From: Acanthamoeba castellanii str. Neff
Lineage: Eukaryota; Discosea; Longamoebia; Acanthamoebidae
Length of the DNA: 64,000 nt
NCBI RefSeq assembly: GCF_000313135.1
Contig: NW_004457532.1
Location: forward strand, 235,155 to 299,154
Direction of reading: 5' to 3'
This document shows, one piece after another, positions 1-64,000 of the stretch; the first letter of the stretch is position 1; every line of letters begins with the position of its first letter. A model generated the notes under the pieces. That model saw only the letters and a program-made list of their open reading frames with translations. It did not search any database and was not told the DNA's origin. The position numbers were made by a program, and so were the translations under genes.

Positions 1-3000
1 ACCTCGACGTTGTCGGAGGAGTGGGGCGAGAACTTGACGATGAGACAGTACGACCGCCTGTCGGCGACGTCCGGTTCGGACCGGGGCGAAGCACTGAACA
101 GGGTCTTGGGCTGGAGCTCCACGATGGTCTGCGCACACAGCACCACGTGGTAGCAATTCAGATTTCGCTCCTTCACCAATACTTGGTGCCCCCCCCCCAC
201 GGAGTATACGCACATTGGTCCCGAGGGCGTAGTGGGCGAGGGTCTGGCCCTCTTGCAGCCAGATGTCAGGCGAGGGCGGATTGGAGGCCAGCAGTCCGTA
301 GTGCTCCCATCGGCGCTTCTCAATGCCCAGCCACTGCACGACGCGGCGACGCCCACACACCCTTCTTTAAGAAGGCTGAGAGCAAGGCCTTGGGCTGGGT
401 GTAGTACGCACGTTGCACACAGAGTGAGTGGCTTCGAGCACGGTGATGGACGAAGGATCGAGCAGCAGCCGACCCTCTGCGACGGAGGGCACCAGCAGAC
501 CGCGCGTGGTGTCGCGCAGCTCGGTCTTGTCCTCCTCGTGGAGGCAGAGCTCCAGGAATCGCTTTTTCAGCTCCAAGATATCCTGTGAAGGCACGAGGCA
601 CCACGATCAGAGGGCACACTTCGTCTTGTGTCCCCCCTCCCCGCCAATCGACGTAACGTTGTGGTGGGAGGGGGCAAGCGGTACCATGTCCTGTAGGTGG
701 TAGGCGGCGAGGATGTTGTCGGGATTGAGCCACAGGGTGCCGTCTCGCTTGTGAATCAGCAGGCCGTAGTGCTCTACGTCGCTGCACGTCCTGTCGACAA
801 TAACACAGTTGAGTGTGAAAAGAGCGAAAGCGAAAGCGAAGCGGGGGAGGGGGAGTACTTGAGACGAGAGCCGACGGTGGTCATGACATCGCGTACGGTG
901 GTGTACTTGTTGAACTTGAAGAGCTGGCTGCTGCGTCCAGTTGTGTGCGGTTCAGCCGCGGCGCCATCGATGGTGTACAGGATCTGCAGCACATAGTTGT
1001 TGCTCTTGTCGTTGGCGTACTTCGAGTCCTCGATACAGCGGAGCTCCACCGCCGCCTGATGGCGATACGTCAGTCAGCGAATGGACCAACAATCAGCTAA
1101 AGTGGGTGGGTGGGTGGGTGAACGTACCCCTTCGTCGAAGTCGTATCGCCACAGCTGTGACTCCTCGTCGAGCCACACGCCTCGGCAGGCCACGTCCTTT
1201 GGTGCCACTTTGGATCCCGGGTCTGGAACACGAGAACGATTGCTCAATAGATGAGCGCACGCACAACCGCACGCGACACGCGACACACGTGGAGAGGCGG
1301 AAAGGCGGTACCCTTTGGCGAGAGGTCGCCAGGTCCGCTATTGACGGGCGCATAGAGTCCGTAGTAGAGCTGTTCCTTGGACTCCTTGGCCCTCTTCATC
1401 TGCAGCTTCTTGAGCCAGTTGGCGAGCGGCTTCTTCTTGAGCAGCGATTCCACTGTGGCGCTGATGTCGTACTTGACCGCCTTCGTCTTGTTGCTCAACT
1501 CCGAACACGAAATCTTGAGCGAGACCTGCAGCTGGGCTCCTGCGCAGTACACAGAAGCGTCGATTGATGGTGAGAACACCGCCGGTCCGGCCACGGCCGG
1601 TATGGCCCTCGTGAGAATCGCAGCGCGAGTACCTGTCGAGGCGGACAGCGTCTCGCTGGAGGTGCTCCTAGCGCTCATGGTGGCCCGCCCAGAAAACGCC
1701 GAAGCAAGAGCACTGGAGCGGGTGGTGCAGGTGAGGCTCGACCGAAACGTGTGCGTGAGGAGAGAGAGAGAGAGAGAAAGAGAGAAGAGGGTTGAGAAAA
1801 AAAGCGTGGCTGGCGACGTACGAGGTAAGGTTGGAGGTGGGGACGGGCGTGGACGAGGTCGGGGAATTGGGCATCACCGACTTGACGGGCTTGGCCCCTT
1901 TCAGCAAAGCTGCGCGCTTCCGACGATCCGGGCGATCCCAGCGCTCAGGAGCCATGTCTTCGTTCGGCGACTGCGCCAAGCAAGAGAACAAAATTAAAAA
2001 AAAATGAATTAGCAATTGAAAAATGAAGATGACCCGTGGGGGGGGCGAAAGACGAAGAAGAGCAAAGAGCGACAACGTACCTCCATAGCAGAGTGGGTCC
2101 GGTTGGTGCGCTTGAGCTTCAAGTCTTCGGTCTGTCCGCGCCTCCAGTTCTCCATTCGGCGTCGCGGGGGCACCGGAGGCGGATGGGGCTTGAGGGGCGT
2201 CAGCATGGAATGGGAGAGCGGCGACGCGGCCGCCGATGACGAGGCCGACAGCCCCGACGTGGGCAGCATCGGGACGTGGTGAGAGAAGGTGAGGGACTTG
2301 CCGGCATGCGCATCGCGCGTGAGGGAGGTGGAGAGGCGCGCCGATGCGCTGGCCGTCGTCTCTTTCATCGATATCCGGCGCCACGACGGTGAGTCGGACC
2401 CCGAGTCCTCCGCACCGCCTGCCACTGAGCCGTCAGTGTGGTGGCTGGACGCGTCAGGCTCCACTACATCCCCGCTCTTGTCATCGTTGTGGTTCAGGCC
2501 CTCCTCGGCGTCGTCGTTCATGTCGTCGTCATCTTCATCGTCGTCGTCGTCAATATCCCCGTCTTCTCGGTGCTCGGTGGAATTGGAAAGCCGCCGCTCG
2601 TCTTCGATCTCGACCAGCTCATCCTCGCCGTCCTCCTCGTCCCACTCCTCCTTCTTGGGCTCGTCGGTCTTGTCGTCGGTGTCGTCCGTCTCATCGTCTG
2701 ACTTGCCCTCGGTGGCGCTCTCCGTCTCCTCGGCTTCGTCCTCGGTACTCGCCACGGCAAGCCCGGTCGACGCCGCGGCCTCCTGGGCGGCCTTGGCCCC
2801 CTTGGCTCGGATCTCCTGCCTGATGGTGCGGCGGAACTCGCGTTCGATCTTCTTCTTTTTCTTCTCGGCCTCCTTGGCCAGTCGCTCGTTCTTGGCCTTG
2901 GCCTTCTCCAGCTCGAGGATGGTGTTCTTCTGGTACAGGATCATCTCCTCGTTCTCGCTCAGCTTGCTCTGCAGGTTCTCGATCATCTCCTTGAGCCCGC

Positions 3001-4312
3001 GCTCGCCCTCGGGCAGCGCCGACACGTCCGGCATGAGCAGCGCCGGTGCGGCGGCCACGTGTCTTTGGCTGACGAGCAGCTGGGCGGCGTATGCCGCGTC
3101 CCTGTCCTCCCGCTCCTTCTTCTCGCGGAGCTTTTTGCGCAGCTGCTTCTTCTTCCGCTTGAACCGGGCCTCCATCTCCTCCTGGCGCTTCTTCCACTTC
3201 TCGTCCTGCGCGAGGTCGCTCTCTCGGCGCACCCGCTCGAGCTCCTCCCGCGCGGCTCGCTCGCTCTCCTGCGCAGCGCGCAGGGCCTCCTCCACCTCTT
3301 TGAGCTTCTGCGCGGCGATCTCCTTTTCGTGCATCTGGCGGATGTGGTACTCGATGCCCTTGACCCACCGCTCGCGCTCCTTGTCGCTCGACGCCAGGAG
3401 AAAGAAGATGCGCTTCTCGGTCTCGATCTGGAAGCCCTTGTCGTACTGCGCGCGCTTCTTGCGCTCGCCCTCGTCCTCCTCGCTGTCGCTGTCGTCCAGG
3501 CTGCAGGTGCTGCTCGTGCTGCTGGCGCTGCTGGTTATGGTCACGCTCGGCTGCTCGCCCGAGTCGGAGCCGACCGGCGGCACGGCCACGGCGAGCTGAT
3601 GGACCCCGGCAACGCTACCGCCTCGTTTGTGACTGCGGCGAGCCAGGCCGCTGCCCTCCGAGCCGCTGCCGCCCGCCTCGATCTCCTTCTCCTTGCTCTC
3701 CGAGCGCTCGCGCTTGAGGTGCATGAAGCTGCCACTCTTCTTCACCAGACTCACGGGCGCCTCGGCCTGTGCTGAAACGGAGAGGACTTCGCGCAGCGGA
3801 ATGAAACCCTGTTGGCGTGCACACGAATGATGGCTTCATTAGACGTCCAACTCAACCCACGCAAGCCAGCGAAGCACCATAGCACCACTTGGTTGCACAC
3901 AAATGAAACGTTGACAGAGCATTTGGTTGTCTCTATGTTTAGCATTGGTTGAGGGTGGAAGAGGGCAGGCAAGGGCATTTCCGAACCCAGAAGAACGAAG
4001 ACGAACAAAGAACGAAGGAGAGGGGGGGGGTCACCTTCGCTGTCTTGTCCTTGGCGACACTGTAGACCAGCTTATCACCTCGCTTCTCGAACCTGACCGG
4101 AACCAAAGAGGCGGGTTGAGAGAAAGAGCGGGGGGGGGTACGCAAGGTGAGAGAAGGCAATCTTACCACCGCACTTTCCAGTTCTTCCTCTTGGCACCAC
4201 GCTTTACAAGCCAGCCCTCGAGATTGGGTTCTCCACCAACCGGCGACAAACCGCCCACCTCGTCAAGGGTCCCCTGGTGGCCCAGTGGCTCACCATAAGG
4301 AGTGGATTCCAT
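1..4312 (-). CDS. PH-domain protein with tandem FERM-F0/F1-like ubiquitin folds (3' end outside window)
   Basis: Twelve exons join with consistent phase: 4312-4167, 4092-4035, 3766-2081, 1970-1822, 1712-1633, 1539-1312, 1222-1128, 1055-859, 790-685, 582-412, 333-214 and 128 to beyond the edge, giving more than 1,050 residues. The N-terminus carries a PH domain start (EGWLVKRGAKRKNWKVRWF). A Ser/acidic insertion of about 100 residues follows, then the PH end (FQIETEKRIFFLL...WVKGIEYHI). Next come a highly charged coiled coil, an acidic stretch and a PPVPPRR proline motif. The C-terminal half has at least three ubiquitin-like repeats with a shared signature: EHYGLLIHKRDGTLWLNP, a leucine-rich strand, then DILELKKR. 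This recalls talin or kindlin F0/F1 and the modules of the RhoGAP gene at 53843-58304. I infer a membrane- or cortex-associated signalling adaptor. A catalytic domain may lie beyond base 1. Domain calls are by eye. Confidence 0.75.
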
Positions 4313-4605
4313 CTAACCAACAAGAGGAGCGAGATGTGCAATCCTCCTTTGCCCCACGAACGACGGGGCTGAACCTGCCGGAAGGGAATTAATTGTAAAA
4401 TGCGAAACGAAAAGTTGTTTCCAAAATCATTTTATTAAAAATGTGCCTATTGGTGGTAAATTCCGGGCAATTTCCTTCGGGCAATTGGAGTATTAGGCTG
4501 CCCACGTCACGGGCTGCGCTGAAAGATTGAGCAGATGCCTGCCGCACGGCTTGTCCATCAATCCAGCAACTGGCACCAGAGTCAAGCTGCAGGTAAAGAG
4601 ACAAC
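4313..4605. promoter_or_regulatory. Divergent intergenic region between the PH gene and the esterase gene
   Basis: This 293 bp stretch separates two start codons pointing away from each other, so it should hold both promoters. It has an AT-rich patch (about 4425-4445) unlike the surrounding GC-rich coding DNA. I see no convincing TATA box or other named element. Confidence 0.45.
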
Positions 4606-6104
4606 ATGGATTTCGCGGTGAGGATGCGCAATGCGCTGATTGCGTCAACACGAGGCTACTTCGCCACGACCTCGGATGTGATCGTGAGCGAGTACGACGT
4701 GGCCTATTACTCGGGGGAGGACTTCTTTGATCGGAAGCACCGACTCAACGTGCACTACCACGCCTCCCCAGCCGCGCCACCGGCCACGTCGCCGACAGAG
4801 GAGGACCAGTCGCCGCCGACCGAGGAGCCTTCTGGGGACGAGCTTCGGCCCAAACCAAAGAAACTGCCCGTGGTGGTGTTCATTCACGGTGGTGGCTGGA
4901 AGCGAGGCGATCGCAACTACATCTTCGACGCCTACAACAACTTTGGCAAGGCCATTGCTGCGTATGCCGCCTCTGTTTAGCCGCTGTCCTGTCCAATGCT
5001 GTTCTGTTACTAATTATTGGTGTCTATGTACCCCCAGGGAAGGGTTTGTCGTTGTGGTGCCTTCCTACCGGCTTTCGATTGCTGTAGACGGAGGTGTGCA
5101 GCACCCCAAGCACGTTCATGATGTCGCACACGCCCTTCGCGTACCGCCACCTCCCGCCCTCTGCTGATTGTGGCGCCATTCGATCATGTGAAACATGGTA
5201 GCTGAGTGTACTCGTGTCGTGTGCAGTGGGTGAAGGATAACATCGGTCGCTACAACGGAGACGAAGATATGATCTTCCTCAGTGGTAGGTTCTTCCTCGC
5301 CAATACACTTCTTCTGTTACTGTCGCGTCGTGCCACTCTGTGCTGATGGAGAGCTGTGCTCACTGTTTTTCGCCGCTGTAGGGCACTCTGCCGGAGGCCA
5401 CCTGGCCGCTTTGCTGGCCCTCGACACTCACTACATGGCAGACGTGGGCCTGGAGCCAGAGTTGGTCAAGGGCGTTGTCGGCATCTGTGGCGTGTACGAT
5501 CTGGTCACGGGTTACACCCGATTCTTGGTATGGTTCTCTCTTCTCCGCCGGGCCACCAGCTTTCGCCCCTCGTGCAGCTCTGGCTTACCTTCGCACAACC
5601 ACCACATGGCTTGGTCGGCACTTGATTTAGCTTCGAAACCTGTACCTGGCCGATGCGTTCGGACACGACCAAGCCGTCCTCCGGGAGGCCTCGCCCGTGC
5701 ACCACGCACGAAGCAACGCGCCGCCCTTCATGCTCTTCAACGCCGCCATGGACTTTGGCTTGGAGGACGACTCGCTGCGCCTGCGGGCGGAGCTGGCGGC
5801 TCGTGACGGCTCCGTGGCGCATCGATCCTTCCCGGGCACCGACCACGGCTCCATCATCGGCCTCGGCCCCGCCTGGGGCAGACCCTACGCGCCGCTCGTC
5901 CGAGAGACCTGCGCCTGGCTCAATAAGCAGATCGCCGCCATCACGGATGACCGCGAGACGAAGAACGATCTCCGCACCGAGGACGAGGAGCAGAAGCAAC
6001 AGCGCGCCGAGGCCGACGAGGGCGAGGGGTCACCGGCAGAGGCCCACGAAGGCAGCCGATCGGAGGCCGACGTCATGGTGCTGCGCGCCTATGGCTGGGA
6101 GTGA
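4606..6104 (+). CDS. Alpha/beta-hydrolase fold carboxylesterase (BD-FAE / prenylcysteine methylesterase-like)
   Basis: Five exons (4606-4961, 5038-5140, 5227-5284, 5382-5527, 5631-6104) give 378 residues. The oxyanion motif HGGGW is at residues 94-98, inside the strand VVVFIHGGG. The nucleophile elbow GHSAGG puts the serine near residue 175. The likely acid is Asp about 262 (NAAMDF) and the histidine is about 293 (GTDHGS). The VVVPSYRLS and PKHVHDV...LRWVKDNI segments are typical of the HGGG esterase group that includes isoprenylcysteine methylesterase and kynurenine formamidase. Substrate cannot be assigned. The C-terminal 50 residues are an acidic, glutamine-rich tail outside the fold. An intron falls exactly before the nucleophile elbow. 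No signal peptide is evident, so it is probably cytosolic. Confidence 0.85.
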
Positions 6105-6561
6105 ACAGCAGCCGTGCCCGGCGTGTTTGGGACAGAAATGAGCTCGCCGAGAGCGGAAGGAGAGAGGGTCTGCGATCTGCCGCCAGGTGTTGGTGCTAAT
6201 TTATTTCTTCTTGCGGGCCAATTAGGGACCAAGCATTTGTTATTATTTGTTAATGTGAAATGTTATTTTCACATTAATTACAAAATGTAATGTATATATT
6301 TCAATTTTATTTGGTGGACCTGCGGCGGGAAGGTTGTGCGCGGGCCTTGCAACAACCGAGACAAAAGAACAAAGGGCTCACCGTGCTGTCAGAGGCAGAT
6401 CAGAGCATCAACAGCTGCACGACACGTCGTGCTCGGCGCATGATCAACAATACCCTCTCGCCCAACGATCGTTTCTCGAAGCCAGAGCGAAAATCCCGAT
6501 TTGATTAAAAGAAGAATAACAAGTAGTAAAAAGAAGACCAGTTGACGAGGAGAGAAGAAAG
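6105..6561. other. Intergenic 457 bp with an 11-bp inverted repeat
   Basis: No gene is visible. It holds the esterase 3' flank and the promoter side of the SAP-domain gene. Within it, 6250-6260 and 6267-6277 are perfect inverted copies (TTAATGTGAAA and its complement) around a 6-nt loop, in an AT-rich island at 6230-6300. This could be a 3'-end or cruciform element. Confidence 0.5.
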
Positions 6562-8825
6562 ATGGAGCTGGATCCTGCCAAGCTGAATGACTACCCGATC
6601 AAGATCTTGCAGAACTACTGCAAGACGCAGAACCTGGCGGTGAGAGGGACGCGGAAGAACGACTACGTGCTGGTCATCTTGGCCCATCTCCAAAAGACCA
6701 ACAAGACGGACGGCGTCAAGATCGCGCGGGCGAGCGCCAAGCTCGGGATCGATGCCGAGGCCGTGAAGAAGTGGGAGGAGGAGGAGCAGCGCCGGCGCGA
6801 CGAAGAGCGGGTCAAGTACGAGCAGTGGCGCGCCGAAGAGGACGAGCGCAAGCGCAAGGCCCACGCCGAGGAGCTCCGCCTGCTCGAGGAGAAGCAGCGC
6901 CAGGCCGCCAGGGAGGAGGAGGCCAAGCGCGAGTGGCACGAGCTCAAGAAGAAGGGCGCCCGCCGCCGCGAGCTCGACGCCCAGCGCGCCCGCGAGCGCG
7001 CCCTCGGCTCCGTCGGACAGCTGCCCTGGACCCTCGACACCTTCCTCCGCCCGTACCCCGCTCCCTCCCCTCAGACGTCCCTCTCGCCATCGCCATCGCC
7101 AACTGCGGCGGCCGCGGCGGCGGAGAAGGTGCGGCGGCTCAAGGCCGACCCGACGAGCTACTTCTCCCGCCTGCCCGATGGTGTGCTCGCGCACTGCCTC
7201 CACTATGTCGACCCCGCTTCGTCGTCGTCGTCTTCATCGTCGGCGGCGACGGCGGCGGCAGAGCGGACGCAGGGCCAGATGCGGTGCCTGCACGTGGAGA
7301 AGCCGGAGGCGGGCCACGCGGTGCGGATCGTGGCAGCGCTGGAGCTGAACAAGAAGGGCCAGCGGTCGCTGGTGGTGATCAACAAGCCGGGGCTGTCCTA
7401 CCTCGAGCAGCTGGAGCAGGCCGAGGTGTGGGTGGGCCAGCGCGGGGGCAAGCTCGCCGTCTACACGATCGACCTCAAGCACCTCAAGGACTCCCGGAGC
7501 GAGAAGTGGAAGAAGCGGCAGACCTTCCGGGTGCGCGACGAGCGCGAGAAGCAGAGCGTGCGTCAGCTCGTCCAGGTCGGCCAGCGCGTGTGGGCCATGG
7601 CCGAGGCCGAGGAACCCGCCGTGTTCGATCTCAAGGTTTACGCGCGCCTTTCGCTTTCGCTCTTTTTCTTCGTTTTCGTTTTATCTTATATCAACGCCAC
7701 GCGCTCGTGTGTGTCGTGTGTGCGCTCGTGCGTTGCGTATCCGCCAAATGCAGACGTACTCGCAGCTGTCGCTGCCTGAAGGGAAGAAGGGACGCGAGGT
7801 CATCCGGTGCCTCGGGCACACGCCAGAGCAATCTGTGGTGTGGGCCGGATTCACCGCGGGTCTCCTCCGAGGCTACGATGCTGATGACGTACGCTTCCCC
7901 CTCCCATCCTCGTAGAGCGCCATGTCCGTTCACTTAGCGAGCTCACCTTGTTGTCGCGTATGCACTACGTCTGCAGATGTCAGTCGTGTGCGAGCACTCA
8001 ATTCGACCATCGAAGAAGACGAAGGCCAAGAAGACCAAAGACGACAAGGAGGACGAAGAGGACCGCGAGAGGATCAACTGCATGCTTCCCATCGGCAGCT
8101 CCCATCTCTGGGTGGGCACCACCAAGGGCATCCGCACTTTTTTCATCGCTGTACGTAGAACCCCTTCTCTCTTCGACACACACGATACACACGATACACA
8201 CGACACACACCGACTTACACGACACGCACGACATGGCGGCAAACAGCCAAGCGGAAAGGGCAAGGAGGTGCAGCTGCTGCCGGCTTCGTTCCTGCCGACG
8301 GACAAGCCCGTGGCGGCGCTCTGCCGCTCGAGCTTCGACGAAGAGGAGGCCGCGCCCGGGTCGCCGCCGCTCAAGCGGGTGTGGGTGACGACCAAGGACA
8401 GCATCTGGGTGGTCCAGTGCACCGAAGAGGGCCGCATGACCGGCGTTTCGGCCAAGATGAGCGGAGGGCTCGCATTCCCTGCTGACGGCCTCGTCGAGCT
8501 GGGCAGCACCGTCTTCACCTACGGCTCCGCTCAACGGATGGTGCTCTGGTCCGCTCGAGTACGTAGCACCACCGCACACGCCACCAGAAAACACCGCACA
8601 CACCGCGCTTGGCGCTCACTAGCTCTTATGGTGCAGGACGTGAGTTACCTTTCCTCGGGTCCGGACATGGACGCCTACTACGGTACGACGGACAAGAGCA
8701 AGAAGCGGAAGACCAAGTGGAACGACAGCGTCAAGGGCATGTGCAGCGGGCCGGAGTTCTACGTCGGGGTGCGCACGCTGTGGACCGTCGACGACCAGTT
8801 CCTCGCCGTGTGGCGCGCCGAGTGA
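6562..8825 (+). CDS. SAP-domain, coiled-coil and beta-propeller-like protein
   Basis: Five exons, all phase 0 (6562-7635, 7754-7888, 7977-8150, 8247-8558, 8637-8825), give 627 residues. Residues 1-45 match the SAP helix-extended loop-helix fold (LNDYPIKILQNYCKTQNL...YVLVILAHL), which in known families binds DNA or RNA at scaffold attachment regions. Residues about 70-155 are a long charged coiled coil. LPDGVLAHCLHYV near residue 210 resembles an F-box core, but weakly. From about residue 235 to the end, blades of hydrophobic strands ending in W-V-G, W-A-G and W-V-T look like a degenerate beta-propeller (SSHLWVGTTKGIR, RVWVTTKDSIWVVQC). I do not recognise a named orthologue. Intron 3 (8151-8246) holds a sense-strand CACACGATA microsatellite. 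Confidence 0.7.
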
Positions 8826-8977
8826 TGATGATGTCACCATGTCACCACCGGGCCACCACGACAAGAACCTCCCGCAAGCTCAACTTCGCTGGTTGTTGTA
8901 CAGAAGTTTTGACGCGGCTTCCGGAGACCACCGGTACAAGTGACCACAAGTGTTCTTGTTTTGTTTTGTCGAACGTT
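8826..8977. other. Convergent 3' intergenic gap
   Basis: 152 bp between the stop codons of the SAP gene and the 2H phosphoesterase. It should hold both polyadenylation regions. No coding potential or repeat was seen. Confidence 0.4.
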
Positions 8978-10278
8978 TCAGAAGACGCTCGTCAATGTGA
9001 GTCTTCGGGTGGGGTGGGCGAACAGTCCCTGGTCGTGGGCGGCGAGGGTGATGGCCCGCTGCTTCTCGGCTCGGCTCCCGAACTCGATCGTCGCCTCCGT
9101 CCGCGACGGGTCCACCTGTACCCGGAGCACCGTGAAGCCTCGCCCGCGCAGGGCCTCGCCTATCGTCGCCTCCGTCCACTCCTTCGGGACCGACTTCAAC
9201 CGCGCCTGGTTGAGCCACACCCTGCGTGCGCAACAGCACCACGGCAAGTGGTTGGTGAGCAAATGAATAAAGAAACAGAAGAGAAGAGAAGAGAGGGCGG
9301 AGGTATACGAGTCGGGGAGAGGGATCTCGGGGAAGTAGGGCGGCAACTGTTGCGTGGGCTGTCCGAGGGGGATGGTGTGCCGCACTTCGTACTTGGACGG
9401 GTCGGGACCCACCCGGCTCATGATGTACACCTCCCGCACCTTGAACTCGATACCCTCGAACCGATGCATGTTCTCCTCCATCCACTTGAACATCGTAATC
9501 TGCTCACGGGGACCATGGCGCAAGAAGCAAAGCAGTAACTCGTTGGTCAGTCGACAGTCCTGCCGTACGGGAGGGCGCGACGAGCGCACCTTGTCGGCGA
9601 ACTTGGCGACGGACATGTGGGGCTGAAAGCCGCCGCCGTTGAGGTGGTTGACACGGTCATACCGCGGGTGCGCGCTGAGGATGCGCTCCTGCATTCGATT
9701 CAACGAACCTGCCGGCTAGTTCGTGATCTGGATGATCAGATGGCGTGGCGTGCGTGGTTTGTGCGTGCGTGTGCATTAGGTGCCATACCTCATCTACGGG
9801 CCGTAGCCACAGGGTGCACGCGTTCTTGTGTTTGAAGTAGCCGAACGGTTCCAGACTGATCCGGAAGGGCTCCACCTGGGCCAAGCGAGCTCGGAGCCGG
9901 CGGGCGGCCGCCTCGAAGCCCTCCACCGATATGAATGGATCCACGCTGTGACCACATTTGTGCAAGTCCCGCGCGGTGTGAGCACAACGCCAAACAAAGA
10001 TGGAAGGAGAAGAAGGTGTACAGGGTGATGTGAGGGCCGCAGCGTATGTTGTCGTTGAGCTGGGTGCGAATGTGCTGGAGGGGCGCGTAGAAGGGGGGAG
10101 GCACGAGCAGGGTCACTACGGTCGTCGGCACCTCCTGGGGCTCGCTCGTGTCGCAGGTGGCCCGCAGTGCTTCCTCCTTGAGATGAACGGCTGTCCACGA
10201 GGTGCCCTGGCCATGGCTGTGGGTGAAGTAAAAGCTCGCTCGCTCAAGCTCATCCACTTCCCCTTCTTCAAGAAACAT
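8978..10278 (-). CDS. 2H phosphoesterase superfamily protein (2'-5' RNA ligase / cyclic phosphodiesterase fold)
   Basis: Five exons (10278-10022, 9945-9789, 9688-9590, 9499-9309, 9221-8978) give 315 residues. The two signature motifs of the 2H fold are present: GPHITLVDPF (first HxT, created across the first splice junction) and QPHMSVAKF (HxS). Each is followed by the usual partner half, ending in VREVYIMSRV...VRHTIPLG. In known members the two histidines act on 2',3'-cyclic phosphates or 2'-5' linkages. A C-terminal extension of about 80 residues (TIGEALRGRGFTVLRVQVD...ATIEFGSRAEKQRAI) has the strand/helix rhythm of an RRM or nucleic-acid-binding fold. The start at 10278 is the first ATG in the frame. 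RNA substrate is inferred from family only. Confidence 0.8.
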
Positions 10279-10567
10279 TGTTGCCACTGGTCTTATAACT
10301 TGTTACGAGTGGTTCGATTATATCGATCATGAGCACATCATATCCTCGACAGAGGGTGCCGGCGTTCCCGATTAGCTGCATTTCAATCAGGTAAAGGTCC
10401 AGGTTTCTCTTTCTTTTCTTGGAAGTATTTTCAAAAAAAAACATGCACCGCATAAACGTCGTAAATATAAATCGATTTAACGATTTGATGGACAAAGGAG
10501 GGCGGCCACTGGGGCGAGACGGTGGTGTGGCGCAGGTGGGAGGGTGGTGGGTCGTCGCCCACCACTC
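10279..10567. promoter_or_regulatory. Divergent promoter region
   Basis: 289 bp between the 2H gene and the FAAP100-like gene, transcribed away from each other. An AT-rich segment lies at about 10400-10490, with an A-run near 10435. No specific element recognised. Confidence 0.4.
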
Positions 10568-13500
10568 ATGTGCCACTGCTGCCGCGCGCCTTCTGCCACC
10601 GACGGCCCAGGGCAGCCCCCGGTGACCGCAGCTCGGCTCGCCCCGGCCTCGCTCCACTTCTTCCGCCACGACGGGCAACTCCTTGTACACCCTCCTCCCT
10701 CTCTGCTCACCCATTGGCGCTGCTCATGTGGGCGGGCTGCGTTGTTGGCAGGACGTATGGCGCTTCGGGTCCGAGGTGGTGTGCATAAGCCCAAGCGGGG
10801 GCGGCGAGACGCTGGCGGTGGCCACCGCAGGCGGACACGTGTGGGTGCTGCCCGTGCCGCGCCGCCGCTACTTCGTCCTCCCAACGCACAGCGCCAGGTC
10901 TTCCTGCCCCACCACCACGACCCCCACCAAGACGATGCTAATGAGTGGTTTCGTGCTGCAGAGTAAACCCGACGACGCCCGCGGGCCGCGATGCGGGCGG
11001 CGGGAAGTCAACAGGCCGTAAAGGGAAGAAGGGCAAAGCGGAGGCAGAAGAGGAGGAAAGGGGAGAGGCCCCACCACGGAAGAAGGCGAGGACGGGCGCC
11101 GGTTCGGAGGAGGGGGCACCACAGAGAAAGAAGGGCCGGCCGGCTGCGCTGAGGGACCGCAGTCCCGAGGCCTTCTTCGCGAGCCGCACGTCGCCACACC
11201 TCCCCCTGTGCCTGGACCGCGCCACGCACGCTCCCTTTCTGCTCGTTACGTTGGTACGTGGCCCACACACCTGCACTCTCCGTGTCGTCTGCCTTACGCA
11301 CGACACACACGACACAACACACGACACAACACACGACACACACTGTCTTCGTCCATGGCTGCAGCCCAGAACAGACTATGTGACGGACACTCCCTACGGA
11401 GTGTTGGTCAGCAGTCCCGTCGTCGGGGTGGCATTGTACAGCGCTGGCACGACGAGAAGGGAGCACGGTGATGGAGGCAACGCCGGAGCGGAGGAGGCAG
11501 AGGAGTGGGGGCGGCGAGTGTGCGCCTTTCCGCGGCTCCGAGGCAAGAAGACTACGTCGGTGGCCATCGTGGGTACGCCGCTCGCTCAAGCTGTGCGCCG
11601 AACTGGTTTTCGAGTTCAACACTACTCGACCCATTCGACAGTGCCCTATTCGAGCTCTAGCGAGGATGAACAACCAGCGGTGAACAGAGCTCTAACGTAC
11701 TACGACTGTGCAGGTTCCAATACCTCCAGTCAGACTGGCTCTTGCGTGCCTGGCTGACTCTTCCACACATATTAATAATAATCGTCGGCGTGCTTGCGAG
11801 TGTAGAACGCTCTGTACGGCTCTCTTTGGACAGGAGGCCACGGCGCTCAACCAGCCTCTAGTGGTACACGGCGACGAGGACGGAAGTGTCCGCTTTGTGC
11901 CCCTTCTGGTGTCCACGCCCTCGCTATCGCGGCCACGTCTGTTGTTCGAGATGAAGGTACTTGCCCGGTCACATTTCACTACGCCTCGCCACCATTCGCG
12001 CACCGACTGATTAATATTCATCATGACGATCTTCATCAGGAATCGGTTGAAAACATAGCCGTGTCTGGTTCGGATATGTTCCTGGTGACGGGGTACCGAC
12101 GGCCGTAGTATGGTGTTGAACTCGGGTATTGCCCATTGCTGATCACACACCACGGCGTAAATGGCCATTACACGCTGTGCCCAGGCGAGGAGGGCAGGTG
12201 CTGGTGTGTCTGGCCAACGACAGCGCCGAGTTGGAGTCCCGCGAGTTCCACGTGTCGATGCCCATCACCCAGTCGCGTGTGACCGACAAGTACCTCCTGT
12301 TCGCCTCGTCGCGCAAGCTCTACGCCTCCTCACTCCTCGAGCGGAACGAAGGCGAAACCACATTCGAACACAACAGCGAGCTCGATGAATTAGATGCCAA
12401 CTCCGAACAAGAGGACGCGCGTACGCTCAGCCTTTCACGCAGCGCGACGTCAGCAAAACGACGTTTGCTCGAGCTAACGGCGATCTCGGCGGTGGTGTGG
12501 CTGTACAGTCGTCGCTGTGCCGCGGCGAAAGATGCCCTTTAGCTTCTTCCCCCATGCCTTTCCGATCGAGGGCACCATCGGTTGCATGGACGTGGTGTGC
12601 GTCCCAGACCAGGCGCCTACCCCGACCCTGCTCCCCATTCCGTCGCGGAAACCGGGCCGCAGGACTCCGCCTCGGGTATGCTAGGCTCTCCTTGCCCAAT
12701 CGAACTTTTTGTTGAGTCGAGTCGAGTCTAACTCCTTGGAGGTATCTTGTGCGTCTCTGGTCGCAGTACCGAGTGACTGCGCTCAGTCTCGCGGGCAAGC
12801 TGCTTCACTTTGACATGCCCGGCCTACGGTACGCGTGCCACACCCATGGGAAACCGTGGCCTTAACGTAGACTGCGGCGTACGCAGTGAGTTGGATGCCC
12901 AAATGCAAGAAATGGTCTCCTTCGAGTTCAAGCGCGGTAGCCAGCGTGTCAAGCAGCTCTTGGAGGTGCCCAGCTTAGCGTTTTCGCCCGTTCTCACTCC
13001 TTCCTATGGCGCGCTCACATTGCTCTGTGCAATGTGCAGGACATCGACGTGCTGTCTACACAACAGCAAGCATTCGACCAAGAAGAAGCCGAGATCAATC
13101 GCGAAATCGAAGCGATCAACAACTCTATCCACCTCGTGTCCGAACACACGTTCGCGAAGAAGAAAGAAGACCCGGCATACCGCAGCCGCATTCCCTATGC
13201 GCCGGATGGTGGTACGCTGGTTCCGTGCTGGGTGATCCCCTCCGCAATACAATTGGAAATCGCTCACTGCATTAGCCAGCCCTCGGAATCGGATGCGACG
13301 TCAAGCTGAGCGTGGAGCCCTACACACTGAGCTCCGCCCCGAGCCCTCATGCTGTGATGGTACGTACCACCGCTACCATTTTCTTTATAGACAGCCCATT
13401 CACCCGCACACTGACTCGCTTGGCCGCAATCGTAGATGAAGATAACATTGGCGAACCGGACTCGCTTCGATCTTTTCCCTTCTCACTGGAGTTGTACGTA

Positions 13501-15037
13501 CCAACCAACCATGTTCCGACTGAACAGTCATGACTCACTACCACCGCCCGGTTGTGTTCGTTTGTTAGTCGTGCTCACTGTGCGAAGTCGCAACGCGGGA
13601 GGCGACACCGAGACGTGCTCGCACACATTTCCAATCGACCAACTCCACAAGGTAGTGCATTCAAGCTTGGCTCATTTCGGTCGTGGGTATGCTGGTGTCT
13701 GCACTCACTCTTGCGAGCTCTTGCGCAACGCGCATACAGGGAGGGGCATGGTCGGTGCGCGTGCCTATCACTATCGCCTCATTCGCGCCCATACATGTCG
13801 ACGGCCTCCTCTGCGCGCGATTTACTCCCCCACGCCCCTCGAGCGGTGCGCCATTGGGTACGGCTGACGCCAGATAGCAGCACGAAAGGTGGTGCCGATG
13901 CCTTCAGTTAACTAATGTCTGGCGTGGGCATGAACTCGTCTCTAGGTCAAGGTGTCTGCCTGTCTCTATGCAGTCGCGGGTTCGATATATTCCACCTGTT
14001 CTGTCCTCCGTCCTTCGGTGCCAAGTCGAAGCACAGCCGCGCAAAAGCCACGGTTGTCTCCCTCCTTCTTAGATGAACGGCTGCGAAGCCAGGCTTGCTC
14101 ACACGTATGTGTGACCTTTGTGGTCCGACGCGGACGGCGCAGATGGGCGAGGAGGCACAGCTCTCGACCAACGCTCAGAGGACATCGTTTTCGATCACCC
14201 TCCAGCCTCCGCCTCGACCCTCGGCAGATCCATCGAGCACGCAGGACACGGCCCTGCTTGACCTCCTGTCTGTCCTCTTCGGCTTCGGCCAGCAAGGCGA
14301 AGGCAACGAAGGAAATGAGGGCAAGCGAGGTACCATCCATGCTACACCCGGTGGCCAGTGAATGTGCGCGAGCTGACATCGTTTCTAGTCTCGTCCCGCA
14401 CAAGGGCTTCGCTGGTTACCTTCCAGGGCGACGCCGTGTCGATTCGTGCCAAGCAAGCCACCCTGTCACTTCGCAAAGGTATCTCTCTCTCTCTCTGATT
14501 CACTCAAGCGCGTGTGCGCTACTCACGCCGTCGCGCGTCTATCGGAACAGTTGCCATTAACGAAGCCTCCTCGCTGCCGGCCTACGTGGTGACGATCTAC
14601 TGTGCCTCGTGGCTGGCGCCGCTCCTGCGCGCCGGACTGCTTGGCCGTGTGCTCGCCGCGCAGGCGCGCGGACCACAAGGCAGCAACGCCTCACCGGAGC
14701 GGCTGCAGGCATCTGTCTGGGCGAGGACCTACCGGGACATAGCCCTCAAGAAGGCCCAGATGCTGTACCAGACGCTGCAGACCCAGGTGGAAGGCGACCT
14801 GCAGCGCGCTGTGCGCGACCTTCAGCGACTACGCGACGCTCAACTGCCGGGCAGTTCCGGGTTCGTTGGTCCACCAGCTGCTTGCCCGCCGCACACCTTT
14901 GTGCTCACAAAGGTGGCGCGTACAGGTGCCACGAGTCGGTGGCGGAAGCGAACGACCGGCTGCGGGATCTTGCCGAACAGGTCAAGGCTCGCTACAAGGC
15001 CCTGCGCGAGCACACCGACGCCACCCTCCTCCTCTGA
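10568..15037 (+). CDS. FAAP100-like Fanconi anaemia core complex subunit
   Basis: A chain of phase-consistent exons: 10568-10684, 10752-10897, 10962-11253, 11365-11592, 11714-11956, 12040-12092, 12185-12420, 12509-12675, 12764-12828, 12887-12965, 13040-13211, 13280-13359, 13436-13493, 13569-13651, 13740-13857. Further exons run to the TGA at 15035-15037; the junctions between about 13858 and 14390 are unresolved. The N-terminus is a degenerate beta-propeller (LHFFRHDGQLL-DVWRFGSEV). Landmarks found in the same order in animal FAAP100 are LFGQEATALNQPLVVHG, a GKLLHFD strand, a coiled coil (QRVKQLLEDIDVLSTQQQ), a beta-sandwich with HTFPIDQLHK, and a C-terminal helical pair ending near an ILL/LLL tail. 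Insertion of a KR/E-rich low-complexity loop near 11000-11130 is lineage-specific. In animals FAAP100 with FANCB and FANCL forms the catalytic module that monoubiquitinates FANCI-FANCD2. The start codon is tentative. Confidence 0.6.
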
Positions 15038-15263
15038 GCGTGCGTGGCTTTGGACGGCTTGACCGCGGTATTACGTAAACGCGCAAATTAATTATGCCGA
15101 CAATTATTGGCAATAAACAGCACCCGAGACCTTGCACCAACTGCCCCCTTGTTCGTGCTGGCCGACAGGGCGCGTTGGGGTGCTCGAGGACTTGACTCTT
15201 TCCGTCCCCTGCATCCTTGTTCGTTTGATCACAGATTCGCCGAAAGAACGAACAAGACCGAAG
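15038..15263. promoter_or_regulatory. Intergenic region upstream of the RasGEF gene
   Basis: 226 bp. A palindromic AT-rich patch (AATTAATTATGCCGACAATTATTGG) begins near 15086, just 3' of the FAAP100-like gene. The rest should hold the RasGEF promoter. Nothing else seen. Confidence 0.35.
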
Positions 15264-18200
15264 ATGAGCTCGCAACCCGCCACGGGTAAGCTGCACCGCC
15301 CCTTGCACCCTCGAAATCACGTCCACGTGATCTCCTGCACCCCCCCCCATCTACACCACAACTCCCCATCTTTTGCCTCTTGTGATTTGGTTCTATTTTA
15401 TTGATGTTTTTTTGTTTGTTTTTTTGTTTTTCGCAGCAGGAAACGGGTCCACTATCAAATTCCACAAACCCCCTCGCCCTCCACGCAAGGGCACGACGGC
15501 ATTGCCTCCCATCCCGGCTTCGCCTCAGCATCCGCCCCCCTCTGCCAATTCTTCTTCTCCCGCTCCCATTCCTTCACTTGCCACATCCGCCCCCACGATT
15601 TCCTCCGCTGTTCCTCCAACGCCGGCTTCGCCTCCCGTTGCAGCTGACGAGGGCAGCAGCCCCATCTCTTCACCGCCCTCTCTTGAATCTCCTCCTTCTA
15701 GCCCCGCCATCATGGGTGAGCGGTCACTCGTAAACAAATTTCTCATTCCGAACAATCCATCCCAATCGCAACAAAAGCGCTTCTCGCTCGGCCTACAGCG
15801 CCAACCCGCCAAGGACAAGGAGAAAGACGCCAGGAATCGATCGTCCCCCTCTAGCAGCCCCTCTCCCCTTTCCCCTTCTTCCGCTTCTACATCTTCGCTC
15901 TCTGTCCCCGTCTCTCACATCTCGGCGTCGTCGCCCGTGGTGCTGGGGCTGAGCGAGGCGCTCATCAACGCTTCGCTCTCGACGAGCCCCTCCGTCCGGA
16001 CGCCGCTCTACAGCAGCGCGGCCAAGCTCGCGCGAGAGGACTCTATCTCGGAAATGCTGGCCGACTCGTCGGACCCGTTCCTGCTCAAGGTCATCCCCGT
16101 CTTCAAGAAGCTGGCGGGCGCCAACAAGCAGCTCATCGTCATCTCCAAGTCCGCCTCGCGCACGGTCGAGGCCCGGCCTAAGAAGGACGAGGCCTCGGCG
16201 CGGGCCTACACGCTCAACAATCAGCTGGTGCTGGCGCAGGAGAATCTCAACAAGGCCAACGAGGACTTCCTGGAGCGCCTCCGCGAGACCGCCCGCGATC
16301 AGTCGCCGGCGTCGCTGGTGGAGCTCCTCAACATGGCGGCCGCCGTGGCCAGCTCGACGTCGTTCCTCGTTAACTGCTGCAAGGCCGTCACCATCGAGCT
16401 CGCGGGCCGCGACCTCTTCAAGCAGGTGCTGCAGGCCACGCGCACCGTGCGCGATGCCCTCACCCTCGCCATCGACAGCATCAAGGACGGCATTCCGCCG
16501 CCGCAACTCATCGCGCACCTGCCCGAGGCCGAGAAAAAGTTGCAGGCCGCCGTCACCACCGTCAAGCAGTCCACCATGCAGCTCGTCACCGCTCAGGCCA
16601 CCATCGTCGGCGACAATTTTGTTTCCGCTGCACGTAAGCAGGAAATCCTCGGTGCGTCATTCCGTCACGTGATGGGTTTTCCCTTCTCGGCATGCCACAC
16701 ACGACACACACTCACTCACTCACTTGCGATCACTATCACAGGAGCGGTACGAGCGGCTGTGGCGGCATCGACAAAACTGCTGTGGCTGCGCGAGTCGGGC
16801 GAAGGCGAGGAAATCGTGAATGCGGCCAAGGTGACGGCGGTAACGGTGAGCCAACTGTCGGCTGCGGTGTTGGAGGCGGCCAACGACGATCTCATACTTG
16901 CCTACGAGAACTTCCGACAACTCTTCACCGACTCCGTGGCGGCGCTCAAGGAGGCCCTCGCCAACTACATCGAAGAGACCAAGAGCATCTTCTCCGAGAA
17001 GGAGCGCGCCGCCAAGTCCTCGCCCGTCTTTGAGAAGCTGCGCGCGGCCATCCTCCAGCTCGTCGCCACCACCGACCTCCTCTCGTGCGTGGGACTCGCC
17101 AACCTCGGTTCCAAGTCCCCTGTCGTCGCCGACGAGAACATCGCCTTTGCCCGCAAGGTTATGGACGAGGTGTCCCTCCCGCCTCCACCCGAGTCTCCCG
17201 CACGCGAGGAGGCTGAAAACAACAGTACCCACTCGTCTCTTTCGATTTGCTGGATCTGATGTGTTCACTCACGACACGCACACACACGACACACACGATA
17301 CACAATTAGAGGATAATGGGGAGGCCAACGTCAATATTTGGAAAGAGCCTGCGGACAGTCCGGCCAATATCATCCTCAACGAGCAGGGGCGACTTCGCGC
17401 CGCCTCGCTGAACAAGCTCATTGAAAAGCTCACCTCGCCTGCCGCTCCCGGTACGCCGGCCTGCCATCTACGTCCTCGACCACCCTCCACCTTCCGTTCG
17501 CTCGCTCACTCGCTCGTTCTGCTCGTGGTCGATTGTCGTAGACATGCGCATGGTGAAGACGTTCATCACAACCTACCGTTCCTTCTGTACGCCGGGGCAA
17601 ATCATCACCAAGCTCCTGCAGCGGTTCGACGTGCCCGCCCACCTCACCGCCGAAGAACTTCCCGTTCAGCTGCGAGTCTGCAACGTGTTGCGACTCTGGT
17701 CCGAGGTTGGTCTCCTTTTTGTTTGAGGCTGTGTGGTGTGTGTGTGTATTTTGCTCACGACGGTGATGGACAGGCGCACATTGATGAATGTTCTCCAGAG
17801 GAGCTTGCGATGTTGGAGAACTTTGTGGAGACCAAGCTCCGCAATAGCCAAGGATACTCTAAATACGGAGAAAAGATCAGCGAACTCATTAGCAAGGTGT
17901 GTGCCTCTCTGTCGCCTTGTCGAGATCGTGACACTCACCTCCTCTTCGTCGTCATCGTTCGCCTTCTTCTTCTTCTTCTTCCTATTCTTGTCAAACAACA
18001 GAGACACAACCCCAACACACAAGAAATCGTCCAGCAGGGACTCATCGAAATGAAGATCGAACCCAAGGTCTCGCCCCCCTCCCCCATCTCTGCGGGTTCA
18101 CATGATTTTATTTTGTATTTTGTTATTTTTCAAAACGGTTTGAATAGTTTTCCATTTCAAAAACATTTATATTATTTCTAACTTGCGAGCGCCTGTCGCC

Positions 18201-19546
18201 CGTGTTCTGGTGTACACAGATTCCCCTGTCCCCGGCTCGACTCTTGTCCGTGTTCGACGAAATTCAAGTAGCGCGACAGCTCACGTTGGTCGACTTTGAC
18301 ATCTATTCGACCATCAAGGTACTCTACTCACCCTCAAGCCCTTTGTCCAGTGGTGCGCCTTGACAAGGACGCGACAAATTAATGTTAATGACCCATTTGC
18401 CGCCACACGGGTGTAGCCTGTGGAGTTGTTGAACCAGGCGTGGAACAAGCCGAAGCTGAAGTACCGGTCGCCCAACGTGCTTAGGCTCATTGGAAGGTCT
18501 ACCGCCATTTCCATGTGGGTCGCCTCATGCGTCCTGTGGCAGCCAACACTCAAAGAGCGCATCCGCGTGCTCACCAAACTCATCAACATCGCTGATGTAC
18601 GTCCCCATCCGCAGCTTCTGGCTTTCGGTTGGCTGATGACTGATCGTTACAAAACACACACACACACACACACCAACAGCACCTCCGAAAGATGAACAAC
18701 TTCAACTCGCTAATGGCTCTGATCGCTGGTCTCAACACTGCTCCCATCTATCGGCTCAAGCACACACGCGAGGGCCTGTCGCCCCAAACCATCAAGGTAC
18801 GCGAGACCTATCGTAGTTGGTCTCTTGCTCCCCCCCCCCGTAAAGCCCACTGGAGCAACTGCTGACGGCACGTCCCCCTTCCACATGGGTACGGCAGACT
18901 TTCCAATCCCTGGAGCAGCTCATGTCCAACAACCAGTCCTTCCTGAACTATCGGACGGCCCTGCACAGCGTCGACCCTCCCTGTATCCCTTTCCTGTACA
19001 CACCGCCAGCCCCCCCCCCTCTGAATTTATATATTCATGCGTGACGTGGTTGGAGAGCACCTCGGAGCTAACGTTTATCACTGCTGTTATTCGAACCACG
19101 TGCAGAGGTGTTTATTTGACGGACTTGACCTTCTCCGACGACGCCAACCCGGACGAGATCAACGGGCTTGTCAACTTCGGCAAGTGGGAGCTCATGTACA
19201 ACATCATCGCGGTATGCTGTCTCCTCCCTCTCCACCGCTTGCCTTTCACTTCACTTGTGTCATCTAGCGTGGGTCGGGCACTCGAAACCTGTTTCCAGCT
19301 TACTGAGTGTATTATTGCAGGAAATTCAACAATATCAACAAATCGCCTACAACTTCGAGTACGTGGATCACATCGCGTCCTTCCTACGAGAGCTGCCGCA
19401 GAACAACGACAGAGACATGTTCGATCTCTCCAAGGCCTTCGAACCCAAAGGTGCGCGCTTCGTGCCCCTGTGTCTCTCCTGCGTGTAGCAAGCTCATGTG
19501 TGGGCGTTGTCGTGTGGCAGGTGCCGCCAAGACGGACATTGCATAG
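15264..19546 (+). CDS. Ras guanine-nucleotide exchange factor with N-terminal helical bundle
   Basis: Fourteen exons (15264-15285, 15437-16651, 16742-17224, 17310-17450, 17542-17705, 17774-17896, 18002-18067, 18220-18318, 18417-18596, 18680-18796, 18898-18995, 19106-19211, 19321-19450, 19521-19546) give 989 residues with phase closed throughout. After a Pro/Ser-rich N-terminus (about 1-185), residues about 190-570 form long alanine-rich amphipathic helices, possibly a vinculin- or talin-like bundle. The REM (RasGEF-N) domain follows ([19 protein letters not shown]). Next is the Cdc25 catalytic domain, from [19 protein letters not shown] to [16 protein letters not shown]. It includes the structural-arm segment [13 protein letters not shown]...[18 protein letters not shown] and [15 protein letters not shown]. 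The family activates Ras/Rap by ejecting GDP. The intron-2 acceptor could equally be at 15440. Confidence 0.93.
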
Positions 19547-19831
19547 ACTGGAGACAAATGAGGAGACGGAGACACGAGTAGTTGCACACGGCGTTGTGGG
19601 TGGCGGACAGTGCGTTTGGGCGCGCCAAGGCGACTGGGCGTGAGTCCGGACGCATACACCCGCACACCAAGCGGCGCGATTAATTTTTGCCATACTATTT
19701 ATTACTTCCTTCTCTTGCCCGTCACTGGGGGCCTTGCGGAGTCATCACAAACCCTTGAGTGGTTGGGGATTTGAGGGGGGGGGGACAAGGCCAAGGTGTC
19801 GGCCATCTGGTCAGTACTTGGCCTTGGCGAG
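19547..19831. other. Convergent 3' intergenic gap with G-run
   Basis: 285 bp between the RasGEF stop and the formylglutathione hydrolase stop. Contains AT-rich 3'-flank sequence near 19677-19710 and a run of about nine G at 19774-19783. No gene seen. Confidence 0.4.
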
Positions 19832-21278
19832 TCAATTGAGGTGCGCGGCGTGGTGTGAGAGGTGGTCCTCAATGAACGTGGAGATGAAGTAGTAGCTGTA
19901 GATGGGAGGGGAAGAGTTGTGAGGAAACGAGCAAGGGAAAGCGAAGAAGCGAGTGTACCTGTGGTCGTAGCCCTCCTGCATGCGCACCTGCACCTTGTGC
20001 GAGGTGCCCTTGGCGGCAGCCTCGAAGTCCTCAGGCTTCAGCTGCTCCTTCAGGAACTTGTCGTCAGAGCCCTATGGGGGGGGGGACAACGGACGGACGG
20101 AGCTCAGTCGACCATGTAAGGGCGGGTTCTGCGCAAGTCCCAGTATACAGGGAGGGGTACTACTTACCTGGTCGATGAGAATATCAAGGGCAGGACCGGA
20201 ATAGCTCTGCACCAAGTGGGTGGCATCGTATTCCTGGGGAGAATAGCTGGGGTCAGGACGGCAGCGCAAACGCTGGGAGTTTGCTTCTTCAGGCGCGTGA
20301 GCGAAGTGTGGGAGTGCACCAACCTTCCAGGCGTCCTTGTTCTCTCCGAGGTAGCCGGAGAAGGCCTTGAGACCCCAGGGGCAGTCCACGGGATGGCAGA
20401 TCGGTGCAAAGGCGGAAACAGACTGGCGACCCGACGAAGAAGAGCCGAGGTCAGAACTACTACTACCCCCAAACGCGTTTGGGGAGGGGGGCTTTGCAAG
20501 GCAAGAACCTACCTTGTACATGCCCGGGTTCTTGAGCGCACAAATGAGAGCTCCGTGACCCTGATCGCGACGATGTAGTGAGCACGACAGGGTTATTCCA
20601 TAACGAGGTTGAGGCAAGCGGACGAAGTCATTCGTACCCCCATGCTGTGGCCGAAGACGGAGACGCGAGAGGGGTCGACGGGAAGGTTGGCGTTGACGAG
20701 CTGGGGAAGCTCCTTGGTCACGTAGTCGTACATACGGAAGTGCTTCGCCCACTTGGGCTCCGTGGCGTTGACGTAGAAGCCCGCGCCGAACCCAAAGTCC
20801 CACGACGCGTCGGCACCCTCGATCTCCACACCACCTTGGCAGAGACAGACAGGTCGATTAGAGATTCGTCCTAAACGTGTGTGGTGGAGCGCCAGAGGCT
20901 CGAGAGACAGCGGCGAAGAGGAGGACGGCGTACGAGGGCTGGTGTCGGGGCAGATCAGAGCGAGGCCGTGCTTGGCGGCAGCGCGCTGAGCGCCAGCCTT
21001 GGTGATGAAGTTCTCATCGGTGCAGGTGAGGCCTGAGAGAAAGTACACAACCTACCAACGTGGTGACGTTTAGTGGGGAACGCGGAAGCGAAGACGTGCT
21101 TTGGAGAAAAGGGGGGGCAGCGAGTATTGTGTACAGGCACTTTCTGGCCCTCCTGCGCCTGTGGGGGCAGGAAGACAGAGAACTTCATCTCGCATGAGAG
21201 CGCATCGCTGTAGTGCTGGAAGCGCTGAACAAGTCCTCCACAGCACTTGGCGCTCGAAAGTTGCTTCAGCTGGGCCAT
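19832..21278 (-). CDS. S-formylglutathione hydrolase (esterase D)
   Basis: Eight exons (21278-21135, 21051-20934, 20834-20638, 20560-20513, 20422-20324, 20233-20168, 20071-19959, 19895-19832) give 282 residues, the usual length for this enzyme. Diagnostic segments are [31 protein letters not shown], the nucleophile elbow GHSMGGHGA (serine near residue 150), [21 protein letters not shown], and the histidine in [17 protein letters not shown]. It hydrolyses S-formylglutathione to glutathione and formate, the last step of glutathione-dependent formaldehyde detoxification, in the cytosol. The alcohol/formaldehyde dehydrogenase partner is not in this window. An intron lies inside the GHSMG/GHGA elbow. 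The 20460-20500 intron and the 20072-20090 intron contain G/C homopolymer runs. Confidence 0.95.
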
Positions 21279-21435
21279 CTCTTCTTTGGATCTATCACAA
21301 AGTGGCAAGGCAATGAAAAGGAAATCAAGAGAAAAGAATAGGCGAAATTTCGCCACAACGCTGACGTGGTGCGGTAGCCCCACACGAGTGCTTGCTCATC
21401 GTTGTTGGACGTAAGAGCGCATATAAGATCAGGAG
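21279..21435. promoter_or_regulatory. Short divergent promoter region
   Basis: Only 157 bp separates the start codons of formylglutathione hydrolase and the p24 gene. A TATAAG-like stretch at 21421-21427 lies immediately 5' of the p24 ATG, probably too close to serve as a TATA box unless the leader is very short. Confidence 0.4.
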
Positions 21436-22457
21436 ATGAAATTCGTCACTGGATCGATGATGGCTAAGCTGTGCCTCGGCATGGTGCTGTCTGTGCTGGT
21501 GCTGGGCGCGATGGGATCACCGCTCTACATGGATGTCCAAGAAGGTGGCAAGAAATGCTTCCTCGAGGACGTGCCGAAAGATACGCTGGTCCTGGTCAAG
21601 TACACGAGTTCGCAGAGGTACGCTGGAGATGACCAGCGCGACGGAGAGCAGAAGGGGTGGATCGTTACCGTCGACGGCCCCTCCAACGAATTCATCGCCC
21701 GAAGGGAGCTCGGCAATGAGGGCCGCTACGCATTCACCGCTCAAGTTGGCGGAGAGCACAAGATTTGCCTTCAAACCAACACGGGCAAGTGGTTCTCACA
21801 GGGTGCTGAATTTGTATGCCCCCCCCCTCCACCTGCGGCAGTTCAGCGACCACACGCCCACTCACCTCGCCTATCAGGAGCTGCAAGTGGACATTGAGAC
21901 GGGAGTAGGCGCTACGGACTATGCCGAAGTGGCCCGCCTCGAGTCCTTGAGCGGTACGCATCAAACCTTCCATGGCCTGGCTCGACTTTGTTTCCTCCCG
22001 TCGCTGTCGGGTTCTGAACCACTGTCGTTTGCCTCTTCTCCCTTGAACAGCGATGGAAGTTCAACTGCGTCAGTTGAACGATGCCGTGCACGAGATCATC
22101 GGCGAGCAGCTCTACCAGAAGGTGCGATCGGTGCTTCTCTTACTGCAGGACGCGCCACATCACACTCACTCGCATCACTGCATTGATGCCTCCACCACAG
22201 AGACGCGAGATGGCGTTCAGGGACACCAGCGAGTCCACCAACAGCCGTGTGATGTGGTGGTCCGTTGGCCAGACCCTTCTTCTCATCGGATCTGCCTTCT
22301 GGCAGGTTCGACACCTCAAGTACGTACCTTGCCAAGCACCACCTCAACCATATCGTGGACCGGCTTGTTGGTGTTGTAGCGCTGACAACGTGGTCATCCT
22401 TCCTTGTGCTCTCGTCTCCACGACAGGAACTTCTTCCATCAGAAGAAGGTCGTGTAA
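21436..22457 (+). CDS. p24 / TMED (emp24/gp25L) cargo receptor
   Basis: Five exons (21436-21813, 21878-21953, 22051-22121, 22201-22319, 22427-22457) give 224 residues. The order is typical of p24 proteins. A signal peptide ([19 protein letters not shown]) comes first, then a GOLD domain with two cysteines (KKCFLEDVP and [10 protein letters not shown]). A membrane-proximal coiled coil ([17 protein letters not shown]) follows. A single C-terminal membrane segment ([20 protein letters not shown]) precedes a short cytosolic tail, FFHQKKVV. In the family the FF pair binds COPII and the KK pair binds COPI, so the protein cycles between ER and Golgi as a cargo receptor. The dilysine here is at -4/-3 from the end, the canonical position. 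Subfamily (alpha, beta, gamma, delta) is not assigned. Confidence 0.94.
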
Positions 22458-22794
22458 GCACAAATACGCCACGACAAGCAAGCAGGCAAGCAAGCAAGCG
22501 AAGGAGGGCAGGGCTGCACAATCGAGGGCTTTTATTTATCTCCTGTGGCTTCTCTGGAGGACGTTGGAAGTTGTGCTTGTCTGCGATGAACCTCTTCAAC
22601 AACACCTCCACCGCCCGGGCCAAAAAGAAAGAAGGGCAGAAAAAGACTACAAGATACGGAAAAAAACGATTTCTAACATTCTTGAGGAACAAGATAGAAC
22701 GCTGTAAGTGACCACGATGGCCGACTTTCCAACCCCGTAGGATTCCCCCCTTGCGCTCTTTGTTTTGCAGTATGCTGATGCGGCACATGCTTGC
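22458..22794. other. Intergenic region; possible 5' exon of the RED gene
   Basis: About 335 bp between the p24 stop and the first exon I can assign to RED. It holds an ATG-initiated reading frame at 22587-22704 that ends at a good donor (GTAAGT). With an acceptor at the AGAG of 22796-22799 this would join RED in frame, but the encoded residues do not resemble known RED N-termini, so it is not included in the CDS. Confidence 0.35.
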
Positions 22795-25137
22795 AGAGGG
22801 CCGAAATCCAATTCCGATTTTAGGCGCTTGCTGAGCACCCCTGCTCGTGCCTCGACAGATGGCGATGACCGAGGGCGCTTCCGCCGCCCCGCCAAGCCGA
22901 CGGGCCGCCTGTACCTTTCTCGCTCGCTAGAGTTTGGGGGGGGGGTGCTGCACACTTGGCCCTGGGCCCATGCTTACGTCCTTCCCACTTGCATGCACAC
23001 TTCATCAGCGATTTGGAGGATCATGAACAACAGAAGGAAAAGGAGCGGAAGGCCAAAGAGAACAAGGCCCGGCACAAGATGTATGCAATCACCCTTCGCT
23101 TTCCGTGCACAATGCTGCACGCGCGGCTCAACGCTAGCGGTGCTGGCGCTGCCGCGGCCTTCTAACTTGACTGCTTTCTTTTGCAACTTCGCCGTACCCA
23201 CACAAGGCGAAAGCAAAAGGAGGCCGAGGAGCAGAAGTACAGGGATCGCGCCAAGGAGCGACGAGACGGTGCCAACCCCGACTACGAGGCCGGTGCCGAG
23301 CTTCGCCCTGCGGGCTTCCAGTCCGTGGCTCCCCCAGAAGGGTGCGAGCCCTCCCCCCCCCTCCCCCACACTCTTTCTCTTGCACCACCGCCCTCTCTTA
23401 ACACGGTTGACCGAATTGACCCAGGGTGTCTTCGGAGGAGATGCGCAAGAAGGAGATCGAAGAGAGCAAATACCTCGGTGGAGACATGGAGCACACCCAC
23501 TTGGTGAAGGGCCTCGACTACTCGCTGCTGCACAAGATCAGGAGCGAACTGGAGAAGGAGAAGCGCATGGAAGCGTTCGTGTCCCACCCCCACGTAACCG
23601 TGGCACTCACTTTCATGTGCTCACGAGTGGTGCGGACTTGACAGCTGACGTATGTATATATTTATATATATATTTCTATCCAGTGAGGAGGAGGATCAAG
23701 AAGAGGTGACCAAGGAGGCAGCAGCACCGGCCAAGCCCGTGTTCCGCACGCCTCTGGCGCAGAGCGTGCACCATCTCCTCTTTGAGCAGAACGATTTCAT
23801 GATCAAGCACCGGTATTGTACCCTTTGGCCCCACCAATGGACGTAGTACCACTCGTGCTCTGGGGCGGCAGAGAGTACTCACCATGGTGTACGCGGGTAC
23901 ACATTAGGGTGGAGCTGGGCAGGGAGAACGGGAAGGTTCGTCCGGTGGACCGCTTCATGAAGGGGCGCACGACGTTCGTCTTCGACATGACGGACCTGAG
24001 CGCCGAGCTGCCCACCACGCTGCTCCGCAGCAAGGAGGACTGCCCCAAGATCCAGGAGCGCATGGTGGGCAGCATTAACGAGGACGTGCTCAAGCGAGTT
24101 ACGAAGATCATGAGCTACCTGCGCCCCAGGGAAAGAAGGAAGAAGGACAAGAAGGCCAAGAAGCCGAAGGACCGGGATCACGACGACGCTGGTGGCGAAG
24201 GTCGCGACAGAGCGGCGCCCATGGACGTGGCGGTCGAAGTCGAGGAGAAGAAGCCCGCCGAGAAAACCGGCGTCGCGCCCGACCTCACCGATCTCATGTC
24301 GCTCGGATTCCTCAAGCCGGTCGCCAAGACGAACGCGCAGCCCAAGGCTCTGGAGGAGGACTCGTACGTTTCCTCCCGCCACACGTGCTCGTGCGGTGTT
24401 GCGTCGAAGGGGGCAGAGTGTCTGGTCTGACGTGACGTGACGTGACCTGATCGTTTGGTTCCGTCCCCTCATCACCACCACCACCACCATAGGATCTTCC
24501 CGGACGTGGGCGACTACGTGTGCTTGCCCACGGCAGAGCAGATAGAAAAGACGAGGCTCAAGAAGCTGGCCGAAATGGAGGCGAAGAAGCAAGAGGCGGC
24601 GGCCGCCGCCGCCGCCGACGCGCAGACGATTAAGACGGAAAAGGCGCAGGAGAAGGAGGAGTTCGAGGGAGACGAAGAGGAGATGGCGTTGCTCCGGGAG
24701 CTGATGGGCAAGCAGCAGCCGCAGCAGACCAGCAGCCTGCACGAGCGGGAGCTCAAGTATCGCGAGCAGACCAAGGGCAAGGACTACTTCGGCAACGTGA
24801 AGGACGACGGGGAGGAGGAAGAGGAGGAGGTCTACGTGCCCAAGCTCAAGATCAAGGACGCCGCCGCCGATGCTGTCAAGCCCCCGCCCGTGGCGCACCC
24901 CGGCGGCACCGACGATACCAACGAGGTGGAAATGGAGCTCGAGGACGACGAGGGCGTCCCCACGCTGCCTCCCAGCACGGCGACGTACCCGGCCTACCCC
25001 GAGCCCTGCGCCGGTCCGCAGATGCCGGCCATGCCCGGACCGGGCTATCCCGAAGCTGCTCCCTACCCCGAAGCGCCCTACCCCGAGCCTTACCCTGCGG
25101 GTACCTCGCGCTCCACAGAGTTCTCTCTCTCTCTCTC

Positions 25138-25173
<36 letters not shown>

Positions 25174-26010
25174 GTGTGCGTGTGTGTGTGTGTTTGGGTG
25201 TCACACATGCTCTGCTCAGACCCAGTACTGACGCATTTGTGCGCACCTGCGTGCTGCAGGTGGAGAAGAGGCATGGGCCTATCCGAACACAGATGAGCAG
25301 TACGGCGCCGGAGGAGAGGCGGGCAAAAAGGCCGCGCCGGACGTGGCAATGGTCAAGACCAAGACGCTTTCCGAGCAGGAGAAGAAGGACCGGGGCATGG
25401 CCACGGTGTTCAGGCGTGACGACAGCGTGCTCAAGCGTAAGACCACCGACAAGCGCGAGCTGGATCCCAGCTTCGTGTCCGAGAACTACACCGAGTGTTA
25501 CCCAGGGTATGTACCCTGATGAGACCGTCTTCTCTTTCTTCTTCCTCCTCTTCCTCTTCCTGTTGTTGTTGTTGGTTGTTAAACAAGCTTCCCTCATCTT
25601 GTCACTGTGCTTGGCGCAGGGCCTACGAGTCTTCGTTTACGACGGCGGTGGTGGAGGAGGGCGACAGCGATGACGACGACCTCTCCAAGATGGACATGGG
25701 CACCAAAGCCCGCAAGCGCATCAAGCCGTGGCACTTTGAGAGCGATGCAGCCTGGAACAAGTTCAACGACACCCTCGAGGCCACGCCCAAGTACTCTTCT
25801 TCACAGATCGTGATGATGATGATGGTGCAGTGAGGTGCTGACGTGGTGGGTCAACATCTCAGGGCGGCGTACCAGTTCGGCGTCAAGATGGGCGACGGCC
25901 GCAAGAAGGATCTTAAGAAGAATGCGAAGAAGAGCAAGGAAGCCAAGATCAACCAGGAGCTGCAGAAGATCAACAACCTCATGAGCAAGCGCAAGCCAGG
26001 AGGGCAGTAG
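22795..26010 (+). CDS. RED / IK-cytokine spliceosomal protein
   Basis: A multi-exon gene with strong family landmarks in order: NSDFRRLLSTPARA, EEQKYRDRAKERRDGANPDY, SKYLGGDMEHTHLVKGLDYS, VFRTPLAQSVHHLLF, FVFDMTDLSAELPTTLLRSK with EDCP, VTKIMSYLRP, IFPDVGDYVCLP, and the RED C-terminus AAYQFGVKMGDGRKKDLKK ending in a lysine-rich tail before the TAG at 26008-26010. RED binds MFAP1 and Prp38 in the pre-catalytic spliceosome (B complex). The human RED-type RE/RD dipeptide tract is not present; a glutamate- and lysine-rich coiled region takes its place. The intron at about 25100-25259 carries (CT)n then (GT)n repeats. The first exon and start codon are unresolved (see the entry for 22458-22794). 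Confidence 0.9.
25119..25195. repeat. (CT)n-(GT)n compound microsatellite in a RED intron
   Basis: A run of CT dinucleotides passes directly into GT/GCGT dinucleotides, on the sense strand, immediately after the exon ending near 25100. Directly visible in sequence. Confidence 0.9.
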
Positions 26011-26099
26011 GCGGCGACCAACGACCGCCTTCCTCCTTGCGAGTGTACAGGGAAGAAAGAAAGCGAAGTGCTGAGGAGGCGTGAGTGCGTGGGAGTGAC

Positions 26100-26685
26100 C
26101 TATTTCTCTTTGAAGGCTTCAAGGTCGATGGCCATCTGATCCCTCTCCTTCATTTGCTGCTTGCGCCGATCTCGCATCGACACCTCCACCAGCTTCCGCT
26201 TCACCTCGTACTGGACCTGGTGGCCATCCACCGGCGGCATGAAACCGGTAGGTGTGGTGAGTTGGGGTGGTAGAAGAACGGGGGAGCATGCAAGTGTACC
26301 TGGTCATAGGCGTCTTGGGCAGCCTGGGTGAGCAACTTACTCAGCAATGCCGCATCTCCCGCCAAGATAGGATCGATTTGTGCTTTAACCACTTCTGTGC
26401 CTACGCTGATGGTCGTTAGAGATAACGTTGCGTTTGCAAAATGCGCGAGGGGAGAGGGCTACCTCCGCCACGAGCGGTGACCTCCACTATGCCGCCCGAT
26501 TTGCTGAGAGAGTTACCCACCACCTCGATTTCCTGGAGGTGATCGAACATGCCACCGCCAAGGGGCTGGCCCTGGTCATCGGTTGCCAGGCCCCGCTGCA
26601 CGGTCCGCAACAACGGGACCGCAGAGCTTCTCGTCCCGCGTGGCGAGAACGCGCATCGAGCAAGGGACGCGGTGCTGCGGTTCAT
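26100..26685 (-). CDS. Mitochondrial YbaB/EbfC-family nucleoid-associated protein
   Basis: Three exons (26685-26463, 26400-26300, 26216-26100) give 146 residues. The first 35 residues are Arg/Ser/Ala-rich without acids (MNRSTASLARCAFSPRGTRS), as in a mitochondrial presequence. The body follows the YbaB pattern. It opens with a helix, then has a strand with V-G-x-S then G-G-I-V-E-V-T-A-R-G. VKAQIDPILAG with LLSKLLTQAAQDAYDQV follows, then a Lys-rich helix. Bacterial YbaB/EbfC binds DNA as a tweezer-like dimer, and an organellar copy suggests a nucleoid role, which is inference. The first helix is shorter than in bacteria. It sits head-to-head with the ABCD transporter, about 196 bp apart. Confidence 0.78.
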
Positions 26686-26881
26686 CTTGATGATGTTGAT
26701 TTTTATTTTTATCGAGATTTTCTTTTCCCATTTTCCTTCAACAAGACTTGGGAAATTGGGGTCTCCCTGACGTTGTTGTGTGGGGTGTAGCTGAAGCCCC
26801 AAATCGCCATTTGACAGCTGCATCTGCCGGAGCGAGACATCTGGGCACAAGCTGCCGCAGCGGCAGCAGCCTCAAACGATA

Positions 26882-29800
26882 ATGGAGAAGGCCAATCTCA
26901 CAAATCTTATGAAGAAATTGGGGCAGCGAGCCCGACACTGCTACCCGCCATTCCTCTCGCTCAAGACCTACCCGGTAGTCGGACCCCTTCTCTTTCAATC
27001 ACTTCGCACCCTTTGGAGCCGAAAGGAGCAGGCTACGGCAATCTCGGCGGTTACAATTAGCGCAATCTATCTCTGGAAGAAATGGAAAGCCGTGCTGATT
27101 GGGGAGAAGGCCAAGCGATCATCATCGAAATCACTGCAGCGAGGGAAGGGACTTGCCGATGGCACGCGCACCTCCATCGCCATGGTGGATAGCACCTTCC
27201 TCCGACGACTCTGGCGGCTTCTCAAGATTCTCTATCCCTCTCTGCATTCGAACGAATCCCTCGTCACGTCTCTCCTCACTCTCCTCCTCCTCGCCCGCAC
27301 TCTACTGAGCCTCAAGATCGCCGAGGCCATGGGCTATAACGCCAAGTGCCTCGTGCAGCGCAAGCTCGACCGATTCATCTTCGGCGTCATCGCTTTGGGA
27401 ATCGTGGCCATCCCGACCGTCATTGTAAATTCCGGCGTTGCCTACTTCACGCAGATGCTGTCTCTCCTCTATCGCCGACGATTAAGTAGGCACGTGCACA
27501 AGATGTATCTCTCCGACCTTGCCTTCTACAAGGCCAACTTCGGTGGCAACATCGACAACATGTACACCCCACTCTCCCACCTCTCCTCGTCCACTTTTGA
27601 TTGTTTTTTTGTTATATTATTAAAAATTAATATTATGAATATATAATAATATATGTAGCATAAATGTATATTGATTTTCGTAAATTAAATCAATCAATTA
27701 ATAATATCATTTTCCTAATAATGATAAATGCACAGCGACCAGCGGGTGGCGCAAGACATCGAGCGGTTCTCGTCCTACTTGGCCAACCTCTACGGCAACG
27801 TGTTCAAGCCTGTCACCGACCTTGCTCTCTTTACTTCCAAGGCACGTCTCGAATCTCCTCGCCTCGCTCTCCCCGCACACGAGACCGTCCGGACGCGGTC
27901 TATCTTTGTTCCTGACCTCTTCATTTTTCAATGACACGCGCGCACAACACAACACACGCACACACCGGCGGTACAGTTGAGCGCTGTGATAGGGTATCGC
28001 GGTCCTCTCCTCATGTACATCTACTACATTATAAGCGGCCTCTTCCTGCGCTGGATCATGCCACCATTTCCCAAGGTAGGCCTCAGGCTTTCCCCGCATA
28101 GTTTCTTAGTCTAGAGGCCGCTCACACGACACGACACGACACGACACGACACGACACGACACGACACGACACGACACGACACGACACGACACGACACGAC
28201 GCCCCTGGCGCTCTCGTCCGCAGCTTACGGCGCATCAACAGCGGCTCGAAGGCGACTTTCGGCTCCGGCACTCGCGGCTCATTGGAAACAGTGAAGAGGT
28301 GGCCTTCCTCCGCGGCTCGTCGCGAGAGCGGCAGATCATCAACGCCGCGTTCGACCGCGTCTACGCCCACGCCGGCAACATTTTCAGGAAGCAGGCCGTT
28401 GTGTCCAGTGCGTTTGCGTTCACACTACCCACCAACCCGCCCGAGTGCCGAGAAGCTAACTCTCTCCCCCCCCACCCGCGCGTGCGGTTCGTCTTCCTTC
28501 GCAAAGTCGTGGACGAGCTGTTGGTTAAGTATGGTGCAACGATGGTGGGCTATTCTGTCGTCGCGTTCCCCGTGTTCGGTGGGACCTACAACACGCGACT
28601 TTCGGGTACTCCAAGCTTGGAGATGACCACCCAACTCTGTTATGCACGCGCGCGCGCGTGTGTGACCTACAACTGACCTGTTGTGTCGCGTGTGTCGTCT
28701 CCACAGGCTGGTCGCAGATGGGCGAGCTGCCGTTCCGAGAGGTCGATTCACTTCAATCGGAGATAGCGGCGTCGGTGACGGGCGACTACGTGCGCAACAC
28801 GCAGATCCTCATCAATTTGGCGCGGTACGTGTGCAGCGGGCTCCTTCTCCGTGCAGACGCGTCGCCGCGCGCGCACACCCGCTCAATCGCGTTGGATGTT
28901 CGCGCGCAGAGCAATCGGGCGATTGGTGATGCTGCACAAGGAGATCAACCTCCTCGCCGGCTACACGGGTCGGGTGTGGGATCTGCTGGCGCTACTGGAG
29001 ACCTTACAAGACAAGGGGGCGGCAGCCCCTCGCAAGCCCACAATCCCGCGGCTGATAGAAGGCGGCGGAAGAGGAGGAGGAGGAGAAGAAGAAGACGAGG
29101 GCTCCACCGCGCTCCGCGGAGAGTACGAAGAAAGCGACCACACCAAGCTGGAGGACGTGTCGATCGTGACCCCCGACGGCCTCGTGCTGGTGGAGGGGCT
29201 CACGTTCGACCTTCCCTACGGCAAGAACCTCCTCATCTACGGGCCCAATGGTACCGCATGCGCGCAATTCATCTGAACCAGCAGCGCGCACACACTCTGC
29301 TCAGACATGTCTCTGTGTAGGGTCGGGCAAGAGCAGCCTGTTCCGGGTGCTTTGTGGCCTGTGGCCGCTGGAGCGAGGCCGCATCACGCGACTGCCTGCC
29401 GAGGAGATCCTGTACATCCCCCAGCAGCCCTACCTGTCCTACGGATCGCTCCGTGACCAGGTCATCTACCCTCACTCACCGCTCGACTTTGAGGCCAAGG
29501 GTACGACAGACTCCCCTCTTCTCCCGCACGCGACGTGTCCCCCCACCCCCCAAATAGCCACAACCAGCGGCTGTGTTGACCCGTCGGTGATGGTGCGGGG
29601 TACAGGTACCTCGACAGAGCAGCTCGAGAACATCATGCACAGCCTCAACCTCTACTACCTCGTACAGCGCGAGGGGTGGGACAAAGTCTCTGATTGGAAT
29701 GAGGCCCTCTCCGGCGGAGAGAAGCAACGCCTTGTACTTGCCCGGTGCGTCTTACTCACGCTTGTGGCGTGAGGTGCGCAAACCGTTTCGGTCCCTCACC

Positions 29801-30165
29801 GGGGAAGCTGCCCTCTCTTTGGCGTGTACAACCCCAACAGGCTGCTGTACCACAATCCACGTTTGGCCGTGATGGACGAGTGCACGTCGGCCGTCTCGTC
29901 CGAGGTCGAGTCTTTTATTTATCACGAAATGAAACAAAGGTTCGTGGTTGGTGACGTCTTTCTAACAGAACAGGGAATATGAGAGCGTGGCTCACGTGGG
30001 TGTTTGGGTGTCAGGGGCATCTCCTGCATCACGGTGAGCCACCGGCGGCGAGTGTTATGGCGGTTTCACGACTACCTCTTGCAGCTGCATGGCGATGGGA
30101 CGTGGGACTGGCAGCAAATCGACCAGAAGAAAGAGGAGGCCTTCAAAAACAACTACACCTACTGA
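26882..30165 (+). CDS. Peroxisomal ABC half-transporter, subfamily D (ALDP/PMP70-like)
   Basis: Eleven exons (26882-27561, 27736-27841, 27977-28075, 28224-28407, 28507-28578, 28707-28824, 28910-29250, 29321-29500, 29606-29744, 29841-29939, 30015-30165) give 722 residues, the normal ABCD length. The membrane half contains the EAA-like motif region RLIGNSEEVAFLRGSSRE and the DQRVAQDIERF segment typical of subfamily D. The nucleotide-binding domain has Walker A GPNGSGKSS (split by intron 7), Q-loop IPQQPYLSYGSLRDQVIYP, signature LSGGEKQR, Walker B LAVMDECTSAVS and the H-loop TVSHRRR. ABCD proteins dimerise and import very-long-chain acyl-CoA into peroxisomes. An acidic, Gly-rich linker (GGGRGGGGEEEDEG) precedes the ATPase domain. 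Intron 2 appears to start with GC rather than GT. Confidence 0.95.
27562..27735. other. AT-rich intron 1 of the ABCD gene
   Basis: From about 27598 to 27730 the intron is almost entirely A and T, with TAATATTAT-like runs, in a gene otherwise GC-rich. The acceptor CACAG lies at 27731-27735. Confidence 0.7.
28121..28201 (+). repeat. (ACACG)n pentanucleotide microsatellite in ABCD intron 3
   Basis: About 15 near-perfect tandem copies of the 5-mer CACGA fill the intron between the donor at 28076 and the acceptor at 28221-28223. It is the longest member of a family of CACACGA-type tracts found in introns across the window. Confidence 0.95.
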
Positions 30166-30492
30166 CGGCTCTGCCCGTCACCAATTTTGCCTTGCACCAC
30201 AATAAAATCGGTGACCAACACCAGCCAGCCGTCGCTCGAGAAACACCACCCGCTTGCAGGAAGCGTTATCTTCCAAAGGATTCGAGTGCAGGGAACAATT
30301 TTTCAACAATTTCTCGGAGAAACTCGCGCAGGAAGGCAAAGCAATATTATAATTGTGATTTTATTTTGGGCTTACTTTTTTAACTTTGGACAAGAGATGA
30401 GAGTGAATAAGACGCGAGAAGCGCGTCAAGGAGGAGATATATCAACATAAGTAATGGGGAGAATGGAGGAGGTCGCCGACTCGACGTGTGGC
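30166..30492. other. Convergent 3' intergenic gap
   Basis: 327 bp between the ABCD stop and the stop of the giant gene. An AATAAA hexamer at about 30201-30206, 36 bp after the ABCD stop, could be its polyadenylation signal. A second AT-rich patch (30340-30400) may serve the opposite gene. No coding sequence seen. Confidence 0.5.
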
Positions 30493-33400
30493 TTAGTTGA
30501 GCAGCACCCAGTCGATCGACTGAGTCTGGACCGTAGAGCCGGCCACACCGACGCGAGTGCGAGGCGAGTACATGTAGATGAAGACGTCATCCGAGTAGAG
30601 GTACTCGGTGTAGAAGTTGACCGAGGCCGTCGACATGTCCCTACCGTTGTACAGGTTGCCCACGAGGCCGGACGCGATGACGTTGACCATGTCCTCGAAG
30701 TCCCAGAAGGCGATGATCTTGTCCTCGCTGGAGCCCTTGAGCATGATGATGTCACCCACCTGGTAGTTGGTGGTGCTGATGCGGTGCACCATGGGGAGAT
30801 CAAGATCGACCGGCTCGAGCTGGTAGAAGGCACCACCGGGCAGGGCGAGTTCGTAGTAGTCGCTGGTCGCTGAGAGATCCTGGCCGGCAATGGCGAACGC
30901 GTAGAGGTAGTAGGCCAGAGGAGAGGCCGAGTCGGCAGCGACCGCGTCGAGCAGGTTGACAGGGAGGCCTGCGTTGAGGCCGGGGTAGGGGAACGACAGA
31001 GGCTTCTTGGTCAGCTCGAGGCGGCCGTCGAGGACGAGCTCGCCCGTGACGCTGACGTCGGCGTTGACGGTGAGGTCCTGGGCCAACGAGAGTACGTCGA
31101 GGAGGATCATCTGGCCAGCCACGGTGAGCTCCTGGTCGATGTAAACCGTCGAGCCGAGGCTCACGTGGCCGCCCACGGTGAGCTCACCACCGATGCTAGC
31201 CACGCTGGTGACACTAAGAGTTCCGGTGACACCCAGGCCGGCGTTGAGTTGGGCAGGGCCATCAAGGTTGAGCGAGGTGTCGATCTGGAGGTCGCCGGTG
31301 TAGATCTTGGTCGCGACGGTCAGCTCGGCGGCGATGTTGACAATGCCGTACAAGTTGGACGCGCCGATGACGCCAATATCGCGGGTGACGAACAGATCGT
31401 TGTCGGCGATGATGTCAGCATCGACGCTGAGGTCGGACAAGATCTCGGTGTAGCCATTGATGCGGGTGGCAGCGAGGTAGGTGGTTCCAGAGACGGTCAG
31501 GTCAATGCCGACATTGGCGGTGCCCACGACGTTCAGGCTGTTTTCGACGGTAGCGGAACCGGACGTGCTGAGGTCAGCACCGATGATGACGTCGGACGAG
31601 ACATAGAGATCGCTACCGAGGTTCGTGTTGCCGCTGACGGTGAGCGTTGTGCCGAGAGACGTGGCGGTTACGACGATCAGGTCGGAGCCGACAGTGAGGT
31701 CGCCGGTCGTGACGACGCTGCCCGTGTAGAGGACGGAGGTAATGGAGACCGAACCGCCAACCGTGGCGTCGCCGCTGATGAAGAGGTCATTGCTAATGGT
31801 GGGCTTAGTGGTGATGACGACTGGGCCGGTAAGGCTGGTGGTGCCCTGCACCAATACGTCCTGGAAGGTGGCAAGGCTGATGACCTCGAGCGTGCTGAGG
31901 CTGGTAGTGCCCGAGACGAGGAGGCCGGCGAGCGTGGAAGTGCCGGTCACGACAAGGCCGTTCTGCATCTCGACGACGCCGACCAGGGTGGTTTGGCCGT
32001 TGATGAAGGCATCGCCGGCCACGGTCATCTCGGCGCCGATGAAGGCGTCGTTGAGCACGATCAGGTTACCGCCGCCGGAACCGACAGCCCTCTTGAGGAC
32101 GGTGAGGCCGACGGTGAGATCGGCGTTGACTTCGACGTCGCTGGAGAACTCGGACGTTCCAGACACACTGAGCGTGCTCTGGAGGATGACGTCGTCGCTG
32201 GCAGTCAAGCTGGTGACAGTGGTCACATCGAGAGTCGAGACCCCGTCAACGGTGAGGTCTGCGAAGAGACGGACATCGCCAGTGAAGCGGGACTCCTGGC
32301 CCACGTCGAGGTCTCCGAAGATCTCGGTGCTGGCGAGGAAGAAGGCGTTGTCGGTTACGGACAACTCGCCGAGGAGCCTGGTCAGGCCGTCGACAGTAAG
32401 TTTGCCGCCAACGGTGGTCTGGCCGTCGACCGACAGGTCAGTGATGACGTGAGCGCTGCCGGTCACCGCGAGGTCGGAGGCAAATCTGGCGTTGCCGGCG
32501 ACGCTGAGGACGTTCTCGAGGTGGACGGTGTGGTGAACGGACAGGGTGTTGCCGATGCTGACGCCGGCGCTAACGGTCACAGTGTCGTCTACGGAGAAGG
32601 CTCCAGCGACGAAGACGGTACCACCGACGCTGAGCGTGTCGATCACGTGCATGCGCTCCGAGTAGGTGTCGGACTCGAGAGTAGCCGTTCCGGCGACCGA
32701 GAGAGCGTTGAGGAACCGCGAGAGGAGGGTTACTGACAAAGTCCCACCAACGCTGAGGTCCTGTGTGATGCCGACATCACCGCTGAGAGTGGCATCGCGG
32801 GCGACGGACAGGGTAGACGCAACGCTGAGCGGGCCAGTGAGGTCTGTGGCGCCAGCAACGGTGAGGTCGGCGTTAAGTTCAGTAGCGCCAACAACGGCGA
32901 GGCTGCCGAGGTTGGCCGTGTTCTCGACCACGAGGTCGCCGTTCGTCTCCAAGTTGCCGCCCACAGTCAGGAGGCCGCTAATCGACGCGTCGGCCACGAC
33001 GACCAGAGCGTCATTAAGCGTGGTCTCGCCGAGCACGACCAACCTGTCGCGCAGCGATGTCATGCCGCTGACGTGGAGAGTGCCGTCGACCTGGACGTTG
33101 GCGCCGAAGGCGGCGTCGTCGGACACACTGAGGTAGCGCTGCACCGACAGATCGAAGTCGACGAACAGCGTGCCAGTCACCTGGGCGTCGTCGTCCACGT
33201 AGAGATATTGGTGCAGCGTGGTCTCGCCCTGCACGTCCAGGTGCGACCCGAGGCTCGTCTCGCCCACGACCGTGAGATTGTTGCCCAGGCTGGTGATCTT
33301 CTCCACGAGCAGCTCGCCGTCCGTGTGCACGAAGCCGCGCACCGAGAAGTCGCCCAGCACGGCAGCGTCCGTGTTGACCGTGAGGTCGGTGTTGATCTCA

Positions 33401-36400
33401 ACGCTGCCCTGCACCAGGAGGTCGGCGCCCATGGTCGCGTCCGAAGCGAACGACGCCGCGCCGGCCACGTCGAGCGTGGAGAGCAGAGAAGTGGCCTGAG
33501 TCACGGTGAACTCGCCCGACACGAGAGCGTCGCCACCCACGGTGAGGTCGATATCCACCGACAGAGTGCCGGTGACGAGCGCACCGGCGTTGACGGTGAG
33601 AGCCGACTGGAGGGTCGTGGTGCCGGTCACCTCGAGCGAAGAGCCCAGAGTGGTGGCGCCCACGACGAGCAGCGTGTTGCCCAGGCTCGTGGCCTCTTCG
33701 ACAAACAGCGCGCCGTCCGTGCTGAGGTCGCCAAGTACCGACGCGTCGCCTGCAACGGTGGCATCGGTGTTGACCGCGAGGCTGCCCTGTACCAGCAGGT
33801 CGACGCCCATGGTCGCGTCCGAAGCGAACGACGCCGCGCCGGCCACGTCGAGCGTGGACAGCAGAGAAGTGGCCTGAGTCACGGTGAACTCGCCCGACAC
33901 GAGAGCGTCGCCACCCACGGTGAGGTCGATGTCCACCGACAGAGTGCCAGTGACGAGCGCATCGGCATTGACAGTGAGAGCCGACTGGAGGGTCGTGGTG
34001 CCGGTCACCTCGAGCGAAGAGCCCAGAGTGGTCTGGCCCACAACGATGAGGTCATCGCCGAGGCTGGTGGCCTGCTCGACGAACAGTGCGCCGTCGGTCT
34101 GCATGTTGCCGCTCACCGACATGACGCCGCTCACCGACGCGTCGGCCACGACGACCAGACTGTCCTCGAGCGTGGTCTCGCCCAGCACGACCAAGCCTGT
34201 CGCGCAGCGATGTCATGCCGCTGACGTGGAGAGTGCCGTCGACCTGGACGTTGGCGCCGAAGGCGGCGTCGTCGGACACACTGAGGTAGCGCTGCACCGA
34301 CAGATCGAAGTCGACGAACAACGTGCCAGTCACCTGGGCGTCGTCGTCCACGTACAGATATTGGTGCAGCGTGGTCTCGCCCTGCACGTCCAGGTGCGAC
34401 CCGAGGCTGGTCTCGCCCACGACCGTGAGATTGTTGCCCAGGCTGGTGATCTTCTCCACGAGCAGCTCGCCGTCCGTGTGCACGAAGCCGCGCACCGAGA
34501 AGTCGCCCAGCACGGCAGCGTCCGTGTTGACCGTGAGGTCGGTGTTGATCTCAACGCTGCCCTGCACCAGGAGGTCGGCGCCCATGGTCGCGTCCGAAGC
34601 GAACGACGCCGCGCCGGCCACGTCGAGCGTGGACAGCAGAGAAGTGGCCTGAGTCACAGTGAACTCGCCCGACACGAGAGCGTCGCCGGCCACGGTGAGG
34701 TCCGTGTCCACCGACAGAGTGCCGGTGACGAGCGCATCGGCATTGACGGTGAGAGCCGACTGGAGGGTCGTGGTGCCGGTCACCTCGAGCGAAGAGCCCA
34801 GAGTGGTGGCGCCCACGACGAGCAGCGTGTTGCCCAGACTCGTGGCCTCTTCGACAAACAGCGCGCCGTCCGTGCTGAGGTCGCCAAGTACCGACACGGC
34901 GCCAGCAACGGTGGCATCGGTGTTGACGGCGAGTCTGCCCTGTACCAGCAGGTCGACGCCCATGGTAACATCCGAGGCGAACGACGCCACACCGGCCACG
35001 TCGAGCGTGGAGAGCAGCGAAGTGGCCTGAGTCACGGTGAGCTCGCCCGACACGAGAGCGTCGCCGCCCACGGTGAGGTCCGTGTCCACCGACAGAGTGC
35101 CGGTGACGTGTGCATAGGCATTGACAGTGAGAGCCGACTGAAGGGTCGTGGTGCCGGTCACCTCGAGCGAAGAGCTCAGAGTGGTCTGGCCCACAACGAC
35201 GAGGTCGTCGCCGAGGCTGGTGGCCTGCTCGACGAACAGCGCACCGTCGGTCTGCATGTTGCCGCTCACCGACATGATGCCGCTCACCGACGCGTCGGCC
35301 CTGATGAAGAGGTCGTCCTCGAGCGTGGTCTCGCCCAGCACGACCAACCTGGCGCGCAGCGACGTCGACCCAGTGACCACGGCGGAGCCATCGACCTGCA
35401 GGGCACCCTTGACCCAGGCCTCGTTCTCGATGACCACGTCACGGCCAACCGACAGGTCCAGGTCGGCCCACAGCGTGCCGGAGACGGCCGCCTCGTTGGT
35501 GACCGAGAGGTAGTTGTGGATGGTGGTCTCGCCCTGCACGTCGAGCCGGGCGCCGAGGGTGGTGGCGCCCACGACGAGCAGCGTATTGCCCAGGCTCGTG
35601 GCCTCCTCGACAAACAGCGCGCCGTCGGTGTTGACATCGCCGCGCACCGACGCGTCGCCTGCAACGGTGGCATCGGTGTTGACCGCGAGGCTGCCCTGCA
35701 CAACGAGATCGACGCCCATGGTCGCGTCCGAAGCGAACGACGCCGCGCCGGCCACGTCGAGCGTGGAGAGCAGCGAAGTGGCCTGCGTCACGGTGAACTC
35801 GCCCGATACGAGAGCGTCGCCGCCCACGGTGAGGTCCGTGTCCACCGACAGAGTGCCGGTGATGTGTGCATCGGCGTTGACGGTGAGAGCCGACTGGAGG
35901 GTCGTGGTGCCGGTCACCTCGAGCGAAGAGCCCAGAGTGGTCTGGCCCACAACGACGAGGTCGTCGCCGAGGCTCGTGGCCTCCTCGACAAACAGCGCAC
36001 CGTCCGTGCTGAGGTCGCCAAGTACCGACGCGTCGCCTGCAACGGTGGCATCGGTGTTGACCGCGAGGCTGCCCTGTACCAGCAGGTCGACGCCCACAGC
36101 GACATCCGTGGCGAACGACGCCGCGCCGGCCACGTCGAGCGAGGAGAGCAGAGAAGTGGCCTGAGTCACAGTGAACTCGCCCGACACGAGAGCGTCGCCA
36201 CCCACGGTGAGGTCGATGTCCACCGACAGAGTGCCGGTGACGAGCGCATCGGCATTGACAGTGAGAGCTGACTGAAGGGTCGTGGTGCCGGTCACCGCGA
36301 GCGAAGAGCCCAGAGTGGTCTGGCCCACAACGATGAGGTCGTCGCCGAGGCTGGTGGCCTGCTCGACGAACAGCGCGCCGTCGGTCTGCATGTTGCCGCT

Positions 36401-39400
36401 CACCGACATGATGCCGCTCACAGACGCGTCGGCCACGACGACCAGACTGTCCTCGAGCGTGGTCTCGCCCAGCACGACAAGCCTGTCGCGCAGCGACGTC
36501 ATGCCGCTGACGTGGAGAGTGCCGTCGACCTGGACGTTGGCGCCGAAGGCGGCGTCGTCGGACACACTGAGGTAGCGCTGCACCGACAGATCGAAGTCGA
36601 CGAACAGCGTGCCAGTCACCTGGGCGTCGTCGTCCACGTAGAGATATTGGTGCAGCGTGGTCTCGCCCTGCACGTCCAGGTGCGACCCGAGGCTCGTCTC
36701 GCCCACGACCGTGAGGTTGCTGCCCAGGCTGGTGATCTTCTCCACGAGCAGCTCGCCATCCGTGTGCACGTCGCCGCGCACCGACACGAGGCCGGCCACG
36801 AGCACGTTGTCGTGGAAGGCCGCCTGGCTGTCGACTGCGAGCTCGCCCTTGACCGACGAGGCGCCGTCGACCTGCGACTTGCCGCTGACGCCAAGGTCGC
36901 CGGCGACGAAGGTGTTCCTGCCGACGAGCACGTCGCGCTCGACCGAAACGTCCCAGTTGGCGTAGAGGGTGCCCACAACCTCGGCGTCGTTGTTGACCAA
37001 CACGTAGCCGTTGAACGCGCTGTCGCCAGTGACGGCGAGCTCGCCATTGAGGCTTGCATCGGATCTGACCACAAGAGTGCCGCCGAGGCTGGTGGCCTCC
37101 TCGACAAACAGGCGGCCGCTGGTGCTGAGGTCGCCATGCACGGAGGCATCGGCGAGGACGTCGACATTAGAGCTGACAACCAGGTTGCCCTCGACGAGCG
37201 CGTCGTTAGCCACGGTCAGGTCAGCAGCAAAGACGGCGTCGCCCGTGACGTCGAGCGTGGAGAGCAGAGAAGTGGCCTGAGTCACAGTGAACTCGCCCGA
37301 CACGAGAGCGTCGCCGCCCACGGTGAGGTCCGTGTCCACCGACAGAGTGCCGGTGATGTGCGCATCGGCGTTGACGGCCAGAGCCGACTGGAGGGTCGTG
37401 GTGCCGGTCACCTCGAGCGAAGAGCCCAGAGTGGTCTGGCCCACAACGATGAGGTCGTCGCCGAGGCTGGTGGCCTGCTCGACGAACAGCGCGCCGTCGG
37501 TCTGCATGTTGCCGCTCACCGACATGATGCCGCTCACCGACGAGTCGCCCCTGACGAAGAGGTCGTCCTCGAGCGTGGTCTCGCCCAGCACGACCAGCCT
37601 GTCGCGCAGCGATGTCATGCCGCTGACGTGGAGAGTGCCGTCGACCTGGACGTTGGCGCCGAAGGCGGCGTCGTCGGACACACTGAGGTAGCGCTGCACC
37701 GACAGATCGAAGTCGACGAACAGCGTGCCAGTCACCTGGGCGTCGTCGTCCACGTAGAGATATTGGTGCAGCGTGGTCTCGCCCTGCACGTCCAAGTGAG
37801 ACCCGAGGCTCGTCTCGCCCACGACCGTGAGATTGTTGCCCAGGCTGGTGATCTTCTCCACGAGCAGCTCGCCATCCGTGTGCACGAAGCCGCGCACCGA
37901 GAAGTCGCCCAGCACGGCAGCGTCCGTGTTGACCGTGAGGTCGGTGTTGATCTCAACGCTGCCCTGCACCAGGAGGTCGGCGCCCATGGTCGCGTCCGAA
38001 GCGAACGACGCCGCGCCGGCCACGTCGAGCGTGGAGAGCAGAGAAGTGGCCTGCGTCACGGTGAGCTCGCCCGACACGAGAGCGTCGCCGCCCACGGTGA
38101 GGTCCGTGTCCACCGACAGAGTGCCGGTGACGAGCGCATCGGCATTGACAGTGAGAGCCGACTGAAGGGTCGTGGTGCCGGTCACCTCGAGCGAAGAGCT
38201 CAGAGTGGTCTGGCCCACAACGACGAGGTCGTCGCCGAGGCTGGTGGCCTGCTCGACGAACAGCGCACCGTCGGTCTGCATGTTGCCGCTCACCGACATG
38301 ATGCCGCTCACCGACGCGTCGGCCCTGACGAAGAGGTCGTCCTCGAGCGTGGTCTCGCCCAGCACGACCAACCTGGCGCGCAGCGACGTCGACCCAGTGA
38401 CCACGGCGGAGCCATCGACCTGCAGGGCACCCTTGACCCAGGCCTCGTTCTCGATGACCACGTCACGGCCAACCGACAGGTCCAGGTCGGCCCACAGCGT
38501 GCCGGAGACGGCCGCCTCGTTGGTGACCGAGAGGTAGTTGTGGATGGTGGTCTCGCCCTGCACGTCGAGCCGGGCGCCGAGGGTGGTGGCGCCTATGACG
38601 AGCAGCGTGTTGCCCAGGCTCGTGGCCTCTCGACAAACAGCGCGCCGTCGGTGTTGACATCACCGCGCACCGACACGTCGCCAGCAACGGTGACATCGGT
38701 GTTGACGGCGAGGCTGCCCTGCACCAGGAGGTCGACGCCCACAGCGACATCCGAGGCGAACGATGCCAGGCCGGCCACGTCGAGCGTGGAGAGCAGCGAA
38801 GTGGCCTGAGTCACAGTGAACTCGCCCGACACGAGAGCGTCGCCGCCCACGGTGAGGTCCGTGTCCACCGACAGAGTGCCGGTGATGTGCGCATCGGCGT
38901 TGACAGAGAGCCGACTGGAGGGTCGTGGTGCCGGTCACCTCGAGCGAAGAGTCCAGAGTGGTCTGGCCCACGACGACGAGGTCGTCGCCGAGGCTGGTGG
39001 TCTTCTCGACGAACAGGTCGCCGTCCGTGTGCACGCTGCCGCGTACCGACAGCTCGCCAAGAACCACGGCGTCATCGTCCACGACAAGGTTGCCCTGCAT
39101 AAAGGCGTTGTTGGCGACCGTGAGGTCGGCACCGAAGTACGCCTCGCCCGCAACGCTGAGGGTGGCCTGCAGCTCGGTGGTCTGCTTCACGACCAGGTCG
39201 CCGAGGACGCTGGTGTCGCGGCCGACGATGACGTCCCAATCCACCGACAGAGTGCCGGTGATAAACGCGTTGTGGTTGACGGTGAGAGCCGACTGGAGGG
39301 TCGTGGTGCCGGTCACCTCGAGCGAAGAGCTCAGGGTGGTCTGGCCCACAACGACGAGGTCGTCGCCGAGGCTGGTGGCCTTCTCGACGAACAGGTCGCC

Positions 39401-42400
39401 GTCCGTGTGCACGCTGCCGCGTACCGACAGCTCGCCAAGAACCACGGCGTCATCGTCCACGACAAGGTTGCCCTGCATAAAGGCGTTGTTGGCGACCGTG
39501 AGGTCGGCACCGAAGTACGCCTCGCCCGCAACGCTGAGGGTGGCCTGCAGCTCGGTGGTCTGCTTCACGACCAGGTCGCCGAGGACGCTGGTGTCGCGGC
39601 CGACGATGACGTCCCAATCCACCGACAGAGTGCCGGTGATAAACGTGTTGTGGTTGACGGTGAGAGCCGACTGGAGGGTCGTGGTGCCGGTCACCTCGAG
39701 CGAAGAGCTCAGAGTGGTGGCGCCCATGACGATAAGGTCGTCGCCGAGGCTGGTGGCCTGCTCGACGAACAGCGCACCGTCGGTCTGCATGTTGCCGCTC
39801 ACCGACATGATGCCGCTCACCGACGCGTCGCCCCTGACGAAGAGGTCGTCCTCGAGCGTGGTGACGTCGATGACGAGAAGGGTGTAACCAAGAGATGTCG
39901 CGCCGTTGATGGCCGCGCCGCTTTCGCCCACAATATCGCCGCGAATGGTGGCGTCGCTGCCCACGACCAGGTGGCGCTCCACCGACAGATCAAAGTCGAC
40001 GAACAACGTGCCACTCACCTGGGCGTCGTCGTCCACGTAGAGGTATTGGTGCAGCGTGGTCTCGCCCTGCACGTCCAGGTGCGACCCGAGGCTCGTCTCG
40101 CCCACGACCGTGAGGTTGCTGCCCAGGCTGGTGATCTTCTCCACGAGCAGCTCGCCATCCGTGTGCACGTCGCCGCGCACCGACACGAGGCCGGCCACGA
40201 GCACGTTGTCGTGGAAGGCCGCCTGGCTGTCGACTGCGAGCTCGCCCTTGACCGACGAGGCGCCGTCGACCTGCGACTTGCCGCTGACGCCAAGGTCGCC
40301 GGCGACGAAGGTGTTCCTGCCGACGAGCACGTCGCGCTCGACCGAAACGTCCCAGTTGGCGTAGAGGGTGCCCACAACCTCGGCGTCGTTGTTGACCAAC
40401 ACGTAGCCGTTGAACGCGCTGTCGCCAGTGACGGCGAGCTCGCCATTGAGGCTTGCATCGGATCTGACCACAAGAGTGCCGCCGAGGCTGGTGGCCTTCT
40501 CCACGAACAGGTCGCCGTCCATGTGCACGTCCCCGCGCACCGACAGCTCCGAATCGAGAAGCGCGTCTCCGCCGACGAAAAGCTCGTTGTTGAGCGAGGC
40601 AACGCCGTCCACGACGATGCGTGACCGCATCAGAGCATCGCCTTCGACTGAGAGCGTGGCGCCGACCCACACAGTGCTGTCGGCATAGACGGCGCCGACA
40701 AGCGACGCCTCTCCGTTGACGAAGAGGTTCACCTCCACCATGGCATCCTTGCCGACAACCAGGTGCTCGGTGACGGTGGCGGCAGCGTTGACGAGCAGGT
40801 CGCTCTGGAGCGTGGTCTCACCGACGACGAAGAGAGTCTCGCCGAGGCTGGTGGCCTTCTCCACGAACAGGTCGCCGTCCGTGCGCACGTCTCCTCGCAC
40901 AGAGACCGAGCCACGCACTGACGCCTCTCCCGCGACCTCCAAGTGCTGGCCAACGGTAGCGCTTTCCGCAATGTCGACGTTGGCGCCCACCGTCATGTCC
41001 TCAGCGAACGAGGACAGACCGTCGACGTAAAGACCGTCGCGCAGCTCGGTGAACTTGTCCACCTGGAGCTCGCCGCCGACGAGCACGTCCGCCAGCGCGC
41101 GCACGATGCCCTCGACGGTGGCCGTTCTGGTCACGGTGAGCGACTGCGAGATTTCGACGTTGGCATCCACGAACACGTCGTCCAGGAGCGTGGTCTCGCC
41201 CACGACGAGAAGAGTCTCGCCGAGGCTGGTGGCCTTCTCCACGAACAGGTCGCCGTCCGTGTGCACGTCCCCGCGCACCGACAGCTCGCCCTCGACCAGC
41301 ACGTCGGCGCGGGCCGTGACCTGCTGCGTCAAGGTCGAGGCTCCGTCCACCACGAGGCCGCCCTGAAGCGACGTGTGACCGCCGACCAAGGCATCCGTGT
41401 CGACGCGCACGTCGCCCTTGATCCATGCGTCCTCTCCACCACGGCATTGCGCTCGACGGAGAGATCGTAATCGACCCACAGAGTGCCTGTGACTTCGGCG
41501 TCGTCGGTAACGCGGAGATATTGGTGCAGCGTGGTCTCGCCCTGCACGTCCAGGTGCGATCCGAGGCTCGTCTCGCCGCCGACGAAGAGGGTCTCGCCGA
41601 GGCTGGTGGCCTTCTCCACGAACAGGTCGAGGTTGATGCGCACATCGCCCTCCACCGACACGAGCCCGCCGAAGTCAGCATCGCCGTCCACATCGAGCTC
41701 GCCGTCCACATCGAGGTCGCCGCTCACGTCTACGTTGGCGCCCACCGTCATGTCCTCGGCGAACGAGGACAGACCGTCGACGTAAAGACCGTCGCGCAGC
41801 TCGGTGAACTTGTCCACCTTGAGCTCGCCGCCGACGAGCACGTCCGACAGCGCGCGCACGATGCCCTCGACGGTGGCCGTTCTGGTCACGGTGAGCGATT
41901 GCGAGATCTCGACGTTGGCATCCACGAACACGTCGTCCAGGAGCGTGGTCTCGCCCACGACGAAGAGGGTCTCGCCGAGGCTGGTGGCCTTCTCCACGAA
42001 CAGGTCGCCGTCCGTGTGCACGTCCCCGCGCACCGACAGCTCCGAATCGAGAAGCGCGTCTCCGCCGACGAAAAGCTCGCTGTTGAGCGAGGAAACGCCG
42101 TCCACGACGATGCGTGACCGCAGCAGGGCATCGCCTTCGACTGAGAGCGTGGCGCCGACCCACACGGTGCTGTCGGCATAGACGGCGCCGACAAGCGACG
42201 ACTCCCCGTTGACGAAGAGGTTCGCCTCCACCACGGCATCCTTGCCAACCGTTAGATTGTCATGGACGGTGGCATCGGCGTTAACAAGCAGGTCGTCTTC
42301 GAGCGTGGTCTCACCGACGACGAAGAGAGTCTCGCCGAGGCTGGTGGCCTTCTCCACGAACAGGTCGCCGTCCGTGTGCACGTCCCCGCGCACCGACAGC

Positions 42401-45400
42401 TCGCCGTAAACGTGCGCGTCAGCGAGCGCGTGCAAGTCTGACTGGAGCGAGGTCTCGCCGGCGACGTTGAGGGTCTCGCCGACAAGAGCGTTGCGATTGA
42501 CTTCGAGATCGCCCTTGACGGAGACATCGCGGCCAATGACGGTGTCGCGAGCCACCGAGAGGTCGTTACCCGCGAACACATCGCCCAAGAGGGTCGACTC
42601 ACCCGTCACCTCGACGCTGGCCGCAGCGAAGAGAGTCTCCATGAGCGTGGTCTCGCCGCCGACGAAGAGGGTCTCGCCGAGGCTGGTGGCCTTCTCCACG
42701 AACAGGTCGAGGTTGATGCGCACATCGCCCTCCACCGACACGAGCCCGCCGAAGTCAGCATCGCCGTCCACATCGAGCTCGCCGTCCACATCGAGGTCGC
42801 CGCTCACGTCCACGTTGGCGCCCACCGTCATGTCCTCGGCGAACGAGGACAGACCACCGACGTAAAGACCGTCGCGCAGCTCGGTGAACTTGTCCACCTG
42901 GAGCTCGCCGCCGACGAGCACGTCCGACAGCGCGCGCACGATGCCCTCGACGGTGGCCGTCTTGGTCACGGTGAGCGACTGCGAGATCTCGACGTTGGCA
43001 TCCACGAACACGTCGTCCAGGAGCGTGGTCTCGCCCACGACGAAGAGAGTCTCGCCGAGGCTGGTGGCCTTCTCCACGAACAGGTCGCCGTCGGTGCGCA
43101 CGTCCCCGCGCACCGACAGCTCGCCCTCGACCAACACGTCGGCGCGGGCCGTGACCTGCTGCGTCAAGGTCGAGGCTCCGTCCACCACGAGGCCGCCCTG
43201 AAGCGACGTGTGACCGCCGACCAAGGCATCCGTGTCGACGCGCACGTCGCCCTTGATCCATGCGTCCTGCTCCACCACGGCATTGCGCTCGACGGAGAGA
43301 TCGTAATCGACCCACAGAGTGCCTGTGACTTCGGCGTCGTCGGTAACGCGGAGATATTGGTGCAGCGTGGTCTCGCCCTGCACGTCCAGGTGCGATCCGA
43401 GGCTCGTCTCGCCGCCGACGAAGAGGGTCTCGCCGAGGCTGGTGGCCTTCTCCACGAACAGGTCGCCGTCCGTGCGCACGTCCCCGCGCACCGACAGCTC
43501 GCCGTAAACGTGCGCGTCAGCGAGCGCGTGCAAGTCTGACTGGAGCGAGGTCTCGCCGGCGACGTTGAGGGTCTCGCCGACAAGAGCGTTGCGATTGACT
43601 TCGAGATCGCCCTTGACGGAGACATCGCGGCCAATGACGGTGTCGCGAGCCACCGAGAGGTCGTTACCTGCGAACACATCGCCCAAGAGGGTCGACTCAC
43701 CCGTCACCTCGACGCTGGCATCGACAAAAGTGTCGTCCAGGAGCGTGGTCTCGCCCACAACGAGAAGAGTCTCGCCGAGGCTGGTGGCCTTCTCCACGAA
43801 CAGGTCGCCGTCCGTGTGCACGTCCCCGCGCACCGACAGCTCCGAATCGAGAAGCGCGTCTCCATTGACGAAAAGCTCGCTGTTGAGCGAGGCAACGCCG
43901 TCCACGACGATGCGTGACCGCAGCAGGGCATCGCCTTCGACTGAGAGCGTGGCGCCGACCCACACAGTGCTGTCGGCATAGACGGCGCCGACAAGCGACG
44001 ACTCCCCGTTGACGAAGAGGTTCGCCTCCACCACGGCATCCTTGCCAACCGTTAGATTGTCATGGACGGTGGCATCGGCGTTAACAAGCAGGTCGTCTTC
44101 GAGCGTGGTCTCACCGACGACGAAGAGAGTCTCGCCGAGGCTGGTGGCCTTCTCCACGAACAGGTCGCCGTCCGTGTGCACGTCCCCGCGCACCGACAGC
44201 TCGCCGTATACATCAGCGTCAAAATCCACAAGCAGCGAGCCGTCGATTTGAGCGTTGCCACCGATGAACACGTCCGACTGAAGCGATGTCACACCAGTTA
44301 CAGCGAGGCTAGACTGCACTTGGGCGTCGCCGGAAACATCGAGATCCTGGCCGATGCTCACGTAACCGGTAACGAAGGCATCGTGACTAGCGAAGACCGA
44401 GCCGACCAGCGACGAAATGCCGCCCACGGTAAGGGCCTGGCCAATCTCGGTGTCCTCGTCGACAGTGAGCGAGGCGTGAAGCTTGACTTCTCCAGTGACG
44501 TCGAGCGAGGCTTCGAGCGAGGCCGATCCGACGACGACGAGGGTGGCGCCGAGGCTGGTGGCCTTCTCCACGAACAGATCACCGTCCGTACGGATGTTGA
44601 CGCGCACAGACAGCTCGCCTCCGACGTTGGTGTTCTGGGCAACGTGAAGCGACTTGTCGAGGTAGGTATTGCCGTAGACGAACACGTCATCGTTGAGGGA
44701 GGAAATTCCCGTGACGGCAAGGTTAGCCTGGACGAAGGCGTCACCACCCACCTCAAGGTCCTCACGGACGACTGCGCTGGCACCGACGTAGACATTGCCA
44801 TCGAGTGACGAGTCTCCACCGACGCGGAAGTCGGCCGAAACGACGGCGTTGTGACCTACGGAGAGCGAGTCGGAAACGTCGGCCGTGCCTGTGACCACGA
44901 GCGCATCGTCGATGGTGGTCGCACCGACGACGAAGAGGGTCTGACCGAGGCTGGTGGCCTTCTCCACGAACAGGTTGCCGTCCGTGTGCACGTCCCCGCG
45001 CACCGACAGGTCAGCGCCAACCGAGGCGGACTGAACAACCTCGAGCTGCTGGTCGACATGCGCGGTGCCGTAGATCCACACGTTGTCACCAAGGGTAGAC
45101 TTCCCGGAGACAGCGAGGTTGCTCGCCAGGAGAGTGTTGCCGGTGACTTTGAGATCGCCTTGCACAGACGCGTCGCGACCGACGACGGCATCGCGAGCAA
45201 CGGAAAGATCGGTGCCGGCGAACACATCGCCGTCGAGCGAGGACTTGCCGCTGACGTGCGCATCCGCGTCGACGAGAAGGTTGCTAGCAAGAGTAGTCTC
45301 GCCGACGACGAAGAGAGTCTCGCCGAGGCTGGTGGCCTTCTCCACGAACAGGTCGCCGTCCGTGTGCACGTCCCCGCGCACGGACAAATCGCCACCGACG

Positions 45401-48400
45401 AGAGTATTGTCCTCGACGCGAAGGTCCTTGTCGATGTGCGTGTTTCCGTAGATCCATACATTGTCGCTCAGCGACGCCGTGCCGGTTACGGCAAGGTGGC
45501 CATCAACGAAAGCGTTACCGGTCACTTCGAGATCGCCTTGCACAGCAGCGTTGCGTCCGATGTAGGCGTCTCGGGCAACAGACAGATCGTTACCGGCGGA
45601 CACATCGCCAAGAAGTGCGGACTCGGCGGCTACCGAAAGGACACCAGCGACGTGAGCGTTGGAGGCCGCGACAAAGTCGCCAGATACAGTGGCCGCGCCA
45701 CCGACGAAGAGAGTCTCGCCGAGGCTGGTGGCCTTCTCCACGAACAGGTCGCCGTCCGTGTGCACGTCCCCGCGCACCGACAGCTCGCCCTCGACCAACA
45801 CGTCGGCGCGGGCCGTGACCTGCTGCGTCAAGGTCGAGGCTCCGTCCACCACGAGGCCGCCCTGAAGCGACGTGTGACCGCCGACCAAGGCATCCGTGTC
45901 GACGCGCACGTCGCCCTTGATCCATGCGTCCTGCTCCACCACGGCATTGCGCTCGACGGAGAGATCGTAATCGACCCACAGAGTGCCTGTGACTGCAGCG
46001 TCGTCGGTAACGTAGAGATATTGGTGCAGCGTGGTCTCGCCCTGCACGTCCAGGTGCGATCCGAGGCTCGTCTCGCCGCCGACGAAGAGGGTCTCGCCGA
46101 GGCTGGTGGCCTTCTCCACGAACAGGTCGCCGTCCGTGTGCACGTCCCCGCGCACCGACAGCTCCGAATCGAGAAGCGCGTCTCCGCCGACGAAAAGCTC
46201 GCTGTTGAGCGAGGCAACGCCGTCCACGACGATGCGTGACCGCATCAGAGCATCGCCTTCGACTGAGAGCGTGGCGCCGACCCACACAGTGCTGTCGGCA
46301 TAGACGGCGCCGACAAGCGACGACTCCCCGTTGACGAAGAGGTTCACCTCCACCACGGCATCCTTGCCGACAACCAGGTGCTCGGTGACGGTGGCGGCAG
46401 CGTTGACGAGCAGGTCGCTCTGGAGCGTGGTCTCACCGACGACGAAGAGAGTCTCGCCGAGGCTGGTGGCCTTCTCCACGAACAGGTCGCCGTCCGTGCG
46501 CACGTCCCCGCGCACCGACGCAAGACCCGACACGGCGAGGTTCTCGCCCACGGCAACGCTGCCGCTCACGTCCACGTTGGCGCCCACCGTCACGTCCTCG
46601 GCGAACGAGGACAGACCGTCGACGTAAAGACCGTCGCGCAGCTCGGTGAACTTGTCCACCTTGAGCTCGCCGCCGACGAGCACGTCCGACAGCGCGCGCA
46701 CGATGCCCTCGACGGTGGCCGTCTTGGTCACGGTGAGCGACTGCGAGATCTCGACGTTGGCATCCACGAACACGTCGTCCAGGAGCGTGGTCTCGCCCAC
46801 GACGAGAAGAGTCTCGCCGAGGCTGGTGGCCTTCTCCACGAACAGATCGCCGTCGGTGGCAACATTGCCTCGCACGGAGGCGGCGCCGAGAACGGATAGG
46901 TCCGATTTGACGTTGGCGTTCCCACGCATGTATACGTTGTCGTTGAGCGAGGTAACGCCATCAACATGCGTGTTGCCGACCACTGATAGACCAGAACCGA
47001 CCCACACGTTGCTGTCGGCGTACACGGCGCCAACCAGAGAGGTCTCGCCAGCGACGGCCAAGTTGTGCTCCACCTGCGCGCTGTGCGCAACGTTGAGGTC
47101 ATCGGTAATGGAGACCGAGGCCTCCACGCGCAGGTTGCTCTGGAGGGTGGTCTCGCCTACGACGAGAAGTGCAGCGCCGAGGCTGGTGGCCTTCTCCACG
47201 AACAGGTCGAGGTTGATGCGCACATCGCCCTCCACCGACACGAGCCCGCCGAAGTCAGCATCGCCGTCCACATCGAGCTCGCCGTCCACATCGAGGTCGC
47301 CGCTCACGTCCACGTTGGCGCCCACCGTCATGTCCTCGGCGAACGAGGACAGACCACCGACGTAAAGACCGTCGCGCAGCTCGGTGAACTTGTCCACCTT
47401 GAGCTCGCCGCCGACGAGCACGTCCGACAGCGCGCGCACGATGCCCTCGACGGTGGCCGTCTTGGTCACGGTGAGCGACTGCGAGATCTCGACGTTGGCA
47501 TCCACGAACACGTCGTCCAGGAGCGTGGTCTCGCCCACAACGAGAAGAGTCTCGCCGAGGCTGGTGGCCTTCTCCACGAACAGGTCGCCGTCCGTGCGCA
47601 CGTCACCACGAACCGAGGCCGAACCAGAAACGTGCAGTTCCTGCGTGACGTGTGCGAAGCTCAACGAAGCCGTGCCGGAGACGGCGAGGTCGCCTTCGAC
47701 GAGAGCATCGCCGCGGACGCCAAGAGTGCCCACGACTTCGGCGTCGCGGCCGATGTACACATCACGGACGACAGAAAGATCATTCTGAGCCACAAGGTCG
47801 CTGGAGAAAGTAGCCTGGCCGACGACATCCAGGGTGCCCTGGACGGCGGCGTTGGAGCCTGCAAGGAGGTCGCCGCCAACGGTGGTCTCGCCGACGACGA
47901 AGAGGTCCTGACCGAGACTGGTGGCCTTCTCCACGAACAGGTCGCCATCCGTCTGCACGTCCCCGCGCACCGACAGCTCCCCGGTAACCGCTAGCTGCTC
48001 GCGCACGTCGAGGCTGCCATCGACCGCGGCGTTGGCAGTTACGATGACGTGGTCGCTGAAGGTGGAAACACCAGCGACGCGAAGATTGCCGGCGATCTGA
48101 GCTGAACCATCGACGCTGAGTTGGCCGCCCACAAGGACGTCGCTAACGCCGTGCAAGACTCCTTGAACCGTAGCGGCCTTGGTGACGGTAAGCGTCTGGG
48201 TGACTTCAACTGAAGCCGAGACAAGCAGAGTGTCCTCAAGAGTGGTACGGCCGCCGACGATGAGGCTCTGGCCGACGCTGGTGGCAAGCTCCACGAAGAG
48301 CGCTCCGTTGGTGCGCACGTCACCCTCAACCGAGAGGAGACCGCCGAATTCGGCAGCGCCGTCAACGTCGAGGTCGCCGTCCACTTCCACGTTGGCACCC

Positions 48401-51400
48401 ACGGTGACGTCCTCGGCGAACGAGGACAGACCGTCGACGTGGAGGCCACCACGCAGCTCAGCGAACTTGTCCACCTGGAGCTCGCCGCCGACGAGCACGT
48501 CCGACAGCGCGCGCACAGCGGCTTCGAAGGTGGAGGTCTTGGCGATGGTAAGGGTCTGCGAGACCACGACGTTGGCATCCACAAACAGGTCGCCCTGGAG
48601 AGTGGTCTCGCCCACGACGACGAGGTCGACGCCGAGGCTGGTGGACTTCTCCACGAACAGGTCGCCATCCGTATGCACGTTGCCGCGCACCGACAGCTCG
48701 CCGCCCACAACGGCAGACTCGACAACGTGGAGATCATTGCTGACGCGAGCCGATCCATAAACGAAGACGTCGTCGCTAAGCGAGGATACACCGGTCACCG
48801 CAAGGTTACCCTCGACGAGCTGGTTTCCGCTGACTTCGAGATCACCACCGACGTGAGCATCCTTGGTGTGAAGCACGCCATTGACGGAGGCCTCGCCAAG
48901 AAGGTAGGTGGTTCCGACGACTTCGAGTGAGTCAGCAAGAGTGGTCTCGCCGACGACGAGAAGGGCGGCGCCGAGGCTGGTGGCCTTCTCCACGAGGAGC
49001 TCGTCGCCGAAGCGGGCCTGCGATCTAACGGTCAGCTCGCCGGTCACGTCGGCATCCTCACGGACATAGAGGCTCTCGCCAACGCGGACGTCGTTCGCGA
49101 GCGTGGCGACTCTGTCCACGGAGAGTTTGCCTCGGATCTCGACGCTTTCACCGACATGGACGTCCTCGGCAATCCAGGCACTGCGGCCGGCGTAGACGAA
49201 GCCATTGAGCGAGGAGTCGCCACCGACGGACAAGTCCGAAGCCACGTGAGCGCTGTTTGCGTATGCGTCGGAGCCGACGCTGAGCTCGCCAATCACGTGA
49301 GCGGAGCCGCCAACAAGGATTTCTCCTCTTACCTCGGCGTCCTCGTCCACAGTAAGATATCTTCCGACGAAGGCGTCGAGGCTGATGTCGACGCCCTTCA
49401 AAAATTGGGCCTGCTGGTGCACGTCGAGCTCGCCGCCGACGTTGAGGTTGAGGTCCACGTCGACGTTGTTGCCGAACGACGCAGCCGACTGGACGCCGAG
49501 AGTTCCGGTGACCTCGGTGTCGCCGTTGATAAGCACGATGCCGCTGACTTGGACGTTGCCATCGAGAGTCGAAAGGCCGGTGACCGCAAGACCGCTTCCG
49601 CCGACGTTGAGACCGCTGGAGTCGATTTCGCCCTCGACAACGAGGGGTGCGCTAATCCGGACCTGCTCTTCGAAGTGAGCCCCCTGCTTGACGTGGAGGG
49701 AACCCTCGACCTCGGTGGTGGCGTCAGTGCGGCCAAGGTGGGCGGCACCGTGCTGGCTCGCGATGCGGACGACGCCGGCGGCACCGCCATCACCACCATC
49801 GATGAGGACGTCGCCACCCTGGGCGCCAGCACCGCCGTAACCGGCGGCGAAGATGAGGTCTCCACCGCCGTTGACTCCGCTCTGACCGAGGATCGCCGTG
49901 TTGTGCGCCGACGTGGAGGTAGCGTCCGGGCGCGACATGGTGAACGCATGGTCGCCCGACCCGACAATGATCTCAGAGCCGGCGACGACCAAGTTCTCCT
50001 CAACGACAGCGCTGGTGACGGTGACAGAGCCGCCCTCGACGTAAAGCTGACCGCGAATGACCACGTCAGCGTCGGCTTGACCGATTTCGACGCCGCCATT
50101 TCTGGTGGCGATCTTCACTATACCGTTCTCGCCGTTGTCGCTGGAACCGGCGTCGAGGTAGAGATCTCCGCCCCTGTTACCGGGCTGAGCGTCCTGAGCG
50201 CTGAAGTAAGTCGAGTAGGCGGGACCCTCGTCCAACCGAATAGGCCTGGTGGCGTGGAAGGGTGAGGTGGGCGATCCCAGCTCGAGATCTCCGGTGAGCG
50301 CAACGTCGGCCAAGTTGGTGCTGCCGGTCACGGTGACATCTCCGTTGAGAGTCGTAGATCCGCCTTCGTGGCTGACCTCGACAGAGCTGCTCGAGGTACC
50401 GATGTAGACGGCTCCGTTGCTCTCGCTGCCGTGACCACCATCGATCGAGATGGAGCCGCCCAGGGTTGAGCGACGACCGGTGATCTCGGACACGACGATG
50501 GATTCGGCGTTGAGATTGTTCACGTTGACCTCGCTAGCGGGAATGTCAATGGTCGAGTCCTCTCCTCCGAGATGAAGCACGGATGCGGTCTGACCGACGA
50601 AGACCTCGCCCTTGACGGCTCCCTCACCTGCGTTCAGGTACAGGTTACCGCCGGCAGTGAGACCGCTTCCCGCCGCAATGTGAACGTCTCCACCGGCGCC
50701 GCCAGAGTTGGACTGACCCTCGAGCGAAGTCGCGAGTCCGCTACCATCCGGCCGAGAGAAGGTGAACGCCCCCGAGGCGGTACCAAAGGCGACCTCCGAC
50801 GTCGCAAAGCTGGCGCCTCCGGACACGGTGAGGGTCTCGAGCGCGGCCTCGCCCTCAACAGTGAGCCCACTGAGGAGGGCATCTCCGCTGACCTCGAGCT
50901 CGTCGGCGTGGACGAAACCCGCGGTGAGGTTGGCCAGCGAGGCCTCTGAGGCCGAGAGAGTTCCAATTTCGGCGTCCTCCGCGCTTACGCTGGTGACCTC
51001 GGCGTTCCCGACCGTGGCTCTCTCGGCGTAAAGATCGACGATCGACACCGATCCTTCGACGGTGACGACAGCCGCGTTGTCGCCCAGGCGAATCTCGCGA
51101 GCATCAACGACGACCGTCTCGCCGGAGATGACGAAACTGTCTTCGGCTGCTGAGAGCGAGCCCTTGTCGCCCACTACGAGCTCGGAAACCGCGGCTGACT
51201 GCGCAGCCAGGTTGGTGGCCGAGACCAGCTCCGCAGTCACGCTGGCTACGTTGGTCTCGCCGTTTACTGTGATGTCACCCTCGAAAACTGTATCGTTTCC
51301 CTTCACATAGAGTTGGCCATCGACTGTGAAGTCGCCGTGCAGTTCTCCTGATCCATCTGCCTCAAACACTACTTCCGCTCTGTAAGGGGGAATAGATTGA

Positions 51401-51608
51401 CATTGCGTTAGAAATTAAAACCATGATCATTGTGGGATCTAGAGAATTCGAGGATCAAGATCAACTGATGTAGACGGAAGTAGGAGTAGCACGGAGGGGG
51501 AGAGAGAGAGAAAGAGAAAGGGAGTAGCGGAGGAGGATCGAACCCTTGGCCTTTGCTGACACTTACGGAGAGGAGGGCTAGGAAGAGCAGTAAGTAAGCC
51601 CGATTCAT
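30493..51608 (-). CDS. Giant secreted hexad-repeat beta-solenoid protein, about 6,980 residues (frame interrupted by four small indels)
   Basis: Exon 1 is 51608-51544 (MNRAYLLLFLALLSVSVSKG, a signal peptide) with a GTTCGA donor. Exon 2 runs 51379-30493, acceptor TTACAG, phase 2 closing as GlyAlaGlu. Residues about 23-680 are a mixed beta-rich region. Then roughly 500 tandem 12-residue units follow, pattern [LIV]-x-V-x-x-x-[AT]-x-[LV]-x-x-x, interspersed with 18-residue units (for example LSVDWDVIVGRDTSVLGD). All are multiples of six. A C-terminal cap of about 180 non-repeat residues (31010-30493) ends SIDWVLLN. No transmembrane segment and no cysteine in the array are visible. Frame changes occur near 41429 (-1), 38903 (-2), 38628 (-1) and 34192 (+1); each is absent from sister repeats. 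Phage tail fibres and bacterial or viral surface proteins carry similar LTVxGNxT-type repeats. I infer an extracellular fibre or coat protein. No function is established. Confidence 0.85.
31010..49400 (-). repeat. Protein-coding tandem repeat array with higher-order units
   Basis: The array is built of 36-bp units (12 codons) and 54-bp units (18 codons) arranged in larger blocks of about 0.38 to 1.1 kb. Blocks containing GCTGACGTGGAGAGTGCC recur at about 33068, 34208, 36504 and 37620 with near-identical flanks. A 378-bp block (126 codons = nine 12-mers plus one 18-mer) is duplicated in tandem at about 38960-39715. Identity between blocks is highest in the 33-43 kb half and falls towards both ends, where single units still keep the 12-residue rhythm. 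Confidence 0.9.
49400..51379 (-). other. N-terminal region of the giant protein with Gly-Gly-Asp blocks
   Basis: Upstream of the regular array the protein contains three blocks with the pattern FTFSRPD...GQSNSGGAGGDVHIAAG...GGNLYLNAG, GNRGGDLYLDAGSSDNG, and GQSGVNGGGDLIFAAG...GGDVLIDGGDGG. Each is followed by a strand pair ending I-G/L-G. They are longer than 12 residues and spaced roughly 130-150 residues apart. Between them, 6-residue beta periodicity (VSAEDAEIGTLSASEASL) persists. Comparable GGDL-AG segments occur in large surface proteins of bacteria, algae and DNA viruses; that comparison is from memory of motif style, not from a search. Confidence 0.6.
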
Positions 51609-51966
51609 GACTGCTCTTCTTTGTCCACCTTCGTTCGCCAAGTGTAGTTGCTAGCTAGAGGTGCTGCGGCCGTGTGTGAGTAAAACAAGAAGACTACTCG
51701 AGCCGACCGCCCGCGACTTTACGTGTTCCCCTGCCCGCTACGCACCCGAAACGTTTGGGCGGCCAATACCAAAAAATGCTGTTTTTGTTTGTACTTTTAT
51801 ACCAACCGAGGACTCCTATTTGGCCTCAGTCTCTCATTTCTCGCATTCCAGGTGGAATTTCGCAATCCAGCAATAACTTCGGAATTCACACTCTTTTTTA
51901 TCTGGGATTGAATATTCATAATAATCAACATCGACCCAACACGAAAAAGAAGGTCATTGCGAGACA
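51609..51966. promoter_or_regulatory. Divergent promoter region between the giant gene and the sulfurtransferase
   Basis: 358 bp separates the two ATGs. The half nearest the sulfurtransferase is AT-rich (51765-51945), ending in GAATATTCATAATAATC. The half nearest the giant gene is GC-rich. Both promoters should be here. No named element recognised. Confidence 0.45.
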
Positions 51967-53532
51967 ATGATGAGGCGTGGAATCTACTGCGCGGCGTGGG
52001 CGCAGCATCAGGCCCGTCGGTGTCCTTTTGGAAGGGCAGTGCGGACGTTCGCTTCCGAAGCAAACAACTCTCGTGCGTGAGTAATCGCACGCAAATGGCC
52101 ACCACCTAATCGCCTAATCAATCATCACTAGCACAGATGGAGCAGTCGTCTCTACCGAGTGGGTGAGAGCGAATGTGGACAGGATAAAGGTCATCGATGC
52201 GTCCTGGTCCTTGGGCAAGAGAAGCCAACACACTGTTAAACTGCCAGGTACCGCCATTTCTGGTTTCTGTCAGTAATTACTCGGCGATCACGGATCGAAT
52301 TCCTAATCAATCCAGACGCCTAGGCGCAATTTACTTTGACATCGACGAGATCGCCGACAAGAGGACATGGTACGTCCTTGAACATTAGCGCCACGCCGGT
52401 AGTCAGTGCCCTGATACACATGTGGGGGGCGGTAGGCTGCCTCACATGTTGCCCACCACAAGCATGTTTGCAGCAAAAATGGAGGAACTCGGGTAACCCT
52501 CACATCTGGCCTTGTTGTTATACTCGCCCTCGCTCACTGCACATTTTCCCGTTGTTGCAGCATCACCAACGAGGATCAGCTCCTGGTGTACGATGAAAGT
52601 GATGGCCAGTTCGTTGCCAGCGCGCGCGTGTGGTGGACCTTCAGGGTTAAGTATTGCTGCCAGTTGGCACACACAGCTCGCCATCAACGTTGTGTGGTCT
52701 CTCATTCTCCGTCGCTCGACATACAGGTATTCGGGCATAACGACGTTAAGGTCCTGGCCGGCGGATTGAAGAACTGGCCAAAGGGCTTGCAGATCCAGAA
52801 GACGGCTGCGGTACATCTTCCCTCCACAACGTGCACAGAACGTCTGCTCAGCCACCGTCGGCGCTAGGACCCCAAAGAACACGGATTGAAGTTCGCCGTG
52901 CGTAAGGAACCTGCGCTGGTTTGGAGCAAATATGACATGCTCGACAACTTGTCTCCAACGAACAGCGACCAGTCACAGGTAAGGTCCACCTTCACGCCTT
53001 CCTGCTGCGGTCTTGTGTTTAACTCGTGGAAAAATAATTGACGTGCGTGGGGGAGAAGATCGTGGATGCCCGCTCAAGGGAGCGGTTCTACGCTCAGGTG
53101 GATGAACCGCGCGCAGACATCCCTCGCGGCTCCATTCCAGATAGCATGAACGTCCCCTTCGGTAGCCTGTTTCAGACCACTCACAGCGAGCAGGGCGAGC
53201 CTATGCACGTACGTGGCCACAGGCGCTTATTTCCTTCGGCTCTTCGTCCGCCAGCTCACTCAGGCTGCCTACTCAAACACTAGGTTCTCAAGAGCCCGTC
53301 CGAGTTACAACGTATCTTTGAGCAGGCGGGAGTGGATGTCACCAAGAAGGTGGTTGCCTCGTGCGGCAGTGGAGTCACCGCGAGCGTGGTGGCACTTGCC
53401 CTAAACGAGCTCGGACACTCGCGTGCTGCCGTGTACGACGGCTCGTGGACCGAGTGGGCCATCGCCGCCGACACGCCCAAGGTGGTCAAGCGCATCAGCG
53501 CAGCGCAAGCCGCCGCCGCCTTCGCCACGTGA
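51967..53532 (+). CDS. 3-mercaptopyruvate sulfurtransferase (tandem rhodanese domains), mitochondrial
   Basis: Nine exons (51967-52072, 52137-52247, 52324-52369, 52436-52492, 52561-52645, 52727-52810, 52868-52978, 53056-53208, 53284-53532) give 333 residues in a closed frame. The first 30 residues are Arg-rich (MMRRGIYCAAWAQHQARRC), consistent with a mitochondrial presequence. The N-terminal inactive rhodanese domain runs from VVSTEWVRANVDRIKVIDAS through GAIYFDIDEIADK and LLVYDESDGQFVASARVWW to LAGGLKNWP. The C-terminal active domain runs from KIVDARSRERFYAQ to the active loop SCGSGVTAS and YDGSWTEWA. The loop sequence CGSGVTA, rather than CRKGVTA, marks mercaptopyruvate rather than thiosulfate as preferred donor in characterised enzymes. 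It transfers sulfur from 3-mercaptopyruvate in cysteine catabolism. Confidence 0.93.
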
Positions 53533-53842
53533 GCCGTTTCTGTTGCGTGCTGAGGTAAGCAAGGAATTCAAACAAGAACCACGTGCCTTTTTTTTTGGAG
53601 GAGCCCCAAAAAGGGTGTGTCTCTTCTCGCCACAACAAGACTGCGCCCCGCAGCGACACAGGATTTTCGTTAACGTGGTGGAAGGTGGCAGGCCCCCCTG
53701 GCTATGCGAACTGGCGAGAGGCGCCAGCAGACACCCACCACCCGTCTCCATTATTGAGAACAGGCCCGTACGCGCGAGTACCACAATCATCGACGTCAAC
53801 AGCGACATCTACTACTAGTACCGCATCGAGCGGTGAGACTTA
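53533..53842. other. Intergenic region before the RhoGAP gene
   Basis: 310 bp between the sulfurtransferase stop and the first ATG I accept for the RhoGAP. A T-run (53589-53597) follows a short GC-rich segment. There is no coding pattern in any frame that continues into a neighbour. It should hold one 3' end and one promoter. Confidence 0.4.
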
Positions 53843-56800
53843 ATGGACCAAGAAAGCTCCCCTCGAGGAGGTACCTCGCCCCGTACTCGAAGTTCTCCTC
53901 GCGACGATGACCCGAAGTGGCACGCAGAAGCAAGCCGAGGAAAGCACGGCCCTCACCCTCTGCGCCCTGAGCACGAGAGGGAAGTAAAGGCGGTACGCGA
54001 CAGGTCGTCGAGTACGGATAGCCCCAGGATCGCTGGCCAACAGGAGGAAGCCGCCGGCCCGCTGGTGCGAAGGAAACTCTCCGTTGAAACACGCAATCAG
54101 CCTCCGCTCTCGCCACGAGGTGCCTCTGGGGGGGACGACTCCCCCAGCACGAGCCCCCACCTCCTCAAGGAAAAGGTGGCGCAGCTGCAGGTGCGGCGCT
54201 CCTCCTACGGCCCCAGCCACCCTCCCCCCAAGTGGGAGGGACTCGAAGGGGTCAAACTCGAGGATCGCATCAAGGGTCTCTCGGCCTCATTCTCTCCGCT
54301 CTTCCCCCGTGCGTTATCCTCCCGCCCTCCACGCGTCGTGTTGGACTGCAGCCCCCTCTCCCCCTTCTGCCCTAAAGCTCCCCTCCTCCAGAACCGCCAC
54401 ACGCGGTTGAAGAGGCAGGCACCGTCCGTCCCCGCCGGCTAGACCCGAGCAAGCTCTCCGCCTTAGCGACCGTGCTCCCCCAAGGCTCGGACAGTCCCAG
54501 CGCTGGCGTGAGCCACATTGGCCGGCTTCCACCCGGCGCGCCTCCCATCCGCTTTCTGGGCTTCGGCCCCGATGCCCACACCAACCCCGAAGACGCCGCT
54601 GGCGCCGCTGCGGATTTGCTCAAGAACTCGGTGCTGCTCACCATCGACGTCCCGGACTTGGGCACCTCCGTCAAGTTGCGGTTCCGCGTCACCTCGTCCG
54701 TCGACGCCGCCAAGCAGGTTCAACTCTCAGCTGTGGTCCTCACACAAGAAACCTGCACATGCCAAGCGCTCACACGACACGACACGACACGACCAACGAC
54801 ACGACACGAACTTCCACTGCAGGTTTTGCATCGGAAGCTGCTAAAGGACGAGCTTCTCGCAATGGACTTTTGGAACCCCGTCACAGGCACGTCTCTGCGA
54901 CCCGACCGGAACCTGCAGGACTATCTGGTTCAGAACGAGGTGCGGCGCTGTCGTAAGCGACCAACACGCCCCCTTCTTCCTGGGTGCACTCACTCTCGTA
55001 CAGGATCGTCTCGTACTTGCGACCGAGCATTCCCCGTCAGCTGTGCAGACCAAGGTCCGAGTCGAAGTAGAGCCCACACGCCTCGTGGAGACCGTGCTTT
55101 GCTACAAGGAAACAACGGTGCTGGGCCTTATCCAAACCATGAATCGAAAGTACGGTGGACACATTTCTTTTTGTACGCATGCGTCTAACAGTCCTATACA
55201 CTCACTTGTCCTTCAATCATAAAGGGGGGTACCACTGGAACACGTTTCTCTCTATGGCTTGTGGCGAGGGAGAGATGGCCCGTGGCTAGACGAAACGAAG
55301 CTCGTGAGCTCATATGGTCTGGAGCAATCCGTACGTTCGCTAGGGACGGCTTGCAGATGCAACGTGGAAGTCTCTGTCGCCAAGGCTCACTCGTATGTCG
55401 CTGTGCCAACAGGATATACTGGTGCTGAGGAGAAGGTTCGCCGAGCCAACCAAGGAGCCTCCTCCTCCTCCTTCGCACGCCAGTGACCAACTCTCGCAAG
55501 CGCAACAAGACGCAGCGGACAGTACGAGCTCTCCCCCATTCATTGAGTTCCATCCACTAACCGATCTGTTTTGTTCTCTTGCCCAGCCATCAGAAAGCGG
55601 TTCAGAACAACGTCAACGGCGTCGTTTGTGAGGGTGAAAAACTCGCAGGTCAATGTCGACCAGTCGGGCGAGCCTCCTTTTGGTACCGATTCCTAATACC
55701 ACGCAAGTGCTTTTGGTTGGCGAAACATCATCCTGGCCGTGGTGCTCAATTGTCAGATCCGTCCGGGGCGATCATCGTGGTCAAATTTCTATGCAAGAAC
55801 AGCGACTTCATCACCATGCTGCGAGTTGGCACCAGGGACTCTACGGACACTCTCCGCGCTCGCATCAAAAAGAAACTGGACGACGTTCACAACTACGATA
55901 TCTACCTGCCTTCTCTCGCCCGCATGGCTGAGAACACGTGCCTGGAGGACCACCACGTCAAAGAAAGGGTTCGCTTCGCCGCATTGCCCTTTCGTTTCAC
56001 CAGCTTGACGCGGTTATTCCTTGGATGAACGCAGGATCAGCTGGAGCTGCGTAAGAAGTCCGAGCCTGCGGGGCCTAGCCCCGCTGCCGAGACACTGGCA
56101 ATCACCGAGGTTAGGAAGGAGGACGCCACACAGAGCAGGCCGACCAAGAAGAAGTCAGAGGGCGGGAGCTCCATCCGGGTCTTCGGTTCCATGCGAAGAA
56201 AGAAGGAGAGGGCACTCACCGCATCGGCGCCCCCCTTCCACATGACCGCTGCATCCGCCGCAGCCGCCGCCGCATCTCCGCCGCCTACGCCAGCACCTGC
56301 CCCAGTTCCTGCGACGGCGCCCATCATGCCACCCAAGGATGATGACGGGGACAAGCGAAGGAGCAAGATATGGGGCCGGGAGCGAGACCTATTGACTTCG
56401 TTCTTCAAGAACCGGTACCGACCCCACCGCAAGCCATTGCCCCCCCCCACGTGAATGCACTAAGGGTGCGCGCATGACGCGTGCGGATACAGACCGGACA
56501 AAGACGAGCTCGTGGCAAAGAAGATTCTCGTGCACCCGGACGGTTCGGTCGTTCTCGAGGAGGCGGCCATAATGCTCAATGCCGACGTGGTCAGCCGAAC
56601 GATCGAGTGGCTCCGACAGCAAAGAGGTATGCGCTAAACTCCCCCACCACCACCACCACCCACTTTCCTTGCAAACCAAAATCGCAGACTTCTTTGAGCT
56701 GGAGGGGGTCTTTCGAATCTCGGGTGCCTCCACCGCGGTGAAGCAGATATGGAGCAGCTTCCGCGGGCCAGGTACCTCTTCCCCTCTGTGGCCGTGCGTC

Positions 56801-58304
56801 TATAGTCTGACCTTGAAGCTGCTTCATAGTATGCCGATCCTCCGTTACTTAACGCTATTGCCCGCCCACACAACCCAGCTGAGGAGATTGACTTCAAGCA
56901 GGCCAGCTCTCCCCACGATGTCTGTGGCGCCCTGAAGCATTACTTCCGCGAGAGCTCGGTCCCGCTCATCCCCTTCGAGCACCACCAGGACTTCGTCGCC
57001 GCTGGCCGTACGGCCCTCCACTCCGAATGCGCCAATGTGAGTGTGTGGGATGTGTTCTGACGTTACGCGTTGCCTCCCCGCCTCAGAGATCGCTGATGAC
57101 CGCCAATGTGCTGACGCACTGAAGGCTGCTGTGCCGGCTCTTCCGGCGGATAACATGCGCATGATCAAGGAACTCTTTGGATTCCTTCACCAGGGTACGT
57201 CACCACCCAACGGCCAAGGTCTACGTTGTGAGTGTACCATCACGCACACTGGTCTTACCGTGTGGCGCCACATGGCAGTCATGCTGCATCAGGAAAAGAA
57301 CAAAATGTCGGCCAACAACCTGGGCATTGTGTTCGGTCCCTCGATCATGCGCAATCGCTCCAACACCGTAGATTTCTCCTCCACTGGCCACCAGTCTGCC
57401 GCAACCTATGCCATGATTCAGTACTATGACTACATATTTGCCAACGCGGTACGGAACCTCGAGCGCGCATGGTCGCGACCACTCTTGCTCACCCCTATCC
57501 GCAGGAGTGGAGGGCAAAGGCGCCTCCGACCGTGCAGCCGTCCCCTCGACATCTGCCTGTGACGCCTCTCTCGCCAGTCCAGCCTGCTTCCCCCGGAGCG
57601 TCATCGCTCGCGAAGTCGACCTCCGATGCGTACCGGAAGGAGCGTGGCAACTCCATGCCGGACGAGCACAGGGCTCTCCTGGCGCACGTCTCGCTGTTCG
57701 ACAAGACCGACGACTTTGCTTTGCTGGGGCTCGCGAAAAAGCTACACGCGGCTGACACCGGTACTCCTTTCCCTCTTAAAAAGGCCAGCCACCCACCAGA
57801 TCCATCCATCCACCCATCCTGGATCCTCACGACGTGAGGGTGCCTTTCGCAGACACCAAGCTGGCGGAGGTGATGGAAAAGGAGCTGAATGGGCCGAAGT
57901 TGGTTGCCCTTTGCCTGGGCTTCGCGCGGGTGATCAGCGACATGACGGAGAAGCGGCAGCACGACGCGGCGGCGAGCAGCAAGCGGAGATCCCTGGGCGA
58001 GAGCAAGCTCGCCGAGCTCTTGGCCAACCTCACTTCCTCAAGCGGAAGCTCGAGCCCAACGAGTGCCTCCGCGGAGGAGGGCCTCCATGCCGTAGCGGGC
58101 AAGCCCGCCACCGAGGCCGCCAGCGCCAAGAAGACAAGCAAGCGAAAGTCCAAGAAAAAGACCAAGGCCGACGGAGACAACGAAGAGGTGTCGAAGAGGC
58201 GGAGCGGGTCCTGGTTAGCGATTCCAGGCAAGAGCGGCAAGAAGGACAAAGGAAGCAAGAAGCGAGGTGATGACTCTGGCGGCGAAGGCGTGCATGCAGA
58301 GTAG
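53843..58304 (+). CDS. RhoGAP protein with N-terminal ubiquitin-fold (FERM-F0/F1-like) modules
   Basis: A multi-exon gene ending at the TAG 58302-58304. The N-terminus is Ser/Pro/Arg-rich. Ubiquitin-like modules follow: LLKNSVLLTIDVPDLGTSVK..., and VRVEVEPTRLVETVL... with SLYGLWRGRDGPWLDE...GLEQS then DILVLRRRF, and AIIVVKFLCKNSDF.... A basic/alanine-proline linker leads to the RhoGAP domain. The arginine finger is GVFRISGAS (near 56710-56735). The second signature is NKMSANNLGIVFGPSIMR (about 57301-57355). In the family this domain speeds GTP hydrolysis by Rho, Rac or Cdc42 at the membrane or cortex. The C-terminus has a helical segment (LVALCLGFARVISDM) and a lysine-rich tail. The first exon and its donor (about 54310) are less certain than the rest. 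Confidence 0.88.
54765..54810 (+). repeat. CACGACACGAC microsatellite in a RhoGAP intron
   Basis: Short tandem tract of ACACG/ACGAC units on the sense strand inside the intron before the exon beginning near 54823. Same family as the tract at 28121-28201. Confidence 0.85.
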
Positions 58305-58478
58305 TCTCCACCCCTCCCTTGCTTATGTAAAATAAATTCCGGTATTGACCCAAATCTCGGCAAACACATCGCTTGTACTGCCGGACGACCGGCGTTGCCC
58401 CTTTCCGCTGGGCTCCTTGTGGTGCGGTTCCGACCACCAAGAGTTCGTCATACACGACCTCCCGGCAAAGACGAGGCC
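58305..58478. other. Convergent 3' intergenic gap
   Basis: 174 bp between the RhoGAP stop and the Rab stop. AAATAAATTCCGG at about 58328 includes an AATAAA hexamer, a plausible RhoGAP polyadenylation signal. Nothing else seen. Confidence 0.45.
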
Positions 58479-59644
58479 TCAACAGGAGCATCCATTTCCC
58501 TGGGTTGATGCGTCATAGTCGCTGCAGTGAAGGAGAGGAGGAGTCAGCCAGGAGAGCAGCACGCACATAGGGAGGGAGGAGCAGTCGGGGAGTAGGCAAA
58601 TACTCAATGTTGCGGATCACATCTCGCCGGCCTTTGTTTGGGCCAGCGGCATTGGTGTCAGCTTTCGTAGACACGTACTGAGCCGCTCTGCGGGCCAGCT
58701 CGGCGAAGACCTCGTCCACGCCCGTGTTGTCCTTTGCGCTCGCCACGAAGTGGGCGCAGTCTGCACCGTGGCTCCACTCCTCGGCGTCCCTGGCATTCAC
58801 CTGCGCCCGCTCACGGTGAGACCACAGCCAGAGCGCCAGCTCACAACAAGGACCAGACCAGGGCAGGGCGAGCGACCTGGCGCGTGGTCTGCAGATCCAT
58901 CTTGTTGCCCACCACCACCATCGGCACAGCGGCTCCGGCTGCGTGCACGTGAAAGAAAGATGAGAGTCTCATCTTGGCGGCAGGCGGGTGGGTGGAAGGG
59001 AGAGCAGTGCGGCGGACCCATGGAGCGGAACTCGGAGAACCACCCTTCAAGGTCGGCGAAGGACTGGCTGGAGGTGACGTCGTAGACCATCAGACACGCA
59101 TCGGCCCCTCGGAAGTAAAGGGGGCTCAGGCTCCTGTACCGCTCTTGCCCCGCCGTGTCCTGAGTCCGCACACGCCACCGCAGCCACCCACACAACGCCC
59201 ACCCGCCGTTCACCACACACTCGATGCGATGGAGGCAACTCACTCGCGCGGGCGCGCGCGAGGGCTCACGCACCCACATCTCGAGCTTGATCAGGACTCC
59301 GTCTGCGAGAAGGTCCTTTGTCACGAATGCCGCCCCGATGGTGGAGTCGTGCCTGGGCAGGATGTGATTACAAATGGGTCGGAAACCCATTGTCGGAGTC
59401 AAATGAGCGACAACCACCACCACCACACCATTGGGGGGGGGGGGTGGAGGAGTGACGTGAGCACGCACTTGTCGAACTTGTTGAACACAAACCGCTGCAC
59501 GAGGGCCGTCTTGCCCACCCTGGCCGACCACTGTGGTCAGCATATATGCATGCAGGCGCCTATTGCGGGGTGTAGTGGTGGGGTGTACCCGCAGTCGCCC
59601 ACAATGACCACCTTCACCGTAAACTTTACTGGTGCTGCCGCCAT
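58479..59644 (-). CDS. Rab-family small GTPase (Rab5/Rab21-like effector region)
   Basis: Seven exons (59644-59589, 59519-59469, 59352-59274, 59159-59018, 58938-58877, 58800-58621, 58499-58479) give 196 residues. All GTPase motifs are present: P-loop GDCGVGKT (split by intron 1), switch I DSTIGAAF, WDTAGQERYRSLSPLYFRGA, NKMD, and ASAKD for the SAK motif. The TIGAAF switch and YDVTSSQSF favour the Rab5/Rab21/Rab22 branch. The short last exon encodes GNGCSC-stop, a CXC motif for double geranylgeranylation, so the protein should be membrane-anchored and act in endocytic vesicle traffic. The region between P-loop and switch I is short (VQRFVFNKFDKHDS). The last exon is only 21 nt and easy to miss. 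Confidence 0.9.
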
Positions 59645-59869
59645 GCCTCCCTCTGTCTCTGCCTCCTCTGTCTCTAGAGACTGTTTCTTTGGATCGAGGT
59701 AAACGCGTTTGATGAAAGAGATGGAAGGGCTCTTGGACTCCGGAAGACGTGGGGGGGAGGCTAAAGGGAAAGCGAAGAAGAAAGTGGCGACTACGTTTTT
59801 GCCGCGGAAATGAAAATAAAGAGAAAAAAGAGGAAATGAGACTGTTTCTGAAAAGAAAGAGGAGGAAAA
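59645..59869. other. Rab upstream region, A-rich on the plus strand
   Basis: 225 bp upstream of the Rab ATG. It includes an A/G-rich stretch (about 59760-59880) leading into the relic gene. It should contain the Rab promoter; no element recognised. Confidence 0.35.
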
Positions 59870-60258
59870 GGAAGTCACCACGACGTCCAACAATGAGGCC
59901 TTCCTCGTAGTGCTAGATGGCGAACGCCACCCGAGCGCCCCCGATTCGCACTGGGCCGGATGATGTACTACAAGAATTATAAGCTCTTCTTCAACGCCTA
60001 CATCAAGGCTTCGCGCCTTCGGTGGGTGCTCGTGACGCCACAGAACGCCGCCTCCATCATGCGCCTCGTCAAGGAGGCCTTTGTGCGCAAGTCGGCCCCG
60101 AAGAACGGCGAAGGGATCTTCACTCAGGAGTTCATCCGCACGCTCCTCGCCGGGTACGCCCGCGCTTCGGCTCGGCAGTGTCATCATCACGCGTGTGGGC
60201 AAGTACAACATAAAGATCATGATCAGCCACGATCCCGACACCGGCAGGCAGCTCCGCG
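59870..60258 (+). pseudogene. Gene relic, unknown family
   Basis: Two good coding stretches on the plus strand are out of frame with each other. The first reads NNEAFLVVLDGERHPSAPDS then HWAG and stops. The second, from 59961, reads MMYYKNYKLFFNAYIKASRL and continues to FIRTLLAG. It splices by a normal intron (GTACGC...CGGCAG, about 60154-60179) to VIITRVGKYNIKIMISHDPD. A one-base shift near 59957 would join the two. Third codon positions are GC-rich, as in real genes here. No start codon in the first part and no sensible continuation after about 60258, where a PP2C fragment begins on the other strand. I do not recognise the family. Confidence 0.5.
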
Positions 60259-60735
60259 ATGCCCTTTGGTGTCGCCGAGCGCGCGGGTCATGGCGTTGTG
60301 CACCCCGTCGAGTCGCACGTAGGTCTGGTTGGGGTCCGCGGGTCGGGATGCGAACGACGCCCCGGTGAGCTCCACGCGCCGATCCTCGCGCTCGCTGGCG
60401 TGTGGCTTGTGGTCCAGCGTGGTGAGCTGCTTGTGTCCGATGGTGGGCCGTGCGATGATGGCCTCGGAATCGCCCACCAATGCCCACCACAGCACGGTGC
60501 CATCCTATTGCCACAGGCACACGGTGGCCGTACTGCCCGAGTTGCGATGATGGTGCATGTGGATCAGTGTTGAGCTGGCGCTGCGCCTGCCAGAAGGCGA
60601 GCACGAGTTTGGCGTTGATCTCGCCCGATCGGCGTCGTCAAGGTCGAGCGCATCGCCGAGGTGGTGGGCCATGCACTCAGGCAGCATCTTGCGCAGGGCG
60701 CACGACTCCGTTGAGAAAATGTAACTCCGATCTCG
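60226..60735 (-). pseudogene. Degraded PP2C-type Ser/Thr phosphatase fragment
   Basis: Read on the minus strand, PP2C landmarks appear: AKLVLAFWQAQRQLN, then in another frame NSGSTATVCLWQ, an in-frame TAG near 60507, DGTVLWWALVGDSEAI, LTTLDHKPHASEREDR and DGVHNAMTRALGD. The family needs an N-terminal DGHGG metal-binding segment and a C-terminal D-G-x-W-D segment; neither is present. The frameshift (about 60555), the nonsense codon and both truncations argue for a relic. Its upstream end coincides with the composition break at about 60735. Confidence 0.72.
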
Positions 60736-61036
60736 TCTCACCAATAAAAGGGCTATGAAGACAATGACTCAGTTGTCTTTTGTCTCACAGAACACATACA
60801 CTGAGTTACTCTGCTCAACAGGTTATGGACCCACGCTCATGATGACGCACAAAGGAGGTCATTGCTTTACACTGAAGACAGCTGCTGACTAGTCACCTGC
60901 CTGCACTGCCATCAGAATGGCATCACCCAGTGACAGTTCCAGGAATTTGTCACTTGCTGCAGTCTGTTGTGGATGGAGGGTGTCTCACAACCAAGCCCTT
61001 CATTGTTAGATTTCTCAATGAAGATTAGCACCTTGA

Positions 61037-62255
61037 CCAAAACAATGTAACCACAGAGTTGTGGTCTGGAACCTCATCAAGCACTGGCAGTGGGAGAATG
61101 TCTACAAAGTTCTGCCAGCTGCTGCAGGGACAGAACTCAGCTGGATCATCCTCAACCACATCTCCAGCTTCAAGAACTACATCAACTCAGCAGGCTCAGT
61201 TGTCCTGAATGCTTTCAAGAAGGCCCTGAACTACTACACCCTCAGCCAAAACCCACTCTTCCAGATCACACATGGCAAAAAAACTGTTACCAACTACAAT
61301 GCTCTCATGGAGCACCTGGTATGTCCACCACCTTCATATTCCAAACCATTACTCATCACCCCACACCTCTCAGAAAACACTCAAGGGTCATGCTGCACCA
61401 AAGCCCACCACTCTGCAGAAGTACTCTACTACCTTAAGGGCCCTGTTCAATGCTCCAGGAGTGGTGGAGTATGTTATTTCTACTCTAACTCTTCACCTTT
61501 GTTTTGAGGATGCAGCAACTTGCCTATCAAAGTCTTATGGTGTTGGATTCTACATCTCCTCATCTCCCTCCAACATTGCCAATGCCATCACCTCACTTGA
61601 GTCACACTCCACCCTCCAGGTCTTCTGCCTACTCCACTTCTACTACAGCTCCCCAACTTACTCCAGCTCCATGCCCACCTCTGAACCTCTTGTCAGTGGC
61701 TTTGATGTTCTCATCTTCAGCCACAAGAGGGGTAACATGTCCGCCATCTGGCATCCTCTGGCCAGTGACACCATCCCAGAACCCTTCTGCTATCTGCACC
61801 ACATCCCCATCCCACACCCAATGTGTGAGGTTGTCCACTCTGCTCCTGCTTTCCTCACTGCTCAATCATTGGACCGCACCCTGCTTCACATTGGCCTCTA
61901 CAGCTTCCTCATCCAGAGCTTAGAGCTTCCCAATCCTTCTCCCCACCCCATCACATTGCCCACCACTCCCTACCACATTCTCCATGAGGCAAATCCCACC
62001 TACTACCTCTCCTTCTGTGCTGCCCTTTACTCCAGCTTTGTCTGCCTCTCCTCTACCCCCATAGCAGAGGGCAACATCTCCTCTCTCACCAACTGGCTCC
62101 TCACCTTCCACTCTAAATTCCTGGAGGAGTCAGATCTCACAGCCATCACTTCCTTCCTACAAGGCCTAACTTCACATCCTGCCCTTGCCCCTCTCACACC
62201 CAAGACCAGCTCCTCCTCTTCTGGTCCATGGAAAGTGTGGAAGTCCATTGGCTAA
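61037..62255 (+). CDS. Unrecognised two-exon gene in the CpG-depleted block (5' end unknown)
   Basis: The frame is open from 61037 with no ATG at its beginning. Exon A (61037-61318) encodes NLIKHWQWENVYKVL... ending NYNALMEHL. A 55-nt intron (61319-61373, GTATGT...CTCTCAG, phase 0) joins it to KTLKGHAAPKPTTLQKYSTT and onwards to the TGA at 62253-62255. About 390 residues are covered. Content is rich in Ser, Thr, Pro, Leu and His (LHHIPIPHPMCEVVHSAP), without a signal peptide, transmembrane run or catalytic motif that I recognise. Codon use differs sharply from every other gene in the window. It may be a domesticated or mobile-element gene, or come from another organism through misassembly. 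Confidence 0.45.
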
Positions 62256-62604
62256 TGTTTCCCTCCACTCTGTTCTGTTCCTCATTTCAACAAAATACAT
62301 TAGCCCTTTTTTACACTTATGCCTTGAAATTCTTCATTGCCCCCATCTGCTTTTACCATGACCTACACCATTTTTCCCTGTTTTGCCACTCTCTGTACAT
62401 ATTTTGCCAAAACCACTCACACACCATGTTCAAAAAAGTACTGCTTTCGCTGCACATACACATATATCACTTGTACAGATTTTACTTTACAAAAGGTGCC
62501 ACTGGCACCTTTTTCTGGACACAGTGTTTATGTGTGTTCTGGAATGCATTGACAATTCCATTAATTAACCATATGATTGGCTTATGATATTGTTGACAGT
62601 CCCT

Positions 62605-62790
62605 GATGTGCATTGGGAATTTTATTTGTTGACAATTCCAAATGTGCATTGGGAGCTTCAACTTGTCCAGAGTCCCACAATGTGCATTGGTATTTTTACT
62701 GGTCAACAGGCACACCACATGTGCATAAAGCTGTGCTAGTGTTGAAGGATGTGGCATTTGTAACTTGCGCCAGTTTCTGATGTGCATTTT
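62605..62790 (+). repeat. Degenerate short repeat around ATGTGCATTGGG
   Basis: The motif (g/a)ATGTGCATTGGG occurs at about 62606, 62642 and 62680 (spacing 36-38 bp). Shorter forms are at about 62719 (CATGTGCAT) and 62779 (GATGTGCATT). TTGACA-ATTCC accompanies two of them (62591, 62629). They form a small, diverged direct-repeat cluster after the unrecognised gene. Confidence 0.6.
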
Positions 62791-62799
62791 ACTCCACAA

Positions 62800-64000
62800 C
62801 CACCATGCATAGGCAATTTCTTAGTTGTCATTGACAAACACAAATATCTAGTATTCCTTGCTAATGTTACTGCTGTACACAACAGAAATACATGGTATTC
62901 CTTGTGTCTGTTAGAGCTGTTGCTTTTTGGAATACAGTTTAAAAGCCCAGGTTGTGGCCATAGTTTCTTATCTACAACATGTCAACACATCCAGCACAAC
63001 ACCACACCATCTTGAAGAGGACCTGGCATCCTCAATTCTTGACTCTCTCTTTACACTGTCACTTCAGCCTGTTCCTCACACCCCAAGAAAACAACTACTA
63101 TGCACTGCAGAGCAACACACACCTAAAAAACACAGGACCCTGGTCACTGCTGACACACTTCAGGCCCTTCACATTTGAATTGCTGCATGTCTTTTTGCCT
63201 CTCTCACTTCACATCTGATGAATTGATGGCCATTTCTGCCCCCTATGCAGAGAGGAATGAGCATGAGTGAACTCAATTCTTGAACAACACAATGTCTGTC
63301 ACCTGCACTTCTCTGGTACCCTTATGCCACTTCAAGTTGCGACTCAATGGCTTGCCTGTCTGCCTCACTGCTTTTGAAGGTGCAGCACCATTCCTCCTTT
63401 GATATTGCCACCCATTTCTGTTATTGCTGCTACCATTTTACATTTATCCTTCCACCTCTAGGCTCATGGCTTCAGTCACACCAAGTGGCGTTCAGCTCTT
63501 CAGGTGGTTATTGTTGGAGGCTGGGTACCTATGACACCTGTGGCCACCAACAGCCTTCTAATGCAACCACCAACTCACACCTAACTTGTGGTGATTTGAA
63601 ATGAGAGGTCACAAATGACTGGAATTTTTGTTGTGCTAAAATCATGTGAGATTTGACATTTTTGATTTATAGGGCAGTTTTGAAGATTTGGAGCTGCACA
63701 TGTGATTTTGACATGCTAGACTGCTGCATATAAGTGATATTGAGAGACTTGAGATGAAAATGATTTCATAAAAACTTGGAATTTGTGGAGTTAAAAGTGA
63801 TTTTAGCAGTGTGAAATGGAGTGGAATTTTAACTTCAGGAATAGTGCTCTAATTCAGCACAAATGTGAAGAATGAAGTTTAGTGCATGTGTGCAACTGAC
63901 TGAATATGGTGTGAGGTTGTACATGAACTGGAAGTGAGGGCAGCATGTTGGCCACTGATTATGGAATTGATGGAGGGGGTGAAAGCAAAAGCAAGGTGCA
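62800..64000. other. Non-coding tail of the CpG-depleted block
   Basis: No gene supported. A short open stretch (FLTPQENNYYALQSNTHLKN) lies at about 63067-63126, without a start or splice context. From about 63600 the sequence becomes purine/T-rich with many TGATTT and GAAATG words and almost no C in CpG context. Confidence 0.5.

What the first reader, a model, noticed from the sequence alone, without database searches (positions are those of the whole stretch)
30493..51608. A 7,000-residue secreted hexad-repeat beta-solenoid encoded by an amoeba
The protein has a signal peptide, roughly 500 units of 12 residues (two hexads) plus 18-residue units (three hexads), and a non-repeat C-terminal cap. 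All unit lengths are multiples of six, as expected for a triangular solenoid with three six-residue strands (18 residues) per turn, the geometry of hexapeptide beta-helices and similar to bactofilins. If one turn adds about 0.48 nm, the array would span roughly 0.15-0.2 micrometre; this is an inference from repeat length only. Similar LTVxGxxT repeats are familiar from phage tail fibres and bacterial adhesins. I know of no described amoebal protein of this design. It could be a surface coat, cyst-wall or adhesion fibre.
Basis: partly seen in the sequence, partly recalled or inferred. Interest (0 to 1): 0.92.

Follow-up and report, generated by a model that had tools for sequence, protein, structure and literature searches.

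The report
Giant secreted beta-helix rod in Acanthamoeba
An Acanthamoeba gene carries about 500 copies of a twelve-amino-acid pattern that should fold into one very long, stiff rod meant for export from the cell; it belongs to a little-known eukaryotic family, although the genome assembly shows it broken into several reading frames.

Summary
The array is real: about 18.7 kb of a 20.9-kb minus-strand gene, no in-frame stop in 6,807 codons examined, strong hexad rhythm. It is not one open frame: in four places the frame changes by one- or two-base length differences against the best sister repeats (92.7-99.6% identical), with no intron. A protein of ~7,000 residues therefore needs these to be assembly errors; pN/pS of 0.28-0.39 among close copies in the two largest pieces makes that likely, not proven. 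AlphaFold2 gives 49 strands at an unbroken six-residue step over a 301-residue slice (pLDDT 84.9), closest to right-handed beta-helices. The C-terminal cap recurs in a eukaryotic transcript protein, P0008 (34% over 131 residues); pattern scans of viral and prokaryotic contigs found no relative. New here: N-glycosylation sequons are almost absent, 9 against about 59 expected, lower than in each of 121 homologues tested, and there is no cysteine, which fits an exported protein kept bare. Pfam's Bactofilin hit reflects rhythm and fold; membership is not supported. Best reading: a secreted beta-helical rod of about 165 nm; function is inferred only.

The parts
51567..51608 (-). candidate signal-peptide exon, core MNRAYLLLFLALLS shared by all frame-keeping forms; it may reach further, for example to 51544
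   Evidence: ATG and sequence read; hydropathy peak 3.0 over 9 residues; exon ends enumerated
51361..51566 (-). candidate intron (donor GTAAGT, 206 bases); alternatives include 51543-51380
   Evidence: 23 frame-keeping pairs from 8 donors and 9 acceptors; no transcript
49660..51360 (-). N-terminal region with three glycine-rich modules (by eye), before the array
   Evidence: similar modules in EukProt protein P0125; no Pfam match up to E 1
41329..49659 (-). hexad array, frame-1 piece (end of P0004); its last ~40 codons lie past a frame change
   Evidence: PF04519 2.5e-55 over the whole P0004
38660..41479 (-). hexad array, frame-0 piece (P0003); a frame change lies near each end
   Evidence: PF04519 6.2e-26
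34052..38563 (-). hexad array, frame-0 piece (P0002), super-repeats of 126 residues (378 bases); its last ~50 codons lie past a frame change
   Evidence: PF04519 1.7e-47
30973..34194 (-). hexad array, frame-1 piece (start of P0001), ragged towards the cap
   Evidence: PF04519 1.6e-16
30493..30972 (-). C-terminal cap of about 160 residues
   Evidence: shared with P0008, 34% over 131 residues; single match in this genome; no Pfam, NCBIfam or significant PDB match; not confidently folded
51795..51801 (-). TATAAAA, about 190 bases before the ATG
   Evidence: function inferred
30360..30365 (-). AATAAA downstream of the stop
   Evidence: function inferred

Best explanation
A gene of Acanthamoeba for a secreted protein that is, for most of its length, one right-handed triangular beta-helix of about 340 turns, a stiff rod of roughly 165 nm. 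A signal peptide sends it into the ER (inferred). Its sequence avoids N-glycosylation sites and cysteines (shown), so the faces of the rod stay bare and can pack or bind (inferred). A short module region sits at one end and a conserved eukaryotic cap at the other (shown as sequence; roles inferred). No membrane anchor is seen, so it would be held in the coat or extracellular matrix by one end and act as a spacer or adhesion fibre whose length is set by repeat number (inferred). The array grows and shrinks by duplication of 360-378-base blocks (the blocks are shown, the process inferred). The frame changes are most likely assembly errors in near-identical repeats (inferred).
Confidence: 0.55

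Rival explanations
1. The gene is broken or recently dead: the frame changes are real, and only about the first 3,360 residues (signal exon to 41329) can be made.
For: Four one- or two-base length differences, in zones whose best sister copies are 92.7-99.6% identical; piece B pN/pS 1.3 among copies at least 95% identical (15 pairs).
Against: No stop in 6,807 in-frame codons; pN/pS below 1 in pieces C and D beyond the changes; sequon and cysteine avoidance continue through all pieces; conserved cap at the far end. Long near-identical repeats are where read correction is weak (recalled).
Confidence: 0.15
2. The fibre is a trimer, three chains wound into a triple beta-helix as in phage tail fibres, rather than a single-chain solenoid.
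For: Phage tail and baseplate PHROGs match the array; PMC5537660 (title and start of abstract in the listing) describes a T4 tail-fibre region, and the term triple beta-helix occurs 19 times in it.
Against: Single-chain models fold well and superpose on beta-helix chains; no Peptidase_S74 match in P0001 or the cap. Trimers were not modelled.
Confidence: 0.12
3. An intracellular bactofilin-like scaffold polymer, not exported.
For: PF04519 over the cut-off in all four pieces; P0008 lacks an obvious signal peptide.
Against: Signal-like exon; sequon count at 0.15 of expectation, lower than in each of the 121 homologues tested, which has no obvious reason in the cytosol; array more than fifty times one bactofilin domain.
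Confidence: 0.08
4. A structural layer of the cyst wall rather than of the feeding cell.
For: The most abundant cyst wall proteins of A. castellanii are secreted and built of tandem repeats of domains (PMC6541295, passages).
Against: In that paper's main text the words solenoid, hexapeptide, helical and beta-helix have 0 occurrences; its supplements were not read. Nothing here tells the stages apart.
Confidence: 0.1

Closest known systems
Bactofilins (PF04519)
   Same: Right-handed triangular beta-helix (PMC12448750, passages) with repeats of 16-18 residues (PMC4372379, passages); Pfam score over cut-off in four of four pieces
   Different: Bactofilins are about 110 residues with flexible tails and sit at the cytoplasmic membrane of bacteria; here about 6,170 residues behind a probable signal peptide, with a cap
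Phage and giant-virus fibre-like proteins with LTVxGxxT repeats, some with Peptidase_S74 (PF13884)
   Same: Same 12-residue unit (P0006; lag 12); 29 BFVD models at E <= 0.001, among them algal giant viruses and cyanophages, though with TM-scores of 0.12-0.45 by model length
   Different: No S74 match in P0001 or the cap; no viral relative of the cap found
Right-handed beta-helix adhesins (EtpA, autotransporter passengers, tapirins)
   Same: Fold of the model; secreted, extended rods (recalled)
   Different: No sequence relation shown; bacterial export routes; far shorter
Left-handed hexapeptide helices (LpxA, GlmU)
   Different: Superposes only at rmsd 11.7-12.6; no nucleotidyltransferase domain among the Pfam matches of the four pieces
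EukProt transcript protein P0008 (2,048 residues, organism not shown)
   Same: Hits over 100% of P0001 at 26% and the same cap
   Different: Shorter and more divergent array, 15 cysteines, no clear signal peptide

Membership tests
Bactofilin | Pfam PF04519 over gathering score | tested here: met
   4 of 4 pieces, E 1.6e-16 to 2.5e-55
Bactofilin | single domain of about 110 residues with unstructured tails | tested here: not met
   array of about 6,170 residues, about 2,700 of them in one open frame; definition from PMC12448750 passages
Bactofilin | cytoplasmic, membrane-targeting N-terminus | tested here: inconclusive
   signal-like exon instead, splicing not shown
Bactofilin | polymerises into non-polar filaments | not testable with these tools
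   needs purified protein
Peptidase_S74 fibre proteins | C-terminal S74 chaperone (PF13884) | tested here: not met
   no such match in P0001 or the cap
Left-handed hexapeptide acyltransferases | left-handed helix | tested here: inconclusive
Left-handed hexapeptide acyltransferases | acyltransferase or nucleotidyl domain | tested here: inconclusive
   no nucleotidyltransferase domain among the Pfam matches; NCBIfam acyltransferase matches lie in the repeats, one of them (TIGR03570) over its cut-off
P0008 cap family (eukaryotic) | cap homology at the C-terminus after a hexad array | tested here: met
   34% over 131 residues, pairwise E 8e-18; the cap-only database search gave none at E <= 1e-3
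Right-handed beta-helix fold | parallel strands stacked in three-sided turns | tested here: inconclusive
   predicted models only: strand step of six and superposition favour it, but coordinates were not inspected and turn length was not measured

The most novel reading that the evidence does not exclude
A eukaryotic family of secreted, deliberately unglycosylated giant beta-helix rods with a cap of their own: among the longest single-chain solenoids proposed, with rod length set by repeat number and hence expected to vary between strains like a ruler, and an ER-passing protein under measurable selection against N-glycan sites along its whole length.
Probability: 0.4. Interest if true: 0.78.

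Novelty: new variant of a known kind. Interest (0 to 1): 0.58.

Why it matters
If right, an amoeba builds from one chain what bacteria build by polymerising bactofilins or exporting adhesins: a rod of over a hundred nanometres. The near-absence of sequons gives a sequence test of export that does not need the signal peptide, and points to a surface that must stay bare. The cap marks a eukaryotic family that matched nothing in the Pfam and NCBIfam copies searched, which makes its spread and partner testable.

Tried and rejected
Tried without result: cap against the protein database (none at E <= 1e-3 of 1,301 candidates; P0008, which shares the cap, did not reach that threshold there), viral contigs (63 pattern matches, none confirmed), prokaryote genomes (105 pattern matches, none confirmed), PDB by profile (best E 0.52). 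The cap stayed unfolded in the model (pLDDT under 50), so its fold is open. A second profilin locus gave no PDB match at E <= 1e-20, perhaps read on the wrong strand; not pursued. A paralogue was suspected on contig C190 (E 7.8e-9); its DNA is a low-complexity repeat with long frames on both strands, and I rejected it. Introns at the frame changes: rejected, since sister copies align through all four zones, the best with one- or two-base gaps (weaker copies show further gaps). My first reading that the GTAAGT donor keeps no frame was wrong: one search found an acceptor for it. 12 against 18 residues per turn: lag identity favours 12, but that can reflect duplication; 18 is favoured only by superposition on 3p4g (turns of about 19 residues, recalled) and by the bactofilin likeness. 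Ice binding was considered from the 3p4g likeness and dropped for want of evidence. Identity of the assembly: Table 1 of PMC11702301 (section 5; passages) holds no 38.4 Mb entry with 250 scaffolds; left open. Literature: 'Acanthamoeba' with 'bactofilin' gave one paper, on giant viruses by its title; 'amoeba' with 'polymer-forming cytoskeletal' none. Listings (9 of 9; 5 of 5; 8 of 33; 5 of 5) showed no such amoebal protein in titles or starts of abstracts. The library holds open-licence papers only. PADLOC was not searched.

Full report
Setting. The window is G000:C94:235155-299154 of a 38.4 Mb assembly in 250 contigs. A profilin gene of that genome matches the PDB chain profilin II 1f2k at E 6e-78 and two profilin I entries at 2e-66; the next profilin has 1.3e-33. 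That these three are from Acanthamoeba is recalled; species and strain are not settled.

What is there. On the minus strand a hexad array runs from about 49.7 kb to 30.97 kb. A region of about 570 residues with three glycine-rich modules (by eye) precedes it and a cap of about 160 residues follows. Identity within the pieces peaks at lags 12, 24, 36 and 126. VILFM residues fall in one mod-6 phase with shares 0.402, 0.448 and 0.479 in three pieces; the highest of 1,000 shuffles each was 0.205-0.231. By 60-residue windows the phase holds through P0002, P0003 and P0004 from about residue 1,260 to its end; it slips by one residue several times in earlier P0004 and is ragged in the last half of P0001. 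Tandem Repeats Finder gives 16.9 copies of 378 bases at 33386-39781 (66% matches) and 3.3 copies of 360 bases at 46422-47616 (64% matches). My sum for the array is about 6,170 residues: about 510 twelve-mers, or about 340 turns of 18.

The frame problem. No frame spans the array. The open stretches are 51414-41329, 41674-38660, 38659-34052 and 34212-30493, with a bridge of about 100 residues in another frame near 38.9-38.6 kb. In all four change zones the best sister copies (99.6, 93.8, 92.7 and 97.8% identical) align straight through, differing by a one- or two-base gap, so these are not introns. Either the assembly errs there or the gene is broken. For error: 0 stops in 6,807 codons, where 2.05% of single substitutions would make one; pN/pS well below 1 in close copies of piece A (0.39, 0.39), C (0.36, 0.28) and D (0.36, 0.11; 9 pairs), and 0.46 and 0.42 between A and B; and the conserved cap at the far end. 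Against: within piece B the ratio is 0.59 (3 pairs) and 1.3 (15 pairs, on pS 0.005 and pN 0.007). Pairs come from overlapping windows and are not independent. Very recent real changes cannot be excluded.

Export. A start at 51608 opens MNRAYLLLFLALLSVSVSKGQ, with a hydropathy peak of 3.0. 23 GT-AG pairs would join this exon to the array in frame without a stop; the pair with the consensus-like donor GTAAGT (51566) and acceptor AG ending at 51361 keeps MNRAYLLLFLALLS. No transcript is held. An independent line: N-x-S/T occurs 9 times in 6,807 residues against 58.7 (range 41-81) in 500 shuffles that keep the hexad phase. S or T two after N is 0.15 of expectation, the lowest of 16 residue types at that distance. 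Since repeats are not independent, contexts were clustered: 4 of 142 are sequons, where S+T make up 0.191 of residues (binomial 5e-9). The same measure in 121 homologues (the 120 listed of 186 found, and P0125) runs from 0.107 upward, median 0.254; P0008 is second lowest at 0.131. Other pairs deviate as well (D+1 0.38, H+3 0.31, K+2 2.5), so repeat grammar may explain part of it. In the four pieces there is no cysteine, D+E is 995 against K+R 248, no 19-residue stretch exceeds hydropathy 1.64, and the C-terminus is not a GPI tail by eye. I read this as an exported, anchorless, acidic protein kept free of N-glycans.

Relatives. P0001 finds 186 proteins at E <= 1e-3 among 7,990 scored; 120 were listed. 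Among the listed, one comes from EukProt: P0008, 26% over 100% of the query. Its last part matches the cap, 34% over 131 residues, with YEVGD/YQVGD, GNIYNGR/GNLYNGR and SDELFIYMYSPR/SDDVFIYMYSPR (alignment A1). The cap has one match in this genome, and none was found, nor any of note. P0125, also EukProt, shares the N-terminal modules (35% over 24% of the region, E 4.3e-5, the only hit among 2,218 candidates). The hexad array itself may well be convergent: profiles for bactofilin, hexapeptide transferases and even unrelated families fire on it, so these names are not evidence of descent. In phages the mid slice matches 6 records at E <= 1e-10, none over 80% of the query.

Context. Downstream lies a convergent ABC transporter gene (PF06472 at 26882-27646, PF00005 at 29248-29772). 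Upstream, on the plus strand, lies what reads like a sulfurtransferase gene starting near 51967 (by eye, not tested). TATAAAA at 51801-51795 and AATAAA at 30365-30360 frame the gene.

Verdict. A real and unusual eukaryotic gene, ordinary in its building block and uncommon in length, in its cap and in its avoidance of N-glycan sites. The fold rests on models, export on sequence, and function on inference. Whether the whole length is made depends on resequencing.

Noticed in passing
window 61001-64000: GC falls from about 0.60 to 0.43 and GC skew to -0.375; a 327-residue ORF at 61272-62255 + without Pfam match at E <= 0.001 lies at its edge. Perhaps an inserted element.
   Followed up: partly
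L014 (G000:C190:70000-78500): Long open low-complexity repeats (PSTxxx-like and PAPTVV-like), giving a false hexad hit on the other strand.
   Followed up: partly
window 51609-51966: About 360 bases between two divergent genes (this one and a plus-strand gene that reads like a sulfurtransferase), possibly a shared promoter region.
   Followed up: no
P0008 and P0039 (database proteins): Lowest sequon shares among the 121 homologues (0.131 and 0.107); P0008 is eukaryotic, which fits export of the family.
   Followed up: no
window 23879-25597 -: Open frame of 572 residues without Pfam match at E <= 0.001, AT skew 0.343 over 24001-25000.
   Followed up: no
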